Assembly: GCF_011405515.1 (NCBI RefSeq) | Contig: NZ_AP022671.1 | Coordinates: 992,001 to 1,056,000, forward strand | From: Nitrospira sp. KM1 | Lineage (GTDB): Bacteria; Nitrospirota; Nitrospiria; Nitrospirales; Nitrospiraceae | Direction of reading: 5' to 3' | DNA length: 64,000 nucleotides | Shown here: positions 1-64,000 of the stretch, in pieces | Numbering within the stretch: the first letter of the stretch is position 1 | Layout: each line of letters opens with the position of its first letter | Program-made: the position numbers and the translations under genes | Notes under the pieces: model-generated | The model's database searches: none | Told to the model about the DNA's origin: nothing | What the model saw: the letters and a program-made list of their open reading frames with translations, nothing else

Positions 1-1
1 T

Positions 2-1351
2 GGCCTCTGGTTCATGGCGCTCGCCGCCTTGGGAATTCGCGGCTTGATTGAAGCGCCGGAGGTGATGGCCGCGCTCAGTCCGCATTTTGCCGTTTCGTTC
101 CTTTGGCATCATGGGGCGGTTGGTTTTGCCGTCCTCAGCGGGGTGTTCTTGACATTAACTGGAGCGGAAGCCTTGTATGCCGATATGGGGCACGTGGGGC
201 GGGGGCCGATCCGCATCGGATGGTTCGGCGCTGTCTTTCCTGCTTTGCTCCTTCAATATTTCGGACAGGGCGCACTGCTCCTGCGTAATCCCGAAGCGAT
301 CGCAAACCCATTCTTCTTCCTCACGCCGGCCTGGCTCCTATTGCCGACAGTCGCTCTTGCGACTGCCGCCACGATCATCGCCTCCCAGGCCATGCTCACG
401 GGCGCATTTTCACTCTCCCAGCAGGCAATCCAGCTCGGCCTTCTCCCGCGCATGGATATCCGGTACACGTCGCCTGAACAGATCGGACAAGTGTATATTC
501 CCGTGGTCAACTGGCTCATGCTGGTCGGCACCCTGGCCTTGGTGGTGACCTTCGGTGCGTCTTCCAATCTCGCTTCGGCTTATGGCATTGCCGTTTCCGG
601 CACGATGGTCATCACCACAATCATGATCACCATTGTCGCCCGGCGGCGATGGGACTGGCCGGTGGCAGGCATCAGTGCCCTGCTCGGATCGTTTCTCGTC
701 ATCGACGGAGGGTTTTTCATTGCGAATGTATTGAAAATTCCCCAAGGCGGCTGGTTGCCGGTTCTCCTCGCCTGCCTGCTGATCCTCGTAATGACAACGT
801 GGAGTGGAGGCCGGCATCTCGTCGCACGGCACCTGTGGAACAAGATGCCTTCGTTGACCTCGTTCATCGAGCAGATCCGAGCCGATGGCGTGGCGCGGGT
901 CAATGGCTGGGCCGTATATATGGTTTCCGCGCCGGAATATGCGCCCCCCGCTCTCCTGCAAAACGTGAGACACAATAAGGTCGTCCATGAGGACCTGGTC
1001 TTCCTCACCGTCATGACTGTCAGAGTGCCTTCGCTCCCGGTCGCCGAACAGATCCATGTCGAGATATTAGGCACTCACGTCTTTCGCATAACGGTCCGCC
1101 ACGGCTTCATGCAGCCGCCGGACATTCCCAAAGTGCTGCCAAATTGCGCGGCGGTCGGCGTCTCCATTCCGCTCGCTGAGGCCACGTTTTTCTTGAGCCG
1201 CATCAATGCCCTGGCCACTCCCAGACCCGGGATGGCCATTTGGCGCGAGCGGCTCTTCATGTTCTTGGAGAAGATCTCCCAACGCGCCAGTTCATATTTT
1301 CATCTCCCCGCCGACCAGGTCGTGGAAATCGGGATCGTTGTGGAAATCTAA
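2..1351 (+). CDS. kup: Kup-family potassium transporter, C-terminal part
   Basis: The reading frame is open from the first base of the window, so the N-terminus is missing. About 450 of the roughly 630 residues usual for Kup/HAK/KT proteins remain. The visible part has a long series of hydrophobic segments (for example the stretches around GAVGFAVLSGVFL and ALVVTFGASSNLASAYGIAVSGT), followed by a soluble C-terminal domain ending in VVEIGIVVEI, as in Kup proteins. The family takes up K+ with protons across the inner membrane. The family call is firm. The first ATG in the window (14) is internal and should not be taken as the start. Confidence 0.93.
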   Translation, partial: GLWFMALAALGIRGLIEAPEVMAALSPHFAVSFLWHHGAVGFAVLSGVFLTLTGAEALYADMGHVGRGPIRIGWFGAVFPALLLQYFGQGALLLRNPEAIANPFFFLTPAWLLLPTVALATAATIIASQAMLTGAFSLSQQAIQLGLLPRMDIRYTSPEQIGQVYIPVVNWLMLVGTLALVVTFGASSNLASAYGIAVSGTMVITTIMITIVARRRWDWPVAGISALLGSFLVIDGGFFIANVLKIPQGGWLPVLLACLLILVMTTWSGGRHLVARHLWNKMPSLTSFIEQIRADGVARVNGWAVYMVSAPEYAPPALLQNVRHNKVVHEDLVFLTVMTVRVPSLPVAEQIHVEILGTHVFRITVRHGFMQPPDIPKVLPNCAAVGVSIPLAEATFFLSRINALATPRPGMAIWRERLFMFLEKISQRASSYFHLPADQVVEIGIVVEI

Positions 1352-1469
1352 CGGCTTCAAGCCGATCGGACAGCCCGGTGGCGAACACGCATGGACTCCG
1401 CGATCCCCAGAACGTACAATGGGCCGCGCACCGGCAATCCCTAAAAAGCATTCCCCTGGAGTCTGAGAG

Positions 1470-2216
1470 ATGACGAACCTTCGTGCCTATACCGTGACCG
1501 TATTGTTGGACGTGAACGACGTGCAGGATGTCGATGACCGGGCGGAAAGCCGATCCTATATCGTGGCAGATCGCGAAAGTGGGAACGCCGCCATTATCGA
1601 CGCGGTCATCGAGAACGTGGAGCGGGATTTAACAATCGTGGCCGAATTGGGATTGACGTTGGTTTTTGCAATGGAAACTCACATCCATGCGGACCATATT
1701 ACCGGTGCGTCATTGATCCGTGACCGCACGGGAGCCCGTATCGTCTATGGCGGCGGCGCCGAAGGTGCGGTCAAAGGCGCCGACCTGTTTCTTCATGACG
1801 GCCGTCAACTCGGCCTGGGGCATACGGCCCTGCAGGCCCTTGCAACGCCGGGCCACACCGACGGATGCACCAGCTATTTTCTACCGGGCGCGGTTTTCAC
1901 CGGTGACACGATGTTCATCCGGGGCAACGGCCGCACAGACCTCCAGGGCGGATCACCGGAGAAGCTCTACCGATCCGTCCGGAATAAGCTGTTCACACTT
2001 CCTGACGAGACGACCGTCTATCCCGGTCACGATTATCACGGCAGAGTCTCCTCGACGATCGGCGAAGAGAAACGATTCAATGAGCGTTTAAATCTGTCGG
2101 TGACGGAAGAGGCCTTCGTCAATCTGATGAAGGCCAGGCAAGTTCCGCCCCCAGCCAAAATGGCCGTGGCCATCCCCGCCAATATGCATGCCGGCCGTGT
2201 CATGGCGCAGGAATGA
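1470..2216 (+). CDS. MBL-fold metallo-hydrolase, persulfide dioxygenase (ETHE1)-like
   Basis: This 248-residue protein has the metallo-beta-lactamase metal site: H71-x-H73-x-D75-H76, then H129 (TPGHTDG), D146 (FTGDT) and H187 (YPGHDYHG). The GRTD motif after D146 and the overall length fit the ETHE1/Blh persulfide dioxygenase branch, which oxidises glutathione persulfide to sulfite, rather than glyoxalase II. That branch assignment is inferred from motifs only. The gene stands alone about 120 bp after kup and is followed by a perfect palindrome. The cytoplasm is its likely location because no signal peptide is visible. Confidence 0.85.
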   Translation: MTNLRAYTVTVLLDVNDVQDVDDRAESRSYIVADRESGNAAIIDAVIENVERDLTIVAELGLTLVFAMETHIHADHITGASLIRDRTGARIVYGGGAEGAVKGADLFLHDGRQLGLGHTALQALATPGHTDGCTSYFLPGAVFTGDTMFIRGNGRTDLQGGSPEKLYRSVRNKLFTLPDETTVYPGHDYHGRVSSTIGEEKRFNERLNLSVTEEAFVNLMKARQVPPPAKMAVAIPANMHAGRVMAQE

Positions 2217-2223
2217 AAAGGCC

Positions 2224-2257
2224 GAGGGCGTCATGTCCCCGGGGACATGACGCCCTC
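2224..2257. terminator. Perfect 34-bp palindrome after the metallo-hydrolase gene
   Basis: The arms GAGGGCGTCATGTCCCC and its exact complement meet with no spacer, 8 bp past the stop codon. It lies between convergent genes, so it probably acts as a two-way terminator. There is no T-run, so intrinsic termination is not certain. Confidence 0.55.
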
Positions 2258-2315
2258 AAACTCGTGGTGGCAAGCCTACCTGGTCGAACCCATCGCGGTT
2301 GTCTTCACCTGACCG

Positions 2316-2624
2316 TCACGCGCCTTTGATTGCATGTGTTCCATGCGTGATGGCCCCTCCCGCTCTCAACGCCGCAGCGACCAGCACCGTTTCAGCCATT
2401 TCCTGATCCGACGCCCGCGCCTCTCTTGCCCTCGTCGAATGAAGCTCGATGCAATAGGGGCATTGAGTCGTGAGCGCCACGGCCACGGCCATCAACTCTT
2501 TGTACTTGACAGGAATCACTCCGTCCGCAAGCGCCGCCTTGTCGAACCTCACGAAGGCTTGCATGGCCTCGGGAGCGTTGATCTCAATGTTTTTCATTTT
2601 CGCAAGATTCTTCATGTCGTACAT
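2316..2624 (-). CDS. AhpD-like carboxymuconolactone decarboxylase family protein
   Basis: A 102-residue all-helical protein with the AhpD-type redox motif C55-P-Y-C58 followed by H62 (CPYCIELH). Members of this family act as peroxidase-coupled thiol-disulfide proteins or as gamma-carboxymuconolactone decarboxylases. The CxxC motif points to the redox branch. It ends facing the metallo-hydrolase gene and lies in the same direction as the methyltransferase gene upstream (56 bp apart). The two may share a transcript from the divergent promoter region near 3503-3690. Confidence 0.88.
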   Translation of the reverse strand: MYDMKNLAKMKNIEINAPEAMQAFVRFDKAALADGVIPVKYKELMAVAVALTTQCPYCIELHSTRAREARASDQEMAETVLVAAALRAGGAITHGTHAIKGA

Positions 2625-2680
2625 GACTACCTCCCGGGCATTACATTATTGGTGAATTTCCATGTACGGTCTGCAAACTC

Positions 2681-3502
2681 TCACGCTCGCATGCCGATGA
2701 CCTCAAGATATTCTGCATAGACCGTCGTACTATCCTGGCTTCCTCTGTTGTGAGAGGACCAGAGGGTCTCCAGTTCCTGTCGCAAGTGTGTCTGCCCTTC
2801 GACATTCAGACCCGCAAACGCCCGACTCATAGGCCCATAATAGAGACGGAAGAATTCCACCACCTCTGACGGCGGAAACGGATAGTCGAACATGTACTGG
2901 CGCTTGACCAGATTCAGACGGCTCAACCCGTCGCCGAAACGTTCACGGACCGTGGTCTCGTCCCCCCACAAGACCGGCGAAGGCATCCCGGAGGGCGCGA
3001 TAAATTTCGAGATGGTCTTGAACATCCGGCCGACAAAACCCTCCGGAGTCCAGTTCGCCATGGCGATGGTGCCTCCGGACCTGCACACGCGCAGCAACTC
3101 CTTCGCCACGCGGTCAGGACGGGGCGCAAACATGGCGCCGATCAGGCTCGTCACCAGGTCAAAACTTGCATCCTCATAGGGCAAGGCTTCCGCATCGGCT
3201 TCTTCGAAGCGGACGTGCAGGCCTTCGGCCTGCGCACGGGTCCTGGCACGGGCGATCAAGTTGCCGGCAATGTCCACACCGGTAACTTCGAGCCCGTGTC
3301 TGGCAGCGATCAGCGCGAGCTGGCCTGAACCGCATCCCACGTCCAGCAGCCGGCATCCCGATGGAGCGTTCAGGCGATCATAGAACTCCCGGGCTCCGCC
3401 TTCCATATAGCGCGAAAAGCGGTCATAGTCCCCTGCCATCCATGTCTGTTGTAGACGGCTCTTAAGCTTGTCCAGTTCGGGAACAACGAGATCGGTGATC
3501 AT
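2681..3502 (-). CDS. Class I SAM-dependent methyltransferase
   Basis: 273 residues. The SAM-binding motif I is DVGCGSG at residues 54-60, followed by an acidic strand end (GVDIAG) and the motif around DADAEALPYEDASFD that resembles UbiE/Methyltransf_11 proteins. The substrate cannot be told from the sequence. The gene is divergent from the AraC-type regulator that starts about 190 bp away, which makes local regulation plausible. The C-terminal 100 residues, with several aromatic positions, are not recognised. Confidence 0.85.
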   Translation of the reverse strand: MITDLVVPELDKLKSRLQQTWMAGDYDRFSRYMEGGAREFYDRLNAPSGCRLLDVGCGSGQLALIAARHGLEVTGVDIAGNLIARARTRAQAEGLHVRFEEADAEALPYEDASFDLVTSLIGAMFAPRPDRVAKELLRVCRSGGTIAMANWTPEGFVGRMFKTISKFIAPSGMPSPVLWGDETTVRERFGDGLSRLNLVKRQYMFDYPFPPSEVVEFFRLYYGPMSRAFAGLNVEGQTHLRQELETLWSSHNRGSQDSTTVYAEYLEVIGMRA

Positions 3503-3694
3503 CCTCTCCTCCTTGGTTGGTGTGAGCAGCCCGTCCGAATCCTGCCGCCATCCGGCATACCCGCACTCTACACGCCTTAAAGGACCATGCCTTTATCCGA
3601 GCGTCTGGTTCTCTTGACCAGGGCGTGGTAGGCTGCACCTCGTTTGCCCAAAAGTCCGGATAACTTTGCCGCCATTCCGGCCCCGGTGAACAAC

Positions 3695-4753
3695 ATGGAT
3701 GTCTTGTCCGAAGTGTTGAAAGCCGTAAAACTCGACGGCGCGATGTTTTACAACGCCGAGTTCTCCGCGCCCTGGTGTTTTCGATCTCCGGCCTCGCGAA
3801 TCGTCGCTCCCTATTTTGCATCAGGCTCTGCACACATCATCATCTATCACCTGTTGACGGAAGGCTCAGGCTACGCCCATATCGAGGGCGACGAGCGGAA
3901 GGTTCGGCTCGATGCAGGGGACCTCGTCATCTTTCCTCACGGGGATCCGCATGTGATGGGAAACGGCCCATCCGTTCAGGCGGTCGACAGCGAACAGGAG
4001 CTGCAGCGGATCCTGTCACAGGGGTTGAACGTGTCTCGCATGGGCGGCGGCGGAGCGCTCACGAAATTCATCTGCGGATACATGGCGTGCGAACCTGAAC
4101 TCAGCAGCATTTTCCTCGGCGGGCTGCCTCCGGTGTTTAAGATTCCCATCCGGAACGATCCTTCGGGTCTCTGGCTGGAACAGTCGCTCCGGTATTCCGT
4201 GGACCATGCAGGCGCCTCGGCGCCTGGCGGTGCGGCCATGCTCGCCAAACTATCCGAGCTGTTATTCATCGAAACGCTCCGGCGATATATTTCATCGCTC
4301 CCGCCGGAACAATCGGGGTGGCTTGCAGGCGTGCGGGATCCGGAAGTAGGTAAAGCATTGGCCCTGCTGCATCGTCATCCGGCTCGTCCCTGGACGATCG
4401 CCTCCCTTGGAACTGAGGTCGGCATGTCACGCTCAGTCCTTGCCGAACGGTTCCGCCGGTACCTCTCTGAAACTCCGATGGCCTACCTCACCCGTTGGCG
4501 CCTTCAACTGGGCGCACAGATGCTCGGATCCACCAGCCGGAGCGTGATGCAGATCGCGGCCGAAGTCGGCTACGAATCCGAAGCATCTTTCAATCGGGCC
4601 TTCAAACGGGAGTTCGGCCTTCCGCCGGCGAAATTCCGTACCAAAGCCAGAACGACCATGAAAATCGGGGCCCATGCAGCGAAGGGCGCCTTCGTCCAAC
4701 CCGGACATGACGACTTGTCGAATCAGCGGCCTGTACAATCTCTCCCTGCTTGA
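3695..4753 (+). CDS. AraC-family transcriptional regulator with N-terminal cupin
   Basis: The N-terminal half is a cupin_6-type sensor domain (GDLVIFPHGDPHVMG near residue 90). The last 100 residues form the double helix-turn-helix of AraC proteins (TIASLGTEVGMSRSVLAERF and AAEVGYESEASFNRAFKREFG). Start: the frame also opens at a TTG at 3644, but the ATG at 3695 gives a more usual N-terminus, so 3695 is used with modest certainty. Cupin_6 AraC regulators often control nearby oxidoreductase or stress genes. Here the neighbours are a DUF985 cupin and a DJ-1/PfpI protein downstream and a divergent methyltransferase. Confidence 0.88.
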   Translation: MDVLSEVLKAVKLDGAMFYNAEFSAPWCFRSPASRIVAPYFASGSAHIIIYHLLTEGSGYAHIEGDERKVRLDAGDLVIFPHGDPHVMGNGPSVQAVDSEQELQRILSQGLNVSRMGGGGALTKFICGYMACEPELSSIFLGGLPPVFKIPIRNDPSGLWLEQSLRYSVDHAGASAPGGAAMLAKLSELLFIETLRRYISSLPPEQSGWLAGVRDPEVGKALALLHRHPARPWTIASLGTEVGMSRSVLAERFRRYLSETPMAYLTRWRLQLGAQMLGSTSRSVMQIAAEVGYESEASFNRAFKREFGLPPAKFRTKARTTMKIGAHAAKGAFVQPGHDDLSNQRPVQSLPA

Positions 4754-4956
4754 CGAGATCGCTTGGATCATAAGCATGATCATCCGCCGGATGGCTTTTT
4801 TTTGCGAAATCAGTATTTCGCCGACGTGTCGATGCGCCGAATCCATCGGATGCCGCGACGTCCCGAAGACCGCCTGTGAATCGAGCGCCTATCGCACAAC
4901 GTGCCAAACGCGAGCGGAAGCAGCCGGCCGATCGATCATGAAGAGGGAGAACAGAA

Positions 4957-5481
4957 ATGTCCACTAGGGAAAAGGCCAACCAGATCATCGACCTGCTCGG
5001 ACTTGCGCCTCATCCGACCTGTGGATTTGTCGCCGAAACCTATCGAAGCAGCCGGCGAATTCCTTCTGCCGTCCTGCCGCCGGAATATGAGGGCGATCGT
5101 CCGCTCGCCTCGGTGCTCTACTTCATGGTCACGACCCAGACGCCGATCCGCCTGCACCGCATTCGATCCGACCAGATGTACCATCACTATCTCGGAGCGC
5201 CGCTGGAAGTCCTTCTCCTCTATCCGGAGGGAACCGGGGAGGTCAGGATCGTCGGACCCGATTTGGCCATGGGCATGCGGCCGCAACTGCTGATCCCGGG
5301 CGGGACCTACCACATATCCCGCATCCGCGCAGCGGACTCGTTCGCCTTGCTCGGAACCACCGAGTGGCCTGGATTCGAAAACCCCGATGTCGAGTTGGGC
5401 GATCCGCAAACACTCATGATGGAATATCCGGCTTTTCGCCGTCTCATTGAAGAGTTTATCGGGTCACCTGCAGGCGGGTGA
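4957..5481 (+). CDS. DUF985 (cupin_5) family protein
   Basis: 174 residues. The order of blocks (LGLAPHPTCGFVAETYRS, then STREKA-type N-terminus, HRIRSDQMYHHYLGAPLEVLLLYPEG, and a C-terminal LPG/IPGG turn) matches the DUF985 cupin family. A purine-rich ribosome-binding site (AGAGGGAGA) precedes the ATG at 4957. Family function is unknown; structures show a double-stranded beta-helix. It lies 203 bp after the AraC regulator gene and 76 bp before the DJ-1/PfpI gene, in the same direction. Confidence 0.82.
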   Translation: MSTREKANQIIDLLGLAPHPTCGFVAETYRSSRRIPSAVLPPEYEGDRPLASVLYFMVTTQTPIRLHRIRSDQMYHHYLGAPLEVLLLYPEGTGEVRIVGPDLAMGMRPQLLIPGGTYHISRIRAADSFALLGTTEWPGFENPDVELGDPQTLMMEYPAFRRLIEEFIGSPAGG

Positions 5482-5557
5482 CGACTTCTCCCCTGATTCG
5501 GAAGACGTGGAGCAGTTCCCCGCTGAATACAGGACTGCGACCTTTCAAAGTAAAAGC

Positions 5558-6151
5558 ATGAAAACCTGTTTTATCATTTTTAATTGCATGACCACCCTCG
5601 ACTTCGTCGGCGTCTACGATGCCCTGACCCGGCTGAAATCGAACAACCTCATGCCGGAGTTTGCATGGGACATTTGCTCGTTCACCACGGAGGTCGCAGA
5701 TCGTCACGGGCTTCGTCTGCTCCCGCAGTGTGTGAACAATTCCCTGGCAGACTATGACATGCTGATTGTTCCTGGAGGCGTGGACACTCGCACGCTCCAG
5801 CGTGACAGCCGGTTTCTCGATTGGCTCCGCACCTCGCAACCCGTGCCGCTCAAAGCGTCGATCTGCACCGGCTCGCTCTTGCTTGGGGCGGCGGGCTTCT
5901 TGAGGAACAAACGAGCCACAACACATCGAATCGCCTTCGAGGAGTTGAAACCGTACTGCAGGACTGTCGTCGACGATCGGATCGTCGACGAAGGAGAAGT
6001 CATTACGGCCCGCGGTGTCACCTCCGCGATCGATCTCGGGCTCTATCTGGTTGAACGGCTTGCCGGTGCGGCTGCTCGGAAGCATATTGCCAGACAAATG
6101 GATTACCCAATGGACGAGACGAATCTGAAATCACAAAGCAGCACGGGGTAG
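5558..6151 (+). CDS. DJ-1/PfpI family protein
   Basis: About 197 residues from the ATG at 5558. The DJ-1/PfpI nucleophile elbow is visible as ICTGS with the cysteine at residue 103, and the glycine-rich IVPGG strand lies near residues 70-74. The frame is open upstream to 5447, but this would overlap the DUF985 gene, and the ATG at 5558 starts the first beta strand of the fold. Members include glyoxalase-type enzymes, isonitrile hydratases and amidases; the exact activity is not known. It likely forms a stress cluster with the AraC and DUF985 genes. Confidence 0.83.
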   Translation: MKTCFIIFNCMTTLDFVGVYDALTRLKSNNLMPEFAWDICSFTTEVADRHGLRLLPQCVNNSLADYDMLIVPGGVDTRTLQRDSRFLDWLRTSQPVPLKASICTGSLLLGAAGFLRNKRATTHRIAFEELKPYCRTVVDDRIVDEGEVITARGVTSAIDLGLYLVERLAGAAARKHIARQMDYPMDETNLKSQSSTG

Positions 6152-6492
6152 GAAATCTTCGATTTCCACTCTCCTTCCAGTCAAGAGAGACAGCCGCGGT
6201 TTGGAAATTACTTGAGGACGCCGACATGGTCGTGATCATCGACGATTCCACTACCCGGCTTCCGCGCAACGATTGTGCTGCGAAGCAATCCTTGAAACGG
6301 CACAGCGCCTGCCCTCCGTGCCCATATCCAGTTCACGCATGAACTCACACCGGCACCTGTCCCTTGCCGATCTCGTATTGGCATCCTCATATCTTGACTG
6401 ATGCCCTCCTGTTGCATAACGTATGGAACTTTTTGCCGCTGGTCCGGTACGGACCGCATGATAATCTCATAATATGCAAGGGGGAATAGCGT
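6152..6492. other. Intergenic region, no gene seen
   Basis: About 340 bp between the DJ-1/PfpI gene and a small gene. It presumably holds the promoter of the small gene and the ribonuclease. I see no convincing reading frame, RNA gene or strong hairpin. Confidence 0.4.
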
Positions 6493-6678
6493 ATGCGGTT
6501 TATCAAGGTTAAGGATGAGGAACGTGCAGGAGAGGTGGCGATCAATCTCGATCTTGTCCGTGAAGCCCATTATGGTGGGGGCTTGCTGCACCTCTACTTC
6601 GAGCATAGTTCCAGCGCACAGGATGATATGACATTCACCGGCGACAATGCTCAAAAAATCTGGGCGGCTATGGGATGA
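6493..6678 (+). CDS. Small conserved-looking protein of unknown function
   Basis: 61 residues: a beta-rich N-terminus (MRFIKVKDEERAGEVAINLD) and a tail with FTGDNAQKIWAAMG. A short purine-rich GGGGAATAG stretch precedes the ATG. The pattern of short strands resembles small LytTR-like or DUF-type single-domain proteins, but I do not recognise the family. It lies 69 bp before the RNB ribonuclease gene and may be co-transcribed with it. Confidence 0.55.
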   Translation: MRFIKVKDEERAGEVAINLDLVREAHYGGGLLHLYFEHSSSAQDDMTFTGDNAQKIWAAMG

Positions 6679-6747
6679 TGTTACGGAGGCCCGTGGTCAC
6701 GAAACGATGGACGACGCGCTGAGGACAAGACGAATGTCGAGAAACTG

Positions 6748-8208
6748 ATGACCAACGATCGTGTCAACCTGCGAGACATCGCCCGCCGTGCCATGGCAGA
6801 GCGGGATTTGTTCCCCGATTTTTCCTCTGCGGCAATTGCCGAACTCGCCCGCATACATGCACCCGCGGATCAGACGCCGAACACACGTGACTTACGGAAG
6901 TGGCTCTGGGCCTCTATCGATAATGACGACTCGCGCGATCTTGATCAATTGACCGTAGCCGAGCAGCGCCGGGACGGCTCGGTGACGGTGATGGTTGCCG
7001 TCGCCGACGTCGATGCACTGGTCGCCAAGGATTCGGCGCTGGATGCGCATGCCGGACACAACACCACCTCGGTGTACACGTCGGGCGGCATCTTCCCCAT
7101 GCTTCCGGAAAAACTTTCGACCGACTTTACATCGCTCAATGAGGGGCAGGATCGTCAGGCGATCGTCGTCGAACTCCTCGTCGCCCAAGACGGTTCGGTG
7201 ACTGCATCCACGTTGTTTCAAGCGCTGGTGCGCAACCATGCGAAGCTGACCTATGACGGCGTCTCCGCATGGCTGACGGGTACGGCGCCGGCACCAGACG
7301 CCGTGATGGCCGTGTCGGGTCTCGATGCGCAACTTCGTTTACAGGACCAAGCGGCACAGCGGCTGAAAACGAGACGACACCAGCAGGGGGCGTTGAGCTT
7401 GGAGACGATCGAATCCCGAGCCGTCTTTGACGGTGACGTCCTGACGCGTCTCAGAGTCGAAGAAAAGAACCGGGCCAAGCAATTGATCGAAGATTTCATG
7501 ATCGCGGCGAATCAAGCAACCGCCGGATACCTTCGGCACATGGGAATTCCATCGTTCCGACGTATCCTGCATTCACCGGAACGGTGGGAGCGGATCATGG
7601 AGATGGCGGCACGCTGGGGCGAGCGCCTGCCGCCGGAACCGGACGCCCGCGCGCTGGAAGCGTTCCTGACAAAACGCCGGCAAGCCGATCCGGTCAGATT
7701 CCCCGACTTGTCCTTGGCCGTCGTAAAACTGATCGGCCGGGGCGAATATGTGCTGGACGAATCATGTGACGGCGCTCCCGAGCACTTCGGACTCGCGGTC
7801 AAAGGGTATACGCACTCGACGGCTCCAAACCGCCGCTATCCGGACCTTGTCACCCAGAGGCTGATCAAATCCGCTCTGGCACCGACGTCACCTCCGTATC
7901 GAATCGATGAATTACGGTATCTGGCCGCACATTGTACGGAAAAGGAAGACGATGCCGAGCGCGTCGAACGTCAGCTGAGAAAATCCGCAGCCGCATTGCT
8001 GCTGGGCTCACAGATCGGACATCAGTTCGATGCGATTGTGACAGGATCCTCTGACAAAGGAACCTGGGTTCGTTTGCTGGACCCTCCGGTGGAAGGGAAA
8101 CTCATCACTGGAGGTCTTGGATTAGATGTGGGAGATACCGTGCACGTAAAGCTCGTCAGCACGGATGTCGAACGCGGCCATATCGATTTTTCGAGAGTGC
8201 CCTACTGA
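6748..8208 (+). CDS. RNB-domain (RNase II/R-like) ribonuclease
   Basis: 486 residues, shorter than RNase R (about 800) and lacking the N-terminal cold-shock domains. The RNB metal site is seen near residues 58-67 (D58, D64, D66), where the usual fourth aspartate is Q67 (DLDQL). A conserved helix around KNRAKQLIEDFMIAANQATA, the TAPNRRYPDL signature and a short S1-like C-terminal beta domain (ending GHIDFSRVPY) follow. These 3'-5' exoribonucleases degrade single-stranded RNA. The Asp-to-Gln change appears typical of this short subfamily, but that is from memory, so activity should not be assumed. Confidence 0.85.
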   Translation: MTNDRVNLRDIARRAMAERDLFPDFSSAAIAELARIHAPADQTPNTRDLRKWLWASIDNDDSRDLDQLTVAEQRRDGSVTVMVAVADVDALVAKDSALDAHAGHNTTSVYTSGGIFPMLPEKLSTDFTSLNEGQDRQAIVVELLVAQDGSVTASTLFQALVRNHAKLTYDGVSAWLTGTAPAPDAVMAVSGLDAQLRLQDQAAQRLKTRRHQQGALSLETIESRAVFDGDVLTRLRVEEKNRAKQLIEDFMIAANQATAGYLRHMGIPSFRRILHSPERWERIMEMAARWGERLPPEPDARALEAFLTKRRQADPVRFPDLSLAVVKLIGRGEYVLDESCDGAPEHFGLAVKGYTHSTAPNRRYPDLVTQRLIKSALAPTSPPYRIDELRYLAAHCTEKEDDAERVERQLRKSAAALLLGSQIGHQFDAIVTGSSDKGTWVRLLDPPVEGKLITGGLGLDVGDTVHVKLVSTDVERGHIDFSRVPY

Positions 8209-8252
8209 CTCCGCACATCGGCTCACCAAAAGGTGGGGCAGCTCAGACAGCA

Positions 8253-8285
8253 CGGGCAGCCTGCGCAGGAAGCGGAGACTGCCCG
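8253..8285 (+). terminator. Possible hairpin after the ribonuclease gene
   Basis: The arms CGGGCAG and CTGCCCG are separated by 19 nt, 45 bp past the stop codon. There is no clear T-run; weak terminator candidate. Confidence 0.3.
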
Positions 8286-8486
8286 TATTGCGGCGCTTAG
8301 GACGCCTGATGCTTTCGAACGGGTGTGTTGTTGACCCGTGCGGATAACGGGTGTGTGGCAACTCGTCAGGGGAAATTCACATAGTCCCAGGTGCTTGCGT
8401 TCCTCACTCCGGCCTTGGCTCTCCACTGCAGCGCTCTCTGCGATGAGATCCCTTTCGCGGGAAAACGGGAGCGGATGGAGATCCGG

Positions 8487-8558
8487 TCAGCGTGACTGAC
8501 GAGGTACCCGCCCGTGACTCGGCGGGCCGTCGTGGTCCGGTGGATTCAGGTCTTCCAT
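8487..8558 (-). CDS. Candidate small protein (23 residues)
   Basis: A 23-codon frame (starting MEDLNPPDHDG, ending PRQSR) begins 4-5 nt after a near-perfect ribosome-binding site AGGAGGTG, itself preceded at a fitting distance by a sigma70-like promoter (8614-8642). The peptide is rich in Pro, Asp and Arg and has no hydrophobic segment. It could be a real small protein, or a leader or remnant. Expression signals, not homology, are the only support. Confidence 0.45.
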   Translation of the reverse strand: MEDLNPPDHDGPPSHGRVPRQSR

Positions 8559-8613
8559 TTCCACCTCCTCTTTTGTACGAGCGATCAACACAATCACTCG
8601 TATTGATAGTTCG

Positions 8614-8642
8614 TTTGTACTCCCGCTGTAATGCCTAGTCAA
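8614..8642 (-). promoter_or_regulatory. Sigma70-like promoter for the 23-residue frame
   Basis: On the minus strand a -35 box TTGACT and a -10 box TACAAA are separated by exactly 17 bp. Transcription would begin near 8607, giving a leader of about 49 nt to the ATG at 8558. Confidence 0.5.
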
Positions 8643-8759
8643 TAAAGTTAATGCGGAATTTTTTGTGGCTGTGATTCGGCATAACTCATGCCACACAAAT
8701 ATGAAAACCGTCCGGCGTTAATACTTATCAATCCACCTCTGCGAGGTCAGAATCTGGAT

Positions 8760-9965
8760 CTATTTCGACAGATCAGCAGATGCAGGCCTGATGTTAAGCA
8801 GTCTTGTGATCAGAGGAATAGGAGGTCCTTGCAGGAGTACCGATGTGACCGCGATGAAAAAGACCAGGTCAAAAATAGAATCGGCTTGCTTGACCCCGGC
8901 CAGAAGGGGAAACGTTGCCAGGACAATCGGCACCGCCCCCCTCAGTCCTACCCAGGCGACTAGAGTTTTCTGACGGAAGTCCAAGCGCGATAGCGCAAGG
9001 GCCACATACACACTGACAGGACGAGCAATGACGATCAGGTACAGGGACATAAGGAGCCCGACCCAAGCGATCGGGACCAGTCTGGAAGGAAACACTTGCA
9101 ACCCAAGGATCAAGAACATGGTGATCTGCATCATCCAGGCCAACTCATCGTGGAATCTCACGATGCGAGGCTGATACGTGAAGGGTTTGCGTCTCAAAAC
9201 CAATCCCGCGAGGTACACGGCCAGAAACCCGCTCCCATGCATGATGGCGGTGAGACCATACGTGAGCAGCGCGAGTGCAACCGACAATACCGGGTAGATA
9301 CCTTCCAGTTCCAATTCCAATGTATTGAGCACTCGCCGGATGACTTCCCCCATGACTATGCCGATCACCGACCCGACCGCCATCTGCATGGTGAAAAAGA
9401 GCGCTAACTCGCTGACCGAAGTCGCGGGGTTCGTCAAGAGCTGAATGATGGCGAGCGTGAGCACGACAGCCATCGGATCGTTGCTGCCGGATTCGAATTC
9501 AAGCAAATGCGGCAGTGATCCAGGCAGCTTTGCATTTCTGGCCTTGAGAACCATGAACACGGCCGCCGCATCCGTCGATGACACAATCGCGCCAAGGAGA
9601 AGTCCTTCGAGAAAAGAAAACTCATGCACCCAAGAGACAAACGCTCCGACCAAAACGGCCGTCAACAGAACTCCGATGGTAGATAAGGCAAGCCCATCCC
9701 ATAGTATGGGTCGAACCCAGCGCCATTCCGTATCCAACCCGCCGGAGAACAAGATGAGGACGAGCGCAATGACCCCCAGCGTTTGAACCATAGCCGGATT
9801 GTCAAAATAAATTCCGCCCAACCCGTCCGACCCGGCCAACATCCCGATGCCAAGAAAGAGGACAAGTGACGGAATGCCCAGGCGGTTTGAGAGTTTGATC
9901 GTCAGGATGCTGAGGATGACGAGCCCGGAATAGACGATAAACAGAAGATCGATGGTAGATGACAT
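8760..9965 (-). CDS. CPA1-type potassium/proton or sodium/proton antiporter (NhaP2/CvrA-like)
   Basis: 401 residues with about a dozen hydrophobic segments. The CPA signature residues are visible: SSTDAAAVF and ESGSNDPMAVV (the ion-binding ND pair). The order of helices matches NhaP2/CvrA, but these normally run to about 500-580 residues with a cytoplasmic TrkA_C/RCK domain. Here the protein stops right after the last membrane helix (LITRLLNIRPASADLSK), so the regulatory tail is absent. Inner-membrane monovalent cation/proton exchange for pH and volume control is the expected role. It is divergent from the oxygenase gene. Confidence 0.9.
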   Translation of the reverse strand: MSSTIDLLFIVYSGLVILSILTIKLSNRLGIPSLVLFLGIGMLAGSDGLGGIYFDNPAMVQTLGVIALVLILFSGGLDTEWRWVRPILWDGLALSTIGVLLTAVLVGAFVSWVHEFSFLEGLLLGAIVSSTDAAAVFMVLKARNAKLPGSLPHLLEFESGSNDPMAVVLTLAIIQLLTNPATSVSELALFFTMQMAVGSVIGIVMGEVIRRVLNTLELELEGIYPVLSVALALLTYGLTAIMHGSGFLAVYLAGLVLRRKPFTYQPRIVRFHDELAWMMQITMFLILGLQVFPSRLVPIAWVGLLMSLYLIVIARPVSVYVALALSRLDFRQKTLVAWVGLRGAVPIVLATFPLLAGVKQADSIFDLVFFIAVTSVLLQGPPIPLITRLLNIRPASADLSK

Positions 9966-10343
9966 TGATCGTGATGCAGAGAAGCTCTCATAAGCACGAG
10001 TCGATCCAACGAGCTGATTCTATAGCACAAGCCACCGTGGCAAGCTAGATGCAGCTCGACATGTCATATCGTTGTTTTCTACCTACCAGAAAATTCTCCT
10101 CTTCAGTCTATTTATTGTGAAGTCTTTCAATAATGAGCGAATCCGCTCCCTGGGCACCGTGCGAAAATCTATAGATCCCCAGCTATCAGTCGCTGTGCAA
10201 AATTCTCACCAGATTAGTCCCTAGGTGAAATGGCGCGTCCGACGTGGCCAAAAATGACCCGCGCGCGTTGTTAACGCGATGCGGGAATATCGGCGCAAGT
10301 TTTGCACCTTAAATTTTCTTTTTCTGAAGAAGATTGCCGATCG
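9966..10343. other. Divergent promoter region, AT-rich
   Basis: 378 bp between the divergent antiporter and oxygenase genes. It is visibly more AT-rich than its neighbours and must carry promoters for both. A weak hairpin (TCTCACC with AGGTGA, near 10202-10227) is seen. No gene found. Confidence 0.4.
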
Positions 10344-11087
10344 ATGCACGTTGAATTTGATCAATTCGATGCGGACAAGTTTTCCTTTCACGACCATCAA
10401 GTTTTGGTGATCGATAATTTTTGGTCGGCCGCCGAGCGTAAATTTTTTCAACGAGCCATGCTCGAAGCGTCATGGAAGGCCCTTCATGATAGTCCTCAAC
10501 TCCGTGCAACGTTCCCCAATTGCGGGAATTGGCTCAAAGCAGACATCGCCCGCTCTGAGGGCACCGTTCTTCTCAATCGCGTGGGCCTCTCCTGTATCAG
10601 GCGTTATATCGAATCGTTTCCTGGCATTGTGGGGCGCCATCTGAATTTCAATTATTACTCCTACGGCGCCGGAGACTGTCTTCTCACGCACGATGACGTG
10701 GTACGAGACCACCAGGAGGGCGAACCCATCAATTATGCCGACCCCTTGCGACGACTCGCCCTCGTCACCTACCTCCACGATGAGTGGCAACCTGACTGGG
10801 GGGGGGAGTTAATTATCTATGACATGGCGCAGGGACGACGATCCCAATCCGATCTTTCAATTACCCATTGCATTGCGCCGAAACCCGGCGCACTCGTCTT
10901 GTTCACAGTTCCAAGATATCACCGAGTCTGCCGGGTCGACGCCGTCAGCGGTACATCTAAACGTCTCTCAATCGCCGGCTGGTTCATGACCGAGCATCAA
11001 CCTGAAACCTTCGCGTCTCCACATGAATCCCATACGCATATCGATGCTCCGTTGAGAGCCGGTGAAGCGAGCCCCTACAGAACATAA
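10344..11087 (+). CDS. 2-oxoglutarate/Fe(II)-dependent oxygenase
   Basis: About 247 residues from ATG 10344 (the frame also opens at a TTG 42 nt earlier). The double-stranded beta-helix iron site is visible: H-x-D in THDDVV, a distal histidine in PRYHRVCRV, and the 2-oxoglutarate arginine in SKRLSIAGWF. The motif WGGELIIYD between them is typical of prolyl-4-hydroxylase-like (P4Hc) members. Substrate unknown: protein side chains or small molecules are both possible. A soluble cytoplasmic protein standing alone. Confidence 0.85.
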   Translation: MHVEFDQFDADKFSFHDHQVLVIDNFWSAAERKFFQRAMLEASWKALHDSPQLRATFPNCGNWLKADIARSEGTVLLNRVGLSCIRRYIESFPGIVGRHLNFNYYSYGAGDCLLTHDDVVRDHQEGEPINYADPLRRLALVTYLHDEWQPDWGGELIIYDMAQGRRSQSDLSITHCIAPKPGALVLFTVPRYHRVCRVDAVSGTSKRLSIAGWFMTEHQPETFASPHESHTHIDAPLRAGEASPYRT

Positions 11088-11285
11088 CTTCATGTTTAAC
11101 TTTCTGTATATGTTTTTAGAACATTGCTTTTCCCAATCTTGAGCTCTCGGTCATCAAGCGATAAAATCCGAAATTTGCCTCTTGAATATTCTCCGGTCGG
11201 CTGGATAGTATAGGGTCAACCTTACCGGGTGGGATTGGTGTCGGAAGACCTTTCCTGATTTATTGACTCTCAAGCAGACTTTCCA

Positions 11286-11891
11286 GTGGCCTACCGATTC
11301 ATCATCACTGTCTCAGTTCTATTCTCGACTTTGACTCTCTTCGCCTGCGCCGGGTCGGAACCGTCCCCTGAAAAAGCCGGGACGCTGAAACCTCATGCCG
11401 ACTCGGAGCTGTCCGTGAACGACATCCGAAAAGCGGCAAACGCCGGCAATGCGGACGCGCGAAATAAGCTTGGCATTCTCTACAGTGAAGGCCGGGGCGT
11501 CGGTCAAAGTTACGTGCAGGCCAAGCAGTGGTTTGAAAAGGCGGCTGAACAGGGGCATGCAGGGGCTCAGGTGAATCTCGGAACCTTATATCTTCACGGT
11601 CTGGGAGCTCCTCAGAGCGATCAAATGGCGCTTGTATGGTTCCGTCAGGCAGCCAAACAGGGAGACTCTCTGGCTTTCGCAAAATTGGGACTCATGTTCA
11701 CCCAGGGACGCGGCGTGGCCCAGGATTATGTTCAAGCCCACATGTGGTACAACCTCTCCGCCGCGCATGGAGAACGGCGAGCGGCGGAGTCCAGAGACAA
11801 TCTGGCCAAGCAGATGACGCCCACTCAGGTGGCGGAAGCTCAAAAGCTCGCGCAGGAATTCGAACAGAAAGCCCCGCGAAGTCTTCAATAG
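11286..11891 (+). CDS. Sel1-repeat lipoprotein
   Basis: 201 residues from a GTG start. An N-terminal signal peptide ends in a lipobox (LTLFAC), so the protein should be lipid-anchored. Three Sel1-like repeats follow (ARNKLGILYSEGRGV, AQVNLGTLYLHGLGA and AFAKLGLMFTQGRGV), a fold of paired helices used for protein-protein contacts. The C-terminus is a charged helix. Such proteins often scaffold envelope complexes; no specific partner is suggested by the neighbours. Confidence 0.88.
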   Translation: MAYRFIITVSVLFSTLTLFACAGSEPSPEKAGTLKPHADSELSVNDIRKAANAGNADARNKLGILYSEGRGVGQSYVQAKQWFEKAAEQGHAGAQVNLGTLYLHGLGAPQSDQMALVWFRQAAKQGDSLAFAKLGLMFTQGRGVAQDYVQAHMWYNLSAAHGERRAAESRDNLAKQMTPTQVAEAQKLAQEFEQKAPRSLQ

Positions 11892-12098
11892 TCTCTCCTC
11901 TCTCTTAACAATCGATTGTCCCATACGCGCGACGCATGTTCTTCGCCGCTCAGCTCTGACCATCGGCAATTATTCCCCTCTATCAACCGAACAAACGCGT
12001 CCGATTCCATCGGCACTCGTAACCACTTTCGTCGGCTAAAGAGCATTGACGCGGGGGCGAGGGAATGATTCACCGAAGAAATAAAGCGGGCGAACGTT

Positions 12099-13322
12099 TC
12101 AGGCAAGTCCACTCACTACTTCTTCGTAATAGGAACGCAGAATCGCTATGCGCGAGTGGTGGAAAATCACCAATTGGCGTTGGTCGAACGTATTTGAACA
12201 ATAGACATAGCAGAGATCCTCCGCCGTCCCGAATTCGACGTGCACTTGGCGTCCATCCGGTTCCTGTCGAGTGGTCTCGCATTTAACTGTTCGACCCCGC
12301 AGGCCCTCCCATGCTTGTTGAGCGGAGGGGAAGTGATTCTCGTACAGTGGCACATCGTCCTGGGCAGGCTGCATTCTGATGTTGTCAAAGTCGAGGCGAC
12401 GGCCTTCATCCGGTTCAGGCTGCTCGTCCCATGGGATCTCCGCCGTCTTCCCATTCATCACGACATACAGCGGTCCATCATCGGCTACTTCCTCAATCAG
12501 TCGATAGCGAATCAACTCCGGCTGCTCCAACAACGACAATCCACGTGAGGCCATTGCCCGCTGAAGGGGCACTCGCCTGGTGAGCTGCCGGCTTTTCTCA
12601 AACAGAATCAGCCGGCCAGGGGTGTTGAGACGTGCGCGAAACTGGTCAAGCCGCGGACCAAGCCCTGTGCGTTCTTCGAATTCACGTTGCAGCACTCCCG
12701 GAACCCGCTCAAACGTCGTCCAGTCACGACTGGGCACCCCCGTATCCTGTTCGGCCTGGAGCAGAGCATGACTCGCTACGATCAGGTCGAATGAGCCCAC
12801 CGTCGATTCAGGACAAAGATCGAGACAGACAAACTGCACATTCTTCAGGCCCCTCTCCAGGGCAGCCTCGTTGGCACGATCGATGGATGCAGACGAGCGA
12901 TCAATCCCGGTGAACATGATGTCTGGAAATCCGCTCGCATAAAACGTCGTCAAAATCCCCACACCGCACCCGAAATCCAAAACGGTCTTGGCCTCTCCGA
13001 TGCGAGATGCGACCCGTGGACCGACGGCCGCGAAATAATCATACCGTTGACTGTAGATCACAGGCAGGAGGCGCGGGGCGGCGGTCGCATCGTAGAAGGC
13101 AATTTCATCGGCCGGAGACCCCGACCGCTTGCGCTCGATACGCCGATGCAGATCCTGGATATCGTCGGGAGCAAGGGTCTGCCGCTGCCATTCAAAATAC
13201 TCTGCATCCGAGTCGAACCGTCTGAGACCCCAGGATGCGAGATGCGACCGAAGCGCCTCTTTTGATATGGAACGCTCCACGGCAAATTCGATGTTGGCTG
13301 GAATGGAATCCACCGAGCACAC
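12099..13322 (-). CDS. Class I SAM-dependent methyltransferase with unknown extra domains
   Basis: About 407 residues. The SAM motif is VLDFGCGVG, followed by GIDRSSASIDRANE, in the middle third. The N-terminal ~100 residues (around FDSDAEYFEWQRQ) and the C-terminal ~150 residues are not recognised. The start is a GTG at 13322; another GTG three codons on is possible. The gene lies 53 bp from the start side of no clear partner: proA-like is upstream in the same direction (stop at 13376), so co-transcription is likely. Confidence 0.75.
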   Translation of the reverse strand: MCSVDSIPANIEFAVERSISKEALRSHLASWGLRRFDSDAEYFEWQRQTLAPDDIQDLHRRIERKRSGSPADEIAFYDATAAPRLLPVIYSQRYDYFAAVGPRVASRIGEAKTVLDFGCGVGILTTFYASGFPDIMFTGIDRSSASIDRANEAALERGLKNVQFVCLDLCPESTVGSFDLIVASHALLQAEQDTGVPSRDWTTFERVPGVLQREFEERTGLGPRLDQFRARLNTPGRLILFEKSRQLTRRVPLQRAMASRGLSLLEQPELIRYRLIEEVADDGPLYVVMNGKTAEIPWDEQPEPDEGRRLDFDNIRMQPAQDDVPLYENHFPSAQQAWEGLRGRTVKCETTRQEPDGRQVHVEFGTAEDLCYVYCSNTFDQRQLVIFHHSRIAILRSYYEEVVSGLA

Positions 13323-13375
13323 GGCGCAAGGCCGGTGCGTTGATCGACGGGAATGCTGAAACGGCCTGTAAACCG

Positions 13376-14740
13376 TTACGGCCGCTTCAGCATGATGGCG
13401 TCGAAATACGTTTCGGGAACGGGATGTGGGAGACGGAGCTGACCGTTACCGAACACCACATATTTTTCACAGGTCAATTGTTCGAGACCGATCGGCCCTT
13501 TCGCGTGAATTCTGGAGCCGCTGAGGCCGATATCCGCGCCGAACCCGAAACTGTCTCCGGCATTCAGCCGTGACGAAGCATTGACCATCACGGTTGCGGC
13601 GTCCACCTCACGCGTGAATCGCATGGCGGACTCATAACTGGTCGTGGCAATTGTCGCCGTCATGCAGGGCCCATGGTCGGCGATATGCCTCAAGGCCTCG
13701 TCGAGATCTGCAACCATTTTGACCGCGAGTATTCTGGACTGGAACTGCATCCTCCAATCGTCTTCGGATGCGGGCTTGATGGATGTATGCCCGCTCATCG
13801 CCATCTGTCCCATTAAGGCAATGGTCTTATGGCATCCGCGAACCTCGATCTTGAACTCGTTGAGCAGACGATTGATGAGCGCCGCCAAGAACTGTCTTGC
13901 CACCACCTGCTGTACCAGCAGAGTGTCCAATGAGTTCGCCGAACCGGCTTGTTGCGCCTTCGAATTGATCGTGATGTTTTGCGCCATGGGAATGTCGGTA
14001 TCGGCATCGACGTAGAGATGCGACAAGCCGCTGTCATGACACAACACCGGCATCCTCGCGACATCCATGACTGCTTTGCGCAACCCGGCGCCGCCGCGGG
14101 GAATAATCGCATCCAAGGCCTTTCCCGATCGGATGAGTTCGACGGCCACATCCTTTTCCTGCCGTTCGATGAGAGCCCAACAGTCCGCCGGGAGTCCGCC
14201 GGTCTCCGCCTCTTCCCGTAATCCCTTGCCGATCGCTTGAAAGGTCAGATTCCATTCCGGAGCGCCGCGGAAGACGCTGACATTTCCGGACTTCACACAC
14301 ATTCCTATCGATTCCACCATCACCAGCGGCTTCATTTCGGAAATGATGCCGATCACTCCGATCGGCACGCGCACCCGGCTGACTTGCAGTCCGTCGGGTC
14401 GCTCGCGGCGGGAGGTGACGGTCCCGACGGGATCGGGCTGGTCAGCAATCACCCGAAGGCGCTCCACCATTTCCTTCACGTCATCCGAACTCACCCGCAC
14501 CCGAGCCACCGCAGCCTTCAGAACATTCTTGTCCGGCTCCGACGCGAGCATCTTGCCCAACGCATCGACGTCTTTTTCATTTTCGCCGAGTATCCGGTTC
14601 TCATCCTTCTCGAGCCGGGCAGCCATCGCATGCAGGACCTTCTCCTTAACAGGTCCGGTTACTAGAGCCATAGAATGAACTTTTTTTCTGCACTCTTTCA
14701 ATAACTTATCTAGATAAATCTTAACTGGAACTTCAGGCAT
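13376..14740 (-). CDS. ProA-like glutamate-5-semialdehyde dehydrogenase homologue lacking the catalytic cysteine
   Basis: 454 residues from the ATG at 14740, which has a ribosome-binding site (GGAAAGGAAAC) in front. The fold follows ProA closely: the NADP-binding region (KSGNVSVFRG), DAIIPRGGAG and the C-terminal FGFGADIGLSGSRIHAKGP. In ProA the nucleophile sits in a GVCNA-x-ETLLV block. Here the matching block reads AGSANSLDTLLV, so the cysteine is Ala268. ProA reduces gamma-glutamyl phosphate in proline synthesis. This copy may therefore be a non-catalytic paralogue or have another job. No proB is adjacent. Confidence 0.8.
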   Translation of the reverse strand: MPEVPVKIYLDKLLKECRKKVHSMALVTGPVKEKVLHAMAARLEKDENRILGENEKDVDALGKMLASEPDKNVLKAAVARVRVSSDDVKEMVERLRVIADQPDPVGTVTSRRERPDGLQVSRVRVPIGVIGIISEMKPLVMVESIGMCVKSGNVSVFRGAPEWNLTFQAIGKGLREEAETGGLPADCWALIERQEKDVAVELIRSGKALDAIIPRGGAGLRKAVMDVARMPVLCHDSGLSHLYVDADTDIPMAQNITINSKAQQAGSANSLDTLLVQQVVARQFLAALINRLLNEFKIEVRGCHKTIALMGQMAMSGHTSIKPASEDDWRMQFQSRILAVKMVADLDEALRHIADHGPCMTATIATTSYESAMRFTREVDAATVMVNASSRLNAGDSFGFGADIGLSGSRIHAKGPIGLEQLTCEKYVVFGNGQLRLPHPVPETYFDAIMLKRP

Positions 14741-14829
14741 TTTATGTTTCCTTTCCGCTGTCATCCGGATGAGGGTGAGCACTATAGCATGCGGTTTTTC
14801 CGGGGGTAAAGCGCGAGGAGGGCGTCACA

Positions 14830-16131
14830 TCAGCCCTGCGAGGATGGGGAGATTGCCAACTCTCTGTTCAGTCGTAATGCCTCCTCGCGTTTGGCCAGTT
14901 TCAACGCGAGCCATGCCCAGAAGCAAGCAGCTGGAACCATGGCCCATGCGATCTGGCCGGTCGTCGCCCCCAACGCCTTCACCCCGCTAACCAGCCAACC
15001 GGTCGTGGCATCTCCTCCACGCGAGACGGCGGTATCGATGAAATTTTTCGCCTTGTATTTCTCCTCTCGACTGACGACGGTGAAAAGAACTTCGCGAGCC
15101 GGTTTGGCGATGGCATATTCCCCAACTCGTCGAACGACGGTGAACAGGACATACAGGACCAACAGCGGCACGAATCCGATAATGCCGAACCCGACCGCAC
15201 TTGCCAGCGGAAGCATGACCAACGCCGAAGCGAGCCCGAACCGACGGATGAGCTGGCCCGTCACGAACACTTGAGTGAGAAACGTGATCGAATTGACGGC
15301 GAAATCCATGGTCGCAAACAACCTCGTCCTCGCTTCCGATGAGGCGACCTGCTCGCTGACCAGTTTCGTCTGTTCCAGATAGAGGAAAGTGGCTGTCGTC
15401 GTCAGGAGAAACAGGTATGCGCAGATGCCCAGAAGATACCTTGAACGAAATACAAGTCCGATGCCAGCAAGCATGTGGCCGCCGACGGGTTCTCCTCGAG
15501 AACCAGATGGAGCGCCCGCACGTGACCGCGACCATAGTTCGAGCCGGTGGATGCAGATCATGCATGCCCCAAGGCACCCGGCGGAAACGAGCATGAGAAA
15601 CGGAATGGGAATGAGATAGGTCAATCCGGTGGTCAACAGCGGCCCGGTCATGGCTCCCGTGCTCCCTCCGGCCGCAATCAGCCCGAATAGCCTCGTCCCC
15701 TGTTCCGGAGTGAACAAGTCGGCCATGAAGCTCCAGAACACCGACACGACGAACAGATTGAATACGGAGAGCCAGACAAAGAACGCGCGAGCGACCCACT
15801 CTGGTCCTATGTGATTCATCATCACCAGAAAGAACCCGACGAGATTGACACCGAAGAACGCATACACGAGTAGAAACAGCCGGTAGCGCGGGATGCGGGC
15901 CGACAAGAACCCGAACCACGGCGTAACGAGCGTCAAGGTGACGAAGGTGGCCGTCATCATCCACGGAAGATGCTGCACACCTCCCTGCACCGCCATTTCG
16001 TCACGCACTGGCCGCAGGATGTAATAGCCGCACAGGAGAAAGAAAAAATAGAGGAAGGCCCAGATCAGAGGAAGGACTTCGTCGCTCTCGGCGCCGGTAT
16101 TGGACTGGATCGCGCGGCTGAATCGGGACAT
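14830..16131 (-). CDS. NTP/NDP-exchange-type or MFS membrane transporter
   Basis: About 433 residues from ATG 16131 (a GTG 24 nt upstream is also possible). About 12 hydrophobic helices. The first is followed by YYILRPVRDEMAV, a block typical of the ATP/ADP-translocase-like family now placed in MFS (Npt1/Npt2 group). Free-living bacteria carry such members whose substrates are not known. It is not evidence of an intracellular lifestyle. It lies upstream of the proA-like gene in the same direction (89 bp gap) and is divergent from the unknown gene at 16206. Confidence 0.8.
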   Translation of the reverse strand: MSRFSRAIQSNTGAESDEVLPLIWAFLYFFFLLCGYYILRPVRDEMAVQGGVQHLPWMMTATFVTLTLVTPWFGFLSARIPRYRLFLLVYAFFGVNLVGFFLVMMNHIGPEWVARAFFVWLSVFNLFVVSVFWSFMADLFTPEQGTRLFGLIAAGGSTGAMTGPLLTTGLTYLIPIPFLMLVSAGCLGACMICIHRLELWSRSRAGAPSGSRGEPVGGHMLAGIGLVFRSRYLLGICAYLFLLTTTATFLYLEQTKLVSEQVASSEARTRLFATMDFAVNSITFLTQVFVTGQLIRRFGLASALVMLPLASAVGFGIIGFVPLLVLYVLFTVVRRVGEYAIAKPAREVLFTVVSREEKYKAKNFIDTAVSRGGDATTGWLVSGVKALGATTGQIAWAMVPAACFWAWLALKLAKREEALRLNRELAISPSSQG

Positions 16132-16205
16132 CCGCCACGCATCCTGCCCATCCACCCTTTTCTGTGCAAGGGAAATATTTGCTACAATGCCGCCCAGGAG
16201 GGTCT

Positions 16206-17426
16206 ATGACGGCCGAAGAAGCACGCGCATACTACAATTATCTGATGACACTCTGCATCCGGCGCGAAGAGTCATTCGGTCCGTTGGCGTTGACGTTTTT
16301 ACGGGACCCCCGGTTCGATCACTATCCGCTGACACCGGAAGAACGATTCAATTTGTACATGGCGACGTCGGAAGTCTTCGCTCCCGAACCCAAGCGCTAT
16401 ACCGCAAGACTCGAGTGCCTGAACAAGGCGCACGATCTCCTGAGCCAGACCACCTTTTTCGATCCGGCTTTTGCCCGCCAGTTACAATATGACATTCGAA
16501 AAACGTCGGCGGACCTCGAAATCTACAATCAGGCGATGAAAGTGCCGAGGCCGCAAGGTCTCACCGTTCAGCGTCTGACCGTAGAGACGGAGGCGCCGGA
16601 ATATTTTCTCGACCTTGCCCAGCAACGGGCTGCCGCCTATTATCAAAAGAAGTACCGCATGCCGACCGAATCGAAAACGGCCCAGCACTTCGGTGGGACA
16701 CCCAAGAAGTTCGAACCGGAGAATCCGACGATCCATAAGGAATTTCCCGGAGCCTGCGCGCCGTTCATGGCGGCCCGCACCAACGCATTCCACTTTCTGC
16801 TCCCGTTCGACTTGAAGATCAGCCGAACGCCCGAGGAGCCGCTTGAGGCCGGCATACGGATCTTCTATGCGAAAATCGGCTACTCCTATCCGCTGCGCTA
16901 TGAAATGGGGAGGTTGTGCGGATATCAGGACGGCCAGATGCTGGACATTGCATTGGACGACCCCAACCTGTTCTTCGTGTCCGTGTCCCCGCTGAGGGAG
17001 TCCTCGTTCCGGTTCATCCCGCCGGACACGGCTCCTGACGTCCCTGCCGAATTGGCCTATCCCTTGTCGGTGCTGAACACGGTCGGCTCGCTCGGACCGT
17101 TTATACAGGTCAGCTGCAAATTCAAAGTCTGGTTCGACGCCTCTGCAGTGTCCCTCCTCATCCAGGGGGCACCGGATCTCGCCGAGTATGGATTGCAAGG
17201 CGCATCGGGGCTCATGACCCGCTCTTACGCATCCGATCGCGTCGAGGCGTATGCCGAGTCTTCCCGCCATCCTTGGCAAGAGGGACTGAGCTACAATTTC
17301 GTCAATTTACATCTGGGACTGTTGCCTGGAATACAGTCTGCGGTCATTCCCTTCAACACGCCGATTTTCAGCCTCTACCCGGTGCTGAGCCGGCACGCCT
17401 ACAGTCTGGAACCAAAACCGGAATGA
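16206..17426 (+). CDS. Conserved-looking protein of unknown function, 406 residues
   Basis: The ATG at 16206 has a strong ribosome-binding site (AGGAGG) and is preferred to an upstream opening at 16164. The protein is soluble with many charged residues and no signal peptide or recognised domain. The N-terminal ~100 residues look helical ([22 protein letters not shown]), and the rest looks beta-rich ([23 protein letters not shown]). Its stop codon overlaps the threonine aldolase start (ATGA), so the two are translationally coupled. Their functional link is unknown. Confidence 0.65.
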
Positions 17427-18451
17427 TCGATCTGCGCAGCGACACCGTCACCAAGCCGTCGGCCGCCATGCGGAAAGCCATGGCGCAAGCCGAGGTGGGG
17501 GACGATGTGTACGGTGAAGATCCGACCGTCAATCGGCTTCAGGACCTCGTGGCTTCGCTCTTAGGAAAAAAGGCTGCGTTGTTCGTACCGTCCGGCACCA
17601 TGGCCAATCAATTGGCCATTCGCATTCAAACCCAGCCTGGTCAGGAAGTCGTGGCGGAAAGCAGGGCTCACATCGTGCGATACGAACAGGGAGCTGCGGG
17701 CGCGCTGGCGGGTGTTCAGCTGCACTGGGTCGCGGGAGAACGCGGGATCATCACCGCGGAGCAGGTACAGCAGGCTGTGCGCCCCAAAGATCCACATACG
17801 ATCCAAACGGCGCTCATCTGTCTGGAAAATACTCACAATAGCGGAGGCGGGACGATCTATCCGCTGGCCACGATCGAACGGATTCGTAGCGTCGCCGGCA
17901 AGGCCGGTGTCCCAATGCACCTGGATGGGGCCCGCCTGTTCAACGCGGTGACGGCCACCACGCTGCCTCCGGCTTCATACGCACAGCATTTCGACACGGT
18001 CTCGGTATGCCTTTCAAAGGGACTTGGCGCTCCGGCCGGTTCGCTGTTGATCATGAACGATCTCGGACTCCTCGAGAAGGCCAGACGTTGCCGTCGCATG
18101 TATGGGGGGGCCATGCGGCAAGCCGGTATTCTGGCGGCGGCAGGGCTCTATGCGCTGGAGCATCACATCGGACGGCTGAAGGAAGACCACGACAATGCAA
18201 AACGCCTGGCAAGAAAACTCCAACAATTATCGTCCGTGACCGTCAATCCCCAGCACGTGGAAACCAACATCGTGATCTTCGATGTCGTCGGGCATCGGCT
18301 CGCACCTGGCGCGATCGTCGATGCGCTCAAACAGGAAGGCGTCCTCGTCAACACGATTGGAGGCACGAGTTTTCGCGCCGTCACGCATCTGGACGTATCC
18401 ACTGCGGCCGTCGACCGGGCATACGAGGTCTTCGCCCGCGTGCTCGGATAG
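17423..18451 (+). CDS. ltaE: Low-specificity L-threonine aldolase
   Basis: 342 residues from ATG 17423, which overlaps the stop of the preceding gene by 4 nt. It begins [12 protein letters not shown], the family signature, with the [10 protein letters not shown] block and the PLP lysine in [12 protein letters not shown]. The enzyme splits L-threonine and L-allo-threonine to glycine and acetaldehyde with pyridoxal phosphate. The longer frame beginning at 17273 is only the antecedent overlap with the upstream gene. Confidence 0.93.
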
Positions 18452-18512
18452 CCCTCCGCGCATTGACACCTCCTCCCCCCAAATCTAGAATGCGGAAGAG
18501 GCTGAACTTTTT

Positions 18513-18740
18513 ATGACGCTGCATGCCGTGTCGTTTACTCAGATCAACCGGATCCTCGAACTGACCGATTCGCTTGGTTTGAGCCGGGAATGGGTGGAGA
18601 TTCCTCTCTCCCCGGAAAGCCCAGGGATTGTCCGGCGTCTTCCCAACGGGAAGCTCGAAATCATCGTAGACGCCGATCAACCCTTCGACGCATGGCTCGA
18701 CGCGCTCCCCAGAGAGATTCAACTGGTACAAGGATCGTAA
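18513..18740 (+). CDS. Small protein of unknown function (75 residues)
   Basis: Starts MTLHAVSFTQ and has a strand-like region (LPNGKLEIIVDAD). It sits only 2 bp before the nucleotidyltransferase-fold gene, pointing to one operon. I do not recognise the family. Confidence 0.6.
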   Translation: MTLHAVSFTQINRILELTDSLGLSREWVEIPLSPESPGIVRRLPNGKLEIIVDADQPFDAWLDALPREIQLVQGS

Positions 18741-18742
18741 TA

Positions 18743-19528
18743 ATGGACACCGGATCATCTCAAACGCTTCCCACCCGCGAGGAACTCCAGGCCGAATTGC
18801 TGGAGGTGCCCGAACCGCCGGAGCAGCCCGGCCCCGTCAATGAACCGGGCTTCGAGGACGTGCTTGCCGTGGCGCTCAAGCACGTCAAGGGTCGCCGCGG
18901 CGGCGATCTCGTCAGCGTGATGCTCGTCGGGTCAGCCGCCAGACGGGCACTCACTGCGCACAGCGATATCGATTTGATCGCTCTGGTGAAAGGAACCGCA
19001 GACGCCCATGAGATCGTACGGGTGGCAGAACGCCTGGCCGATATCAGATATTACGGATACGTCGATATCGAGGAAGAACTTCCCTACTCCGCACGCCTAC
19101 CTTCGCTGCTGCGTAAAGCGCGGATCCTGTATGATCACGAAGCCATCGGCGCTAAACTGATCGAGCGCGCCAATCAGCGGTTTCGGCAGGGCCCTCCCCC
19201 CGCCAACATGAACGAACAGATCAGGATCAAGGCCCAATGTCTGCATTGGCTGGGGAAAGCGCAGGACATGGCCGATAAACCCTCCGCCGCCAACTACCTC
19301 CTGACGCTGTTTTTCGACGAGTATGTCAATGCGTTCTTCCGATTGAAAGGACTGTGGTTGACCGCGCCCGTCGACATACCCCGGTTCATGGCGTCACGGG
19401 ATGCGACGTTGGGCGAGATGGCCGGACGTTTTCTGGCTGCCACGACGCTGCCTGAGCGGCTCAACTTCAGCCGTGATCTGACCGATTTACTGTTCAAGGA
19501 CGTTCCGAACCCCGCGAGAATCGACTGA
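18743..19528 (+). CDS. Nucleotidyltransferase-fold protein
   Basis: 261 residues from ATG 18743. A polymerase-beta-type nucleotidyltransferase signature is visible: GSAARRALTAHSDIDLIAL (glycine-serine followed by D-x-D near residue 75). The C-terminal half is helical (NYLLTLFFDEYVNAFF), as in HEPN-like or DUF4111-like partners. The nucleotide and target are unknown. The organisation (a short protein plus a minimal nucleotidyltransferase) resembles MNT/HEPN-type gene pairs, but no HEPN protein is recognised beside it. Confidence 0.72.
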   Translation: MDTGSSQTLPTREELQAELLEVPEPPEQPGPVNEPGFEDVLAVALKHVKGRRGGDLVSVMLVGSAARRALTAHSDIDLIALVKGTADAHEIVRVAERLADIRYYGYVDIEEELPYSARLPSLLRKARILYDHEAIGAKLIERANQRFRQGPPPANMNEQIRIKAQCLHWLGKAQDMADKPSAANYLLTLFFDEYVNAFFRLKGLWLTAPVDIPRFMASRDATLGEMAGRFLAATTLPERLNFSRDLTDLLFKDVPNPARID

Positions 19529-19617
19529 GGAATCGATGACGTACGGTAGTGCAGACAGGATCCGACGCGCGGACGCGGCCGGGTGTGCCTTTTAGCGGCA
19601 TGACATAAGGAGCTGCC

Positions 19618-20511
19618 ATGGAACTGGGTTTTATTGGATTGGGTAAGATGGGAATGAACATGGTGACGCGCCTTCGGCGCGATCAACACCGCGTGGTCGT
19701 CTTCGACCGCTCGACTGAGATCATCAAGCAAGCTGAAACCCACGGCTGTATCGGCGCTTCCTCTCTTGCGGACTTGGTCGGCAAACTCGCCAGTCCGAAA
19801 ACCGTGTGGGTGATGGTGCCGTCGGGAGTTCCTACCGAAGAGACCGTGCAGGCCGTGGCCGCGCTGCTGCAGCCCGGCGACATCATCGTGGATGGCGGGA
19901 ATACACGCTATCATGACGACGTCCGCCGCGCGGAAGGCTTGAAGAAAAAGGGGATCCGATATGTCGACGCCGGTACGAGCGGCGGGATTTGGGGGTTGCA
20001 AGTCGGCTACTGTCTCATGGTCGGAGGAGAAAAAGAAGCGGTCGACCACCTCGCTCCGGCATTGACCACTCTCGCGCCGCCCAAGGGATGGGCACACGTC
20101 GGAGCCGTCGGAGCGGGCCATTATGTCAAGATGGTGCACAACGGGATCGAATACAGCATGATGCAAGGGTATGCGGAAGGCTTCGAATTGATGTCGAAGA
20201 GCGATTACAAATTGGATCTCGCGCGGATTGCCGATCTCTGGATGCAAGGCAGCGTGGTCCGTTCATGGCTGCTCGAGCTCGCCGCCAGCGCATTGAAGGA
20301 CGATCCCAAACTCGAACACCTCAAAGGCTATGTGCAGGATTCCGGCGAAGGCCGATGGATGGTGGCCGATGCCATCGAGAAAGACGTGCCCGTCCCGACC
20401 TTGACGACCGCGCTGTTTACGCGCTTCCGGTCCCGGCAGGAACAGTCGTTTGCGGAAAAAATGCTGGCGGCGTTGCGCAATGCATTTGGCGGACATGCGG
20501 TGAGACGATAG
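19618..20511 (+). CDS. gnd: 6-phosphogluconate dehydrogenase, short (GndA/YqeC-like) type
   Basis: 297 residues. A Rossmann motif GFIGLGKMGMN opens the protein, followed by DAGTSGGIWGLQVG and the catalytic GHYVKMVHNGIEY block, then a helical C-terminus. This length matches the short NAD-preferring group rather than the 470-residue Gnd. It oxidatively decarboxylates 6-phosphogluconate to ribulose-5-phosphate. It lies 9 bp before zwf, so both oxidative pentose-phosphate steps except lactonase are in one operon. Confidence 0.9.
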   Translation: MELGFIGLGKMGMNMVTRLRRDQHRVVVFDRSTEIIKQAETHGCIGASSLADLVGKLASPKTVWVMVPSGVPTEETVQAVAALLQPGDIIVDGGNTRYHDDVRRAEGLKKKGIRYVDAGTSGGIWGLQVGYCLMVGGEKEAVDHLAPALTTLAPPKGWAHVGAVGAGHYVKMVHNGIEYSMMQGYAEGFELMSKSDYKLDLARIADLWMQGSVVRSWLLELAASALKDDPKLEHLKGYVQDSGEGRWMVADAIEKDVPVPTLTTALFTRFRSRQEQSFAEKMLAALRNAFGGHAVRR

Positions 20512-20520
20512 AGGTCGACC

Positions 20521-22062
20521 ATGCCTCCCGTCACGAAGATCAATATCAAGCCAGAACGCGAAACCGGTCCGCCGGTCGAGCCCTGTACCGTAGTTATTTT
20601 CGGAGGCTCCGGCGATCTCGCACGGCGCAAATTGATTCCCGCCCTCTACAACCTCCTGCTCGACGGACTCCTGCCCTCCAACTACGCCGTCTTGGGACTC
20701 GGACGGAAAACGATGACCGATGAGGAATATCGCGCAACGCTGCGCGAGGGCGTCGTCAAATTTTCCCGGCAAGCATTGGATGAGGACAAATGGGGAGCCT
20801 TTGCCAGGCATGTCTTTTACGTCTCCGGGGAAAATGAAAACCCGGCGACGTATTCCACGCTGAGGTCCCGCGCGGAGGAAGTCGAACGGCAGTTGGGACT
20901 GCCCGGGAACCGGATCTTCTATCTGAGCATTCCCCCCAGTTCCTTCACGGCGGTCTGCGAAGGGTTGGCCACAGCCGGCATGACAAGTCATTCGACATCG
21001 CCGGCCCCCTACGCCCGCATCATTGTCGAAAAGCCCGTCGGCCACGACTTGGCCTCGGCCAAGGACATCAACTCTGTCACCGCGCGCGTCTTCGACGAAT
21101 CTCAGATATTCAGGATCGACCATTACCTTGGAAAAGAAACCGTACAAAACCTCATGGTCGTTCGATTCGCCAACATCATCTTCGAACCGATCTGGAATCA
21201 CAAATATATCGACCACGTCCAGATTACGGTCAGCGAAGCCGAGGGGGTCGGCACCCGGGCCTCCTATTACGAAGAGGCGGGCGCCTTACGCGACATGGTC
21301 CAGAATCATATCCTTCAGTTACTGTGCCTCGTCGCGATGGAACCTCCCTATTCACTCGATCCTGACGTCGTGCGCAATGCGAAGATGGAAGTCCTTCGAT
21401 GCCTGCGGCCGATCGTGGGGAAAGACGTCGAGAAATACACCGTGCGCGCGCAGTACGCCGGCGGCGCGGTCAACGGAACGGCCGTTCCGGGTTACCGGCG
21501 AGAATCCGGTGTCAAACCCAATTCCACGACGGAGACATACGTCGCTATCAAATGTTTCGTCGAAAACTGGCGCTGGTCCGGAGTGCCGTTCTATCTGCGC
21601 ACCGGCAAGGCACTGCCCCACCGTGCCAGCGAAGTCGCCGTTCAATTCAAGGAGATTCCCCAAATCCTGTTCAACAGCAACACCCAACACCCGCAGCCAC
21701 CGAATGTCCTCGCTCTTCGCATACAACCCGAAGAAGGGCTCTCGCTGCGGATTGTATCCCGTGTCCCCGGCACGAGGGCCTACACCCACCCGGTGGAAAT
21801 GAATTTCGAGTACGCCGAAGTCTTCGGACGGCCTTCGCCGGAAGCCTACGAGCGGTTGTTGCTGGATGTGATGACCGGTGATGCCTCGCGATTCATGCGG
21901 CGGGACGCAGTCGAAGCCTCATGGGCCTGGATTACCAAAATTCTGGAAGGATGGCAGCAACAGGGCTCGCGCTGGCTGCCCGAGTATCCTGCAGGAACGA
22001 GCGGGCCGGTTGAAGCAGACCGGTTGATCCAGGAGGACGGCAGAAGCTGGCGGACCCTCTAA
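20521..22062 (+). CDS. zwf: Glucose-6-phosphate 1-dehydrogenase
   Basis: 513 residues. Visible landmarks are the nucleotide-binding FGGSGDLARRKL at the N-terminus, the substrate site RIDHYLGKETVQN, and the late motif YLRTGKALPHRASEVAVQFK. It oxidises glucose-6-phosphate to 6-phosphogluconolactone with NAD(P)+. The ATG at 20521 follows gnd closely. The stop overlaps, tail to tail by 4 bp, the thioredoxin-like gene on the other strand. Confidence 0.96.
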   Translation: MPPVTKINIKPERETGPPVEPCTVVIFGGSGDLARRKLIPALYNLLLDGLLPSNYAVLGLGRKTMTDEEYRATLREGVVKFSRQALDEDKWGAFARHVFYVSGENENPATYSTLRSRAEEVERQLGLPGNRIFYLSIPPSSFTAVCEGLATAGMTSHSTSPAPYARIIVEKPVGHDLASAKDINSVTARVFDESQIFRIDHYLGKETVQNLMVVRFANIIFEPIWNHKYIDHVQITVSEAEGVGTRASYYEEAGALRDMVQNHILQLLCLVAMEPPYSLDPDVVRNAKMEVLRCLRPIVGKDVEKYTVRAQYAGGAVNGTAVPGYRRESGVKPNSTTETYVAIKCFVENWRWSGVPFYLRTGKALPHRASEVAVQFKEIPQILFNSNTQHPQPPNVLALRIQPEEGLSLRIVSRVPGTRAYTHPVEMNFEYAEVFGRPSPEAYERLLLDVMTGDASRFMRRDAVEASWAWITKILEGWQQQGSRWLPEYPAGTSGPVEADRLIQEDGRSWRTL

Positions 22063-22382
22063 TCCGATAGCGCCGATGACAACGTGTTGCGGATGGCCTC
22101 CTTCGTGCCGATTCCCCCGATGAATCGATCGAATTGCCCGTTGCGGTAGAGTGCGAGCGCCGGCAGCGAACGGATTTCCAACTCGGCTGGGATCTGAAAA
22201 TTCTCATCCACGTTCATCTGTAGCATGAGGATACTGTCGGCGAGATCCGCTTGCAGGAGTCCAAGTTGCCGCATCAGCACGCGACAGCCGCCGCAACCCG
22301 GCTTCCAAAACGCAATCAACACAGGAACCGGTGAACGCTCGACCAACCGGTCAAAATCCAAGTCCGTGACGGCCCCGATCAT
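22059..22382 (-). CDS. Thioredoxin-like protein with CGGC motif
   Basis: 107 residues with the thioredoxin fold order. The active-site motif is C-G-G-C within FWKPGCGGCRVL, followed by the cis-proline region EIRSLPALALYRNG. A WCGPC-type general thioredoxin would differ, so the partner may be specific. Cytoplasmic; no signal peptide. Its start overlaps the stop of the SGNH hydrolase gene (ATGA at 22379-22382), so both are co-translated. Confidence 0.9.
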   Translation of the reverse strand: MIGAVTDLDFDRLVERSPVPVLIAFWKPGCGGCRVLMRQLGLLQADLADSILMLQMNVDENFQIPAELEIRSLPALALYRNGQFDRFIGGIGTKEAIRNTLSSALSD

Positions 22383-23017
22383 CGTGTGTTCTCCGTCGAG
22401 GAAAAGGCCTCACCGAAAATCCGGTCATAGAGCAACGTCGCAAATTGCTGATAGCCCTCCGTACTAAGATGAAGGCCGTCGTTTGAATATTGCTCGGCAA
22501 GCTGTCTCGTCGTCGGCTCGGCCGTCGCTGTAAAGAGATCCACCCACGCGAGATCCTTAGATTCCGCATATCGCTGAATCAGCGCGTTTAATTCATCACG
22601 GCGGCCGAGATGCTGCTCGATGAACGTCTGCCCCTCCCGCCCCGCCTCCATGACATCAATACGAATGGAAGGAACAGTCACGGGAACCGGAACAATGCCG
22701 CCGGCGCGGGCGGTCTCATACATCTTAAGGAGATTCCGCATGATATCAGCCGGCTGGGCGTTCCACCCCAGGTCATTGGTGCCTCCGAGGATGACGACAT
22801 AACGAGGGGTCCGGGCCAGTACATCTCGGCGAAAACGCATGGCCATCTCAGCCGTCAGTTCACCGCAAATTCCACTGATGGCAATTTGCACCTGAGGTCC
22901 AAGCCGCTGTTTCAAGAACTCACCGTATGGCGTCTGCACACCACCGGGATTTTCTCGAGTGGGAACCTGGTAACCGGCAGTGAGGCTGTCCCCGAAACAC
23001 ACGATATGAGAGGCCAT
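22379..23017 (-). CDS. SGNH/GDSL-family hydrolase
   Basis: About 212 residues from the ATG at 23017 (the frame opens at 23041 but that prefix looks unfit). The four SGNH blocks are present: FGDSLTAGY (serine nucleophile), a glycine in ISGICGEL, GGTNDLGW, and DGLHLS with the catalytic Asp-His pair. The family hydrolyses esters, thioesters or acyl groups (TesA/lipase-like). No signal peptide. Coupled with the downstream thioredoxin-like gene. Confidence 0.87.
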   Translation of the reverse strand: MASHIVCFGDSLTAGYQVPTRENPGGVQTPYGEFLKQRLGPQVQIAISGICGELTAEMAMRFRRDVLARTPRYVVILGGTNDLGWNAQPADIMRNLLKMYETARAGGIVPVPVTVPSIRIDVMEAGREGQTFIEQHLGRRDELNALIQRYAESKDLAWVDLFTATAEPTTRQLAEQYSNDGLHLSTEGYQQFATLLYDRIFGEAFSSTENTR

Positions 23018-23192
23018 CTGTACGTCTCCATATGAGGTCACTGGGAGGCGAGGCGCTCGGCGAATCTACAGACTCTCCGGTACCCGTGCAACCCCGGTGT
23101 ATGTGCCAAACCGATCAGGTCGACCACGTCGACCTGATCTGGAATCCCGGCTTTTCTTGACGGATTCGCGCTCGCCAGGTAGTTGTGATTCT

Positions 23193-25016
23193 ATGTCCGA
23201 CCTTCAAAAAGCCCAGGACATGATGGCTGCCGCCATTGCATCCAAAGCTACGGATGACCCTGAACTGGTCTCCGTCAAACGCGTGCTCAAACTTCTCGAT
23301 AAAACGGCTAAATCCAACAGGACATACGGTTCGACCAATCCGGTCGCACAGAAGTTCTCTCAACAACTCTTCGAAGAACTGTCCACTCATCTGTCCACCT
23401 ACTCGAGACTCACGTTTCTGGTGCAACGTTCCGCGCTGATGTGCAAGGACCAGATCGTGTATCAGCCGGAACAGGATAGCACCGCCGAAAGCATCGCATT
23501 CAAGCTGTATGCCGACGGCATCCGCGAACTGTCCATCCTTCAGGGCGTAACGCAGGAAGAGCTGGGATACTTTCTCGATTCCTTGTGGAGTACGGCGGAC
23601 GCCGGTAAGGACGACGACGACATTGTGACCCGTTTGTGGGCTAGAAACCTCTCGACTCTGACCGTTGTGACGGCGGAAGAAGTGGCCAAATCGTCCGGTG
23701 GCCATGACGGATTTCTCCTGCTCGACGCCAGTCTCAGTTCTTCGGACATGACGCTGAGAGAATTGCTCGATCGCGAACAGTCCCGCGGTAAAGGCCGAAG
23801 CGGCGCGAGCGGGGGAGAGGGTGCGGCGGAACAGGGAGGCGGCAGCGGAACGGGAGGAGGCTCCGCCAGCCGCCGGTTCAAATCCAACCTGATCGGCTAT
23901 GAAGTCACTGAACAAGAACTCGATGCGCTGTCGAAGGAAGTTAGCGCGGAAAACCAGCGTGACGACACGCTATACGTCCTGGACATGGCCACGGCGATTC
24001 TGGCTTCTGAAAAATCTCCCCAACTCCTCACGAAGCTCTTCCGGTTATGGGGAAGCGTAGTGGATTCGCTCTTAAAGGACGGACGCTGGACAGTCTTGGA
24101 AAATGTGCTGGGGCAGTTGCACGAAACGGAGACGGTCCGACCCGACTTGAGCGAGGACCACAAACGTCAATTGGCTGCCGTCTTCGATGGTTTGAGCCAT
24201 TCCGATCGATTGAAAACCATCGAGTCCTATCTAAATCGAACGCCGGGAGCCAATACCGAAGGCCTGTCGACCATTTTCTTTCTCATGAAACCTGACGCCG
24301 TACCCGGTCTGTGCTCCGTGTTGGCCAACCTGGAGGCCCCGGGACATCAGGCCATCGTAGCCGAAGCGCTCTTTACGCTGGCGAAAGACCATCCGGAACC
24401 GATCTTGCGCGGACTGGCCGATCGCCGGCCAGCCTATGTCCGGAATCTGCTCGCCATTCTCACCAAATGGAATAACCCCCGGTTCGTCGATTCGATCGAA
24501 AAGCTCATGCGCTACCCTGACATGCATGTCCGGAAGGATGTCATCAAAGCCTTGGGGTTGCTGCGTCCAAGCGGCAACGGCACAAAGCTGATTACATTCG
24601 TGACGGATGCGGATGAGTCCATCCGGTTGGCCGCACTGAAACTCCTTATGTCCGGGCAGTACACCGCTTCTTTTTCGAACTGGTCCACCTTGCTCTCATC
24701 AGAGGAGTTCATGGAACGGCATCTGAGCGAGCGGCGGGCCGTCTATCACGCCGTGCGGGCCACGTCCGGCGACGAAGCCGTTCCGTATTGGCAACAACTG
24801 TTCACGGAATGGAACTGGACTCACCGTAAGAAAAAGGAAGAGCTGGCCATCTTGGCTGCCGAAGCGCTCGGCAAGTTGGCCACGCCGTCAGCGATCGAGT
24901 CGCTGGAAATTGGGCAGAAGAAAGGCGCCTCATCCGTCCGGCAGGCCTGTGCCATGGCTCTGTCCCACATTCAGAAGCAGCAACGGGCCAAAACTCCGTT
25001 GTCGGCGAACTCGTAA
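23193..25016 (+). CDS. HEAT-repeat-like protein with an N-terminal domain shared with the next gene
   Basis: About 607 residues from ATG 23193. The first ~130 residues (LLDKTAKSNRTYGSTNP, then LSTYSRLTFLV, and SILQGVTQEELGYFLDSL) resemble, in order and spacing, the N-terminus of the HD-GYP protein encoded next. A Gly/Ser-rich linker (about 220-235) precedes an all-helical region with HEAT-like repeats (for example MHVRKDVIKALGLLR, ESIRLAALKLLMSG). It lies 12 bp before the HD-GYP gene. A scaffold for a signalling complex is an inference. Confidence 0.75.
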   Translation: MSDLQKAQDMMAAAIASKATDDPELVSVKRVLKLLDKTAKSNRTYGSTNPVAQKFSQQLFEELSTHLSTYSRLTFLVQRSALMCKDQIVYQPEQDSTAESIAFKLYADGIRELSILQGVTQEELGYFLDSLWSTADAGKDDDDIVTRLWARNLSTLTVVTAEEVAKSSGGHDGFLLLDASLSSSDMTLRELLDREQSRGKGRSGASGGEGAAEQGGGSGTGGGSASRRFKSNLIGYEVTEQELDALSKEVSAENQRDDTLYVLDMATAILASEKSPQLLTKLFRLWGSVVDSLLKDGRWTVLENVLGQLHETETVRPDLSEDHKRQLAAVFDGLSHSDRLKTIESYLNRTPGANTEGLSTIFFLMKPDAVPGLCSVLANLEAPGHQAIVAEALFTLAKDHPEPILRGLADRRPAYVRNLLAILTKWNNPRFVDSIEKLMRYPDMHVRKDVIKALGLLRPSGNGTKLITFVTDADESIRLAALKLLMSGQYTASFSNWSTLLSSEEFMERHLSERRAVYHAVRATSGDEAVPYWQQLFTEWNWTHRKKKEELAILAAEALGKLATPSAIESLEIGQKKGASSVRQACAMALSHIQKQQRAKTPLSANS

Positions 25017-25028
25017 GGAGCGGGTATC

Positions 25029-26594
25029 GTGCACGACGCCAAGGTCTCCACAGCTGGCCCCGACGACGATCAAGTCCAGCCGCTGCTGACCCACGAAAAA
25101 TCTCTCTCCCATAAGATTGCCGAAGGATCAGAGGCCGGCGATATCCTCGATCAACAGATGGTGATGCTGGGATTCCAGCTCATCACGCATTTGAACACCC
25201 TGATCAAGACATCCAGAATTCACGGACGCACCAACGCGGCCCTGGATAAGCCGGTCGAGGCCATGCTGACAATCGTCGCCACACTGACTCACGACCAGCC
25301 TGTCACCCTACGTCTTCAAAACGACTTCCTATTTCTCGGCGACAGCCATCTCAAGGTCAACGCGCAACAAATGATGGTAGTGACCAGCATCATCGATGCC
25401 ATGAACAAGTGGCGCATCGGCGGCGTGACATTTTCCGCCTCGATCACCTCAAAGGATCTCAGGGAATTCTCCTACCTCTTCGTCACGCTCGACCCATCAG
25501 CCATGTCCGTCGAGGAGTTTCGCAGCGAATTGAAGGATCACGGTGTCTCCGGCATCGAGATCGAAGATCCCAGGGAACTCGTCCTACGGGAGGAAAAGGG
25601 AGGTACGGGTCGGGGTACCTCTTCCGAACCCGACTCCAAGGCCCAGCACAAGACCAACTCCAAAGCCGCGTATGGAAAGGCAGCCAATGCCCTGGGCCAC
25701 CTCTCGCAGACGGCGCGCGACGGCGGGACCCTGAGTTTCAAACAAGCCAAGCGGGCGATTCAAAACATCGTCGATCTGATGATGCACGACGAATCGACGC
25801 TGCTCGGTCTCACGAATTTGCGCTGTCACGACCAATACACACACAACCACTCGGTCAACGTCGCTCTGCTTTCGATGGCCTTGGGCAATCGGGCGGGATA
25901 TCCAAAGGTCGATCTCGCCGATCTTGGCATGGCAGCCTTGTTTCACGATGTCGGCAAATGCGCGATCTCCCTGGATATTCTGAATAAGCCCGGAGAGTTC
26001 ACGCAGCAGGAATGGGACATCATGCGGACGCATCCCACAGAAGGTGTGCTGACGCTTATTGAACTGCGGGGACTGGCAAACGTGCCGGCCAGAATGGCTT
26101 CGGCCTCATTCGAACATCATATGAACTACGATTTCTCCGGATATCCAAAGCTCGCAGTGCCGTGGACCCAAAGCCTTTCGAGCCGAATTGTCACGATCGC
26201 CGATTGCTACGACGCCATGACGTCGTCCAGAGTGTACCGTCGCGAACCGCTTTCGCCCTCCAATGTATTGAAGTTCATGTTCGGCAAGAGCGGCCAGTCA
26301 TTCGACCCCGTCCTGCTCAAACTGTTCGTCAACTGTGTCGGGATCGTCCCCATAGGAAGCGTCGTCTTGTTGGAGTCCGATGAACTGGCCGTCGTGCTGA
26401 AGCCTGCCGCCGACAAGAGCAACGCCGAACGTCCCACAGTGAAAATCATCGCCGACCCTCAGGGGAATCCGAAAGAAGACGGTCACGATGTGGATCTCAC
26501 CGTCAAAGACGACGCAGGAGTCTACCTCAACAGCATCGTGCGACTGATCGACAATGCGGAGTATAAGTTCGACATCGGCAGATATTTTGTGTAG
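25029..26594 (+). CDS. HD-GYP-domain protein, probable cyclic-di-GMP phosphodiesterase
   Basis: 521 residues from a GTG start. The N-terminal ~150 residues (THLNTLIKTSRIHGRTN, then LRLQNDFLFLGD and FSASITSKDLREF) resemble the N-terminus of the preceding protein. The HD-GYP domain follows: LFHDVGKCAIS, then HHMNYDFSGYPKL, with metal-binding HD residues intact and GYP present, so phosphodiesterase activity is expected. There is no membrane segment. The protein probably converts c-di-GMP to pGpG or GMP in the cytoplasm. It is in a two-gene operon with the HEAT-like protein. Confidence 0.88.
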   Translation: MHDAKVSTAGPDDDQVQPLLTHEKSLSHKIAEGSEAGDILDQQMVMLGFQLITHLNTLIKTSRIHGRTNAALDKPVEAMLTIVATLTHDQPVTLRLQNDFLFLGDSHLKVNAQQMMVVTSIIDAMNKWRIGGVTFSASITSKDLREFSYLFVTLDPSAMSVEEFRSELKDHGVSGIEIEDPRELVLREEKGGTGRGTSSEPDSKAQHKTNSKAAYGKAANALGHLSQTARDGGTLSFKQAKRAIQNIVDLMMHDESTLLGLTNLRCHDQYTHNHSVNVALLSMALGNRAGYPKVDLADLGMAALFHDVGKCAISLDILNKPGEFTQQEWDIMRTHPTEGVLTLIELRGLANVPARMASASFEHHMNYDFSGYPKLAVPWTQSLSSRIVTIADCYDAMTSSRVYRREPLSPSNVLKFMFGKSGQSFDPVLLKLFVNCVGIVPIGSVVLLESDELAVVLKPAADKSNAERPTVKIIADPQGNPKEDGHDVDLTVKDDAGVYLNSIVRLIDNAEYKFDIGRYFV

Positions 26595-26686
26595 GCATTC
26601 CACCGCCTTGACAGCGCCCTGCCCCCCAGCTATCCTCCCGGGTTGAATTCACGCATTGCTGTCCCACTCATGGAGGAGTGCCTCAT

Positions 26687-27247
26687 ATGTCTATGAAGTT
26701 TCTGATCAGGAAGGCCGTCCTTCCTGTCGCTGCCATCGGTGCCCTGACGGTCGGTCTCGCCTCGACGATTGACGCGGCTGAGGCATTCAAAATGGGAGTG
26801 GTCGATCCGCAGTCCGTGCTTGAAAAATCAAAAGCAGGAAAGAAAGCCCTTGACGGACTGAAAGAATATGTCTCCACCCGCCAAAAACTCTTGTCCCGCG
26901 ACGAAGAGGAATTGCGCAACACAGAAAAGACGCTGAAAGAGGCCTCGGCCAAACTCAGCGAGACCGAGAAAAAGGACAAGGAAACCCAATTCCGCTCGAA
27001 AATTCAGGACTATCAAAAGCGGGCGCAGGAGTTCAACCAGGAACTTCAAGGGAAACAGAAGGAACTGGTGGACGAGTACATGAAGAAAATCGCGGCGGCA
27101 ACTCAGACCGTCGCGGAAAAGAACGGGTTCTCGCTTGTTGTGGACAAAGGCAGCGAACAAACGGTCAAGATTGTCATCTACAACAAAGACGCGATTGATC
27201 TGACCGAGCAAGTGATCAAAGAGTTCGACCGCGTCAACAACAAATAG
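26687..27247 (+). CDS. OmpH/Skp-family periplasmic chaperone
   Basis: 186 residues from the ATG at 26687, which has a ribosome-binding site GGAGGAG about 8 nt ahead; the frame starting at 26678 is less likely. A signal peptide (MKFLIRKAVLPVAAIGALTV to an AAE-type cleavage region) precedes a FKMGVVDPQSVLEKSKAGK strand, long charged coiled coil arms, and a closing strand (GFSLVVDKGSEQ), the Skp trimer plan. It escorts outer-membrane proteins. A good hairpin terminator follows at 27264. Confidence 0.9.
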   Translation: MSMKFLIRKAVLPVAAIGALTVGLASTIDAAEAFKMGVVDPQSVLEKSKAGKKALDGLKEYVSTRQKLLSRDEEELRNTEKTLKEASAKLSETEKKDKETQFRSKIQDYQKRAQEFNQELQGKQKELVDEYMKKIAAATQTVAEKNGFSLVVDKGSEQTVKIVIYNKDAIDLTEQVIKEFDRVNNK

Positions 27248-27263
27248 CCTTCCTTCGACGACA

Positions 27264-27286
27264 GGGTCCCCCCCCGGACGGGACCC
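27264..27286 (+). terminator. Hairpin between convergent genes
   Basis: The arms GGGTCCC and GGGACCC lie 9 nt apart, ending 1 bp before the stop codon of the convergent rhodanese gene. It can serve ompH and, in reverse, the rhodanese. No T-run. Confidence 0.5.
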
Positions 27287-27287
27287 G

Positions 27288-27656
27288 TCATGTCTCCATT
27301 GGATAGTGCGCCTCTCTCCAGGCTTTGATGCCTCCGTCCATTGAGACGACATTGGTATAGCCCATTTGCTGCAGTGCGTCCGCGGCAAGAGCCGACCGGT
27401 ACCCTCCTCCGCAGTACAGAATGATCGGCGCCTGCTTATCCGGAACGGCGGTTTCGATATCGCGCTCGATGATGCCTTTCCCAAGATGGCAGGCCCCCTT
27501 CGCATGATCTTTGGCATACTCAGAATCTTCCCGCACATCGATGAAATGGGCCACCTCCCCGCGGTCCAGCCGCGATTTGGCCTCCGCCACCGTACATTCT
27601 TTGACTCGTTGCCGTGCCGTCTCGACCAACTTCAGAAACCCCTCGTTGTGTTTCAT
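27288..27656 (-). CDS. Single-domain rhodanese-like protein
   Basis: About 122 residues from ATG 27656, preceded by a GGGAGAG ribosome-binding site. The rhodanese active-site loop is CGGGYRS, with the cysteine of a persulfide-carrying sulfurtransferase. DVREDSEY and VVSMDGGIKAW are typical blocks. It probably transfers sulfane sulfur in the cytoplasm. The longer frame opening at 27806 lies inside the next gene and is not used. Confidence 0.9.
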   Translation of the reverse strand: MKHNEGFLKLVETARQRVKECTVAEAKSRLDRGEVAHFIDVREDSEYAKDHAKGACHLGKGIIERDIETAVPDKQAPIILYCGGGYRSALAADALQQMGYTNVVSMDGGIKAWREAHYPMET

Positions 27657-27682
27657 GCCACTCTCCCTCATTGTTGTTCTCA

Positions 27683-28696
27683 TCAAAAAAGAGTCGTCTG
27701 CCCGGTCGCTGGACGCCGGAACGTCCTCGGCACTTCCCCGTCTTTGGAAGCACGAAATCCCGCTTTCCGGCTGCTGAGGTCGAACAATTGCTCCACCATA
27801 GTCCAATAAGGGCCGCTTCCATGATGGCGGGAAAAAAATGCGCTGTTGTTCATGGCCCCGCCGCGAACCTCCTGAATACGATGCCTGATCTTCCTCACCC
27901 GATCCGGGAATGCTTCCGCCATTCGCTCGAGAAATACCTCTTCGAGGGAGCCCGGCAGCCTCAGGAGTGAGGTCATCGCCTCGACCGCCCCTGCACCCTT
28001 GGCTTGATCCAATAGGTCGGGAATATCTTCGTCGTTCAGCCCGGGAATAATCGGAGCGATGGAGATTCCGGTCGAGATCCCCGCCGCGGCCATCGACCTC
28101 ATGACCTCGAATCGTTTTCGCGTAGAGGCCACATGCGGCTCGACCTGGCGCGCCACTGTATCATCGGCGAAGGGAATACTGAAGTAAACCCGGAGCCATG
28201 CCTCGCCATCCAGTTGTTGCAACACATCGAGGTCTCGGAGCACCAACGAGCCCTTGGTAATAATGGCAACCGGGTTCCGGTATTCCGCACAGATCTCCAA
28301 ACATTGACGGGTGATTCCGAGCGAGGCCTCGATCGGTTGATAGCAATCGGTATTACCCGAGAACACGATCAAGTCCCCTTTCCATGACGGCTTGTCGAAG
28401 AGCCGGCGGAGCAACTGAGGGGCGTCGCGCTTGATGACGATCTTGGATTCGAAATCCGTCCCCGCGCCGAATCCCCAATATTCGTGCGACGGTCTGGCAT
28501 AGCAATAGGCGCAGGCATGGAAACAGCCGCGGTACGGGTTCAAGCTCCAGCGAAACGGCAAATCCGGACTTTCGTTCTTGCTGAGAATTTCTCTTGTGGC
28601 GTCCTCGTAGAGCTGAAGCCGGACATGAGGGGCAGGTTCCAACAAATCCCGATGCTGAGATTCAAAGGGATTCGGAGGATTGTCTATGGTGCGCAT
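27683..28696 (-). CDS. Radical SAM protein of the PA0069 family
   Basis: About 337 residues from the ATG at 28696. The 4Fe-4S SAM cluster motif is CFHACAYC (C-x3-C-x2-C). It starts from NPYRGCFHACAYCYAR, which is typical of the PA0069 family, and ends TGQTTLF. Family function is unclear (spore photoproduct lyase-like proteins are related). It may form an operon with the rhodanese gene, 26 bp downstream. The gene is divergent from serS. Confidence 0.88.
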   Translation of the reverse strand: MRTIDNPPNPFESQHRDLLEPAPHVRLQLYEDATREILSKNESPDLPFRWSLNPYRGCFHACAYCYARPSHEYWGFGAGTDFESKIVIKRDAPQLLRRLFDKPSWKGDLIVFSGNTDCYQPIEASLGITRQCLEICAEYRNPVAIITKGSLVLRDLDVLQQLDGEAWLRVYFSIPFADDTVARQVEPHVASTRKRFEVMRSMAAAGISTGISIAPIIPGLNDEDIPDLLDQAKGAGAVEAMTSLLRLPGSLEEVFLERMAEAFPDRVRKIRHRIQEVRGGAMNNSAFFSRHHGSGPYWTMVEQLFDLSSRKAGFRASKDGEVPRTFRRPATGQTTLF

Positions 28697-28809
28697 GGCG
28701 CATCGTCTCTTCTCGGAGCACGCCTTGTCAACCTCGCATGCCCTTGGCGTTGATTGACTCCGATACACCTCGATGCTAGATTCCTGCCGCTCATTTCACG
28801 GGGAATTGT

Positions 28810-30099
28810 ATGCACGATTTGCGAGCGCTCAGGGACAATCTGGATGCGATTCGGGAACGGCTCGGGCCGCGCGCAGCCGATGTCGGATGGGATGTGCTCC
28901 GCAAGCTCATCGAAGAACGCCGCGCCCTAACCGCCCAGGTGGAGCAATGGCGGCATGAACTCAAGAAAGGCTCCGAAGAAGTCGCGAGATTGAAGAGAGA
29001 GAAACATCCGGCCGACGACGCCGTCGCTGCGATGAAAGCCGTCGGCGAGCGCATCACGCAGGGAGAGTCGGAGCTTCGCGATGTGGAGAGCCGTCTCAAC
29101 GACACCGCGCTCCGTATTCCCAATCTCCCTCACACCAGCGTGCCGGCAGGGCGGGATGCGTCCGACAATGTGGAAGTCCGTCGGATCGGAACCCTTCCCT
29201 CACTGAGCAGTCCCGCAAAGAGCCATTGGGAACTCGGCGAGACTTTGGGCATCCTGGATTTTGACCGGGCCGCGAAAATCGCCGGCGCGCGATTTGCGGT
29301 GCTGACCGGCGCCGGGGCGCGACTTGAGCGTGCGCTCATCAACCTCATGCTCGATACGCATACGGGTCGGCACGGATATCGGGAGGTCATCCCTCCCTTT
29401 CTTGCCAATCGTCAGACCATGACCGGGACCGGACAGCTTCCCAAATTCGAAGAGGATCTGTTTCGACTCCGCGACGAAGAGTTTTTTCTGATTCCAACGG
29501 CTGAAGTTCCGCTGACCAATCTCCACCGCGAAGAAACGCTTGCCGAGGATTCGCTTCCGATCCGCTATACGGCCTATACGCCCTGTTTCCGCCGCGAAGC
29601 CGGATCGTATGGCAAAGACACCAAAGGTCTGATCCGCCTGCATCAGTTCAATAAAGTCGAACTGGTGGCATTTACCAAGCCTGACCAGTCGTATGATGAA
29701 TTGGAACGGCTGACCGGGCACGCCGAGACGATATTGCAGAAGCTGGAGCTTCCGTATCGCGTGGTCACTCTGTGCACCGGAGACATTGGATTCTCCGCCG
29801 CGAAGACATACGATATTGAAGTCTGGCTGCCGTCGCAGAAACAGTACCGTGAGATTTCATCCTGCAGCAATTTTGAGGCGTTTCAGGCAAGACGCGCGGG
29901 CATCCGTTTCAAAGCCGCCGGAAACAAAAAGGATTCGAAGACAGACTTTGTTCACACGCTGAATGGATCCGGACTCGCCGTCGGCAGAACCGTCGTCGCC
30001 ATCCTGGAGAACTATCAGCAACCGGACGGTTCAATCTTGATACCCGATGCATTACGACCGTATATGGATGGGATGGAGCGGATTGTTGCTGAGGGGTGA
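28810..30099 (+). CDS. serS: Seryl-tRNA synthetase
   Basis: 429 residues. The N-terminal coiled-coil arm ([19 protein letters not shown]) binds tRNA-Ser. Class II motif 2 is [14 protein letters not shown], followed by [12 protein letters not shown], and motif 3 is [16 protein letters not shown]. It charges tRNA-Ser with serine. It is notable that the tRNA-Ser locus used as attachment site by the mobile element follows directly: the element begins 126 bp after the stop. Confidence 0.97.
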
Positions 30100-30196
30100 T
30101 CGCCGGCGTCTGTCAACAAGGCCTACGGCTATTCTGAAAAGACACGACAGCCGAACATGTCGGCAATTGTTCCGACGTTCAGAGGATACGCGACTC

Positions 30197-30202
30197 TATA
30201 AT
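30197..30202 (+). promoter_or_regulatory. Possible -10 box of the original tRNA-Ser promoter
   Basis: A perfect TATAAT lies 26 bp before the first base of the tRNA-Ser fragment. No clear -35 box at the right distance is seen. After integration this promoter drives only the truncated tRNA and the element left end. Confidence 0.35.
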
Positions 30203-30224
30203 TGTTAATATGATCGGGAAATAT

Positions 30225-30268
30225 CACGGAGGGGTGACGGAGCGGCCGAACGTGCCGGTCTTGAAAAC
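30225..30268 (+). repeat. attL: 44-bp direct repeat, 5' half of a tRNA-Ser gene
   Basis: These 44 bp match 55842-55885 with one difference (C at 30243, T at 55860). From 30228 the repeat is the 5' half of a tRNA-Ser gene, up to the anticodon loop (GGTCTTGAAAAC). The sequence then diverges, and the 3' half of the tRNA is absent. This is the left attachment site of the element. Confidence 0.88.
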
Positions 30269-30323
30269 AGATTTAGACCCTCAAGAACCTCCGAAAACCG
30301 CATAAACAGCGGCTTCTGATTGG

Positions 30324-30353
30324 ACAGGATGGGTCATCTGTGGCTCATCCTGT
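30324..30353 (+). terminator. Hairpin at the element left end, integrase terminator in the circular form
   Basis: Arms ACAGGATG and CATCCTGT enclose 14 nt, followed by a T-rich TTCTCATTT. In the integrated state it follows nothing but the tRNA fragment. In the excised circle it would lie 18 nt after the integrase stop at 30303-30305. Confidence 0.55.
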
Positions 30354-30687
30354 TCTCATTTCCGCGCCCCAAGTGGACCCCGCTAACGACGTACATTCTT
30401 ACCTGCTGATCCTACCTTCCCTACCTCTCTTCCTCTAACTCCGATGCCGCTCTCTTACAACCGGCACACCCCCCCACCGGCATTGGCAATCGGTCCCATT
30501 TGGGGTTTGCCCCACCAGGGCAAAAATGGCCACGGAACCGCTTACAAACGGGATTCCCCCTAATTTCAACCCACGAACGCGCTACAGACCAGGAGTCCAT
30601 GCAGACCGGTAGGAGCGGAGAGTCCAGCCCATGTGTCTGTTCGGGCAGGTCCGCTAATCCTGGAATGCTAGTCCGAGTTTGAACTAT
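30354..30687. other. Region without recognised gene
   Basis: About 330 bp between the left-end hairpin and the parDE remnant. Reading frames on both strands are short and have no family likeness. I see nothing functional here. Confidence 0.4.
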
Positions 30688-30870
30688 TTAGCACTTCTTG
30701 AGCTGCCCGGTTAGCTCATCAATACATTTGTGATGCCCTGGAATGTGGCCATGCGGAAAGTGCGATTTTTTCTCCACCTTGGACAAATCCAGATTTGTCG
30801 CCTTCGTTGCAACGTACGCCCAGATTTCTGCAAGGTCGGCTTCCGCCGTGTCCGTAAGACGAAGGGTCAG
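30688..30870 (-). pseudogene. RelE/ParE-type toxin remnant
   Basis: Reads (CTG)TLRLTDTAEADLAEIWAYVA, the usual ParE N-terminus, then an out-of-pattern middle and HFPHGHIPGHH near the end. At 60 residues it is much shorter than the usual 90-100, and the start would be CTG, overlapping the antitoxin stop as CTGA where ATGA would be expected. It looks like a decayed toxin with internal deletion. Confidence 0.55.
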
Positions 30871-30965
30871 GGTTTGGCTAATAATTTCCTCCCTCGCGCC
30901 ATAATTTTTCTCGGATCAAAGTCGGTGACGCGCCCAGCGGCAAGATCCGCCACGAGACACGTCTC
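30867..30965 (-). pseudogene. ParD-type antitoxin remnant, C-terminal end
   Basis: The frame ending at 30867 reads DLAAGRVTDFDPRK, then IMARGRKLLAKP, which resembles C-termini of ParD antitoxins. The N-terminal DNA-binding part is missing. The neighbouring sequence is now the promoter of the LexA-like gene, so the SOS cassette appears to join at this point. Confidence 0.5.
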
Positions 30966-31005
30966 TTGACAGATCCACGAAAGCATGTGACATTATGTCA
31001 CATGC
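30966..31005 (+). promoter_or_regulatory. Promoter and palindromic operator of the SOS cassette
   Basis: A perfect -35 box TTGACA (30966-30971) is followed after 19 bp by a -10-like CATTAT (30991-30996). A perfect inverted repeat, arms GCATGTGACA and TGTCACATGC with a 3-bp spacer, covers 30983-31005, so it spans the -10 box and the ATG at 31002. Transcription would begin at or next to this ATG, giving a leaderless mRNA. Binding by the encoded repressor would block the promoter. Confidence 0.65.
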
Positions 31006-31544
31006 GGCCTGGATCGTTACGGGAAGCCCGAAAGACCCTTGGGATGACTCAGGAGACCCTCGCGCAGACTCTGCACTGCACCCGCCGATCGATCATCCGC
31101 TATGAAGATGGCACTGTTCCGATTCCCATGGCGGTGGAATTAGCCCTCATGCAGCTCAGCTCCGCCCAGATTCCGCTAGCGGGAGTGGTTGCGGCTGGGG
31201 CACCCATTGAACCGATTCCTCAGATGGAACGCGTCGAGGTGCCGAAAAGCATGGTCGGTCGTGGCGAGACCTTCGCCCTTCGTGTGAAAGGCACGTCCAT
31301 GCAGAATGAGGGCATCTTTCCAGGTGACATTGTCGTGGTGCAGAAACACTCGTCTGCCAGCAATGGCCAGACCGTGATCGCTTTGGTAAACGGCGAGGCC
31401 ACGATCAAGACGTACCTCCGTAAGGCCGGTACAGTAGAACTCCATCCCGCCAATGACGCCATGCAGCCGATTATCATCAAGCCCTCGGACAGTTTCCAGA
31501 TCGAAGGCATTGTCGTCGGCGTCATCCGTCACCTCCGAAAGTGA
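31002..31544 (+). CDS. LexA-like repressor-peptidase (XRE helix-turn-helix plus S24 domain)
   Basis: 180 residues from the ATG at 31002; the frame is open further upstream but that part overlaps the operator. The N-terminal HTH is XRE-like (GMTQETLAQTLHCTRRSIIRYE). The C-terminal S24 domain has a self-cleavage A65-G66 site (VVAAGAP), the nucleophile S99 (KGTSMQNEG) and the base K136 (GEATIKTY). LexA-type proteins cleave themselves when RecA filaments form on damaged DNA. Unlike true LexA, the HTH is XRE-type, as in phage repressors. It heads the cassette and probably represses it. Confidence 0.87.
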   Translation: MRPGSLREARKTLGMTQETLAQTLHCTRRSIIRYEDGTVPIPMAVELALMQLSSAQIPLAGVVAAGAPIEPIPQMERVEVPKSMVGRGETFALRVKGTSMQNEGIFPGDIVVVQKHSSASNGQTVIALVNGEATIKTYLRKAGTVELHPANDAMQPIIIKPSDSFQIEGIVVGVIRHLRK

Positions 31545-31563
31545 GGCTCAGGCCGTTGGCACC

Positions 31564-32748
31564 ATGGATCGCCAGATTGTCTGCTTTGGGATTCCTGCCT
31601 TTGAAGTCGCCGTTGCTCGGCTTCACAGTCCCAGCCTCTCGACTCGACCACTGGCCATCGCTCCGTTAAATACCTCCCGGGCCTGCCTACGTGAAGTCTC
31701 ATCCGAAGCGGAACAGGCAGGCCTTGGGATTGGCATGTCCGTCGAGCAGGCCCGACGGGTCTGTCCCTCCCTGCACGTCCTCTCCCCGGATCCCTCTCGC
31801 GTCCGTACGGCGGAGGAGTGTTTGCTTCAGGTCGTGAGACGCTACGCTCCGGTCTGGGAACCGGTTCAACCTGGTTTCTTCGTGATGGATCTGACCGGGA
31901 CCGGACGACTCTTCGGACCAGCCTCTGATGTCGCGGCGAAGGTCCAGCATGAGGTGCTCGCTCAGTATCGACTTGATGGGGTCGCCGGTGTTGGGAGCAA
32001 CAAGCTGGTGGCTCAGACTGCAGCGACGTTGATTCAGCCGTCAGAACTGTATGATGTCCGCCCAGGGTCGGAGCCGGTGTTCATGGCACCGCTGTCGGTA
32101 CGCACCCTGCCAGGTCTGCAGCGGCCCTGCATGCGGCAAGTCTTGTCACGGCTCGATGATTTGAACCTCGACCGGCTCGGCGATGTCGCGGAGAGCCCGG
32201 TTGATGCGCTGGAAGTCGCATTAGGAGACTACGCCGGGCAGCTCTCTCGCTGGGCCCAAGGGATTGATTCATTGCCGGTGCTGCCACCGGCGAGTCAGCC
32301 TCATCTCGAAGAGATGGTCTTATTGGACCCGGATGAGATCGATGATTACGTGCTGACTGGCCGATTGCTCGACACGCTGCAACGGCTCTGCCGAATGCTG
32401 CGGAGTCAGCGCCGCGTCTGTGGCCGTCTGTCCCTCACGATCCGCTACCGCGATCACCTTGAAGTGACCAAACAAGAGCGCGTCACGCCCGAGACCTGCT
32501 GGGAATGTGATCTGTCCCCCGTGGTGCGGTCGCTCTTTCAGAAATGCATGCGTCGGCGCATTCGACTCCGTGCCATGACGCTCAGCATGGCCGGCTTGAC
32601 TGGATTTGCCCAGCAAGGCGTGCTGTTTGATGCCCGGCCTGTCGAGGAACAGCGTCGGCAGGAGCGGGCTAAGAAGCTCTCCGTCGCGCTCGATCAGCTC
32701 CATGCTCGATTCGGTGAGCAGGCCATTCGGTATGGGAGGAGTGATTGA
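31564..32748 (+). CDS. ImuB-like Y-family polymerase homologue, probably catalytically inactive
   Basis: 394 residues. The Y-family fold is seen in MSVEQARRVCPSLHVL and GVGSNKLVAQTAA. The first catalytic block, normally D-x-D, reads CFGIPAFEVAV, and the second, normally DEA, reads FFVMDLTGTGRLFG. Both lack the catalytic acids, as known for ImuB, which links DnaE2 and the clamp. The DnaE2-type gene follows without a gap, which strengthens the ImuB reading. The known imuA is absent; the S24 repressor gene is in its place. Confidence 0.85.
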   Translation: MDRQIVCFGIPAFEVAVARLHSPSLSTRPLAIAPLNTSRACLREVSSEAEQAGLGIGMSVEQARRVCPSLHVLSPDPSRVRTAEECLLQVVRRYAPVWEPVQPGFFVMDLTGTGRLFGPASDVAAKVQHEVLAQYRLDGVAGVGSNKLVAQTAATLIQPSELYDVRPGSEPVFMAPLSVRTLPGLQRPCMRQVLSRLDDLNLDRLGDVAESPVDALEVALGDYAGQLSRWAQGIDSLPVLPPASQPHLEEMVLLDPDEIDDYVLTGRLLDTLQRLCRMLRSQRRVCGRLSLTIRYRDHLEVTKQERVTPETCWECDLSPVVRSLFQKCMRRRIRLRAMTLSMAGLTGFAQQGVLFDARPVEEQRRQERAKKLSVALDQLHARFGEQAIRYGRSD

Positions 32749-35700
32749 GTGGCCTTCGTCCACCTGCATACACATTCGTCCTTTTCGCCGATGTGGGGTA
32801 TCCCGACAGTGAAGACCCTCTGTCAGGCAGCTCAATCACAGGGACAGGACTATCTCGCCCTCACAGATACCAATGGGCTGTATGGCGCGATCCGTTTTCT
32901 GGAGGTCGCCCGTGAGCATGGACTGAAGCCGATCATCGGTACGGAACTCGTCTCCGATCAGCACCGGGCCGTGTTGCTCGCGAAGAATGTCACGGGGTAC
33001 GGCAATCTTTGCCGGATTCTCTCCGCTCGCCACTGCGATGCGTCCTTTGAGTTCATCGAGACCGTGACGCGGCATCGCACGGGACTGGTGTTGCTGTCCG
33101 ATGATCCTGTCGCCCTGACTGCCTGGCTGGCGGAGTCGGAAGAGGATCTCTATGTCGAGTTGACCCCGGGTCTCGCCTTATCAGACATGGTCGCGTTGAG
33201 CCGGAGACAACGACTGCCGCCGGTAGCCACCACCCGCGCCGCGTTCCTGCACCCAGCCGACTATGAGGCCCATCGGTTGCTACGAGCGATCGCTGAAAAC
33301 ACGACCCTCTCACGACTCAAGCCGGGGCACTGTGCGCTCCCCTCTCACTGGCTCATGCCTGAACGTGTGCTCGCTGGACATCTGCCCCACGTGCCAGTAG
33401 CTGTCGCCAACTCACGGAGCATTGCTGAGCAGTGCTACACCGAGTGGGACTTCAAACAGACCATCTTTCCCTCCTTCCGTCAGCTCTCCTCGGACGCCGC
33501 CTTTGAAACCCTGCGCCGCAAGACCTATGACGGCGCCATCTGGCGATATGGTGCCTTGTCTCCCGTCGTCCGAGAGCGCATCGAAAAGGAACTCACCGTG
33601 ATCTGTGACAAGGGCTATGCCGACTACTTTCTCGTGGTGGATGAAATTGTCCGTCAAGCGCCACGAACCTGTGGTCGAGGATCTGCTGCCGCGTCGATCG
33701 TGTCCTATTGTCTCGGGATTACCCATGTGGATCCGATTCGACATCATTTGATGTTTGAACGATTTCTCAATCCCGGGCGTGACGATCCGCCAGACATCGA
33801 CATTGATTTCCCATGGGACGAGCGACCAAAGATTCTCGACTGGGTGTTTGCCCACTATGGACACCAACACGCGGCCATGGTCGCCAATCAGAACACCCTC
33901 GCCTCTCGGGCCGCCTTGCGTGAGATTGCGAAGGTGTATGGCCTGCCCGCCGGTGAGATTGGCAAGGCGCTGAATTTTCTCCAGCGGCGAGCGGACTTCG
34001 TCGATGTGCGACCAGGGACGACGGTGCAAGACTGGGCGCGGGACGTCTGCAGGGCCTTGAACCTGAGGAACCCTTGGCCAGAGATTCTCTATTGGTCCAC
34101 GCAATTGGACGGTCATTTCAGGAATCTGAGCCTCCATCCCGGCGGTGTCGTGTTAGTTCCGGATGAGATCCGGCGTTATGTACCGGTTGAGATCTCCGCT
34201 TCTAACTTGCCAGTGATCCAATGGGAGAAGGATCAAACCGAAGACGCGGGGCTCGTCAAAATCGATCTCTTAGGCAATCGCTCGCTCGCTGTCATCCGGG
34301 ATGCCATCGCGGCCGTCGCCCGCAACACTGGCCGGGTCATTGACTATGCGACGTGGGACCCGATCACTGATCCGGCCACCAATGACCTGATTCGGCGCGG
34401 CGAAACGATGGGCTGCTTCTATGTGGAGTCTCCCGCAACTAGACTGTTACTCAAGAAGCTCTGGGGTGGGATGCCACCAGAGCGACACGCCGTGGCCGAT
34501 GTCTTTGAATATCTCGTGGTGGTGTCGTCGCTCATACGCCCCGCTGCGAATGTGTTCGCCGATGAATTCGTGCGTCGAGCCCATGGGCAGCGCTATCAGT
34601 CACTTCATCCCTTGTTTGATGAGGTCCTCGCGGAGACGCACGGCATCATGGTTTATCAGGAAGATGTCATGAAAGTGGCGGTCGCACTAGGTGGCTTTTC
34701 CGTGGAAGACGGCGATCAGCTTCGGAAGGTGTTGAGCAAGAAGCACAAGGAACGGCAACTACGAGACTATCAATGCCAGTTCTATCAGGGAGCCATGGCC
34801 CGTGGTGTGGAGTGTCGCGTGATCGATGCGATCTGGGCCATGATCATGAGCTTCGCCGGCTATAGCTTCTGTAAGCCGCATAGTGCGAGCTATGCCCAGG
34901 TCAGTTTCAAATCAGCCTACCTGCGAGCCCACTATCCAGCGGAGTTCATCGCCGCAGTCGTGAGTAATCAAGGCGGCTACTACTCGGCCTTCGCGTACCT
35001 CTCGGAGGGACGACGGATGGGGCTGACGATCCTGCCGCCGGACATCAACGCGAGTGTGTGGGTCTATACCGGATCAGGGACCATCGTTCGAGTGGGTCTG
35101 ATGCAGATCAAAGGCGTGCAAGAAGACCTCGTCACACAGATCGTTGTGGAGCGAGAAACGAACGGTCCTTACCGATCGCTGTCAGAGTTTCTGAGTCGCG
35201 TGAAGCTCGACTACGCGCAAGCGAAATTGTTGATCAAAGCCGGATGCTTCGACTCCATCGCTGGAGAACTCACCAGACCAGCCCTTTTGTGGCGTGTCTT
35301 TGCCGCGCAAGCGGCCAAGCCACCGAGCTCCATCCCCATTCCCACGGAGTATTCAGCCCAGAAAAAACTGCAGCACGAGCTCGCCCTCTTTGGCTTTCCC
35401 TTACACTGTCACCCACTCGATCTGTTTACGGAGCTACTGGCTGCGACCACTCACATATTCGCGAAGGACTTAAATCAGTATGTCGGGAAAGAAGTGACCC
35501 TCATCGGTTGGCTTCTTACTGAGAAGATCGTCTCCACCAAGAAAGGTGAGCCGATGGAGTTTATGACTCTGGAGGATCAGACCGGGATGTATGACGCAAC
35601 GGTGTTTCCCAACACCTACCGAACCTACTGCCATCTGCTCGCGGCGAACCAAGCTTACATGCTGACAGGCCTGGTAGAAGAGCAGTTCTCAACTGTCACG

Positions 35701-35781
35701 GTCACCGTGAAAACCCTCCAACTCCTGACCACCGGTGGAATCCCGGCACCGAGTGAGTCTCTTGAGGAGCAAAGCGTGTAG
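32749..35781 (+). CDS. dnaE2: Error-prone DNA polymerase III alpha subunit, DnaE2-type
   Basis: 1010 residues from a GTG placed directly after the ImuB-like stop codon. The N-terminal PHP domain begins FVHLHTHSSFSP. The polymerase active site includes DPPDIDIDFPWDE, and CKPHSASYAQVSFKSAY is the helix-hairpin region. The C-terminal OB domain (VTLIGWLLTEKI, then FMTLEDQTGMYDATVF) is typical, and the tau-binding tail of replicative DnaE is absent. DnaE2 carries out translesion synthesis with ImuB. This second alpha subunit on a mobile element points to mutagenic tolerance of damage. Confidence 0.92.
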   Translation: MAFVHLHTHSSFSPMWGIPTVKTLCQAAQSQGQDYLALTDTNGLYGAIRFLEVAREHGLKPIIGTELVSDQHRAVLLAKNVTGYGNLCRILSARHCDASFEFIETVTRHRTGLVLLSDDPVALTAWLAESEEDLYVELTPGLALSDMVALSRRQRLPPVATTRAAFLHPADYEAHRLLRAIAENTTLSRLKPGHCALPSHWLMPERVLAGHLPHVPVAVANSRSIAEQCYTEWDFKQTIFPSFRQLSSDAAFETLRRKTYDGAIWRYGALSPVVRERIEKELTVICDKGYADYFLVVDEIVRQAPRTCGRGSAAASIVSYCLGITHVDPIRHHLMFERFLNPGRDDPPDIDIDFPWDERPKILDWVFAHYGHQHAAMVANQNTLASRAALREIAKVYGLPAGEIGKALNFLQRRADFVDVRPGTTVQDWARDVCRALNLRNPWPEILYWSTQLDGHFRNLSLHPGGVVLVPDEIRRYVPVEISASNLPVIQWEKDQTEDAGLVKIDLLGNRSLAVIRDAIAAVARNTGRVIDYATWDPITDPATNDLIRRGETMGCFYVESPATRLLLKKLWGGMPPERHAVADVFEYLVVVSSLIRPAANVFADEFVRRAHGQRYQSLHPLFDEVLAETHGIMVYQEDVMKVAVALGGFSVEDGDQLRKVLSKKHKERQLRDYQCQFYQGAMARGVECRVIDAIWAMIMSFAGYSFCKPHSASYAQVSFKSAYLRAHYPAEFIAAVVSNQGGYYSAFAYLSEGRRMGLTILPPDINASVWVYTGSGTIVRVGLMQIKGVQEDLVTQIVVERETNGPYRSLSEFLSRVKLDYAQAKLLIKAGCFDSIAGELTRPALLWRVFAAQAAKPPSSIPIPTEYSAQKKLQHELALFGFPLHCHPLDLFTELLAATTHIFAKDLNQYVGKEVTLIGWLLTEKIVSTKKGEPMEFMTLEDQTGMYDATVFPNTYRTYCHLLAANQAYMLTGLVEEQFSTVTVTVKTLQLLTTGGIPAPSESLEEQSV

Positions 35782-35799
35782 CCAGTACACTCTCACCCC

Positions 35800-36702
35800 A
35801 TGCTCCTCTCTCCCTTCATTCGCTTCGGGACCTCCACCTGGACCTATGAAGGCTGGCAAGGCCAGGTCTACTTGAAGAAGTATGCCAAGACGACCTTTGC
35901 GCGGGAATGCCTGGGCGAGTATTGTCAGTATCTCCACAACGGTGACCCGTGCTTTCGCACGGTCGGCAATGATTCCACGTTCTACCGTCCACCGACAGCC
36001 AACCAACTGCGACACTATCTCAATCAGATCCCCGAAGACTTTGAGATGTGCTTCAAGGTGTGGGAGGAGATCACCATTCCGACTTACGCGAAGCAGGCTC
36101 GGTATGGCACAAAGGCTGGACAACCGAATCAACGATTTCTTGATGCAAAGCTCTTCAATGATCTCGTGCTCACACCTTATCGAGAAGCCAAGTTCGAGCC
36201 ACACACCGGCCCATTCTTGTTTGAATTCCAACGGCACGGGATGTCGAGTGAGGAATTCTGCTCGCGCCTAAATACGTTTTTTGGTCAACTCCCCCAGGAC
36301 TTTCGCTATGCGGTTGAAATCCGTAACGCGGGGTTACTGGGTCAGGACTATCGCAACGTCTTGGAGAATCACGGCATCGCCCATGTCTACAATTATTGGT
36401 CCTACATGCCTTCGTTACGGGACCAGCACCAACGGATGGAAGAGCGCTTCACGGCGCCCTTCACGGTCCTGCGTCTCCTCACGCCGCTTAAGATGTCCTA
36501 TGAAGCAGCGAAGAAACGAGCGGAGCCGTATACGAAGATTGTGGAAGAGCTGCCAGAGATGCGGCGAGAGACGGTGGAACTGGTGAAACAAGTGATGGCA
36601 GAGAAGCGAACGGCCTATGTTTTGGTGAATAACCGCAGCGAAGGGAATGCTCCCCTCACAATACAAGCTCTACGGAATGCGCTCCAAGTGGCGGAGACAT
36701 GA
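35800..36702 (+). CDS. DUF72 (YecE-like) protein
   Basis: 300 residues with a TIM-barrel-type DUF72 fold: FIRFGTSTWTYEGWQG at the start, STFYRPPTANQL, PFLFEFQRHGM, EIRNAGLLGQDY and a final YVLVNNRSEGNAPLTIQAL. It lies 18 bp after the DnaE2-type gene, so it is almost certainly on the same transcript under the LexA-like repressor. The function of DUF72 is not established; some authors link the fold to nuclease- or isomerase-like activity. Its presence here suggests a role in damage response. Confidence 0.85.
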   Translation: MLLSPFIRFGTSTWTYEGWQGQVYLKKYAKTTFARECLGEYCQYLHNGDPCFRTVGNDSTFYRPPTANQLRHYLNQIPEDFEMCFKVWEEITIPTYAKQARYGTKAGQPNQRFLDAKLFNDLVLTPYREAKFEPHTGPFLFEFQRHGMSSEEFCSRLNTFFGQLPQDFRYAVEIRNAGLLGQDYRNVLENHGIAHVYNYWSYMPSLRDQHQRMEERFTAPFTVLRLLTPLKMSYEAAKKRAEPYTKIVEELPEMRRETVELVKQVMAEKRTAYVLVNNRSEGNAPLTIQALRNALQVAET

Positions 36703-36850
36703 GCTTTGCCTATTTCCATTTTTCTGCTCCCCATACCTCGCGGGCGTCTGTGATCATTGTGCATCCGATTGGGGAGCCGCACAAGGTTGAAAGGCGTCAG
36801 GGAGTGCTGGCAAGGGAAACGCCGAGGCCGGAGCTGGAGATCCCGACAAG

Positions 36851-36881
36851 AAGGGCTGAGCGCTCGTGTCGCTCAGCCCTT
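36851..36881. terminator. Strong hairpin between convergent DUF72 and haemoglobin genes
   Basis: The arms AAGGGCTGAGCG and CGCTCAGCCCTT (12 bp, perfect) enclose a 7-nt loop, 16 bp from the stop of the haemoglobin gene. It is well placed as a two-way terminator. Confidence 0.65.
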
Positions 36882-36896
36882 GTCGCCGGCTAGAAG

Positions 36897-37400
36897 CTAT
36901 TTCCCGACAATGTCTCCACGTAGCCCGCCGATAATTGCAAGGAGCTCACCCTTCTCAGGCTGTGGCACCTTGAACTTGTCAAGCGTGGTGACGAGGTGTG
37001 CTGCCACCTGATCAAATTGTATATCTGTGATTTTCATTCCCTGATGCGTGGCTGGCATGGCCCGCCCGATATACGTACAGGGGCCACCGGTTGCTGCACA
37101 GACCATTAACACGTTCAATTGTTTGAAGCGCGCCTGTCTGTCAGGTGGCAATCCTCCAAAGGATGACGCCAGTTTGGGATCAGCAAAGAGCCGGTTCCCA
37201 AAGTCACTGACCACAGCGGAGATGGCGTCGTACCCACCGAGGCGTTCATAGAGAGTTTTCTGACTCCCCGCTTGTGTAGATGGAGGGGAACCGGCTGTAG
37301 CAGATCGAGGACTGCCGGTTACGAACACAAGCAGACCTCCAAGTGCTGCTGATACGACGAAGACCTTACATGCTGTCCGTGCACTCGTTGTTATAGCCAT
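36897..37400 (-). CDS. Group I truncated haemoglobin, exported
   Basis: 167 residues. The first ~35 residues form a hydrophobic export signal (VFVVSAALGGLLVFV), so the protein should be periplasmic. The globin part begins LYERLGGYDAISAVV and carries the proximal histidine block ATHQGMKITDIQFDQ. Group I truncated haemoglobins bind O2 and NO and can turn over NO to nitrate. The periplasmic location suits a cell meeting NO or oxidants outside. A TGTC-N8-GACA site lies 80 bp upstream. Confidence 0.88.
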   Translation of the reverse strand: MAITTSARTACKVFVVSAALGGLLVFVTGSPRSATAGSPPSTQAGSQKTLYERLGGYDAISAVVSDFGNRLFADPKLASSFGGLPPDRQARFKQLNVLMVCAATGGPCTYIGRAMPATHQGMKITDIQFDQVAAHLVTTLDKFKVPQPEKGELLAIIGGLRGDIVGK

Positions 37401-37480
37401 GACATACCCCCTTTAGAAAAATTGATTTGGAACCTACGAAAACTACATAGGCATCTGTAGATGTTTATCGAGGAAATATC

Positions 37481-37496
37481 TGTCATGGAGATGACA
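37481..37496. promoter_or_regulatory. Inverted repeat TGTC-N8-GACA upstream of the haemoglobin gene
   Basis: TGTCATGGAGATGACA, perfect over 6-bp arms, about 80 bp upstream of the haemoglobin start. The same TGTC-N8-GACA frame appears upstream of cytochrome P460 (43231) and near 39400. A Crp/Fnr-type operator is a fair guess. Confidence 0.45.
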
Positions 37497-37867
37497 AAGC
37501 CGAATACAGAGATCATGCCGAGATTACCGACTATTCGATCAAATCCCACAGAACTCTCTGATGATGAAGCGAACGGTGTCACTCTGCCAAACCATATGAT
37601 GAGCGATTGGCTCACCCTGTGTTATGAAAATGCCAGCCTTGGATCTTCGCACACGGTGGTGTGTGGTGTATGGAGAACGATACAGCGTGAACGATCGCAA
37701 TGGCTTAGGCCTCCATTTTCAAAGCAGGTTCTAGTACCTCGGCTACTGCAATGCATAGAGTGGCCCGATTTCATCAGGCTCGTCCTTCTACAGAGGCCTG
37801 TGAAATTAGGAGACGGTCAGCCTATCGCAGGGGAAGAGGGTCAGACATAACCCATGTGAAATGAAGA

Positions 37868-38060
37868 ACCCCGCCCTTACAGGCGGGGTCTCCTTACAAT
37901 TCAAGCTACGCTTGACCCGTCTCCTGCTCGCGCTGGTGCCGTACATACGGGCGAATCGTGACTTCGCTGATGCCCATCACAGAGTTTCATCGACGGCCAT
38001 CTTTGCACCAGGCGAGCAACAGACGGCTCCTGGCTCACACCCCCACCCTCCCAGGTGGGG
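37868..38060. repeat. Two hairpins facing each other, possible IS200/IS605-type relic
   Basis: ACCCCGCC-6 nt-GGCGGGGT lies at 37868-37889 and CCCCACC-6 nt-GGTGGGG at 38041-38060. About 150 bp separates them and there is no transposase frame. Hairpins near both ends are known in IS200/IS605 elements and their non-autonomous relics. The rest of 37401-38073 has no gene I can support; the frame at 37461-37850 has no family likeness. Confidence 0.35.
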
Positions 38061-38073
38061 AACTCCCGCGTCA

Positions 38074-39141
38074 TTAGAACCGAAGCAGACTTCCGAAGGT
38101 GACGGTGTTTATTCTGGCTGCTTCTTCTTCATAACTGAGTTTCCATCGTCCGTGTAGATACCCAATCGAAAGTGCGAGCGCCTCGGTCAACTGATATCGT
38201 GCCAACACTTCCCCCTGGTAAATCTTTTCGCGCGCGCCAAGAAAGTCATCACCAGGCAAACCCGACGTGTAGTTGGTTTGCTCAAGATCAAAGCCTCCTA
38301 GCAGGGTGAGTTTATCCGTGAAACGCGCCTCCAACTCCGCTTCGACATAGTGTGTGACATAGGAGATGTCCTCTCCAATTTGTGGATTGTGTCTCCCGTC
38401 AGCCAGCCCTCGCTCGTAGTGGTATCCGACCACCAATCCGATTCCTGGCTTGATTTCCCACATGATATGTGTCCCAAGAGTCCAAAAGCGAGTATTCCGA
38501 TGCGCAAAGCTCTCGTTGTACGATCGGTCTCCGTATCGAGCTAACCCGCGAATGGTGACATTCTCGAGTAGCTTACGCTCCAGTTCTGCCGTTCCAAAGT
38601 GTGTCGTGACGTACTCACCCCCACGATCCGATGATCGTAATTCACCGGGACCGTGATTGCCCAAGAAGAGGTGCGGACCGTAGTGATACCGCATCCGGAA
38701 GATAGTCTCTCCTCCTGGAAGTGCTTGAGTCAGCTGCGCGCCATACGTGCCATGAGAAAAAGCGGCCTGGTCGGTAAAGACAAACCCTTGGGCTCGTGCC
38801 GTCAGGTCGGTTCTCCCCCAGCTCGATTGCAATGATCGCGTGAGGTGGGCAACGGGTTCAAACACCCCGCTTGAACCTTGACCGGTGGTCTGAATGACCG
38901 GTTGTGTAGGATCCTCTTGCAGTGACAATCGCTGAGACGCCGAGAACAGCGCAACGTCATCGGTATAGAACGCATTCATCTCTCCGCCAACATGCCATCC
39001 TGATTCAGACTCGACGTCCATCTTCATATCCTTCATCTCAGAGGCGTCCAAGCTCATATCAGTTTCAGCCTGGGCCTGGGAGCACAGCAGCAACAACACC
39101 AGGAACGGCCACCCACACCATCTAATTAGCTGTACTTTCAC
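38074..39141 (-). CDS. Outer-membrane beta-barrel-like protein
   Basis: About 355 residues from a GTG at 39141. A signal peptide (IRWCGWPFLVLLLLCSQAQA) is followed by an acidic segment and a long alternating pattern of aromatic/hydrophobic and polar residues, with many strands ending in Arg/Tyr. It ends in SLLRF, a C-terminal Phe typical of barrels inserted by BamA. No specific porin family is recognised. It may pass anions or oxidants, but this is a guess from its neighbours. Confidence 0.7.
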   Translation of the reverse strand: MKVQLIRWCGWPFLVLLLLCSQAQAETDMSLDASEMKDMKMDVESESGWHVGGEMNAFYTDDVALFSASQRLSLQEDPTQPVIQTTGQGSSGVFEPVAHLTRSLQSSWGRTDLTARAQGFVFTDQAAFSHGTYGAQLTQALPGGETIFRMRYHYGPHLFLGNHGPGELRSSDRGGEYVTTHFGTAELERKLLENVTIRGLARYGDRSYNESFAHRNTRFWTLGTHIMWEIKPGIGLVVGYHYERGLADGRHNPQIGEDISYVTHYVEAELEARFTDKLTLLGGFDLEQTNYTSGLPGDDFLGAREKIYQGEVLARYQLTEALALSIGYLHGRWKLSYEEEAARINTVTFGSLLRF

Positions 39142-39661
39142 GCACGCCACCAATTTGTATTGAAAGCATTCTTTAATGCCGAACCATTCGCCCCTGGATC
39201 TAGCGAGAGCCTCACACGACTGTCCGAATACACATAGCGCCTGCACTGGTATTCACTTTTTCCTCAAATCTTGTACGCAGGAGAGGCCCAACAGGGAGTT
39301 TCATCGCACGCAATACCCCCCTCGTTTACTTGTAATAGATAAATGCAAACTGGCGTTGTAGGCTTGGTTCGTACTTTATAGGGAAAGCGCACACATTTCT
39401 GTCACTTATAAGACAAGGAGTTCAAATTTCTCGTATTCACTGAGGGGAATGCCCCCGCTGAAATCAATTCGCAGCTTGGTTTCAGTGGAACAAACATGGT
39501 CTTGAGAATGCCTGACATGCAGCTGTGGGTAGGCGAGCAGTAACCCTCTTCCACCTGGGGTCGGCCTTGCAGTTCTTTGAATAGCTATGGTTGCCGAAGC
39601 CCGATGAGGGTTCGCCGCTTCTCAAGCGAAGTCTTGAGTTACGGATATCAGGAGGCCTCTT
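39142..39661. other. Intergenic region with a TGTC-N8-GACA site
   Basis: 520 bp, AT-rich, containing TGTCACTTATAAGACA at 39400-39415, about 260 bp upstream of the barrel gene. I see no gene. Confidence 0.4.
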
Positions 39662-40138
39662 TTATTTTGCGAGGCTTCTCACATAATGAACAAGCTTCCA
39701 CACTTCCTCGTCCGATAAATCCGGGAACGCCATCATCCCTGTCCCTGAAGAACCGTACTTGGTAATCCAGAACAGTTGCCCGTCAGAAATCTCGCGCATC
39801 ATCGCACTGCATGTGAAATCGCGCGCCGGCGGCATCATTCCCCCGCTGACCGGTCCTTTCCCCTCTCCCCGCTTGCCGTGGCACAGCGCGCAGGCCATCG
39901 GCTTCGCGTCGTGAAGATACAATCCTTTTCCCACCTGAAGGACGTCGCTGGAAGCAGGAAGCGGATTCGTCTTAGCTAACATGTCTTCTGGAGCATTGGC
40001 AGTTTTCCTCGGCTGAACACAGGAACTGTTTTGCCCCCCTTCGGAGTCGGCCGCTACAGCCTGCTGGGTGAATGGGATAAGCCAGAGGATCACGGCCATC
40101 GTTGCTATCACGTTCTGTTTTGTCCTCATTGAATTCAT
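39662..40138 (-). CDS. Periplasmic c-type cytochrome, single haem
   Basis: 158 residues. A signal peptide (NVIATMAVILWLIPFTQQAVAA) precedes a monohaem domain: CALCH haem-binding motif near residue 85, and a likely methionine ligand in GTGMMAFPDL followed by the typical SDEEVWKLVHYVRSL helix. Small cytochromes of this type shuttle electrons in the periplasm. Here it could serve P460, the chlorite island or a c-type oxidase. The neighbouring barrel gene is downstream in the same direction but 520 bp away. Confidence 0.88.
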   Translation of the reverse strand: MNSMRTKQNVIATMAVILWLIPFTQQAVAADSEGGQNSSCVQPRKTANAPEDMLAKTNPLPASSDVLQVGKGLYLHDAKPMACALCHGKRGEGKGPVSGGMMPPARDFTCSAMMREISDGQLFWITKYGSSGTGMMAFPDLSDEEVWKLVHYVRSLAK

Positions 40139-40405
40139 CGTGCACTCCTTTTATTACAGAAGCCTTAGTAGGCATCCTGTTGAGTCCGAGCACCTTCGAT
40201 CTGTATCAGTCGTCAGGGTGATGCTTGATCTCCGTGCGACTTTCCATTTGTGGTACTCCGGAGTTACCTCTCGATCATGATCGGCAAAGGATGCGGAGTG
40301 TGCGTTCGACGCCCACCGGCGGATGCCCGGCCCTCTCAGGCTTCGGATAGAATGGCTCGATGATTGCCGCCAGTCCCCTCACACCGAATGACATGACCTC
40401 TCTCA

Positions 40406-40915
40406 TCAAGAAACCGCTCGAGACGGTACCTTCCAATGAGGTCTTGGAAAGTGGCACGTATATCCGTGGGGATTTCGCTCGAGATAATCTTGATGTTCAG
40501 GTTCCGCCACCCAAAATGGACCTGCGGGCCGAACCTCCGTCACCACCTTGCCGGGCCAAAGGCCCGACGCATCGACATCGGCGATGACTTCCTCTGCTGT
40601 TCGGCGTTGAGTATCGGACGTGTAGTAAATTCCTGATCGATAGGACATGCCCACATCGTTGCCCTGGCGATTCAGTGTGGTCGGGTCGTGAATTTGAAAA
40701 AATACCTCCAGTAGAGTGCGGAACGCCAGCTTGTCACGGTCAAACACGACTTCAATCGCCTCTGCATGGGTACCATGACGACGATAGGTGGCGTTCGGCA
40801 CATCGCCACCGCTATAACCTACCCTGGTTGAAAGCACTCCTGGCAGCTTGCGAATGAGACCCTGCATCCCCCAGAAACACCCACCGGCCAATATGACCGT
40901 TTCTGTTTGACTCAT
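40406..40915 (-). CDS. msrA: Peptide methionine-S-sulfoxide reductase
   Basis: 169 residues from the ATG at 40915 (the frame opens 7 codons earlier). The active site is GGCFWGMQ, with [24 protein letters not shown] next, then [10 protein letters not shown]. MsrA repairs oxidised methionine with thioredoxin. It has no export signal. Its place between cytochrome c and selO in an oxidant-defence island fits repair of damage by hypochlorite, a known side product of chlorite turnover. Confidence 0.95.
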
Positions 40916-40970
40916 ATAACGCTCCTTAATCATCATCTCACAGGACGGAGAGACCGCCGCTGCGACGTTT

Positions 40971-42449
40971 TCACGTACCGCAGAATGTTTGATAGCAGGC
41001 CGTCACCTCAGCAGGAGCCGGGGTGGCGTAGGCGTCCAGTTCAGGGTCTTCATCAAACGGTCGAGTGACGGCTTTCAACAGCCGCTCGAATGGTGCAAGG
41101 TCCGTATTGTCCGTGGCGGCAGCCAACGCTTCTTCAACGCGATGATTTCGAGGAATGTACAACGGGTTCACGCGTCGCATTGCTGCAGCCCGCGCCTCCG
41201 TCTTCAAGGACTCGCGGTCGAGACGCATGCGCCACTGTCTCAACCACATTGCGAGTGCTGAAGGCTCACGAAACACCGCCTGAAGGGGACGGTCGTTACC
41301 CTCCGCTGCGTCGACGAGGTATCGCCAGGCGAGCGTGTAATCGGCGCCTCGTGCGTGGAGCAATGCCAACCATTCATTGGCCAGTACGTCGTCTCCCTCC
41401 TCCGTTGTCGCAAGGCCAAGTTTCTTCCGAATGCCTGCAAGCCAATAATCATAATAGCGAGCGGGAAACGTTTCTAAAATCTCGAGAAACGGGGCAACCT
41501 TAGACTCTCGTGAGCCATTGGTCATCACCGGAGCAATGGCTCCGGCAAGACGTGCTAAATTCCAACGTATAATGTGCGGCTGGTTGTGATAGGCATACCG
41601 ACCCTGCGTGTCGATCGAGCTAAACACCGCATGCGGGTCATATGCCTCCATAAACGCACAGGGCCCGTAATCGATGGTCTCGCCGGAGATCGTTGTGTTG
41701 TCCGTATTCATCACGCCATGGATGAAACCAACCAACATCCAGTGCGCGACAAGACTCGCCTGTCGATCAGCCACGGCCCGGAACCATTCCTGATACCGAT
41801 GAGGATGGTCGGCGAGCTGAGGATCGTGCCGTCGAATTGCATAATCCACGAGTCGTTGTACCTGGTGTGGTTCCTCACGGGCCGCGAAGAATTCAACGGT
41901 GCCGATTCGCAGATGACTGGCCGCGACGCGCGTCAATACAGCCCCCGGCAGTGGACGTTCACGAAAAACTGATTCGCCTGTCCAGACCGCGGCAAGTGCG
42001 CGTGTGGTCGGAATACCCATGGCATGCATGAATTCTCCGATGAGGTATTCCCGAAGGACCGGACCTACCGCTGCCTTTCCATCTCCACCACGAGAGAAGG
42101 GGGTTGGTCCAGACCCCTTTAAAGCCAAATCTCTGCGTAGACCATCCTTGTCTACCACCTCACCGAGGAGCAGCGCCCGGCCATCACCGAGTCGCGGTGC
42201 GAAGTGCCCGAACTGATGACCTGCGTAGACCTGGGCGATCGGTGTTGCTCCGACCAGCGTTTCGTTTCCAGAAAGGAATGCACTACCTGCTGGGCCATTC
42301 AGTATTTCTATCGGTAGACCCAGTTGAATACCTAGGTCCGTATTCAAGCGAAGAAGCTTTGGAGAGGGCACCGGAGTAGGTTGCCAGGGAACGTACATAC
42401 CTTCGAGTTCCCTGGCATAGGTATTGTCAAACTGGATAAGCGTATCCAT
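40971..42449 (-). CDS. selO: Protein adenylyltransferase SelO (YdiU family)
   Basis: About 492 residues from ATG 42449. Family blocks: [42 protein letters not shown], and [23 protein letters not shown] with pseudokinase active-site residues. The C-terminus CYQTFCGT has cysteine where animal SelO has selenocysteine. SelO transfers AMP to proteins and protects from oxidative stress in bacteria and yeast. It lies 56 bp upstream of msrA in the same direction. Confidence 0.95.
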
Positions 42450-42524
42450 CATGAAAATCTGTATGACATCGCCACCAGTCAACCTCTCCCCTCAAGGCTC
42501 ACAATGGCAGCCCTCAATCTCGGG

Positions 42525-43136
42525 CTATTGTTTTTGTAAAACCGGATAGCCCAGCGTGTAGATCCATTTGTCGGCTTCAGCTGCGTGTGCAGGGGCCAAT
42601 CCCTTAGCAGGCATGTGACAGGGGATACATTCCGCTTTATAGTTTTTCGTGACAGAGTGAGTCATGTCTTCCTTGTTGAAGAGCCCCCAGGCCCACCCGT
42701 CTCCCCACACCTTCGAATCTTTATACCGTCCCTTTGTATCACGCACGAGCACAAACCAGCCCTTGACGGTGGTAGCATGGCCGACTGCAAGCCCGGTACT
42801 CATCGCCATCGTCTCTGCGTTTAAGAGTTCCTTTACCAGTACGGCGCCGTCCGGGAACTGCCCAGTCTTTTTATAGTGGGCAATCGTTGAGGGCTGCGTA
42901 TACACCGTGTGATACTCATGAAGGCCCGGACCACTTTTCTCCAGTTTCTCATCCGCATTGGCGTGAGCCCAGGTGCCAAGTGTGGGCCAGTCTCTGTAGT
43001 TATCCGGGACGCGGAGCGCCCCCGTAGCCGTATCGACATTCGGTGCAAACGGTCCTTCTTGCTCCGCATTGGATAAGCCGGTCAGCCACAGAGCCCCACA
43101 TGCAATAGCAACAACTCCCAAAAGCATTTTCTTCAT
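42525..43136 (-). CDS. Cytochrome P460 family protein
   Basis: 203 residues. A signal peptide (MLLGVVAIACGALWLTGL) and the haem motif CIPCH near residue 178 are clear. WGDGWAWGLFNKED and the final DKWIYTLGYPVL fit the P460 fold, whose haem carries a Lys-haem cross-link in the enzyme. Family enzymes oxidise hydroxylamine or NO-derived species to nitrite or N2O. In a nitrite oxidiser it may detoxify hydroxylamine or NO. A TGTC-N8-GACA site lies 95 bp upstream. Confidence 0.88.
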   Translation of the reverse strand: MKKMLLGVVAIACGALWLTGLSNAEQEGPFAPNVDTATGALRVPDNYRDWPTLGTWAHANADEKLEKSGPGLHEYHTVYTQPSTIAHYKKTGQFPDGAVLVKELLNAETMAMSTGLAVGHATTVKGWFVLVRDTKGRYKDSKVWGDGWAWGLFNKEDMTHSVTKNYKAECIPCHMPAKGLAPAHAAEADKWIYTLGYPVLQKQ

Positions 43137-43230
43137 GATCCCTCCCTTTACCTAATGATAGTTATGATTACCCAGCACTAAGAGTATCGAAATGGTGAAA
43201 TAAGAATACACTTTGGCTCGCCAAGACTTC

Positions 43231-43246
43231 TGTCATCTAGGCGACA
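43231..43246. promoter_or_regulatory. Inverted repeat TGTC-N8-GACA upstream of cytochrome P460
   Basis: TGTCATCTAGGCGACA overlaps the stop codon of the Crp-like gene and lies 95 bp before the P460 start. It has the same frame as the site before the haemoglobin gene. Confidence 0.45.
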
Positions 43247-43796
43247 AATTCGGTAGATCCCTGGCAGGAATAGCATCAAGTGTGACGATTCGGCTGAGAG
43301 CGTCAAGGTCTCGCACACACACGTAGCCCCTCGTGTAGGAGAGAATGTCTTGGTCACGCAGGGTTTTCATAATGGCACTCACATTGGGACGGGACGCCAC
43401 GACAAGCTCAGCGAGTTCCTCATGGGTCATTCGAACGTCCACGATATAGCCGACGCCATGGTTGCAGGGCTGCCCCTCGAAGCACATCAAGTCAACGAGT
43501 GTCATTGCAACCCGCCTTTGTAACGGCGAAGTTAGTTGCCACTGCAACCGACGATCAAGGAAGTGCAGCTGGTGACCATAGGTTTCTAGAAGTCCTTGCC
43601 GCAGATTTGCATCGGCCTGAGAGGCTCTTTCAATACTCACTCGATCAAGCTCCAACACAGTGGCCGTTCCATTTGCGACTGCCGATTCTGCATTCTGAAA
43701 GATCGAAAGAACGGTTTTTGACAAGTGCTCGCTATTGCAACGGTTTCCCCAATTTAATTGTGATATCGGTAACTTAGGCCTTTCCGTTGGTTCCAC
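43233..43796 (-). CDS. Crp/Fnr-family regulator lacking most of its sensor domain
   Basis: 187 residues from a GTG at 43796; an in-frame stop lies 10 codons upstream, so it cannot be much longer. The last ~90 residues are a Crp-type winged helix (RMTHEELAELVVASRPNVSAIMKTL, and the wing YTRGYVCVRD). The N-terminus keeps only the end of a cNMP-like fold (ATVLELDRVSIE) and the dimer helix. A normal Crp/Fnr protein has about 230 residues. This may be a truncated regulator acting without ligand, or a decaying gene. It sits among haem and NO genes. Confidence 0.75.
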   Translation of the reverse strand: MEPTERPKLPISQLNWGNRCNSEHLSKTVLSIFQNAESAVANGTATVLELDRVSIERASQADANLRQGLLETYGHQLHFLDRRLQWQLTSPLQRRVAMTLVDLMCFEGQPCNHGVGYIVDVRMTHEELAELVVASRPNVSAIMKTLRDQDILSYTRGYVCVRDLDALSRIVTLDAIPARDLPNLSPR

Positions 43797-44230
43797 TGTA
43801 TTCCATCCTTTCTGTCTGTTTCAACAGAGTTTTGACACAAATTTGTCACACCTAGTCCGTACATCAATCGAATCAGGCAGTCATGTCTCCGATGAAAATA
43901 CAGTACCTGAGCCATCCTCATCAGAAGACAACGCAGCCCACAAGAAACAAAAGTAGCCCCCTCGACTCGGCATTTGAGAAATGCATCAACATGATCATTC
44001 CTCAGATCGCCCGGTGAGTAGCAATTGCCTCCCTCATCCCTCAGGAGATCCCACGCCAAGCCTGTTCTGTTTACATGCTATCGGGTTTACGGTCAGGCCA
44101 GTGCTGCCAAAATCCCTAAATGCCCGCACAGAGGGAACCCCGTGTCCCTGTACCCATGCGGGTTGCCATACCAGTGCTATGAGAACACGGTCGGGGCATG
44201 TCGCCTAGCGACGGCACCTCCCGTGCGTCC
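43797..44230. other. Intergenic region before chlorite dismutase stop
   Basis: 433 bp between the shortened Crp gene and chlorite dismutase. A Crp-like half-palindrome (TTGACACAAATTTGTCAC) lies at 43833-43849 close to the Crp start. No gene or RNA is seen. Confidence 0.4.
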
Positions 44231-45019
44231 TTACCGTGAAAAGACTTCGAGGATTTCATCCAGGGAGCGGATCGTCCCCAACAACAACGGATCACCAAAC
44301 CGCTTATTATGGCGATTCTCCTTCACCTTCAATAAGCCGATCACCAGATTGTTGAAGTCGTCCAGTTTTGCCGTCTCAAAATAGGTGATGAAGTCCAGGT
44401 CATCCAGCCCGCTGGAATGATACAGCTTGCGCTTGACGGTTTTGAGATATGCCACTGTCGCATCCGTATGCTCCTTCATCAAAGCGGCACGCGGATCGTG
44501 CGGCATCATCCACCATTCAGCATCTTTGCGGATAGGAACCACCAGGACATACGGACTGCTCGGAGGTGGAGGAGTCTTCAGTTCAGTCTTCAACTCTTCA
44601 GGAAAACTCGGGACATAATTTAACGCCTTTGTAATCCCGTTGAACGTGTCGGTGTTCTTCAACGCTTTCCCGAACGTCGTGCCCATGAAGTCGATCAGAA
44701 CATTCTGGTTGTGACTCATTTCCTTGGAGTGAATCCTCAGGAAAAAGTCAGCTTTCTCAGATAATCCTCGCAGCAAGTACGTATCGATGGTCATTTGCTC
44801 TGAATACTTCTGGAACACACTTTTTGCCTCCGCCACGGCTTTCGTCCGGGCATCGCGATCCAGTTTCCACCACTCGTCCCCAACCTTGAAGACGGCGAAG
44901 GTGGCATAGATCCCGGGTTCCTTCAATAACTTCTCCCGATCCGCTTCAGCACCAGCTATTTGCGCACAAAGCATGAAAGTCAAAACCATCACGGCGAGGA
45001 TAGATCGCTGTCGCATCAC
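44231..45019 (-). CDS. cld: Chlorite dismutase, periplasmic
   Basis: 262 residues. A signal peptide (VMVLTFMLCAQIAGAEA) is followed by the two ferredoxin-like halves of chlorite dismutase. The proximal haem ligand is H184 and the distal arginine is R197 (TVKRKL), separated by 13 residues as in Nitrospira and perchlorate reducers. W50 and W51, then W169-W170, are conserved aromatic positions. Cld turns chlorite into chloride and oxygen. The length and export signal match the long pentameric lineage known from Nitrospira. An antibiotic biosynthesis monooxygenase-like gene is just upstream. Confidence 0.96.
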   Translation of the reverse strand: MMRQRSILAVMVLTFMLCAQIAGAEADREKLLKEPGIYATFAVFKVGDEWWKLDRDARTKAVAEAKSVFQKYSEQMTIDTYLLRGLSEKADFFLRIHSKEMSHNQNVLIDFMGTTFGKALKNTDTFNGITKALNYVPSFPEELKTELKTPPPPSSPYVLVVPIRKDAEWWMMPHDPRAALMKEHTDATVAYLKTVKRKLYHSSGLDDLDFITYFETAKLDDFNNLVIGLLKVKENRHNKRFGDPLLLGTIRSLDEILEVFSR

Positions 45020-45064
45020 TTCTCCTTAGGCATAAGGTTGTCCCATTGTCGGAACCGGTCCCGC

Positions 45065-45367
45065 TTAGTGTGAAATTTTCGCGGCGAGCACATCGACTTG
45101 TTCGATTTGTGGGGGTTTAGCCAACAGATCAGGAGCTTTCGCCATCAGGGCGGCCGCAATCTGCCCAGCCAGGTGCGCTTTACGCCCCGCCTCGTCAGCA
45201 AAGGCATCGAAGATGCCAAATGTGGTTGGCCCTAACTTTAGGGCAAACCAAATCGGTGTGGCGGCTTCCTGATTTGCCAAGGCAAGGCCACCTTCGAGAA
45301 AGCGAGCCACCTCCGCTTCCTTGCCTGGCTTGGCCTCCAACCGCACTAGCAATGCCACTCGTACCAT
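45065..45367 (-). CDS. Antibiotic biosynthesis monooxygenase-fold protein
   Basis: About 100 residues from the second ATG at 45367, which has a ribosome-binding site at a better distance than the ATG at 45376. The ABM fold is visible (ALLVRLEAKPGKEAEVARFLEG, then TPIWFALKLGPTTFGIFDAFAD), the same ferredoxin-like fold as half of chlorite dismutase. Such proteins include quinol monooxygenases and haem-degrading enzymes. It lies 45 bp upstream of cld, so the two probably form an operon. Confidence 0.85.
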   Translation of the reverse strand: MVRVALLVRLEAKPGKEAEVARFLEGGLALANQEAATPIWFALKLGPTTFGIFDAFADEAGRKAHLAGQIAAALMAKAPDLLAKPPQIEQVDVLAAKISH

Positions 45368-45435
45368 GTTTTCCATCCTTTCAGAAATTAACTAATTGCT
45401 ATGCGCATCCTAGCATGTGAGTTAAGGATTGGTCT

Positions 45436-45453
45436 ATTGGCAATAATGCCAAT
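45436..45453. promoter_or_regulatory. Perfect inverted repeat between divergent monooxygenase/cld and GlxA-type genes
   Basis: ATTGGCA-ATAA-TGCCAAT lies 19 bp before the GlxA-type start and about 70 bp before the monooxygenase start. It is a likely operator for the divergent pair. Confidence 0.5.
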
Positions 45454-45471
45454 TATGCTACAGTTCTCGCC

Positions 45472-46434
45472 ATGCGAATTTACATCGTGGCACTACAGAA
45501 CACCTTCGATACTGGCTTATCTACTCTTCTTGATACCTTCAGCGTGGCAAATGAACTCGCAGCATCTTCGAAAGCATTGACGACGCGCTTCGATGTCACC
45601 ATCGTGGGTGTCCGATCCCGAGTGACCACGAGTCACGGCCTGTCGATCCCGGCAAGACGAGCAACGGGACTGGCTCATCCCGATATCGCCCTGGTGCCGG
45701 CCGTGGGGGCGAAGATGCCCGATACGTTGTCCCGCCTTCTTGACCAACGAGAGATCGTGGACGCACAAAGCCTCCTGCGGCACTGGTTCCAGCGGGGCAC
45801 CATGCTTGGGGCTGCCTGCACGGGCACGTTTATCCTTGCAGAGGCCTCCCTACTCAACGGCCATCATGCGACGACTTCCTGGTGGCTGGCTCCTTTCTTT
45901 CGTGAACGGTATCCCCAGGTAGTACTGGACGAGTCGCGTATGATTGTCCACTCGTCACCCTTCATCACTGCCGGAGCCGCGCTGGCGCATCTCGATCTAG
46001 CATTGTGGCTCGTGCGCCACCGTAGTCCCGCATTGGCGGCCCTGACTGCCCGTTACCTTGTAATTGACTCGAGACCAATGCAGGCGACCTTCGCCATTCC
46101 TGACCACCTGGCTCACGCAGATCCATTTGTGGAGCGGTTCGAACGATGGGCCCGCCGTCGTTTGGGTGACGGCTTCTCGCTCCATGATGCCGCCCGTGCC
46201 GTGAGGACAAGTCCACGAACATTGACGCGTCGGCTGCACGCCGTGATCGGGAAATCTCCGCTTGCCTATTTCCAGGATCTTCGTGTCGAGCGCGCCGTCC
46301 ATCTGCTACAGACCAGCAACCATAGTGTGGACCAGATTGCCGACCGGGTAGGCTATGCAAGCGGGGCCACGTTGCGAACCCTCATCCAACGGAAAATTGG
46401 ACGCGGCGTACGTGAGCTGAGAGCACGGGCCTAG
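45472..46434 (+). CDS. GlxA-type regulator (DJ-1/PfpI domain plus AraC HTH)
   Basis: 320 residues. The N-terminal DJ-1/PfpI-like domain runs from IYIVALQNTF to the cysteine-bearing GAACTGTFILAEASLL; the C-terminal double HTH is visible (FSLHDAARAVRTSPRTLTRRL, QIADRVGYASGATLRTLIQRKIG). GlxA-type regulators sense small metabolites or oxidants with the PfpI part. It is divergent from the monooxygenase/cld operon, with a palindrome between them, so it probably controls cld. Confidence 0.9.
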   Translation: MRIYIVALQNTFDTGLSTLLDTFSVANELAASSKALTTRFDVTIVGVRSRVTTSHGLSIPARRATGLAHPDIALVPAVGAKMPDTLSRLLDQREIVDAQSLLRHWFQRGTMLGAACTGTFILAEASLLNGHHATTSWWLAPFFRERYPQVVLDESRMIVHSSPFITAGAALAHLDLALWLVRHRSPALAALTARYLVIDSRPMQATFAIPDHLAHADPFVERFERWARRRLGDGFSLHDAARAVRTSPRTLTRRLHAVIGKSPLAYFQDLRVERAVHLLQTSNHSVDQIADRVGYASGATLRTLIQRKIGRGVRELRARA

Positions 46435-46447
46435 TAGTTGTGCAAGA

Positions 46448-46782
46448 TTGGAGGTTGTTTCATAACTTACCACTTATGAAGCAAGGTACTTGCAGAGAAT
46501 AATGGAGAGACAATCCACTTTTCCGAGGCAGCGACTCATCTGCATTGCCACTCACGGATAGGGTTGCTCGGCGAGCTGGTTGATCTTCGGCTTGCGCGAA
46601 AACCAGAACCGGCACGAGTACTAGAATGCATCCAACGACAATTCCCAAAAATACTTTGAGTCGGCCCATTGGTCCTCAGATTAACTGAATATCCAACCGT
46701 CTTTATACATCAGCAGTAGAAGAGAGGAGCAGAATAGTTTATACGAGCTTGGAAGTTGTTACAGAGGTTACCACTTACATAG
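46448..46782. repeat. Imperfect 34-bp direct repeats around a small exported-protein gene
   Basis: 46448-46481 and 46749-46782 start TTGGA-GTTGTT and share TTACCACTTA; 26 of 34 positions match. They lie 301 bp apart and enclose a small gene between the defence cargo and the relaxase. They may mark an old insertion or recombination junction. Confidence 0.4.
46460..46669 (-). CDS. Small exported protein of unknown function
   Basis: 69 residues with a convincing signal peptide (VFLGIVVGCILVLVPVLVFAQA) and a ribosome-binding site (GAGGA) 7 nt before the ATG. The mature part (about 45 residues) is polar with a single cysteine. No family is recognised. Confidence 0.55.
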   Translation of the reverse strand: MGRLKVFLGIVVGCILVLVPVLVFAQAEDQPARRATLSVSGNADESLPRKSGLSLHYSLQVPCFISGKL

Positions 46783-46791
46783 AAAACGACC

Positions 46792-47775
46792 TTATCGGTC
46801 ACGATCGTTTCCTCGGTTCCGCTCCATGTCCGGAGTACGGCCTCGTCCCCCGAGATAGCGCACCAGATCCACAGCGAGCTGCCGGTCTGCTCCTTGATCA
46901 GATCGTGCGAGCGTCTTCAGAACCTGCTCGTAGTGGTGCATGACCTCCCGCTGCTTCCTCGGCATGTGGGTGACTCGTCGCTGACGATCGAGCACCTTCG
47001 CCTCGGTCGTGCGATCACGTAGATGCTGAACCTTCCACCGTTCCTGTGTCGTACGGTGAATTCGGCTTGTCGTCGTGGCCTCAATGCCATGCTCCCGTAA
47101 CGCCTCCGCAAATCCCTCCCGCCAGCGCTGCAGATCGGCCTTCCTGGCATTCAAACGAACTCCATCAAGACCTGCGGCTTTCACCGTCAAATGCACATGT
47201 GGATGTGGAGAGGGATGGGGATCCGGATCGGTCTCGAAGGTATGAAGCACCATTGCGTACTGAAACCCGGAGAACTCCCGTGTGGCGAAGTCACGGGCCG
47301 CCCGCTGCACTGATAATGGATCGGTCCTGGTCGGCATGGAGAGGACGAGGTGAAAGGCGTCGCGCATCGTCGAGTCTGCCGCGATGGGCATCCCGCCATC
47401 GCGCCATTCAGCTTTCAGATCGGCCACGGCCTCCTTCCCGACAATCACTTGGCCGCCTTGATCCTCGATCTCAAGCTGGCCATCACGCGAAATGTAGGTG
47501 AGGTTGTTCGAGATGCCCTTCATCCCCTTCGGTGCCCTAACGAGTTTCACCACGACTTGTGGCGAACGGCGAACCATGGCCTGAAGTTTCTGCCGCACAT
47601 AGGTCGCACGAGCCTGTGCCGTGCTGAGCCGTCCGCCGGTACTCACGAACTTAGCGAAACTCAGACGAACATTCCTGCTGCGACGCGGTCGCGGGAGGGT
47701 CTCCGTTGAGACATTGAAGAGCCGACTCCCCCACTCATCCAACTTCTGGTCAATTTGGCTGCCTGTTGAACTCAT
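46792..47775 (-). CDS. Relaxase (MobA/VirD2-type mobilization nuclease)
   Basis: 327 residues. The motif around KGISNNLTYISRDG has the tyrosine-containing block, and HPHVHLTVKA is the HxH metal motif of MobP-type relaxases. The C-terminus is short, with no helicase or primase domain. Relaxases nick at oriT and pilot the strand. Its start overlaps the MobC-like stop by 4 nt, so the two are co-translated. A candidate nick site lies upstream of mobC. Confidence 0.85.
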   Translation of the reverse strand: MSSTGSQIDQKLDEWGSRLFNVSTETLPRPRRSRNVRLSFAKFVSTGGRLSTAQARATYVRQKLQAMVRRSPQVVVKLVRAPKGMKGISNNLTYISRDGQLEIEDQGGQVIVGKEAVADLKAEWRDGGMPIAADSTMRDAFHLVLSMPTRTDPLSVQRAARDFATREFSGFQYAMVLHTFETDPDPHPSPHPHVHLTVKAAGLDGVRLNARKADLQRWREGFAEALREHGIEATTTSRIHRTTQERWKVQHLRDRTTEAKVLDRQRRVTHMPRKQREVMHHYEQVLKTLARSDQGADRQLAVDLVRYLGGRGRTPDMERNRGNDRDR

Positions 47776-48335
47776 TGGAGATGCCAGCGGTCCACGGACC
47801 CGCGTAAGACATCGGACACCTTCTTTGTATGGGCCTGGATCACGCGAGAGAGTTCGGTGATGACTTCAACCCGAAAGGCGGCTCGGTTCTGAGGCGCGGT
47901 ATTCAAGACTTTGGTAATCTGGTTCAGGTTCCTCCCCAAGGCGAGGAGTTGTTGATTCGACCGGGCCAAGGTCTCCAATTCCGGCTGTCCGACCTGTGGC
48001 TGCCCGGTCAACTTGGTGCGGACCATCGCCACCAGCCATTTCGTCGGCACATAGCCTTCTTGACCGGCCATCTTCTTCAGGGCGGCGAGCTCTGAGGCTG
48101 TCAGGTTCAGTTCGATGCGAGCGATCGCCCGTTCTCGCTTCGGGGTGACACGACTCCGAGGCGTAGGGGCCGGGGTGGCTCTCCGATCCATGGTCTGCCG
48201 AATGGCGTTCCGCAACGCATGGCTCGGTGTGAGTCCGTGGGCCTGACACCAGGCCTGCCAGGGCACCTTCAGTTCCCCCAAATCCACAGTCACCGTGGTC
48301 GTCCGTTTCGCCCGCTCCCCCATCAACTCACCCAT
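47772..48335 (-). CDS. MobC-like relaxosome accessory protein
   Basis: 187 residues. The mid part (ARIELNLTASELAALKKMAGQEGYVPTKWL) is a ribbon-helix-helix-type DNA-binding block and the C-terminal part has the GRNLNQI motif of the MobC/relaxosome family. It would bind near oriT and assist the relaxase. Two ATGs (48335, 48323) could serve as start. Confidence 0.8.
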   Translation of the reverse strand: MGELMGERAKRTTTVTVDLGELKVPWQAWCQAHGLTPSHALRNAIRQTMDRRATPAPTPRSRVTPKRERAIARIELNLTASELAALKKMAGQEGYVPTKWLVAMVRTKLTGQPQVGQPELETLARSNQQLLALGRNLNQITKVLNTAPQNRAAFRVEVITELSRVIQAHTKKVSDVLRGSVDRWHLQ

Positions 48336-48439
48336 ACCAGCCTAAATTTGGCCACCCCGCGCCCCTCACCAAACCGGTGTCGAAGTCTGGCTATCGGAGG
48401 GTCACAGAACAGTCGCACAAGGATACGATAAACCCATAA

Positions 48440-48496
48440 TGTAAGACAACTACGGGCAACAGCCATATCCTGCAACCTCCTAAAATCGGCCTTACA
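48440..48496 (+). other. Candidate oriT with IncP-type nick site
   Basis: The stretch CATATCCTGC contains TATCCTG at 48466-48472, matching the YATCCTG|Y consensus of IncP/RP4-type nick sites. A 6-bp inverted repeat (TGTAAG at 48440, CTTACA at 48491) flanks it. It lies in the 399-bp gap between mobC and the lipoprotein gene, the usual place for oriT. The rest of this gap (48336-48734) has no gene. Confidence 0.5.
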
Positions 48497-48734
48497 CCAT
48501 GCCTACGACGATACGGATCTAAGACCACCGGTCAACCGTTCGCACTGGGCTAAGGACGTCAGAAATGGGCCCCGGATCGGCCGGTCGGTGGAGCCTCAGG
48601 CAGGCCGGGTATGCCGGCACCCCCGATCAGCTGGTATGGTTTCCAGCCATTCTGGGCTCCCCCATGTGAAGGAGATGCTCTTCTTGTTATCCTGAGACAC
48701 AAGGCACCGCCTGTGCGTTATTGAGGCGACAACC

Positions 48735-49550
48735 ATGCGCATGACCGGGCCGAACGTTCTTCGATGCCTTTTGGCCATCTGCTTGATGAGCGGGCTCGTG
48801 GCCTGTGGCAGCTTTGCCAACTGCTTCAATAGTGGGTTCGCTCCCGCCGCCTGTGGCGGGGGGTATAGCGAGAGCAACGTTGCTTCTCTACCGCAGCCCA
48901 CGGCCACCTCGGCGGAAGGTCGCTGGACGGGGGTGACGCCCACAGGTCGCACCGTTTCTGGACTGGTCCTCGAGGACGGCTTCTACTGGCTGTTCTATAC
49001 GGCAAGAGACCATCCCAACATTCTGGCTGGACTGGTGCAGGGAACTGGCACGTCCCACTCTGGCTCCTTCGGTTCCTCGAACACCAGGGATTTCAATCTG
49101 GAAGGCGCGGGCCTTCGCTCAGCGACAACGAATGGCAGCTATGTTCCGAACAAGAGCTTCCTCGCGACGATCGCGTATGTCACTGGCGACACAGAGAGCT
49201 TCACGAGTACCTATGATGTGGACTCGGAGCCTGCCCCAAACCTGAATCTGGTCGCCGGGACCTATGCTGGGCTCCGCGCCGACAACTCCACGGTCACAGT
49301 GACCGTGGATTCCACCGGGACGCTTTCAGGTCATTCCACAGATGGATGCACCGTTACGGGGACCTTGTCTCCTCGGGGAAAGGGAAACGTCTTTCATACC
49401 TCGGTGACATTCGGAGGGGGCGCCTGTCGCCAGAGAACCGAGACGGTCACGGGGGTGGCCTTGTACGATGCCGCGACCAACCGGCTGTACATTGCCGCGC
49501 TCAACAATGTCCGGACCACCAGCTATCTTTTCCTCGGCACAAAGCGGTAA
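48735..49550 (+). CDS. Lipoprotein of unknown function
   Basis: 271 residues. A signal peptide ends in the lipobox LVAC (C24). The mature part is rich in Gly, Ser and Thr with repeated beta-like segments (GTYAGLRADNSTVTVTVDSTGTLSG, CTVTGTLSPRGKGNVFHTSVTF). Several cysteines could form disulfides. The motif near RRLYIAALNNVRTT-like C-terminus does not indicate a family that I know. Export and lipid anchoring are the supportable points. Confidence 0.7.
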   Translation: MRMTGPNVLRCLLAICLMSGLVACGSFANCFNSGFAPAACGGGYSESNVASLPQPTATSAEGRWTGVTPTGRTVSGLVLEDGFYWLFYTARDHPNILAGLVQGTGTSHSGSFGSSNTRDFNLEGAGLRSATTNGSYVPNKSFLATIAYVTGDTESFTSTYDVDSEPAPNLNLVAGTYAGLRADNSTVTVTVDSTGTLSGHSTDGCTVTGTLSPRGKGNVFHTSVTFGGGACRQRTETVTGVALYDAATNRLYIAALNNVRTTSYLFLGTKR

Positions 49551-49591
49551 GCCCCACCGGTTCGATGTTCTGCCCTAGGGTATCCATTTTG

Positions 49592-49623
49592 ATGGGGCAT
49601 GATGGGATCCCATCATGCCCCAT
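49592..49623. terminator. Perfect 32-bp palindrome between convergent genes
   Basis: ATGGGGCATGATGGGA followed directly by its exact complement, centred at 49607/49608, between the convergent lipoprotein and DUF6908-like genes. It is a likely two-way terminator. Confidence 0.55.
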
Positions 49624-49639
49624 GAATGGATCGATAAGA

Positions 49640-50068
49640 TCACGAGGACAGGATCTCTCGAACCGCAGTAGAGGCAAAGAAGCCCTGATCCTTCAGATTG
49701 GCAAACCAGCTCTCGGCAAACTCCGTCAAGTCCTGTTTCAACGTGGGCAGGACATGGGTGTGTTTGCCCGCCTCGTCATACCGATAGACTTCTTGCACGA
49801 TCCCCAGGTAGTCATTCCAAAAAGACACCGGTTCGGCTGCCATGCCATCGGGTACATTGTGAAACAGAAACACGATATCGGGATCTCGCATGAGGTCGCC
49901 GTTCTGTTCGCCGTAATGGCACAAGGACACAAGCCGGTATCCTTCTCCACTGGATCCAATCTCCTCGACCGAGAGTGGCATGTAGCCGGGCACGGTGATA
50001 CGCACCGCACGTGCGCCATTGAGCAGTTGATTCAGATCCGTCGCAAAGGCTTGATACATATTCATCAT
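49640..50068 (-). CDS. DUF6908-like accessory protein
   Basis: 142 residues. The block YRLVSLCHYGEQNGDLMRDPD followed by AEPVSFWNDYLGIVQEVYRY resembles DUF6908 proteins, which are common on plasmids and integrative elements. Function unknown. It probably shares a transcript with the 80-residue gene upstream. Confidence 0.65.
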   Translation of the reverse strand: MMNMYQAFATDLNQLLNGARAVRITVPGYMPLSVEEIGSSGEGYRLVSLCHYGEQNGDLMRDPDIVFLFHNVPDGMAAEPVSFWNDYLGIVQEVYRYDEAGKHTHVLPTLKQDLTEFAESWFANLKDQGFFASTAVREILSS

Positions 50069-50130
50069 TCTGTTCCTTTCTTCCGATGCAGGAAGCCCCC
50101 GGCGCGAGGGCCGGAGGCTTCCCGTGACGG

Positions 50131-50373
50131 TCAGCGGTCTGACCGCTCCGCGATCCAGCGTGTCGCCTGTTGGGCGACGACGATCAGCGCATCAAGGTCT
50201 GTGACTCCGAAGGAGTCGGAATTCTTCCAGACCCCATCCCGGTCCTTGTACGAGCGGGCCACAGTCACGTTGTAGAACGGACCGTTCATGCCCTCGTTCT
50301 TCCAGATGCTCGCCTTGATGCGGCTGCATCGCAGCGTGGTGACCGGCTGGGGTTTCTTGTCTTGAGGTGCCAT
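50131..50373 (-). CDS. Small accessory protein of unknown function
   Basis: 80 residues. A good ribosome-binding site (AAAGGAGA) precedes the ATG. The segment KASIWKNEGMNGPFYNVTVARSYKD, then NSDSFGVTDL, is often met in small proteins of integrative elements. I do not know a function. Confidence 0.6.
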   Translation of the reverse strand: MAPQDKKPQPVTTLRCSRIKASIWKNEGMNGPFYNVTVARSYKDRDGVWKNSDSFGVTDLDALIVVAQQATRWIAERSDR

Positions 50374-50999
50374 AGTGTTGTCTCCTTTAAGTTAGAGTTG
50401 ATGTGTTGGCCTCTCACCAGGCGTGGAGGCCACACAGCGACGACAAAGGAGCCAGAGAGGCCGCCGCCACCTGGTGGGCCGGTGGGCGCGAAGCGGAGGA
50501 ATGCCCGCGGAAAAGGGCGCCCTCAGAGGCGGCGCGCGGGCGTGATCGACGCAGCCCGCCGGTGGAAAGCCAGGACGGCGACCGGATGCGCACAGGCACC
50601 GAACCGGAAACCATAAGCAGGTCCCCGCTCATCACCAGCACGGCAGAGCAGATTCAACGGACGAGGCGAGAAGGTCCGCTTCAGAGAGACCGAGACTAAG
50701 CCAGTTCGCCAAGATGGAAGAGAGTCAACGAATCGGCTTCGAGATGATCTTGAGCTTGTGGCGGTTATCAGCCAGCAGGCGACTATGCATATGTCACAGG
50801 AGTCGCTGAACGTGGTGGAAGACCGAACGGCCTGCGAGGCCGGAGGGGAACTGTCATGTGATGGGAGGCGAGAAGTCGTTGAGATGCGCGACTGACTGAG
50901 CCGGATGAACGAGTCGTCAGCGAGGTCGAGAACAAGCCATCTTCCTGGAAATGCCTCACCGGCCGTTGATACGGCGTCTGATCGTGTTCACACTCGCCG
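50374..50999. other. Region without recognised gene; one hairpin
   Basis: 626 bp of GC-rich DNA. A bulged hairpin (GTGT-GGCCTC with GAGGCCACAC) lies at 50403-50435, upstream of the small accessory gene. No reading frame has family likeness; nothing else seen. Confidence 0.4.
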
Positions 51000-51269
51000 T
51001 CAGTCAAACAGGTCGGCGTGCGTGCCTGTCCGTTCGAGGATGAGGAACGTGGCCTCAATTCTGTAGATCAGAAGCCAGTCTGGCTGGATATGGCATTCTC
51101 GATGGTGGATCCACTCACCGGTAAGAGTATGGTCCTTGTTCTTGGGAGGCAATGGTGTTTGGGCCTGAAGAAGATCAACGATGGCTTCGAGTTTGTCGAG
51201 ATCGTAGCCCCGTTTTTTGGCAAGCTTGAGGTCTTTGAGAAAACGGCTGGTGGTTTTGAGGAGCAGCAC
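51000..51269 (-). CDS. YafQ-like type II toxin (mRNA interferase)
   Basis: 89 residues with the RelE/YafQ fold: LKTTSRFLKDLKLAKKRGYDLDKL at the start, then HTLTGEWIHHRECHIQPDWLLIYRI and the closing LILERTGTHADLF. The histidines and Asp in HRECHIQPDW match YafQ active-site positions. It cuts mRNA on ribosomes. It lies 3 bp after the DinJ-type antitoxin gene. Confidence 0.9.
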   Translation of the reverse strand: MLLLKTTSRFLKDLKLAKKRGYDLDKLEAIVDLLQAQTPLPPKNKDHTLTGEWIHHRECHIQPDWLLIYRIEATFLILERTGTHADLFD

Positions 51270-51272
51270 GAC

Positions 51273-51527
51273 TTAGATGCCCGTACGGCTTCTGAGTGCG
51301 CGAAAGTTCTTGAACGAGGGGAGTTTCTCTGGATGCTTTGCTTCTTCAAAAGCCTCCAGCGTGTGCGCGTTCGGAATCATGAGAGGAAAAGGGATACCCT
51401 GGTGGAGTTCAACCTGGGCATAGAACAGGCGTATGGCTTCGGCTTCGGTCAAACCGAGTCGATCGAAGACTTTCACCGCCTTCTTTTTCAGACCAGTGTC
51501 GATACGAGTATTGATGCGATCTGACAT
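51273..51527 (-). CDS. RelB/DinJ-type antitoxin
   Basis: About 84 residues from ATG 51527 (ATGs further upstream in frame are possible). A ribbon-helix-helix (DRINTRIDTGLKKKAVKVFDRLGLTEAEAIRLFY) is followed by a toxin-binding tail. It forms the pair with the YafQ-like toxin and should repress its own operon. Confidence 0.87.
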   Translation of the reverse strand: MSDRINTRIDTGLKKKAVKVFDRLGLTEAEAIRLFYAQVELHQGIPFPLMIPNAHTLEAFEEAKHPEKLPSFKNFRALRSRTGI

Positions 51528-51846
51528 TACGGTCTGTCCTGCTTTTCTCATGCTCCTATTGTACGCCATTTGTCGTGCGAATGAAAGATGATTCTCTGTG
51601 CTACTCATGTGTAAGAAGGTCAAGGACTAGAACGTGACAGTAGACCCTGCTACAGACCGACGGAATGATCAACAGACTATGTTTCTGACAGCCTTGAAGA
51701 AATCATACAGGTGGGGCCGATCCCGCAAAGCACCAGCGGGCTCCTCTCTCGGCCCTCCTCCCCTACCGAGGTCTTCGCGCACGACGAGATTCTCCAGGCA
51801 CCCACCCGCATGGTAGACTTGCGTGGCACGACAAACGTCGCTACTG

Positions 51847-51999
51847 TCGAACGTGCGTGATAAGAGGATCATGGTGATGGCTCACGCCCCGGGTGGGCAG
51901 GACATGACGCGCATCATCTCCATGAGAAAGGCAAATCGCCGTGAGCAAAAAACCTATGATCAAGAGCGACCTGAAGCGACTGGACCGCATGACGGATAA
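51847..51999 (+). pseudogene. BrnT-type toxin remnant
   Basis: The frame reads RIMVMAHAP and then TRIISMRKANRREQKTYDQE, the C-terminus of BrnT toxins, and overlaps the brnA start. The N-terminal half with the active-site residues is not found upstream: the sequence there (51634-51846) has no BrnT frame. This leaves brnA without a working partner. Confidence 0.6.
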
Positions 52000-52243
52000 G
52001 GATATCGACTACTCCGATATCCCGCCATTAGATGACGCATTTTTCAAGAAGGCCAGGATGGTCGCCTGGCCACCGGCGAAGCAACAAGTGACTGTACGTC
52101 TCGATGCGGATGTGCTCCGCTGGCTGAAGGCCTCCGGCAAGGGGTACCAGACACGGCTCAACTATATTCTCCGTGCGGCAATGGAACATCAGGGGCCGCG
52201 GCGACCGCGTGCCACAAAGCGCCGGCGCCCCCATGCGGCGTAA
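51941..52243 (+). CDS. brnA: BrnA-type antitoxin
   Basis: 100 residues from a GTG. The CopG-like part (QQVTVRLDADVLRWLKASGKGYQTRLNYILRAAM) is typical of BrnA, preceded by an acidic, proline-rich toxin-binding arm (DYSDIPPLDDAFF). BrnA neutralises BrnT and binds the operon promoter. Since BrnT is degraded here, it may only act as a DNA-binding protein. Confidence 0.85.
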   Translation: MSKKPMIKSDLKRLDRMTDKDIDYSDIPPLDDAFFKKARMVAWPPAKQQVTVRLDADVLRWLKASGKGYQTRLNYILRAAMEHQGPRRPRATKRRRPHAA

Positions 52244-52374
52244 GGAAAGAGCGACGACATGAACTTCGCCAGCTCCACGGCAATCCCCACTTCCTGCTCC
52301 GCCTTCGCAAGAGCCTTGGCGAATTTTGGCTCCTTCCTCATCTGTTCGTTGATGTACTGTCTATGCGTTTTCAT
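52189..52374 (-). pseudogene. HigA-type antitoxin remnant, N-terminal part
   Basis: The first ~38 residues (MKTHRQYINEQMRKEPKFAKALAKAEQEVGIAVELAK, split here as an antitoxin N-terminus) look like HigA/XRE antitoxins, but the following HTH is missing. The frame instead runs antisense through the brnA end. Its ATG overlaps the toxin stop as ATGA, the usual higBA order. Confidence 0.5.
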
Positions 52375-52601
52375 CGTGACGCCTTGCGCGTGACCTCCTC
52401 GTATCGTTGCTCCGCAATGGCGATGTCTCGTTCTCGCAGTTTCTGCCGTTTCTTCCGGATCGCATGCAGGATGACGAACCGCTGCCTTACGAATGCGGCA
52501 TAAAAGAACCGGTACTCAGTCCCCGACAATTCCGGACGCAGCTCCCAGATCTTGCCTCGAACATGTGCCGCGATGGAGCGGATCCACGGTGATCCGTTCG
52601 A
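52371..52601 (-). pseudogene. HigB/RelE-type toxin remnant, C-terminal part
   Basis: From the first codon after a stop at 52602 the frame reads GKIWELRPELSGTEYRFFYA, then RFVILHAIRKKRQKLRERDI, the C-terminal half of phage-type HigB toxins. The N-terminus is lost. Together with the antitoxin piece it is a broken higBA module. Confidence 0.6.
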
Positions 52602-52633
52602 TCAGACCGGGACGAGATGCACACTCGGTTGGT

Positions 52634-53014
52634 CTACGGAAGCATCTGACACACCGGACCATAGGGCTTCAAACTCGCATCACACGTGAGCATGCGCAGG
52701 TGTTCAACCTGGGCTTGCGCCACCAAGATACGGTCAAAGGGATCACGATGATGCAGCGGCAACCGTTCAAGCGCCAGGGTGTGGAGCACAGACACCGGTA
52801 ATTCCTGAAACCCACTGTCCGCGATCTTCGCCGCGAGTTCGTTGGGATCCGCGGCAAGCTTGTTGAGTTGGATCTTAATGACGATTTCCCACAGGGACGC
52901 GGCACTGATATAGACCACGGGCGTGGTCTCGATCTGGTGATAGATGGTTTTCGAGAGTCGTGGAGACTGAATCACAAACCACAAAAACACGTGCGTATCT
53001 AATAACAGGTTCAT
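52634..53014 (-). CDS. vapC: VapC-type PIN-domain toxin
   Basis: 126 residues. PIN-domain acids are seen in LLLDTHVFLW (D6), AASLWEIVIK (E) and RDPFDRILVAQA (D, D). VapC cleaves tRNA or rRNA. Its start overlaps the antitoxin stop by 4 nt (ATGA). This module seems intact. Confidence 0.92.
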   Translation of the reverse strand: MNLLLDTHVFLWFVIQSPRLSKTIYHQIETTPVVYISAASLWEIVIKIQLNKLAADPNELAAKIADSGFQELPVSVLHTLALERLPLHHRDPFDRILVAQAQVEHLRMLTCDASLKPYGPVCQMLP

Positions 53015-53262
53015 GGCCCAGCCTCGAATGCAGCCATCATGTCCGGTGGTAACGGCGCATCAAAATCGTCAGAGATGGTCACGCGTCCTTTCAAAAGCCC
53101 CGAGCGGCGACGTGGTAGCTTGGCCTCAAGCGGTCCCAGCTCGGCCACCGGCATTCCATCTTTGCAAATCGTAATGCGCTGCCCTTTTGCAACGGCGGCA
53201 AGGAGTTTGGAAAAATGGGTCTTGGCCTCATGGACATTCACCGTTTTGGTGGCAACTTTCAT
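53011..53262 (-). CDS. vapB: Phd/YefM-type antitoxin
   Basis: 83 residues. The DNA-binding Phd block TVNVHEAKTHFSKLLAAVAKGQRITI and the tail PMAELGPLEAKL are typical, with a proline- and charge-rich C-terminal arm. It pairs with the VapC toxin. Confidence 0.9.
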   Translation of the reverse strand: MKVATKTVNVHEAKTHFSKLLAAVAKGQRITICKDGMPVAELGPLEAKLPRRRSGLLKGRVTISDDFDAPLPPDMMAAFEAGP

Positions 53263-53989
53263 ACACCCCCCACATGGACTAAGATTAGTCTACTTCGGAC
53301 TGGTGCGGGAGTCAATCCATTCGTTCCCGCGCACAGGAGGTCGCCCCCATGCGCCCATCATGATCCTTGAACATGAGGCACGCCTCGATATCCGGATTCC
53401 CGTCATGGAGGTAGTAGACTCGCACCTCTGCTCCTCGATGCTCCCTGAAGAGCCATCTCGACCATGAGTGGACTCAGACACCAACTCGCGCACCGACCTC
53501 TTTTCACCATCGTGTTGCGCCCCTCACCGACACCGGGGCGCAACAGAATCCCCCCAGTCTGTGGTCACGCACGACTGCAGGCGTGACACCGTCCTCACTG
53601 GCACGGTTGCCTCGGGCGTGCCACACCCCCTGACGGGCGACGGGTATTGGCTCGGCACGGTCGAGTCGCATTGTGAGACACGACGGTGCCAGACTTCACC
53701 TGGCACGGCGTCTCGAGACGCGGTGCCTCCGCAGACAATCGTGCGCCACTGCGCCGCTCTGCAGACCTAGGTGAGTGCCTCCCGGAACGCGGCCGGCACC
53801 AACACCGGAGTCCCTTCACTTCTCTGGCCACCCCTACTTTTTCGGTATGGTTATAAAATCTGAACCTTCTCATAAGTGCCTGAGAGAGCAATGACTGAAC
53901 AGTGGATCACTATTAGGAAAGCGTTTCGAGACGATTCACTGAGTAGGCCACATCGGCAGGGTGCTGAGCGTTACCTAATTGGTCACTGA
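53263..53989. other. Gene-free region with a cluster of hairpins
   Basis: Five perfect inverted repeats lie within about 210 bp (53514-53721): GTTGCGCCCC with GGGGCGCAAC (10 bp), GTCACGC with GCGTGAC (7), TGGCACG with CGTGCCA (7), GTGCCA with TGGCAC (6), and the palindrome GCGTCTCGAGACGC. The heptamer GGCACGG recurs at 53600, 53654 and 53702. No reading frame has a family likeness. It may be a replication or recombination site or a structured RNA. Confidence 0.55.
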
Positions 53990-54247
53990 ATGACGGAGCG
54001 TCCAGGATTTCTCCCACTGAAGGAAGCAGCTGTCTGGGCGGGCGTTTCTGCCCGTACGGTCAAGCGTTGGCTCGCTGATGGCTTACCGTGCTATCAAGCT
54101 GGCCATAGGACCAAGGTGCTTATTCGTCCGACGGATATTGACCAGTTTTTGACCAGGCGGCAGGTCACAAAAGTCGATATCGATGCTCTGGTTGAAAATA
54201 CTCTACGAGAGATGCAAGAGGCGCGGCACAGGACGGATGTAGCCTAA
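53990..54247 (+). CDS. Excisionase-like MerR/HTH protein
   Basis: 85 residues. The HTH FLPLKEAAVWAGVSARTVKRWLADGLPCYQAGHRTKVLIRPTDIDQFL is typical of excisionases and plasmid recombination directionality factors. It lies 361 bp before the integrase in the same direction. Function as Xis is an inference from this position. Confidence 0.8.
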   Translation: MTERPGFLPLKEAAVWAGVSARTVKRWLADGLPCYQAGHRTKVLIRPTDIDQFLTRRQVTKVDIDALVENTLREMQEARHRTDVA

Positions 54248-54608
54248 TACCCCATCATAGGTTTATCCTTTGACCTTGTACTTCTTGAGAAGGTCACGAA
54301 CGGCTTCCTCCACTCTGGCATGTGGTCGCCGTTTTTGCTGAATGGGCAGGATCTTCGTCTGTATCGCTCACCGAGAATCGATGCAGAGATTAAACTGCTC
54401 CTTGGATGAGGTATCCTATTTCATTGTTCACACCCTACTGTGCCCTGCTATGGGCGTCAATAGCGTTGTTGCAGTGCCATTAGATATTATGCCAGCATTA
54501 TAACATTACGCCACGTGTGGATGGATGACTGAGAGCAGGAAGAAAGATGGTGACAACATGTCAACCAATCATGCTGTAGGCAGAAACGTCTAATCCAAGG
54601 AGGATGAA
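54248..54608. other. Region before the integrase; possible remnant of a small protein
   Basis: 361 bp. On the minus strand a frame ending at 54263 reads ILPIQQKRRPHARVEEAVRDLLKKYKVKG without a start; this could be a decayed gene end. The rest presumably holds the integrase promoter. Confidence 0.4.
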
Positions 54609-55967
54609 TTGGGAGTCAAAGTTACACAACGAACTGGAAAGTCTGGCTGGTGGGTTTCCATCATCCACAATAACAGCCGCAAGAGGAAGCGGTTCTCTGA
54701 CAAGAAAGTAGCCGTAGAGTTTGCCAAGAAGATTGAGGCAAAGATCAGATGGGCCGAGGTCAATGGCAGTCCTGTAGTCTTTTCACAACCCGAACAGAAC
54801 ATGCCAACCCTGAAAGGGTACATGGAGAATTGGCTCAGTGCCTACGTGGATAACAACTGCAAATTCTCAACAGCCTCAGGCTATCGGCAGGTTTGTAAGA
54901 AGCACCTCTACCCTGCCCTAGGCTCTCGCACCTTGGATCACGTGACCAGAAAGGATGTGAAAGACTTGGTCGCCACCTGGAACAGCCAGGGGCTCAAGAA
55001 GCGGACGATTTTGAATATCCTGACTCCGCTGCGAGAAATGTTCAACCATGCCATTGACGATGGCACCGTTACCGCCAATCCTGTGTCCAAAGTTGGGATG
55101 ATCGTGAAGGGATGTAAGGCCTCAAGCGCCCATATCGAACCGCTGACCGCAATCGAGGTCAAGGCTTTACTTGCCACCACTAAGGAGCGGTATTCGTTTC
55201 TCTATCCGCTTTTCCTTTGTGCCGTACGGACAGGCATGAGAGAGGGAGAATTGATCGGCCTCCAATGGGAAGATATTGACTTCCTGGGATCCTTCATTGA
55301 AGTCCGGCATAATGTTGTCAGGCGGCAAGAGACATCCACCAAAACCAACCGGATTCGGCGCGTAGATCTCTCTCCCCAGTTACAAGCCGAGTTGCTCAAG
55401 TTGAAAGAAAATCTTCAGCTTGAAAGCTCGATGAAGGGATACGCTTTCCCGAAATGGGTATTCTTGACGCCACATGGCAACCGTATGACGAATGAGGTCC
55501 TCAGGAAAGGCTTCTACGCCTGTCTCGAAGCGGCTGGGCTGCGTCGGGTACGATTCCATGACCTGCGGCACACCTTCGCCAGCCTGTTGATTCAACAGAA
55601 TGCGAACGTAAAATATATCCAACAACAACTCGGTCACAGTAGCATCAACATCACGTTGGATGTATACTCGCATCTCTTTGAGGGAGACCATCGGCACCAG
55701 GTCCAGCGTCTGGACGATGAGCTATTGGAGACAAGTCCGAGGAGGTTAACTAACCCAGAAAACGCGCCCCAGCCGGACCCTCACCGAGAAGGGGCTCAGA
55801 CGCCTACCAACGAAACAATTGAATTTACAGCGAATCTAAGACACGGAGGGGTGACGGAGTGGCCGAACGTGCCGGTCTTGAAAACCGGAGACCTCGCAAG
55901 GGGTCCGCGAGTTCAAATCTCGCCCCCTCCGCCATATATCAGGAGGTTCCCTCAACCTTGCCCGTAG
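54609..55967 (+). CDS. int: Tyrosine recombinase (site-specific integrase) whose 3' end is in the tRNA gene
   Basis: The start is a TTG with ribosome-binding site AAGGAGG. The catalytic residues of tyrosine recombinases are visible: R (TGMREGELIGL), HDLRHTF with H-x-x-R, GHSS with His, and the tyrosine in DVYSHLF. The core-binding domain precedes it (MPTLKGYMENWLSAYV). The last ~45 residues are translated from the tRNA-Ser gene and its flank and end at 55967. In the circular form the frame would go on into the left end and stop at 30303-30305 (predicted 437 residues). Confidence 0.93.
   Translation: MGVKVTQRTGKSGWWVSIIHNNSRKRKRFSDKKVAVEFAKKIEAKIRWAEVNGSPVVFSQPEQNMPTLKGYMENWLSAYVDNNCKFSTASGYRQVCKKHLYPALGSRTLDHVTRKDVKDLVATWNSQGLKKRTILNILTPLREMFNHAIDDGTVTANPVSKVGMIVKGCKASSAHIEPLTAIEVKALLATTKERYSFLYPLFLCAVRTGMREGELIGLQWEDIDFLGSFIEVRHNVVRRQETSTKTNRIRRVDLSPQLQAELLKLKENLQLESSMKGYAFPKWVFLTPHGNRMTNEVLRKGFYACLEAAGLRRVRFHDLRHTFASLLIQQNANVKYIQQQLGHSSINITLDVYSHLFEGDHRHQVQRLDDELLETSPRRLTNPENAPQPDPHREGAQTPTNETIEFTANLRHGGVTEWPNVPVLKTGDLARGPRVQISPPPPYIRRFPQPCP
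55842..55885 (+). repeat. attR: 44-bp direct repeat inside tRNA-Ser
   Basis: Matches 30225-30268 with one difference. It includes the 5' half of the intact tRNA-Ser gene. On integration the element supplies this 5' half and restores the gene, whose 3' half is original chromosome. Confidence 0.88.
55845..55934 (+). tRNA. tRNA-Ser(UGA)
   Basis: 90 nt. The acceptor stem GGAGGGG pairs with CCCCTCC, then G and an encoded CCA. The anticodon loop CTTGAAA in stem CCGGT/ACCGG gives UGA, reading UCA/UCG/UCU. A long variable arm and a T-arm GCGAG-TTCAAAT-CTCGC are present, as expected for tRNA-Ser. It is an intact gene at the right end of the element. No convincing promoter is seen between the integrase core and the tRNA, so it may rely on the integrase transcript. 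Confidence 0.95.
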
Positions 55968-56768
55968 CAGACCTCCTTCATGGTCACCTGGTCACGGTTC
56001 GGTCACGATCATCAAGTCTCTGTCCACCACCTTCGAACAATGATTCAGTGTCTCTTGTCGTCCTCCCATCGCTGTGGTTATGTTGGCTTGCGGAATGACA
56101 GGCTCACGACGTTGTTGGCTTGGTCAGGGGAATCGTTGGATCACAATAAAGTAACCCCTATCATATTATCGACATGCGAAGTTCTTAAATATTTCTTCTG
56201 TGCGTTCACCAGAGCATTAGGCCGATGCCATTCGATTCGAGGTCTAAAACAACGCAAACGCAACCAGGCTCAGAACGGCAGAAATGGCGACCACTATAAG
56301 CCAAGATCTTGCGATCTCCTTGAGTGCAATTTCAGCTTCGTCAGCATTCCAGATAGAACTTATATACGGTGACCACCGGTGAGGTGCTTCAGCTGGAACA
56401 TTGCGGTGTGATGAGGGGAGTGACTCATGAACCCGGGAAGATTCATTTCCTTCCATGGCTCCCTCCCAATCGCTCCCCTGTTGTACGCAGGATTTCTGCT
56501 TGGAATATATAGAACGATTGGGGGGGAATGCTTTTGGAACTGACGGCTAAAAAGACCTGAAATTCGACTGGACGTTCTTAGGTGACAGAGCGCCACCGCC
56601 GGTAAATGAGGTGATTACCCTGCCCGACGTCTTTTCCGACTTGAGGCGAATCAGAGCTATAGGAGACCCGTATGATTGCCTGGGTTGAATGCCCGTCACT
56701 CACGGTTAAGGAAGAGCATGCCGCATTGGTGGCCGCCATATACCAATTTACAAACGAACACATGCATG
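55968..56768. other. Intergenic region with one short membrane-like frame
   Basis: About 800 bp after the element. A frame on the minus strand (56244-56456, 70 residues) ends in a hydrophobic helix (SWLIVVAISAVLSLVAFALF) and could be a small membrane protein, but it has no other support. A weak hairpin (AGGAGGT with ACCTCCT, 55941-55977) follows the tRNA. Nothing else seen. Confidence 0.4.
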
Positions 56769-57392
56769 TCAGTGCGCCATACGAGGAATAACCATGACGA
56801 GTTGCACGGCCTTGCGCGCTTTGTTCTCCCAACGGTGGGGGGTGCCGGCCGGGATAGTGATGGCATCGCCACGTCGAAGAAGACTTGTCTTCTCATCCAG
56901 CTGAAGCCACACTTCTCCAGAAAAAACGATGGCGAACAGTTCTATCTCTCGGGAGTGGAGCCGCCCTCCGCTGAATCCCTCCGGACGTATCGTGATCAAC
57001 AACGCCTCTAACCTACTGCCTGTCGATGCAGGACCTAACGACTCGATTTGTGAGCGCGACCATCCACTCTGGAGCATAAGTCGCTGTGAGGCTTTGATGA
57101 CGGCCGGAGCATGGGGCTCGGCCGCCTGAAAGAATTCTCCCAGCGTGACCCCAAGTCCGGCTGCAATGCGTTCGAGAGACGACAAGGATGGCGAAGCTTG
57201 ATTTAATTCAACTTGCGAAATGAAACTGGCTGAAAATCCGCACTTACTGGCCAGTGTTCGCACGGACAGCCGATGTGTATCCCGAAGCCGCCGAATCGCC
57301 GCACCGAGAGATTGCTCGATTGGACCACCCTCTTTGTGGCTCGCTCGGCCGGCTGATGCACGTCGGCTTCCCTCTTTCTTTTGTTTCGGCAT
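56769..57392 (-). CDS. XRE-family regulator with C-terminal cupin
   Basis: About 207 residues from the ATG at 57392. The N-terminal HTH (LGAAIRRLRDTHRLSVRTLASKCGFSASFISQVELNQASPSL) is XRE-type. The C-terminal cupin contains GRLHSREIELFAIVFSGEVWL and DAITIPAGTPHRW, as in HipB/PuuR-type regulators. The cupin senses a small ligand. No target is suggested by adjacent genes. Confidence 0.9.
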   Translation of the reverse strand: MPKQKKEGSRRASAGRASHKEGGPIEQSLGAAIRRLRDTHRLSVRTLASKCGFSASFISQVELNQASPSLSSLERIAAGLGVTLGEFFQAAEPHAPAVIKASQRLMLQSGWSRSQIESLGPASTGSRLEALLITIRPEGFSGGRLHSREIELFAIVFSGEVWLQLDEKTSLLRRGDAITIPAGTPHRWENKARKAVQLVMVIPRMAH

Positions 57393-57998
57393 AATCACCC
57401 TTTGAAATCTACATTGTTAGCTCGCTCACGAAGAAACATTGAAGAGTTGTTGATATACCGATTGGAGTCGCACAAGCATTCCCTGCAGAGTACGCGATCT
57501 TAAGTAAGCATTGCCCATCTATGCCGAGCCACTGCCCTGAGTAGATCGTTCTCCAGCAATATGTAGTTCCCCCAAAGGACGAGCCATCTCATGGTCCATC
57601 CTGCCTTTTTCTATACATAATAGTGCACGATAGTGCACGACATCGTGGACCAACGCAAACGATGTCATACTCACTTGGGTTCCGACCGCCGACGCTTGCA
57701 TGGGATGCATGGAAACCATGTCTGTTTCCACGGAGACAGCGCGATATCAAGCGACCTCATTGCCGAGATTCTCATCCTGGCGATAACTCAAATAGTAGCA
57801 CTCGGTGGACACCGCCTGGCCGCGCGATTTGCGAATCTTTTGCTTCAATTCTTCCGACGATGACGTACGGCACATTCTGTCTCGCGAGAGGCTCGAGTGC
57901 TGCTCCGCGAAATACAGTGTCCTTTGTAGTCGCACATAGGACACTATTACCGATTTCTTGTCCACTCGAAAATAATCAAGCAGACAGCCGAAGATCCC
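57393..57998. other. Intergenic region without gene support
   Basis: About 600 bp. Two frames on the minus strand (57519-57731, 57747-58040) have no family likeness. A tandem 10-mer, TAGTGCACGA twice, lies at 57621-57640. Nothing else seen. Confidence 0.4.
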
Positions 57999-58039
57999 TT
58001 GAATAGCATGTAAAAATATCTGTACAGTAATACTGTACA
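57999..58039 (+). promoter_or_regulatory. Promoter and palindromic operator before the YtxH-like gene
   Basis: -35 TTGAAT (57999-58004), 18 bp, -10 TACAGT (58023-58028). A perfect inverted repeat TGTACAGTA-A-TACTGTACA covers 58021-58039 and therefore the -10 box. A repressor site is likely; its protein is unknown. Confidence 0.5.
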
Positions 58040-58119
58040 TTTGTCTTGTAGCGGCACGGAGACCGTCCGGAGCCGGTTAGCAGCAGTGAGTCTCGCGCTC
58101 ACGAAGGAGGCACATCGTC

Positions 58120-58389
58120 ATGAACAATGATCAGGGTCATGGAGATTCATTCGAAATTGTGTTGGCATTTCTCATTGGAGCGGCTCTTGTCTCCGTCGCC
58201 GACCCACAACTCACGACGCAGTCCGCGGCGGACTCACCCGAGCAATTGCCCGGTTATACGGAACGCATCGGAGATGCTGTGGAGTCTGTCTCGGGACGGG
58301 TCAACGAAACATTTACAGAGGTGGTCAACCAGGGGAAAGAAATGCTGGAGGAAATGGGCGGTGCTAGTTCTAAGGCCTCCGCCTCATGA
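58120..58389 (+). CDS. YtxH-like small membrane protein
   Basis: 89 residues. A good ribosome-binding site (AAGGAGG) lies 9 nt before the ATG. After a short polar start comes one membrane helix (IVLAFLIGAALVSVA) and a charged amphipathic tail with repeated E and K residues, as in YtxH-like stress proteins. Function unknown; membrane anchoring is likely. Confidence 0.65.
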   Translation: MNNDQGHGDSFEIVLAFLIGAALVSVADPQLTTQSAADSPEQLPGYTERIGDAVESVSGRVNETFTEVVNQGKEMLEEMGGASSKASAS

Positions 58390-58554
58390 CCTGTCTGCAG
58401 TCCATCGGGGTGCCACTCTGCTGGAGGGCCTTCCTTCAATGAATCTCTCAGCGCTGCACCTTCCTGAAGTGACTTCTGAAGCACCCTTCTCTGAAGCACC
58501 GCCTCATTGTTAGACGGACGACTTTGCCGCTTCTTGAGCGCGTAATCCGAGCAC

Positions 58555-59139
58555 CTATCGACTCTTGGCCGGATTGCCCATGACCGTCACACCGGGCGCG
58601 ATATCACGGGTAACCACGCTGCCTGCTCCGATAATGGCGTCATCGCCGACCGTCACGCCGGGTAGAATGATCGCCCCGCCCCCGATCCACACATTTCTCC
58701 CGATGCAGATCGGTCTGCCAGATTCAAGACGCTCTCTTCGCAACGCCGGATCTCTCGGATGGTCCGCCGTCAAGATTTGAACGTTCGGTCCGATCTGGCA
58801 ATCGTCACCAATGTCTATCCTGGCAACATCGAGAAACACACAACCGAAGTTCGCAAAGATTCCTGTACCCAGACTGATGTTGTAGCCGTAATCGCAGAAG
58901 AATGGCGGGCGCAGAATAACTCCCTGCCCTATCGAGCCCAATAACTCTTTCAGGATGGTCAAGCGTTGCTCCGTCTGATCCGCCCCCGTTGTATTATACG
59001 CACGCAACAATCGATCGGCCCGTAGTTGATCCGAGGCGATTTCCGGTCCCTCTGCCCGATAGAGCCGGCCTGCAAGCATCTTTGTCTTTTCACTTACCTC
59101 GGATTGCGTGAGCGCCTGTGCAGATTTCGATTTGGACAT
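58555..59139 (-). CDS. Maltose O-acetyltransferase-type sugar acetyltransferase
   Basis: About 194 residues from ATG 59139, preceded by GAAGGAGG. An N-terminal helical block (KTKMLAGRLYRAEGPEIASDQLRADRLLRAYN) matches Mac/NodL acetyltransferases. Hexapeptide repeats follow (IDIGDDCQIGPNVQIL, ICIGRNVWIGGGAIILPGVTVGDDAIIGAGSVVTRDI). The catalytic histidine lies in TADHPRD. It transfers acetyl from acetyl-CoA to a sugar or similar molecule. Confidence 0.93.
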   Translation of the reverse strand: MSKSKSAQALTQSEVSEKTKMLAGRLYRAEGPEIASDQLRADRLLRAYNTTGADQTEQRLTILKELLGSIGQGVILRPPFFCDYGYNISLGTGIFANFGCVFLDVARIDIGDDCQIGPNVQILTADHPRDPALRRERLESGRPICIGRNVWIGGGAIILPGVTVGDDAIIGAGSVVTRDIAPGVTVMGNPAKSR

Positions 59140-59628
59140 GCCGCCTCCTTCTCTCTCATCATCCATCATGGAAGACACTGTATGAAAGAGGTCATCATAT
59201 CAACCTCTAGCTGTATGACATACCGGATGACAGTCTGAATCGGACGTTGAAGGGAGAATCAGTAACCTGTTCGTTACGTCTTGAGAAAGACCGAGAGATG
59301 GCAACCTTTTTCCAGGCTAGCCCTGGCATGGAAGCAGGATATCGTGAAGCCTCCGCTATCTCGAACGGTAAACAGATAGTTGATTGCGCACTGAGTGCAT
59401 AGTGCGAAATCTCACAGTTATTATGAATGCTCGATGAGTTCGCACGAACCCCATATGGCTGATCGGCGTAAGTAAATGATTTTAAATTGTTTTCATCTCC
59501 ACCAAAAATGTAATGCAACCGGCTTGTACCTGCTCAAAATGGCACTGTATTTGCTCATGAAAGCATCATCCAGCTTGCACGCCAATTCAGGAATACAAAC
59601 CAGTCTGGAATAAAGGAGCAAAAGCGAC
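59140..59628. other. Intergenic region, no gene seen
   Basis: 489 bp between divergent genes, likely holding both promoters. A short inverted repeat (CGCACT with AGTGCG, near 59386-59406) is seen. No convincing frame. Confidence 0.4.
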
Positions 59629-60444
59629 ATGAAGTCAATTTGCAATTTCTGGAGGATGCTCATACCGCTCGGCTGCATGCTGGGAATCCTGGCAACAAGC
59701 GATCCGATTCAGGCAGAATCTCTGACAGTCGGAGCAACCCATACCCTAAAAGCTGCGTTTGAAGAGATCATCCCCTTGTTCGAACGGGAGTATGGCGCAA
59801 CCGTCGATGTCGTGTACGCTCCGTCCAAGACGCTCCGTCGCCAGATCGAAAAGCGGGCTCCGATCGATGTGTTTCTCCCCGGATCAGTTGATGAGGTCAT
59901 GAAACTTCAGAAGAAAGGACTAGTCCTGGGGGACTACCGCGTGTATGCACAGACGTCCCTGGTCCTCGTCATGCCGACAAATTCTCCGGCTACTCCCATT
60001 TCATTTCGTGAGGGTCCACCGAACCGTGTGACACGCATCGCCGTGGGCGATCCTCAAACCTCGGGATTGGGAGACATCACCGCCAAAGCGCTGACGCAAG
60101 TTGATCCTGCGTACATGAGCCGATCGCATTTTGTGCAGGCGCCGCACAGCCATGATATTGTCGACCTCGTACGCTCGGGTGCGGCTGACGTCGGTCTTTT
60201 GTATCGTGTCGATGCAATCAATAGCGCACAAATGCGCATCATCGATGAAATACCTGCCGGATCGCATACTTCCGTTCAGTTTGGTCAGGCTATCCTGTCA
60301 ACCTGTCGCAGCGAGTCATTGCGGGTGGCGGAACGATTTCTCGATTACATGATGAGCGCCCGCGTGCAAAAACTCCTGCTCAAATATGGATTCGATGCTG
60401 CCCATATAACCACCTCGCCCATGGCTCAGCTCATACGCGAGTAG
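59629..60444 (+). CDS. ModA-like molybdate/anion-binding periplasmic protein
   Basis: 271 residues. A signal peptide (MLIPLGCMLGILATSDPIQA) precedes a type II binding-protein fold: LTVGATHTLKAAFEEIIPLFEREYG, GDPQTSGLGDITAKAL, and a C-terminal RVQKLLLKYGF. The usual ModA second block with a xDVFxSA pattern is PIDVFLPGSVDEVMKL here, so the ligand may differ from molybdate. No ModB/ModC genes lie nearby, which makes it an orphan. It may feed another transporter or sense an anion. Confidence 0.82.
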   Translation: MKSICNFWRMLIPLGCMLGILATSDPIQAESLTVGATHTLKAAFEEIIPLFEREYGATVDVVYAPSKTLRRQIEKRAPIDVFLPGSVDEVMKLQKKGLVLGDYRVYAQTSLVLVMPTNSPATPISFREGPPNRVTRIAVGDPQTSGLGDITAKALTQVDPAYMSRSHFVQAPHSHDIVDLVRSGAADVGLLYRVDAINSAQMRIIDEIPAGSHTSVQFGQAILSTCRSESLRVAERFLDYMMSARVQKLLLKYGFDAAHITTSPMAQLIRE

Positions 60445-60967
60445 CTGCGATTCGTGCCCGACTTATGGTGACCGGATCGAACAGCCCCGCGTTGATATGG
60501 CGGATACACTGCGACCTGTTCCCTATAAAAGACTCATTCTCAGATCATCATCACTTTAACGCTTGACCAATGGTCTTTCGGCAAGAGTATGCCGCAGGAA
60601 GCATGCTGTTTCCAGTCTGCATGGTACCTTCTCGTTCACTTGACGGTGACCCAACAATAAAGCCTTGTGATTGTAAGCGATTCTGCTTCGGTCCCTATGT
60701 CGTCCGCGCATGCTGACTCGTACATTAGAAGAGATCCCTAGAGATGAAATACTCATATCATCGGCACGGCATGAGGTCTGGGAAAGTCCTGCCCCCTCAG
60801 ACCCTCAACCATCTGATGTTTCGATCAACCATCAATGTATCTTGCGCTTCACATTGTGGTATAAACAGCTCCCGTCGCCATGACCCTCACCACCATTCGG
60901 GGCCGGTCATGAATGCCGCTTTTTCCTGGAGTGGTGTGACAAAGCCGTTTTTTGGTACACTCCGCGC
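60445..60967. other. Intergenic region, no gene seen
   Basis: 523 bp between the ModA-like gene and the RND pump. Frames on both strands have no family likeness. Presumably contains the pump promoter. Confidence 0.4.
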
Positions 60968-62476
60968 ATGAATGAAATTGTCCTCATTGCCCTGCGAAGG
61001 CCGTATACCTTCGTCGTTATGTCCATTCTTATCGTGCTGTTGGGCACCAAGACGGTGCTGCACATGCCGACCGACATCTTCCCGAATATTACGATTCCGG
61101 TCACCTCCGTGGTCTGGATTTACTCCGGTCTGCTGCCGCAGCAGGTGGAAGGACGCATCACCTATCTGTTCGAACGCTTCCTGACCTCAACGGTGGAAGG
61201 CATCAAGTACATTCATAGCCATTCCTACTTCGGCAGCAGCATCACCAATATTTATCTCCAGGACGGAGTCGACGTGGGAAGAGCCGAAGCGGATATCGTG
61301 GGCATCGCGCAGAATGTCGTGAAAGCTCTGCCGCCCGATATCTCCCCGCCCATGGTCATGCGTCTCGCACCATCCTCCATACCGGTGGCCATGCTCCAAA
61401 TCAGCTCCGATAAAATGACGCCCGCGGAGCTCTATAATCTTGTCTATATGCGAATCCGCCCTCTCCTCGTGACGGTGCCGGGCATCGTCCTGCCCCACCC
61501 ATATGGCGGCCAGGACATGCAGGTCATGGTCAACCTCGATCAGCAGAAATTACTCGCGAGACAACTTACTCCCGCGGACATTCACAATGTCCTGATGAAG
61601 CAATATCTCGTGCTGCCGGCGGGTGACATCAAGATCAAGCAAACCGATTGGATCGTCCTGACGAACGCATCACCGTTGAACATTGATCATTTCAACGATA
61701 TCCCGGTCAGGCGGGAAGGCAATGCCTATGTCTATCTGCGTGACGTCGCCACGGTGCAGCTCATGGGACGGGTGCAACAGAACGCCGTGCTGGTGAAAGG
61801 CAAACAGACCGTCATTCTCGTCGCGATGAAGAGCACGGAGGCCTCCACCTTAGACGTGGTTGATGGCATCAAGAAGATGATCCCGCGCGCCGAGCAAATC
61901 TCTCCGGAAGGCGTGGAGATCAAGCTCCTCGACGACGCCTCGACCTTCGTAAAGGATTCGATCTCGGACGTCCTGCATGAGATGCTGATGGCCGGCGCGT
62001 TGGTCGGCCTCATTGTGCTGTTACTGCTCGGATCATGGCGAGCCACGCTCATTGTCTGGACATCGATTCCACTCTCCATTCTGACCGCAATCATCGGCCT
62101 GCATCTGCTCGAAGAAACCATCAATGTCATGACCTTGGGAGGACTGGCGCTGGCCGTCGGCATTCTGGTGGACGATGCGACCGTCATGATCGAGAATATC
62201 GATCGCCATATCGAAATGGGCAAGCCGCTCGAGACGGCCATCGTCGACGCGGCCAATCAGATCGTCGTCCCGACGCTCGTCGCAACGCTCTGCATTGCCA
62301 TCGTCTGGCTCCCGCTCTTCGAACTTGGCGGGGTCGCCGGCTACCTGTTCAAACCCATGGCTGAAGCCGTCATCATCGCCATGATTGCATCCTTCATTCT
62401 GTCGCGTACGCTGGTACCGACCATGGCTAAATATTTGATGAAGAGTGAACATGCCGAACATGCCGAACCCGCCTGA
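60968..62476 (+). CDS. RND efflux permease, N-terminal half
   Basis: 502 residues. N-terminal helix MNEIVLIALRRPYTFVVMSILI, porter domain (AVMRLAPSSIPVAMLQIS), then a block of membrane helices holding the proton-relay acids of helix 4 (ILVDDATVMIEN). It ends soon after helix 6 (AMIASFILSRTLVPTMAKYLM) with EHAEHAEPA. AcrB-type pumps are about 1030 residues, so this is the first half. The second half continues in another frame overlapping by 26 bp. Confidence 0.88.
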   Translation: MNEIVLIALRRPYTFVVMSILIVLLGTKTVLHMPTDIFPNITIPVTSVVWIYSGLLPQQVEGRITYLFERFLTSTVEGIKYIHSHSYFGSSITNIYLQDGVDVGRAEADIVGIAQNVVKALPPDISPPMVMRLAPSSIPVAMLQISSDKMTPAELYNLVYMRIRPLLVTVPGIVLPHPYGGQDMQVMVNLDQQKLLARQLTPADIHNVLMKQYLVLPAGDIKIKQTDWIVLTNASPLNIDHFNDIPVRREGNAYVYLRDVATVQLMGRVQQNAVLVKGKQTVILVAMKSTEASTLDVVDGIKKMIPRAEQISPEGVEIKLLDDASTFVKDSISDVLHEMLMAGALVGLIVLLLLGSWRATLIVWTSIPLSILTAIIGLHLLEETINVMTLGGLALAVGILVDDATVMIENIDRHIEMGKPLETAIVDAANQIVVPTLVATLCIAIVWLPLFELGGVAGYLFKPMAEAVIIAMIASFILSRTLVPTMAKYLMKSEHAEHAEPA

Positions 62477-64000
62477 ATCTCACGGACAGACCGGCGCTGC
62501 GCCGTCAGGGAACATTTTCGTCCGGTTCCAAAAGGGGTTCGAGCGCCGCTTCAATCGGTTCCGGGAACGCTACGGCGAGCTGCTCGAACTGTCGATCGCC
62601 CATCGCAACACCTTCGTCACAATCTCTTTGGCCGTTGCCCTGGCCTCCTTGTCCCTCTTTTTCTTCCTCGGACGCGATTATTTTCCCGAGATCAGGTCTG
62701 GAATTATTACCATGCATATGCGGGCACCCCTCGGAACACGTATCGAGGTGTCAGGACGCATTGCCACGTTGGTCTCGAATAGTATCGAAGAATTACTGCC
62801 CGGTGAGGTCGAAAACGTCGTCAGTAATTGCGGCCTGCCGGTCGGTCCGCATAACCTCGCGTTCATTCCGACGCCGACGATCGGCTCTCAAGACTGTGAC
62901 TTGACGATCCTTTTGAAGGATGAAAAGTCTCCGGTATGGGACTTCCGCCGTATCCTCCGCAAGGGATTGAGGGAACGCTATCCCGGCACTGAATTCACGT
63001 TCCAACCGTCCGATCTGACCGCAAAAATTCTCAACTTCGGGGCTCCGGCGCCGATCGATGTGCAGGTCAATGGGCCGGACGTGTACCCCAGCTACGAGTT
63101 CGCCCGCAAATTAGTGGGCAAGTTTCGCGAGATCCCCGGAGCCGCGGACGTGGTGATCCAGCAAACGATGCGCACCCCCACGCTCATGGTCGAAGGCAAT
63201 CGCACCTTTGGACTCGGCGTCAACAGAACTGAAAAGGATATTGCCGACAATCTGCTCATGACGACCGCCGGCAGCCAACAGGTGGACCAGGTCTACTGGC
63301 TCGACCCCAGTACCGGCATGTCCTATCTGATCAATGTCTATACGCCACAACCGCAGATCAACAGCGTCAACAGTCTCAATACCATTCCGGTCGACTCATC
63401 GGATAATTCCTCCAACGATCGTTCGGTGCAGCTTCTGGGCAATTTGGCGAATATTACAGCAGAGGGAACACCGGGCGTGGTCACGCACGGGAACATCATG
63501 CCATTGTTCAATATCTATGTCTCCGCCGAAGGACGTGACCTCGGTGGGGTCTTGGCGGATGTGCAGGAGGTGACGAAGAGCATGGAGCACGAACTCCCTC
63601 GCAGCGCAGCCATCGAAATTCACGGCCAGGCCTCGCTGATGCATGACGCCTATTTCGAACTGATCTTTGGACTGCTCACCGCAGTCGCGCTGGTCTATCT
63701 CCTGATCGTTGTCAACTTCCAATCATGGCTTGATCCGTTTATCATCATTACAGCCTTGCCAGGCGCGCTGGCGGGCATCGCCTGGTCGCTGTTCCTGACC
63801 CACACCCGGCTGTCAGAACCCGCGCTGACGGGCGCAATCATGACGATGGGTACGGCAACTGCGAATTCGATTCTCGTCGTTTCCTATGCGCGCGAGCGGC
63901 TCGAAGAGCACGGCAATGCCATCCAGGCCGCGATCGAGGCCGGAACGACCCGCTTCCGTCCGGTGCTCATGACAGCTTCGGCCATGATCATGGGGATGGT
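62451..64000 (+). CDS. RND efflux permease, C-terminal half (partial)
   Basis: The frame from ATG 62451 (or 62460) is open to the window end, at least 516 residues. It has a linker (VRFQKGFERRFNRFRERYGEL), a helix at HRNTFVTISLAVALASLSLFFF, a second porter domain (YFPEIRSGIITMHMRAPLGTRIEV) and further helices (ALVYLLIVVNFQSWLDPFII). This is the normal second half of an RND pump. The two frames may be a natural split gene or a frameshift near the GAACATGCC repeat at 62448-62465. Confidence 0.85.
   Translation, partial: MPNMPNPPESHGQTGAAPSGNIFVRFQKGFERRFNRFRERYGELLELSIAHRNTFVTISLAVALASLSLFFFLGRDYFPEIRSGIITMHMRAPLGTRIEVSGRIATLVSNSIEELLPGEVENVVSNCGLPVGPHNLAFIPTPTIGSQDCDLTILLKDEKSPVWDFRRILRKGLRERYPGTEFTFQPSDLTAKILNFGAPAPIDVQVNGPDVYPSYEFARKLVGKFREIPGAADVVIQQTMRTPTLMVEGNRTFGLGVNRTEKDIADNLLMTTAGSQQVDQVYWLDPSTGMSYLINVYTPQPQINSVNSLNTIPVDSSDNSSNDRSVQLLGNLANITAEGTPGVVTHGNIMPLFNIYVSAEGRDLGGVLADVQEVTKSMEHELPRSAAIEIHGQASLMHDAYFELIFGLLTAVALVYLLIVVNFQSWLDPFIIITALPGALAGIAWSLFLTHTRLSEPALTGAIMTMGTATANSILVVSYARERLEEHGNAIQAAIEAGTTRFRPVLMTASAMIMGM

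Follow-up and report, generated by a model that had tools for sequence, protein, structure and literature searches.

The constant left-end module of an integrative element that targets tRNA-Ser(UGA) in Nitrospiraceae is, with a probability of about 0.78, a self-regulated mutasome operon that would be repressed separately from the corresponding genes of its host. Domain searches in the window (the whole 64,000-nucleotide stretch of Nitrospira sp. KM1 DNA analysed) confirm four genes in the order lexX, imuB, dnaE2 and DUF72 (Table 1), with intergenic gaps of 19 bp (lexX/imuB), 0 bp (imuB/dnaE2) and 18 bp (dnaE2/DUF72), and so the four likely form a single transcription unit. All four are under purifying selection when set against their homologues (dN/dS 0.04-0.14), and so the row is not a chance array of open reading frames. 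The first-pass annotation had proposed a near-gapless operon of an XRE-S24 repressor, an ImuB-like Y-family protein and DnaE2, with the repressor in first place and imuA missing, and these points hold up. Of the extent it gave, 30966 to 36702, the gene set and order stand but the beginning does not: the TTG at 30966 was rejected as a start because it belongs to the promoter hexamer TTGACA, which is found again at the same position ahead of almost all homologues, and lexX starts at the ATG at 31002, giving a 180 aa length that matches homologues. A 431-aa imuB reading frame from 31453 was likewise rejected, as an upstream extension overlapping lexX.

Table 1. Features of the cassette and of the element that carries it (window positions).
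Feature	Position	Strand	Basis or remark
Left attachment site, 5' part of tRNA-Ser(UGA) beside serS	30225..30268	+	Repeated directly at 55844-55887 (44 bp, one mismatch)
TTGACA, -35 element of cassette promoter	30966..30971	+	Sequence; same hexamer at same distance before nearly all homologues
Putative operator, perfect palindrome GCATGTGACAT-T-ATGTCACATGC over start codon	30983..31005	+	Sequence
lexX, XRE HTH + S24 autoprotease LexA-like repressor, 180 aa	31002..31544	+	Pfam S24 and HTH_3; TIGR00498 lexA above cut-off
imuB-like, 394 aa	31564..32748	+	IMS/IMS_C domains
dnaE2/imuC, error-prone-type DNA polymerase III alpha homologue	32749..35781	+	Domain searches
DUF72 protein (TIM-barrel type), last gene of operon	35800..36702	+	Domain search; fold match to DUF72 structures
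Weak terminator-like hairpin, operon end	36690..36710	+	One such hairpin, against 0.8 expected from chance alone
Element cargo: globin, porin, cytochrome c, MsrA, SelO, cytochrome P460, Crp-type HTH, chlorite dismutase	36897..45019	-	
MobA/VirD2-type relaxase	46792..47775	-	Clear match
NikA-like mobilisation protein	47772..48335	-	Weak match, below Pfam cut-off
Tyrosine integrase of element	54609..55967	+	Pfam Phage_integrase; 3' end runs into tRNA gene
Right attachment site	55844..55887	+	With following bases restores complete tRNA-Ser(UGA), 55845-55934

LexX is an S24 autoprotease with the A-G site and Ser/Lys dyad of canonical LexA; alignment to LexA structures places the predicted cleavage site at A65-G66 and the catalytic residues at S99 and K136, and both site and catalytic residues are invariant across LexX homologues. 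Every sequence requirement of a RecA-cleaved repressor is present, and the earlier suggestion that the cassette has its own LexA-type switch is supported. The DNA-binding domain is an XRE-type HTH_3 (Pfam) in place of the canonical one of LexA, and PF01726 finds no match anywhere in the host genome. A viral origin of the cassette was considered and rejected, the repressor having no relatives among IMG/VR contigs. In the mechanism proposed here LexX would bind the palindrome between the -35 hexamer and the start codon and repress its own operon, until, once DNA is damaged, RecA filaments of the host prompt LexX to cleave itself; loss of LexX would then allow ImuB and DnaE2 to be made for an error-prone lesion bypass that does without ImuA.

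The ImuB-like protein keeps the Y-family polymerase fold and has lost the catalytic acids (G, P and G stand for D8, D103 and E104), and near its C-terminus carries QQGVLF, a motif like those that bind the beta clamp (mostly EQxxLF-type in homologues). Loss of the acids and retention of the motif are seen in nearly all copies, suggesting a catalytically dead, clamp-binding protein. DnaE2 has PHP, NTPase, finger, HHH and OB domains with an intact PDIDIDF catalytic motif, and stands in addition to the replicative DnaE, the second host DnaE (1156 aa, at C1:757-761 kb) being 32% identical to it. There is no ImuA in the operon, and the NCBIfam ImuA model matches only RecA in the host genome, although control genomes also fall below the cut-off of this model and a distant ImuA could be missed. 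No standalone ImuB-C can lie between the abutting imuB and dnaE2, and the longer imuB-dnaE2 gaps of basal cassettes hold no convincing ImuB-C reading frame. Of 42 imuB-linked loci, 21 have DUF72 downstream, and some of the loci lie on contigs too short to tell. Its protein has no sequence match in the PDB. An AlphaFold model with a modest pLDDT of 64 has DUF72 structures as its best match (Z 16), and sugar epimerases and UV-damage/AP endonucleases share the next, lower place. In a published docking study one DUF72 protein was proposed to act like endonuclease IV (PMC3828134); a DNA-lesion role in the cassette is only a lead.

The same proteins might instead be kept for survival of DNA damage through lesion tolerance, mutations being a by-product. 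The antimutator behaviour of ImuC in Pseudomonas putida (PMC3901139) and the stress-protective cargo of the element favour such a role, yet most of the systems tested show DnaE2 and ImuB together to be mutagenic (PMC3901139, PMC4151985), and survival as the main function is possible while rather doubtful.

Separate repression of the cassette is suggested by its operator. The palindrome at the lexX start is a perfect 11+1+11 one, which none of 2,000 dinucleotide-shuffled versions of the 0.94-kb region attained, and its 15-bp core GTGACATTATGTCAC (30987-31001) belongs to an operator with a single exact copy in the host genome, at lexX itself (17-mer search). The host has in addition a resident LexA homologue, likewise of the XRE-S24 type, as well as an imuB-dnaE2 pair on its chromosome, and the resident operator GTAACCATTGGCTAC occurs in exactly two genome copies, one before the resident lexA and one before the chromosomal imuB-dnaE2. 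That strains could acquire damage-inducible mutagenesis, as first envisaged, is right as to the mobility of the cassette but not as to a new ability, because with this resident system present what the element adds is a second copy with different wiring. LexX homologues were found in 244 stretches in all. The operators of 83 homologues fall into six or more classes that follow changes in the recognition helix, each class occupying its own part of the tree. Five of the six variable helix residues fall within the top 14 of 122 columns for operator association (P 5e-5), an association confounded with phylogeny in that markers of lineage beyond the HTH reach high scores as well.

LexX thus appears from the operators to recognise a site other than that of the resident LexA homologue, and since the two sites differ the two imuB-dnaE2 sets would be repressed separately, though RecA could trigger both; we infer that the mobile cassette is insulated from the repressor of its host. 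Cross-regulation of the cassette by the resident LexA homologue, and the reverse, would follow if operator drift were insufficient for insulation. Both operators have GTnAC...GTnAC-type half sites, resident and cassette repressors are 58-62% identical, and basal cassettes still carry the resident-type operator. The operator cores, however, differ at several positions and covary with recognition-helix residues, and cross-regulation seems unlikely. A different proposal, that LexX mainly maintains the element or holds back its excision, with RecA-triggered loss of LexX launching the element and mutagenesis a side effect, draws on the many phages and ICEs controlled by XRE-S24 repressors and on the operon being a constant end module together with the integrase. 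It is improbable given that the genes behind LexX are a translesion set and that the only genomic operator copy is at lexX, and so none stands before integrase or relaxase.

An integrative element of 25.7 kb (30225-55887) holds the cassette at its left end, and its left attachment site matches the tRNA-Ser of relatives at 100% over 41-44 bp. Relatives show the empty serS/tRNA-Ser site: in one the intact tRNA-Ser lies around 0.1 kb past serS and in several others up to a few hundred bases, as against 25.6 kb in KM1, where a piece of the tRNA is left near serS. The right flank beyond tRNA-Ser has no synteny with relatives in the stretches compared. The attachment repeats in tRNA-Ser(UGA), the integrase and the empty site support the first-pass annotation in placing the set on a mobile element. 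A link to bundled defence cargo, also raised there, finds no support: PADLOC detected no defence system among the proteins scanned, only weak HTH matches, and the recognisable cargo consists of redox and oxychlorine stress genes. A BrnA antitoxin is also present. No type IV secretion gene was recognised among the element reading frames scanned (the small ones in part); with its relaxase the element is probably mobilizable, and its transfer would need a helper.

The element has been transferred between genera. The KM1 DNA from 30228, at the attachment site, recurs in a genome from another genus with 99.5% identity across 8.3 kb or more, and the chromosome flank of that genome outside the site is only around 70% identical. 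The integrase is 94-97% identical in other cassette carriers, and across 175 genomes integrase and cassette occur together in 7 of the 8 with an integrase of at least 94% identity (P ~1e-9); three genomes with a class-A lexX have no matched full integrase gene, one of them having an integrase fragment at a contig end. The offset of the cassette to the tRNA-Ser remnant is constant in 8 of 9 class-A loci, and in another genome the same two element ends enclose around 81 kb. A search for the gene order in other integrative elements, as had been advised, found it in sister cassettes of class B, which adjoin other integrases at tRNA-Thr, -Phe and -Arg. No close plasmid copy was found, the best plasmid repressor being 38% and the best plasmid DnaE2 45% identical.

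A wide occurrence as an ordinary chromosomal operon had been named beforehand as speaking against a mobile cassette; the lexX-imuB-dnaE2 order did prove frequent in Nitrospiraceae (the 42 imuB-linked loci of the sample), but for the class of the window it is not an ordinary chromosomal one. A vertically inherited Nitrospira SOS operon that happens to lie near an unrelated integrase would account for this frequency and for some copies, those of classes D and E and the basal ones, having no integrase or tRNA nearby, but is refuted for class A by the inter-genus identity beginning at the attachment site, provided that the contig join there is no assembly artefact, and is made very improbable overall by the constant offset, the co-occurrence with the integrase and the class-B positions.

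ImuA-less lexA-imuB/imuY-dnaE2 sets, in which a LexA-type repressor, an inactive Y-family protein and DnaE2 come together as in KM1, are an already described variant class (PMC6511836, PMC8072749); literature searches gave no description of a Nitrospira cassette of the lexX-imuB-dnaE2-DUF72 kind. The lexA-imuY-imuB-C-dnaE2 cassette of Deinococcus deserti shows RecA-dependent induction, UV mutagenesis needs ImuY and DnaE2, and some Deinococcus species carry two such cassettes (PMC8072749). It shares with KM1 a LexA homologue in first place, an inactive Y-family protein, DnaE2 and the lack of ImuA, whereas the KM1 operon has no standalone ImuB-C, ends with DUF72, has an XRE-type HTH in its repressor and is carried by a tRNA-targeting integrative element. 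The lexA2-imuA-imuB-imuC operon of P. putida also begins with its repressor and gives a cell two LexA proteins with different regulons, but it has ImuA, is chromosomal and judged not recently acquired (PMC3901139), and shows a single LexA2 class in contrast to the series of operator classes in Nitrospiraceae cassettes. The pRalta imuABC of Cupriavidus taiwanensis is likewise a mobile mutasome cassette, and caused transient hypermutation in a new host (PMC4151985); unlike KM1's it has ImuA, and imuA2-imuB2-imuC2 comes without a repressor gene. HdiR, UmuDAb and the non-canonical LexA of Bacteroidetes similarly join an XRE-type or other non-LexA DNA-binding domain to an S24 autoprotease with a small SOS-like regulon, HdiR of Streptococcus uberis controlling only a mutagenic cassette (PMC8565304), but the targets of such repressors are UmuC/Pol V or a broad SOS network, whereas KM1 LexX would control imuB-dnaE2 inside a mobile operon. 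The mobilizable MOBQ plasmid Do28_1 of Desulfosarcina ovata has the same four gene kinds in a single row, DUF72 included and ImuA absent, as lexA-DUF72-imuB-dnaE2; it differs in gene order, in a canonical winged-helix LexA, in an ImuB 29% and a DnaE2 45% identical, and in a DUF72 only marginally similar to that of KM1.

More speculatively, the mobile cassettes of Nitrospiraceae may form phage-like repressor immunity groups, an idea that we hold only tentatively. A private operator and repressor pair for each class would keep a cassette from being silenced by its host or by cassettes of other classes, such that entry into a naive cell could give zygotic induction and a timed burst of mutagenesis or lesion bypass, after which LexX would shut the operon off until damage recurs. 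No genome was seen with two intact cassettes of the same class and several hold two of different classes, a weak count since draft assemblies could collapse identical copies.

Inducible mutagenesis is usually treated as a trait of the SOS network of the host. The mutagenesis switch in KM1 seems instead self-contained and horizontally moving, with its own operator, and has come to a host already equipped with one, and so with the element each new host would gain a mutation switch whose wiring is separate. Transfer of imuABC on a symbiotic plasmid led to transient hypermutation and faster adaptation, the cassette there being LexA-dependent via a host-type LexA box (PMC4151985). With a private repressor, a cassette would be expected to be expressed as it enters a host and not to depend on the SOS tuning of that host, and the operator series with its matching recognition helices offers a natural data set on how the specificity of S24 repressors changes. 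Nitrospira have a key part in nitrification during water treatment, and oxychlorine and redox stress genes travel on the element as well.

As judged from its sequence, the integrative element brings into the host a second LexA-imuB-dnaE2 circuit with a different predicted operator. Upstream of lexX, the element's gene for an XRE-S24 LexA-like repressor, lies a perfect palindrome, GCATGTGACAT-T-ATGTCACATGC, which overlaps the lexX ATG; its core is present as a single copy in the genome, where the next closest site differs at two positions. Exactly two copies of GTAACCATTGGCTAC are present in the 4.5 Mb, one ahead of the resident (chromosomal) lexA and one ahead of the imuB of a chromosomal imuB-dnaE2 pair, the DnaE2 of which is 59% identical to that of the cassette. 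The host thus possesses a small LexA-imuB-dnaE2 circuit of its own. Besides LexX the host genome, complete at 4.51 Mb, encodes one further S24 LexA homologue, XRE-type by sequence and lacking the winged-helix domain; no winged-helix LexA domain (PF01726) was found in the whole genome, and the two matches to LexA models are S24 proteins, neither of which has that domain. A divergent RecA-fold protein with a weak Rad51 match is encoded downstream of the resident LexA; its relatives occur close to resident LexA at 9 of 43 loci and close to none of 41 cassettes, and it is possibly the host counterpart of ImuA. A Candidatus Manganitrophus plasmid (Nitrospirota; CP114558.1) has lexA (winged helix), RecA-like, ImuB-like and DnaE2 genes in a row.

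The gene set of the first-pass annotation is real, with XRE HTH and S24 peptidase, IMS/IMS_C, DNA polymerase III alpha and DUF72 domains recovered in Pfam and NCBIfam scans, and its description of the operon stands once gene starts are corrected: lexX begins at ATG 31002 and not at TTG 30966, since homologues of 180-183 aa begin there and TTG 30966 is part of a TTGACA hexamer that recurs at this position ahead of nearly every lexX homologue. With the −35 hexamer, the operator and the ATG packed so tightly, the mRNA is probably leaderless. Gaps along lexX-imuB-dnaE2-DUF72 are 19, 0 and 18 bp, and dN/dS for all four genes is 0.04-0.14 (against five homologous cassettes), and so the whole operon is maintained. 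LexX retains the residues required for RecA-stimulated self-cleavage (A65-G66, S99 and K136) and PDIDIDF is intact in DnaE2; ImuB has lost its catalytic acids and a clamp-binding-like motif is kept in nearly all copies.

DUF72 is the final gene in 21 of 42 imuB-linked loci, some contigs ending too early to tell. On a mobilizable plasmid of Desulfosarcina ovata the order is lexA-DUF72-imuB-dnaE2, and because its LexA is canonical and its DUF72 very different, DUF72 may have been acquired twice by ImuA-less cassettes. The predicted DUF72 fold matched DUF72 structures, and UV-damage and AP endonucleases came lower, level with many other TIM barrels; that DUF72 replaces ImuA or binds lesions is no more than a lead. 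At three loci (L127, L123 and L130) dnaE2 and DUF72 are separated by inserted unrelated genes, for example an alpha/beta-hydrolase-like ORF, a MarR-like regulator and a secreted-protein pair (names assigned by eye).

Coordinates of features of the element and of the resident locus (window positions unless stated)
Feature	Position	Remarks
Left repeat (att), 44 bp	30225-30268	contains 5' half of tRNA-Ser(UGA); directly after serS
imuB start	31564	
Cargo block	36897-45019	globin, porin, cytochrome c, MsrA, SelO, cytochrome P460, Crp-type HTH, chlorite dismutase
BrnA-type antitoxin gene	51941-52243	inside element
Integrase	54609-55967	3' end inside right tRNA copy
Right repeat (att), 44 bp	55844-55887	within intact tRNA-Ser(UGA) gene
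Divergent RecA-fold protein	L093:6006-6803	genome ~160.0-160.8 kb

That the SOS cassette is mobile, as had been proposed, is supported. In the window genome 25.6 kb separate serS from the intact tRNA-Ser(UGA), which in relatives lies close behind serS (the interval is ~0.1 kb in G003 and at most a few hundred bases in several other relatives). Movement of the element is best supported by L120, a locus in a genome of another genus (G164, g5; the window's is g1, both labels being the analysis tool's own grouping). This locus has 99.5% identity to the window over at least 8,316 bp starting at 30228, inside the att repeat; ahead of att the DNA is ~70% identical and the SerS protein 75%. An integrase at least 94% identical to the window's is found in eight genomes of the family, the window's own included, and seven of these have a class-A repressor (the window's class, classes being defined by operator and recognition helix; at least 92% identity), present overall in only 10 of 175 genomes (hypergeometric P ~1e-9). 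G029 has the same two ends, one with the cassette and the opposite one with the integrase and a restored tRNA-Ser, and between them they enclose ~81 kb. From this co-occurrence and these ends the mutasome operon looks like part of the constant end structure of an element with a variable middle. Sister cassettes of class B adjoin other integrases, at tRNA-Thr (L127, L131), tRNA-Phe (L129, L133) and tRNA-Arg (L128), and so more than one kind of element carries the operon. With a relaxase and a weak match to NikA, the element is probably mobilizable and not capable of transfer by itself. At L121 and L125 a left att remnant is immediately preceded by an integrase gene or the end of one, which suggests tandem accretion of elements at one tRNA-Ser site.

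The suggested link of the cassette to defence cargo was not supported. Redox, oxychlorine and nitrogen-oxide stress genes form one block of the cargo, and no BrnT partner was identified for the element's BrnA-type gene. One study of drinking water reported enrichment of imuAB-dnaE2, in Alphaproteobacteria, in disinfected systems (PMC7085177).

Among 83 homologues with a readable operator, operator and recognition helix vary together.

Recognition helices and their operators
Helix	Operator
TRRSIIRYE	GTGACATTATGTCAC or GTGACCATTGGTCAC
TRQTINRYE	GTAACATTTTGTTAC
TRQTIARYE	GTAACGATTCGTTAC
TRLTITRYE	GTATCGTTACGATAC
KRLAI-RYE	GTATCCATTGGATAC
TRVSVARYE (resident)	GTAACCATTGGTTAC-like sites

The identity of residue 29 agrees with a simple code in which Arg goes with GTG, Gln/Val/Met with GTA and Leu with GTAT; the Arg/Gln difference that separates class A from its sister class B is covered by it. 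Five of the six variable recognition-helix residues rank among the first 14 of 122 columns by operator association; some columns outside the HTH reach equally high scores, and since lineage effects enter the score the association supports rather than proves changed binding. In a maximum-likelihood tree the cassette clade (98/99), within which operator classes form separate groups, is separate from the resident clade (98/98); the ancestral operator is kept by most residents and by basal cassettes too. In genus g5 (L153, L164 and L183, for example) the resident operator has itself undergone one shift, GTAACCATTGG becoming GTTACCAATGG, with the TRVSVARYE helix unchanged.

Three features, lexA as the first gene, lack of ImuA and location on a plasmid, are each known separately from mutasome cassettes (PMC3901139, PMC8072749, PMC6511836, PMC4151985), and XRE-type S24 SOS regulators have been described in Streptococcaceae and Bacteroidetes (PMC8565304). 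The Desulfosarcina ovata cassette differs in its canonical LexA and in having DUF72 second, after lexA, whereas the window has an XRE-S24 repressor and DUF72 last. No ImuA-less cassette that combines an XRE-S24 repressor, carriage on tRNA-targeting elements and a series of operators that are specific to cassettes and differ from the resident one of the host was found in the literature searched, the coverage of which was partial. Deinococcus deserti has an ImuA-less lexA-imuY-imuB-C-dnaE2 operon that is induced through RecA and required for UV mutagenesis (PMC8072749). By analogy, DNA damage should release the element's operon for error-prone bypass. Given its private operator, an element newly in a cell would meet no cognate repressor, and a burst of expression at element entry is a natural prediction.
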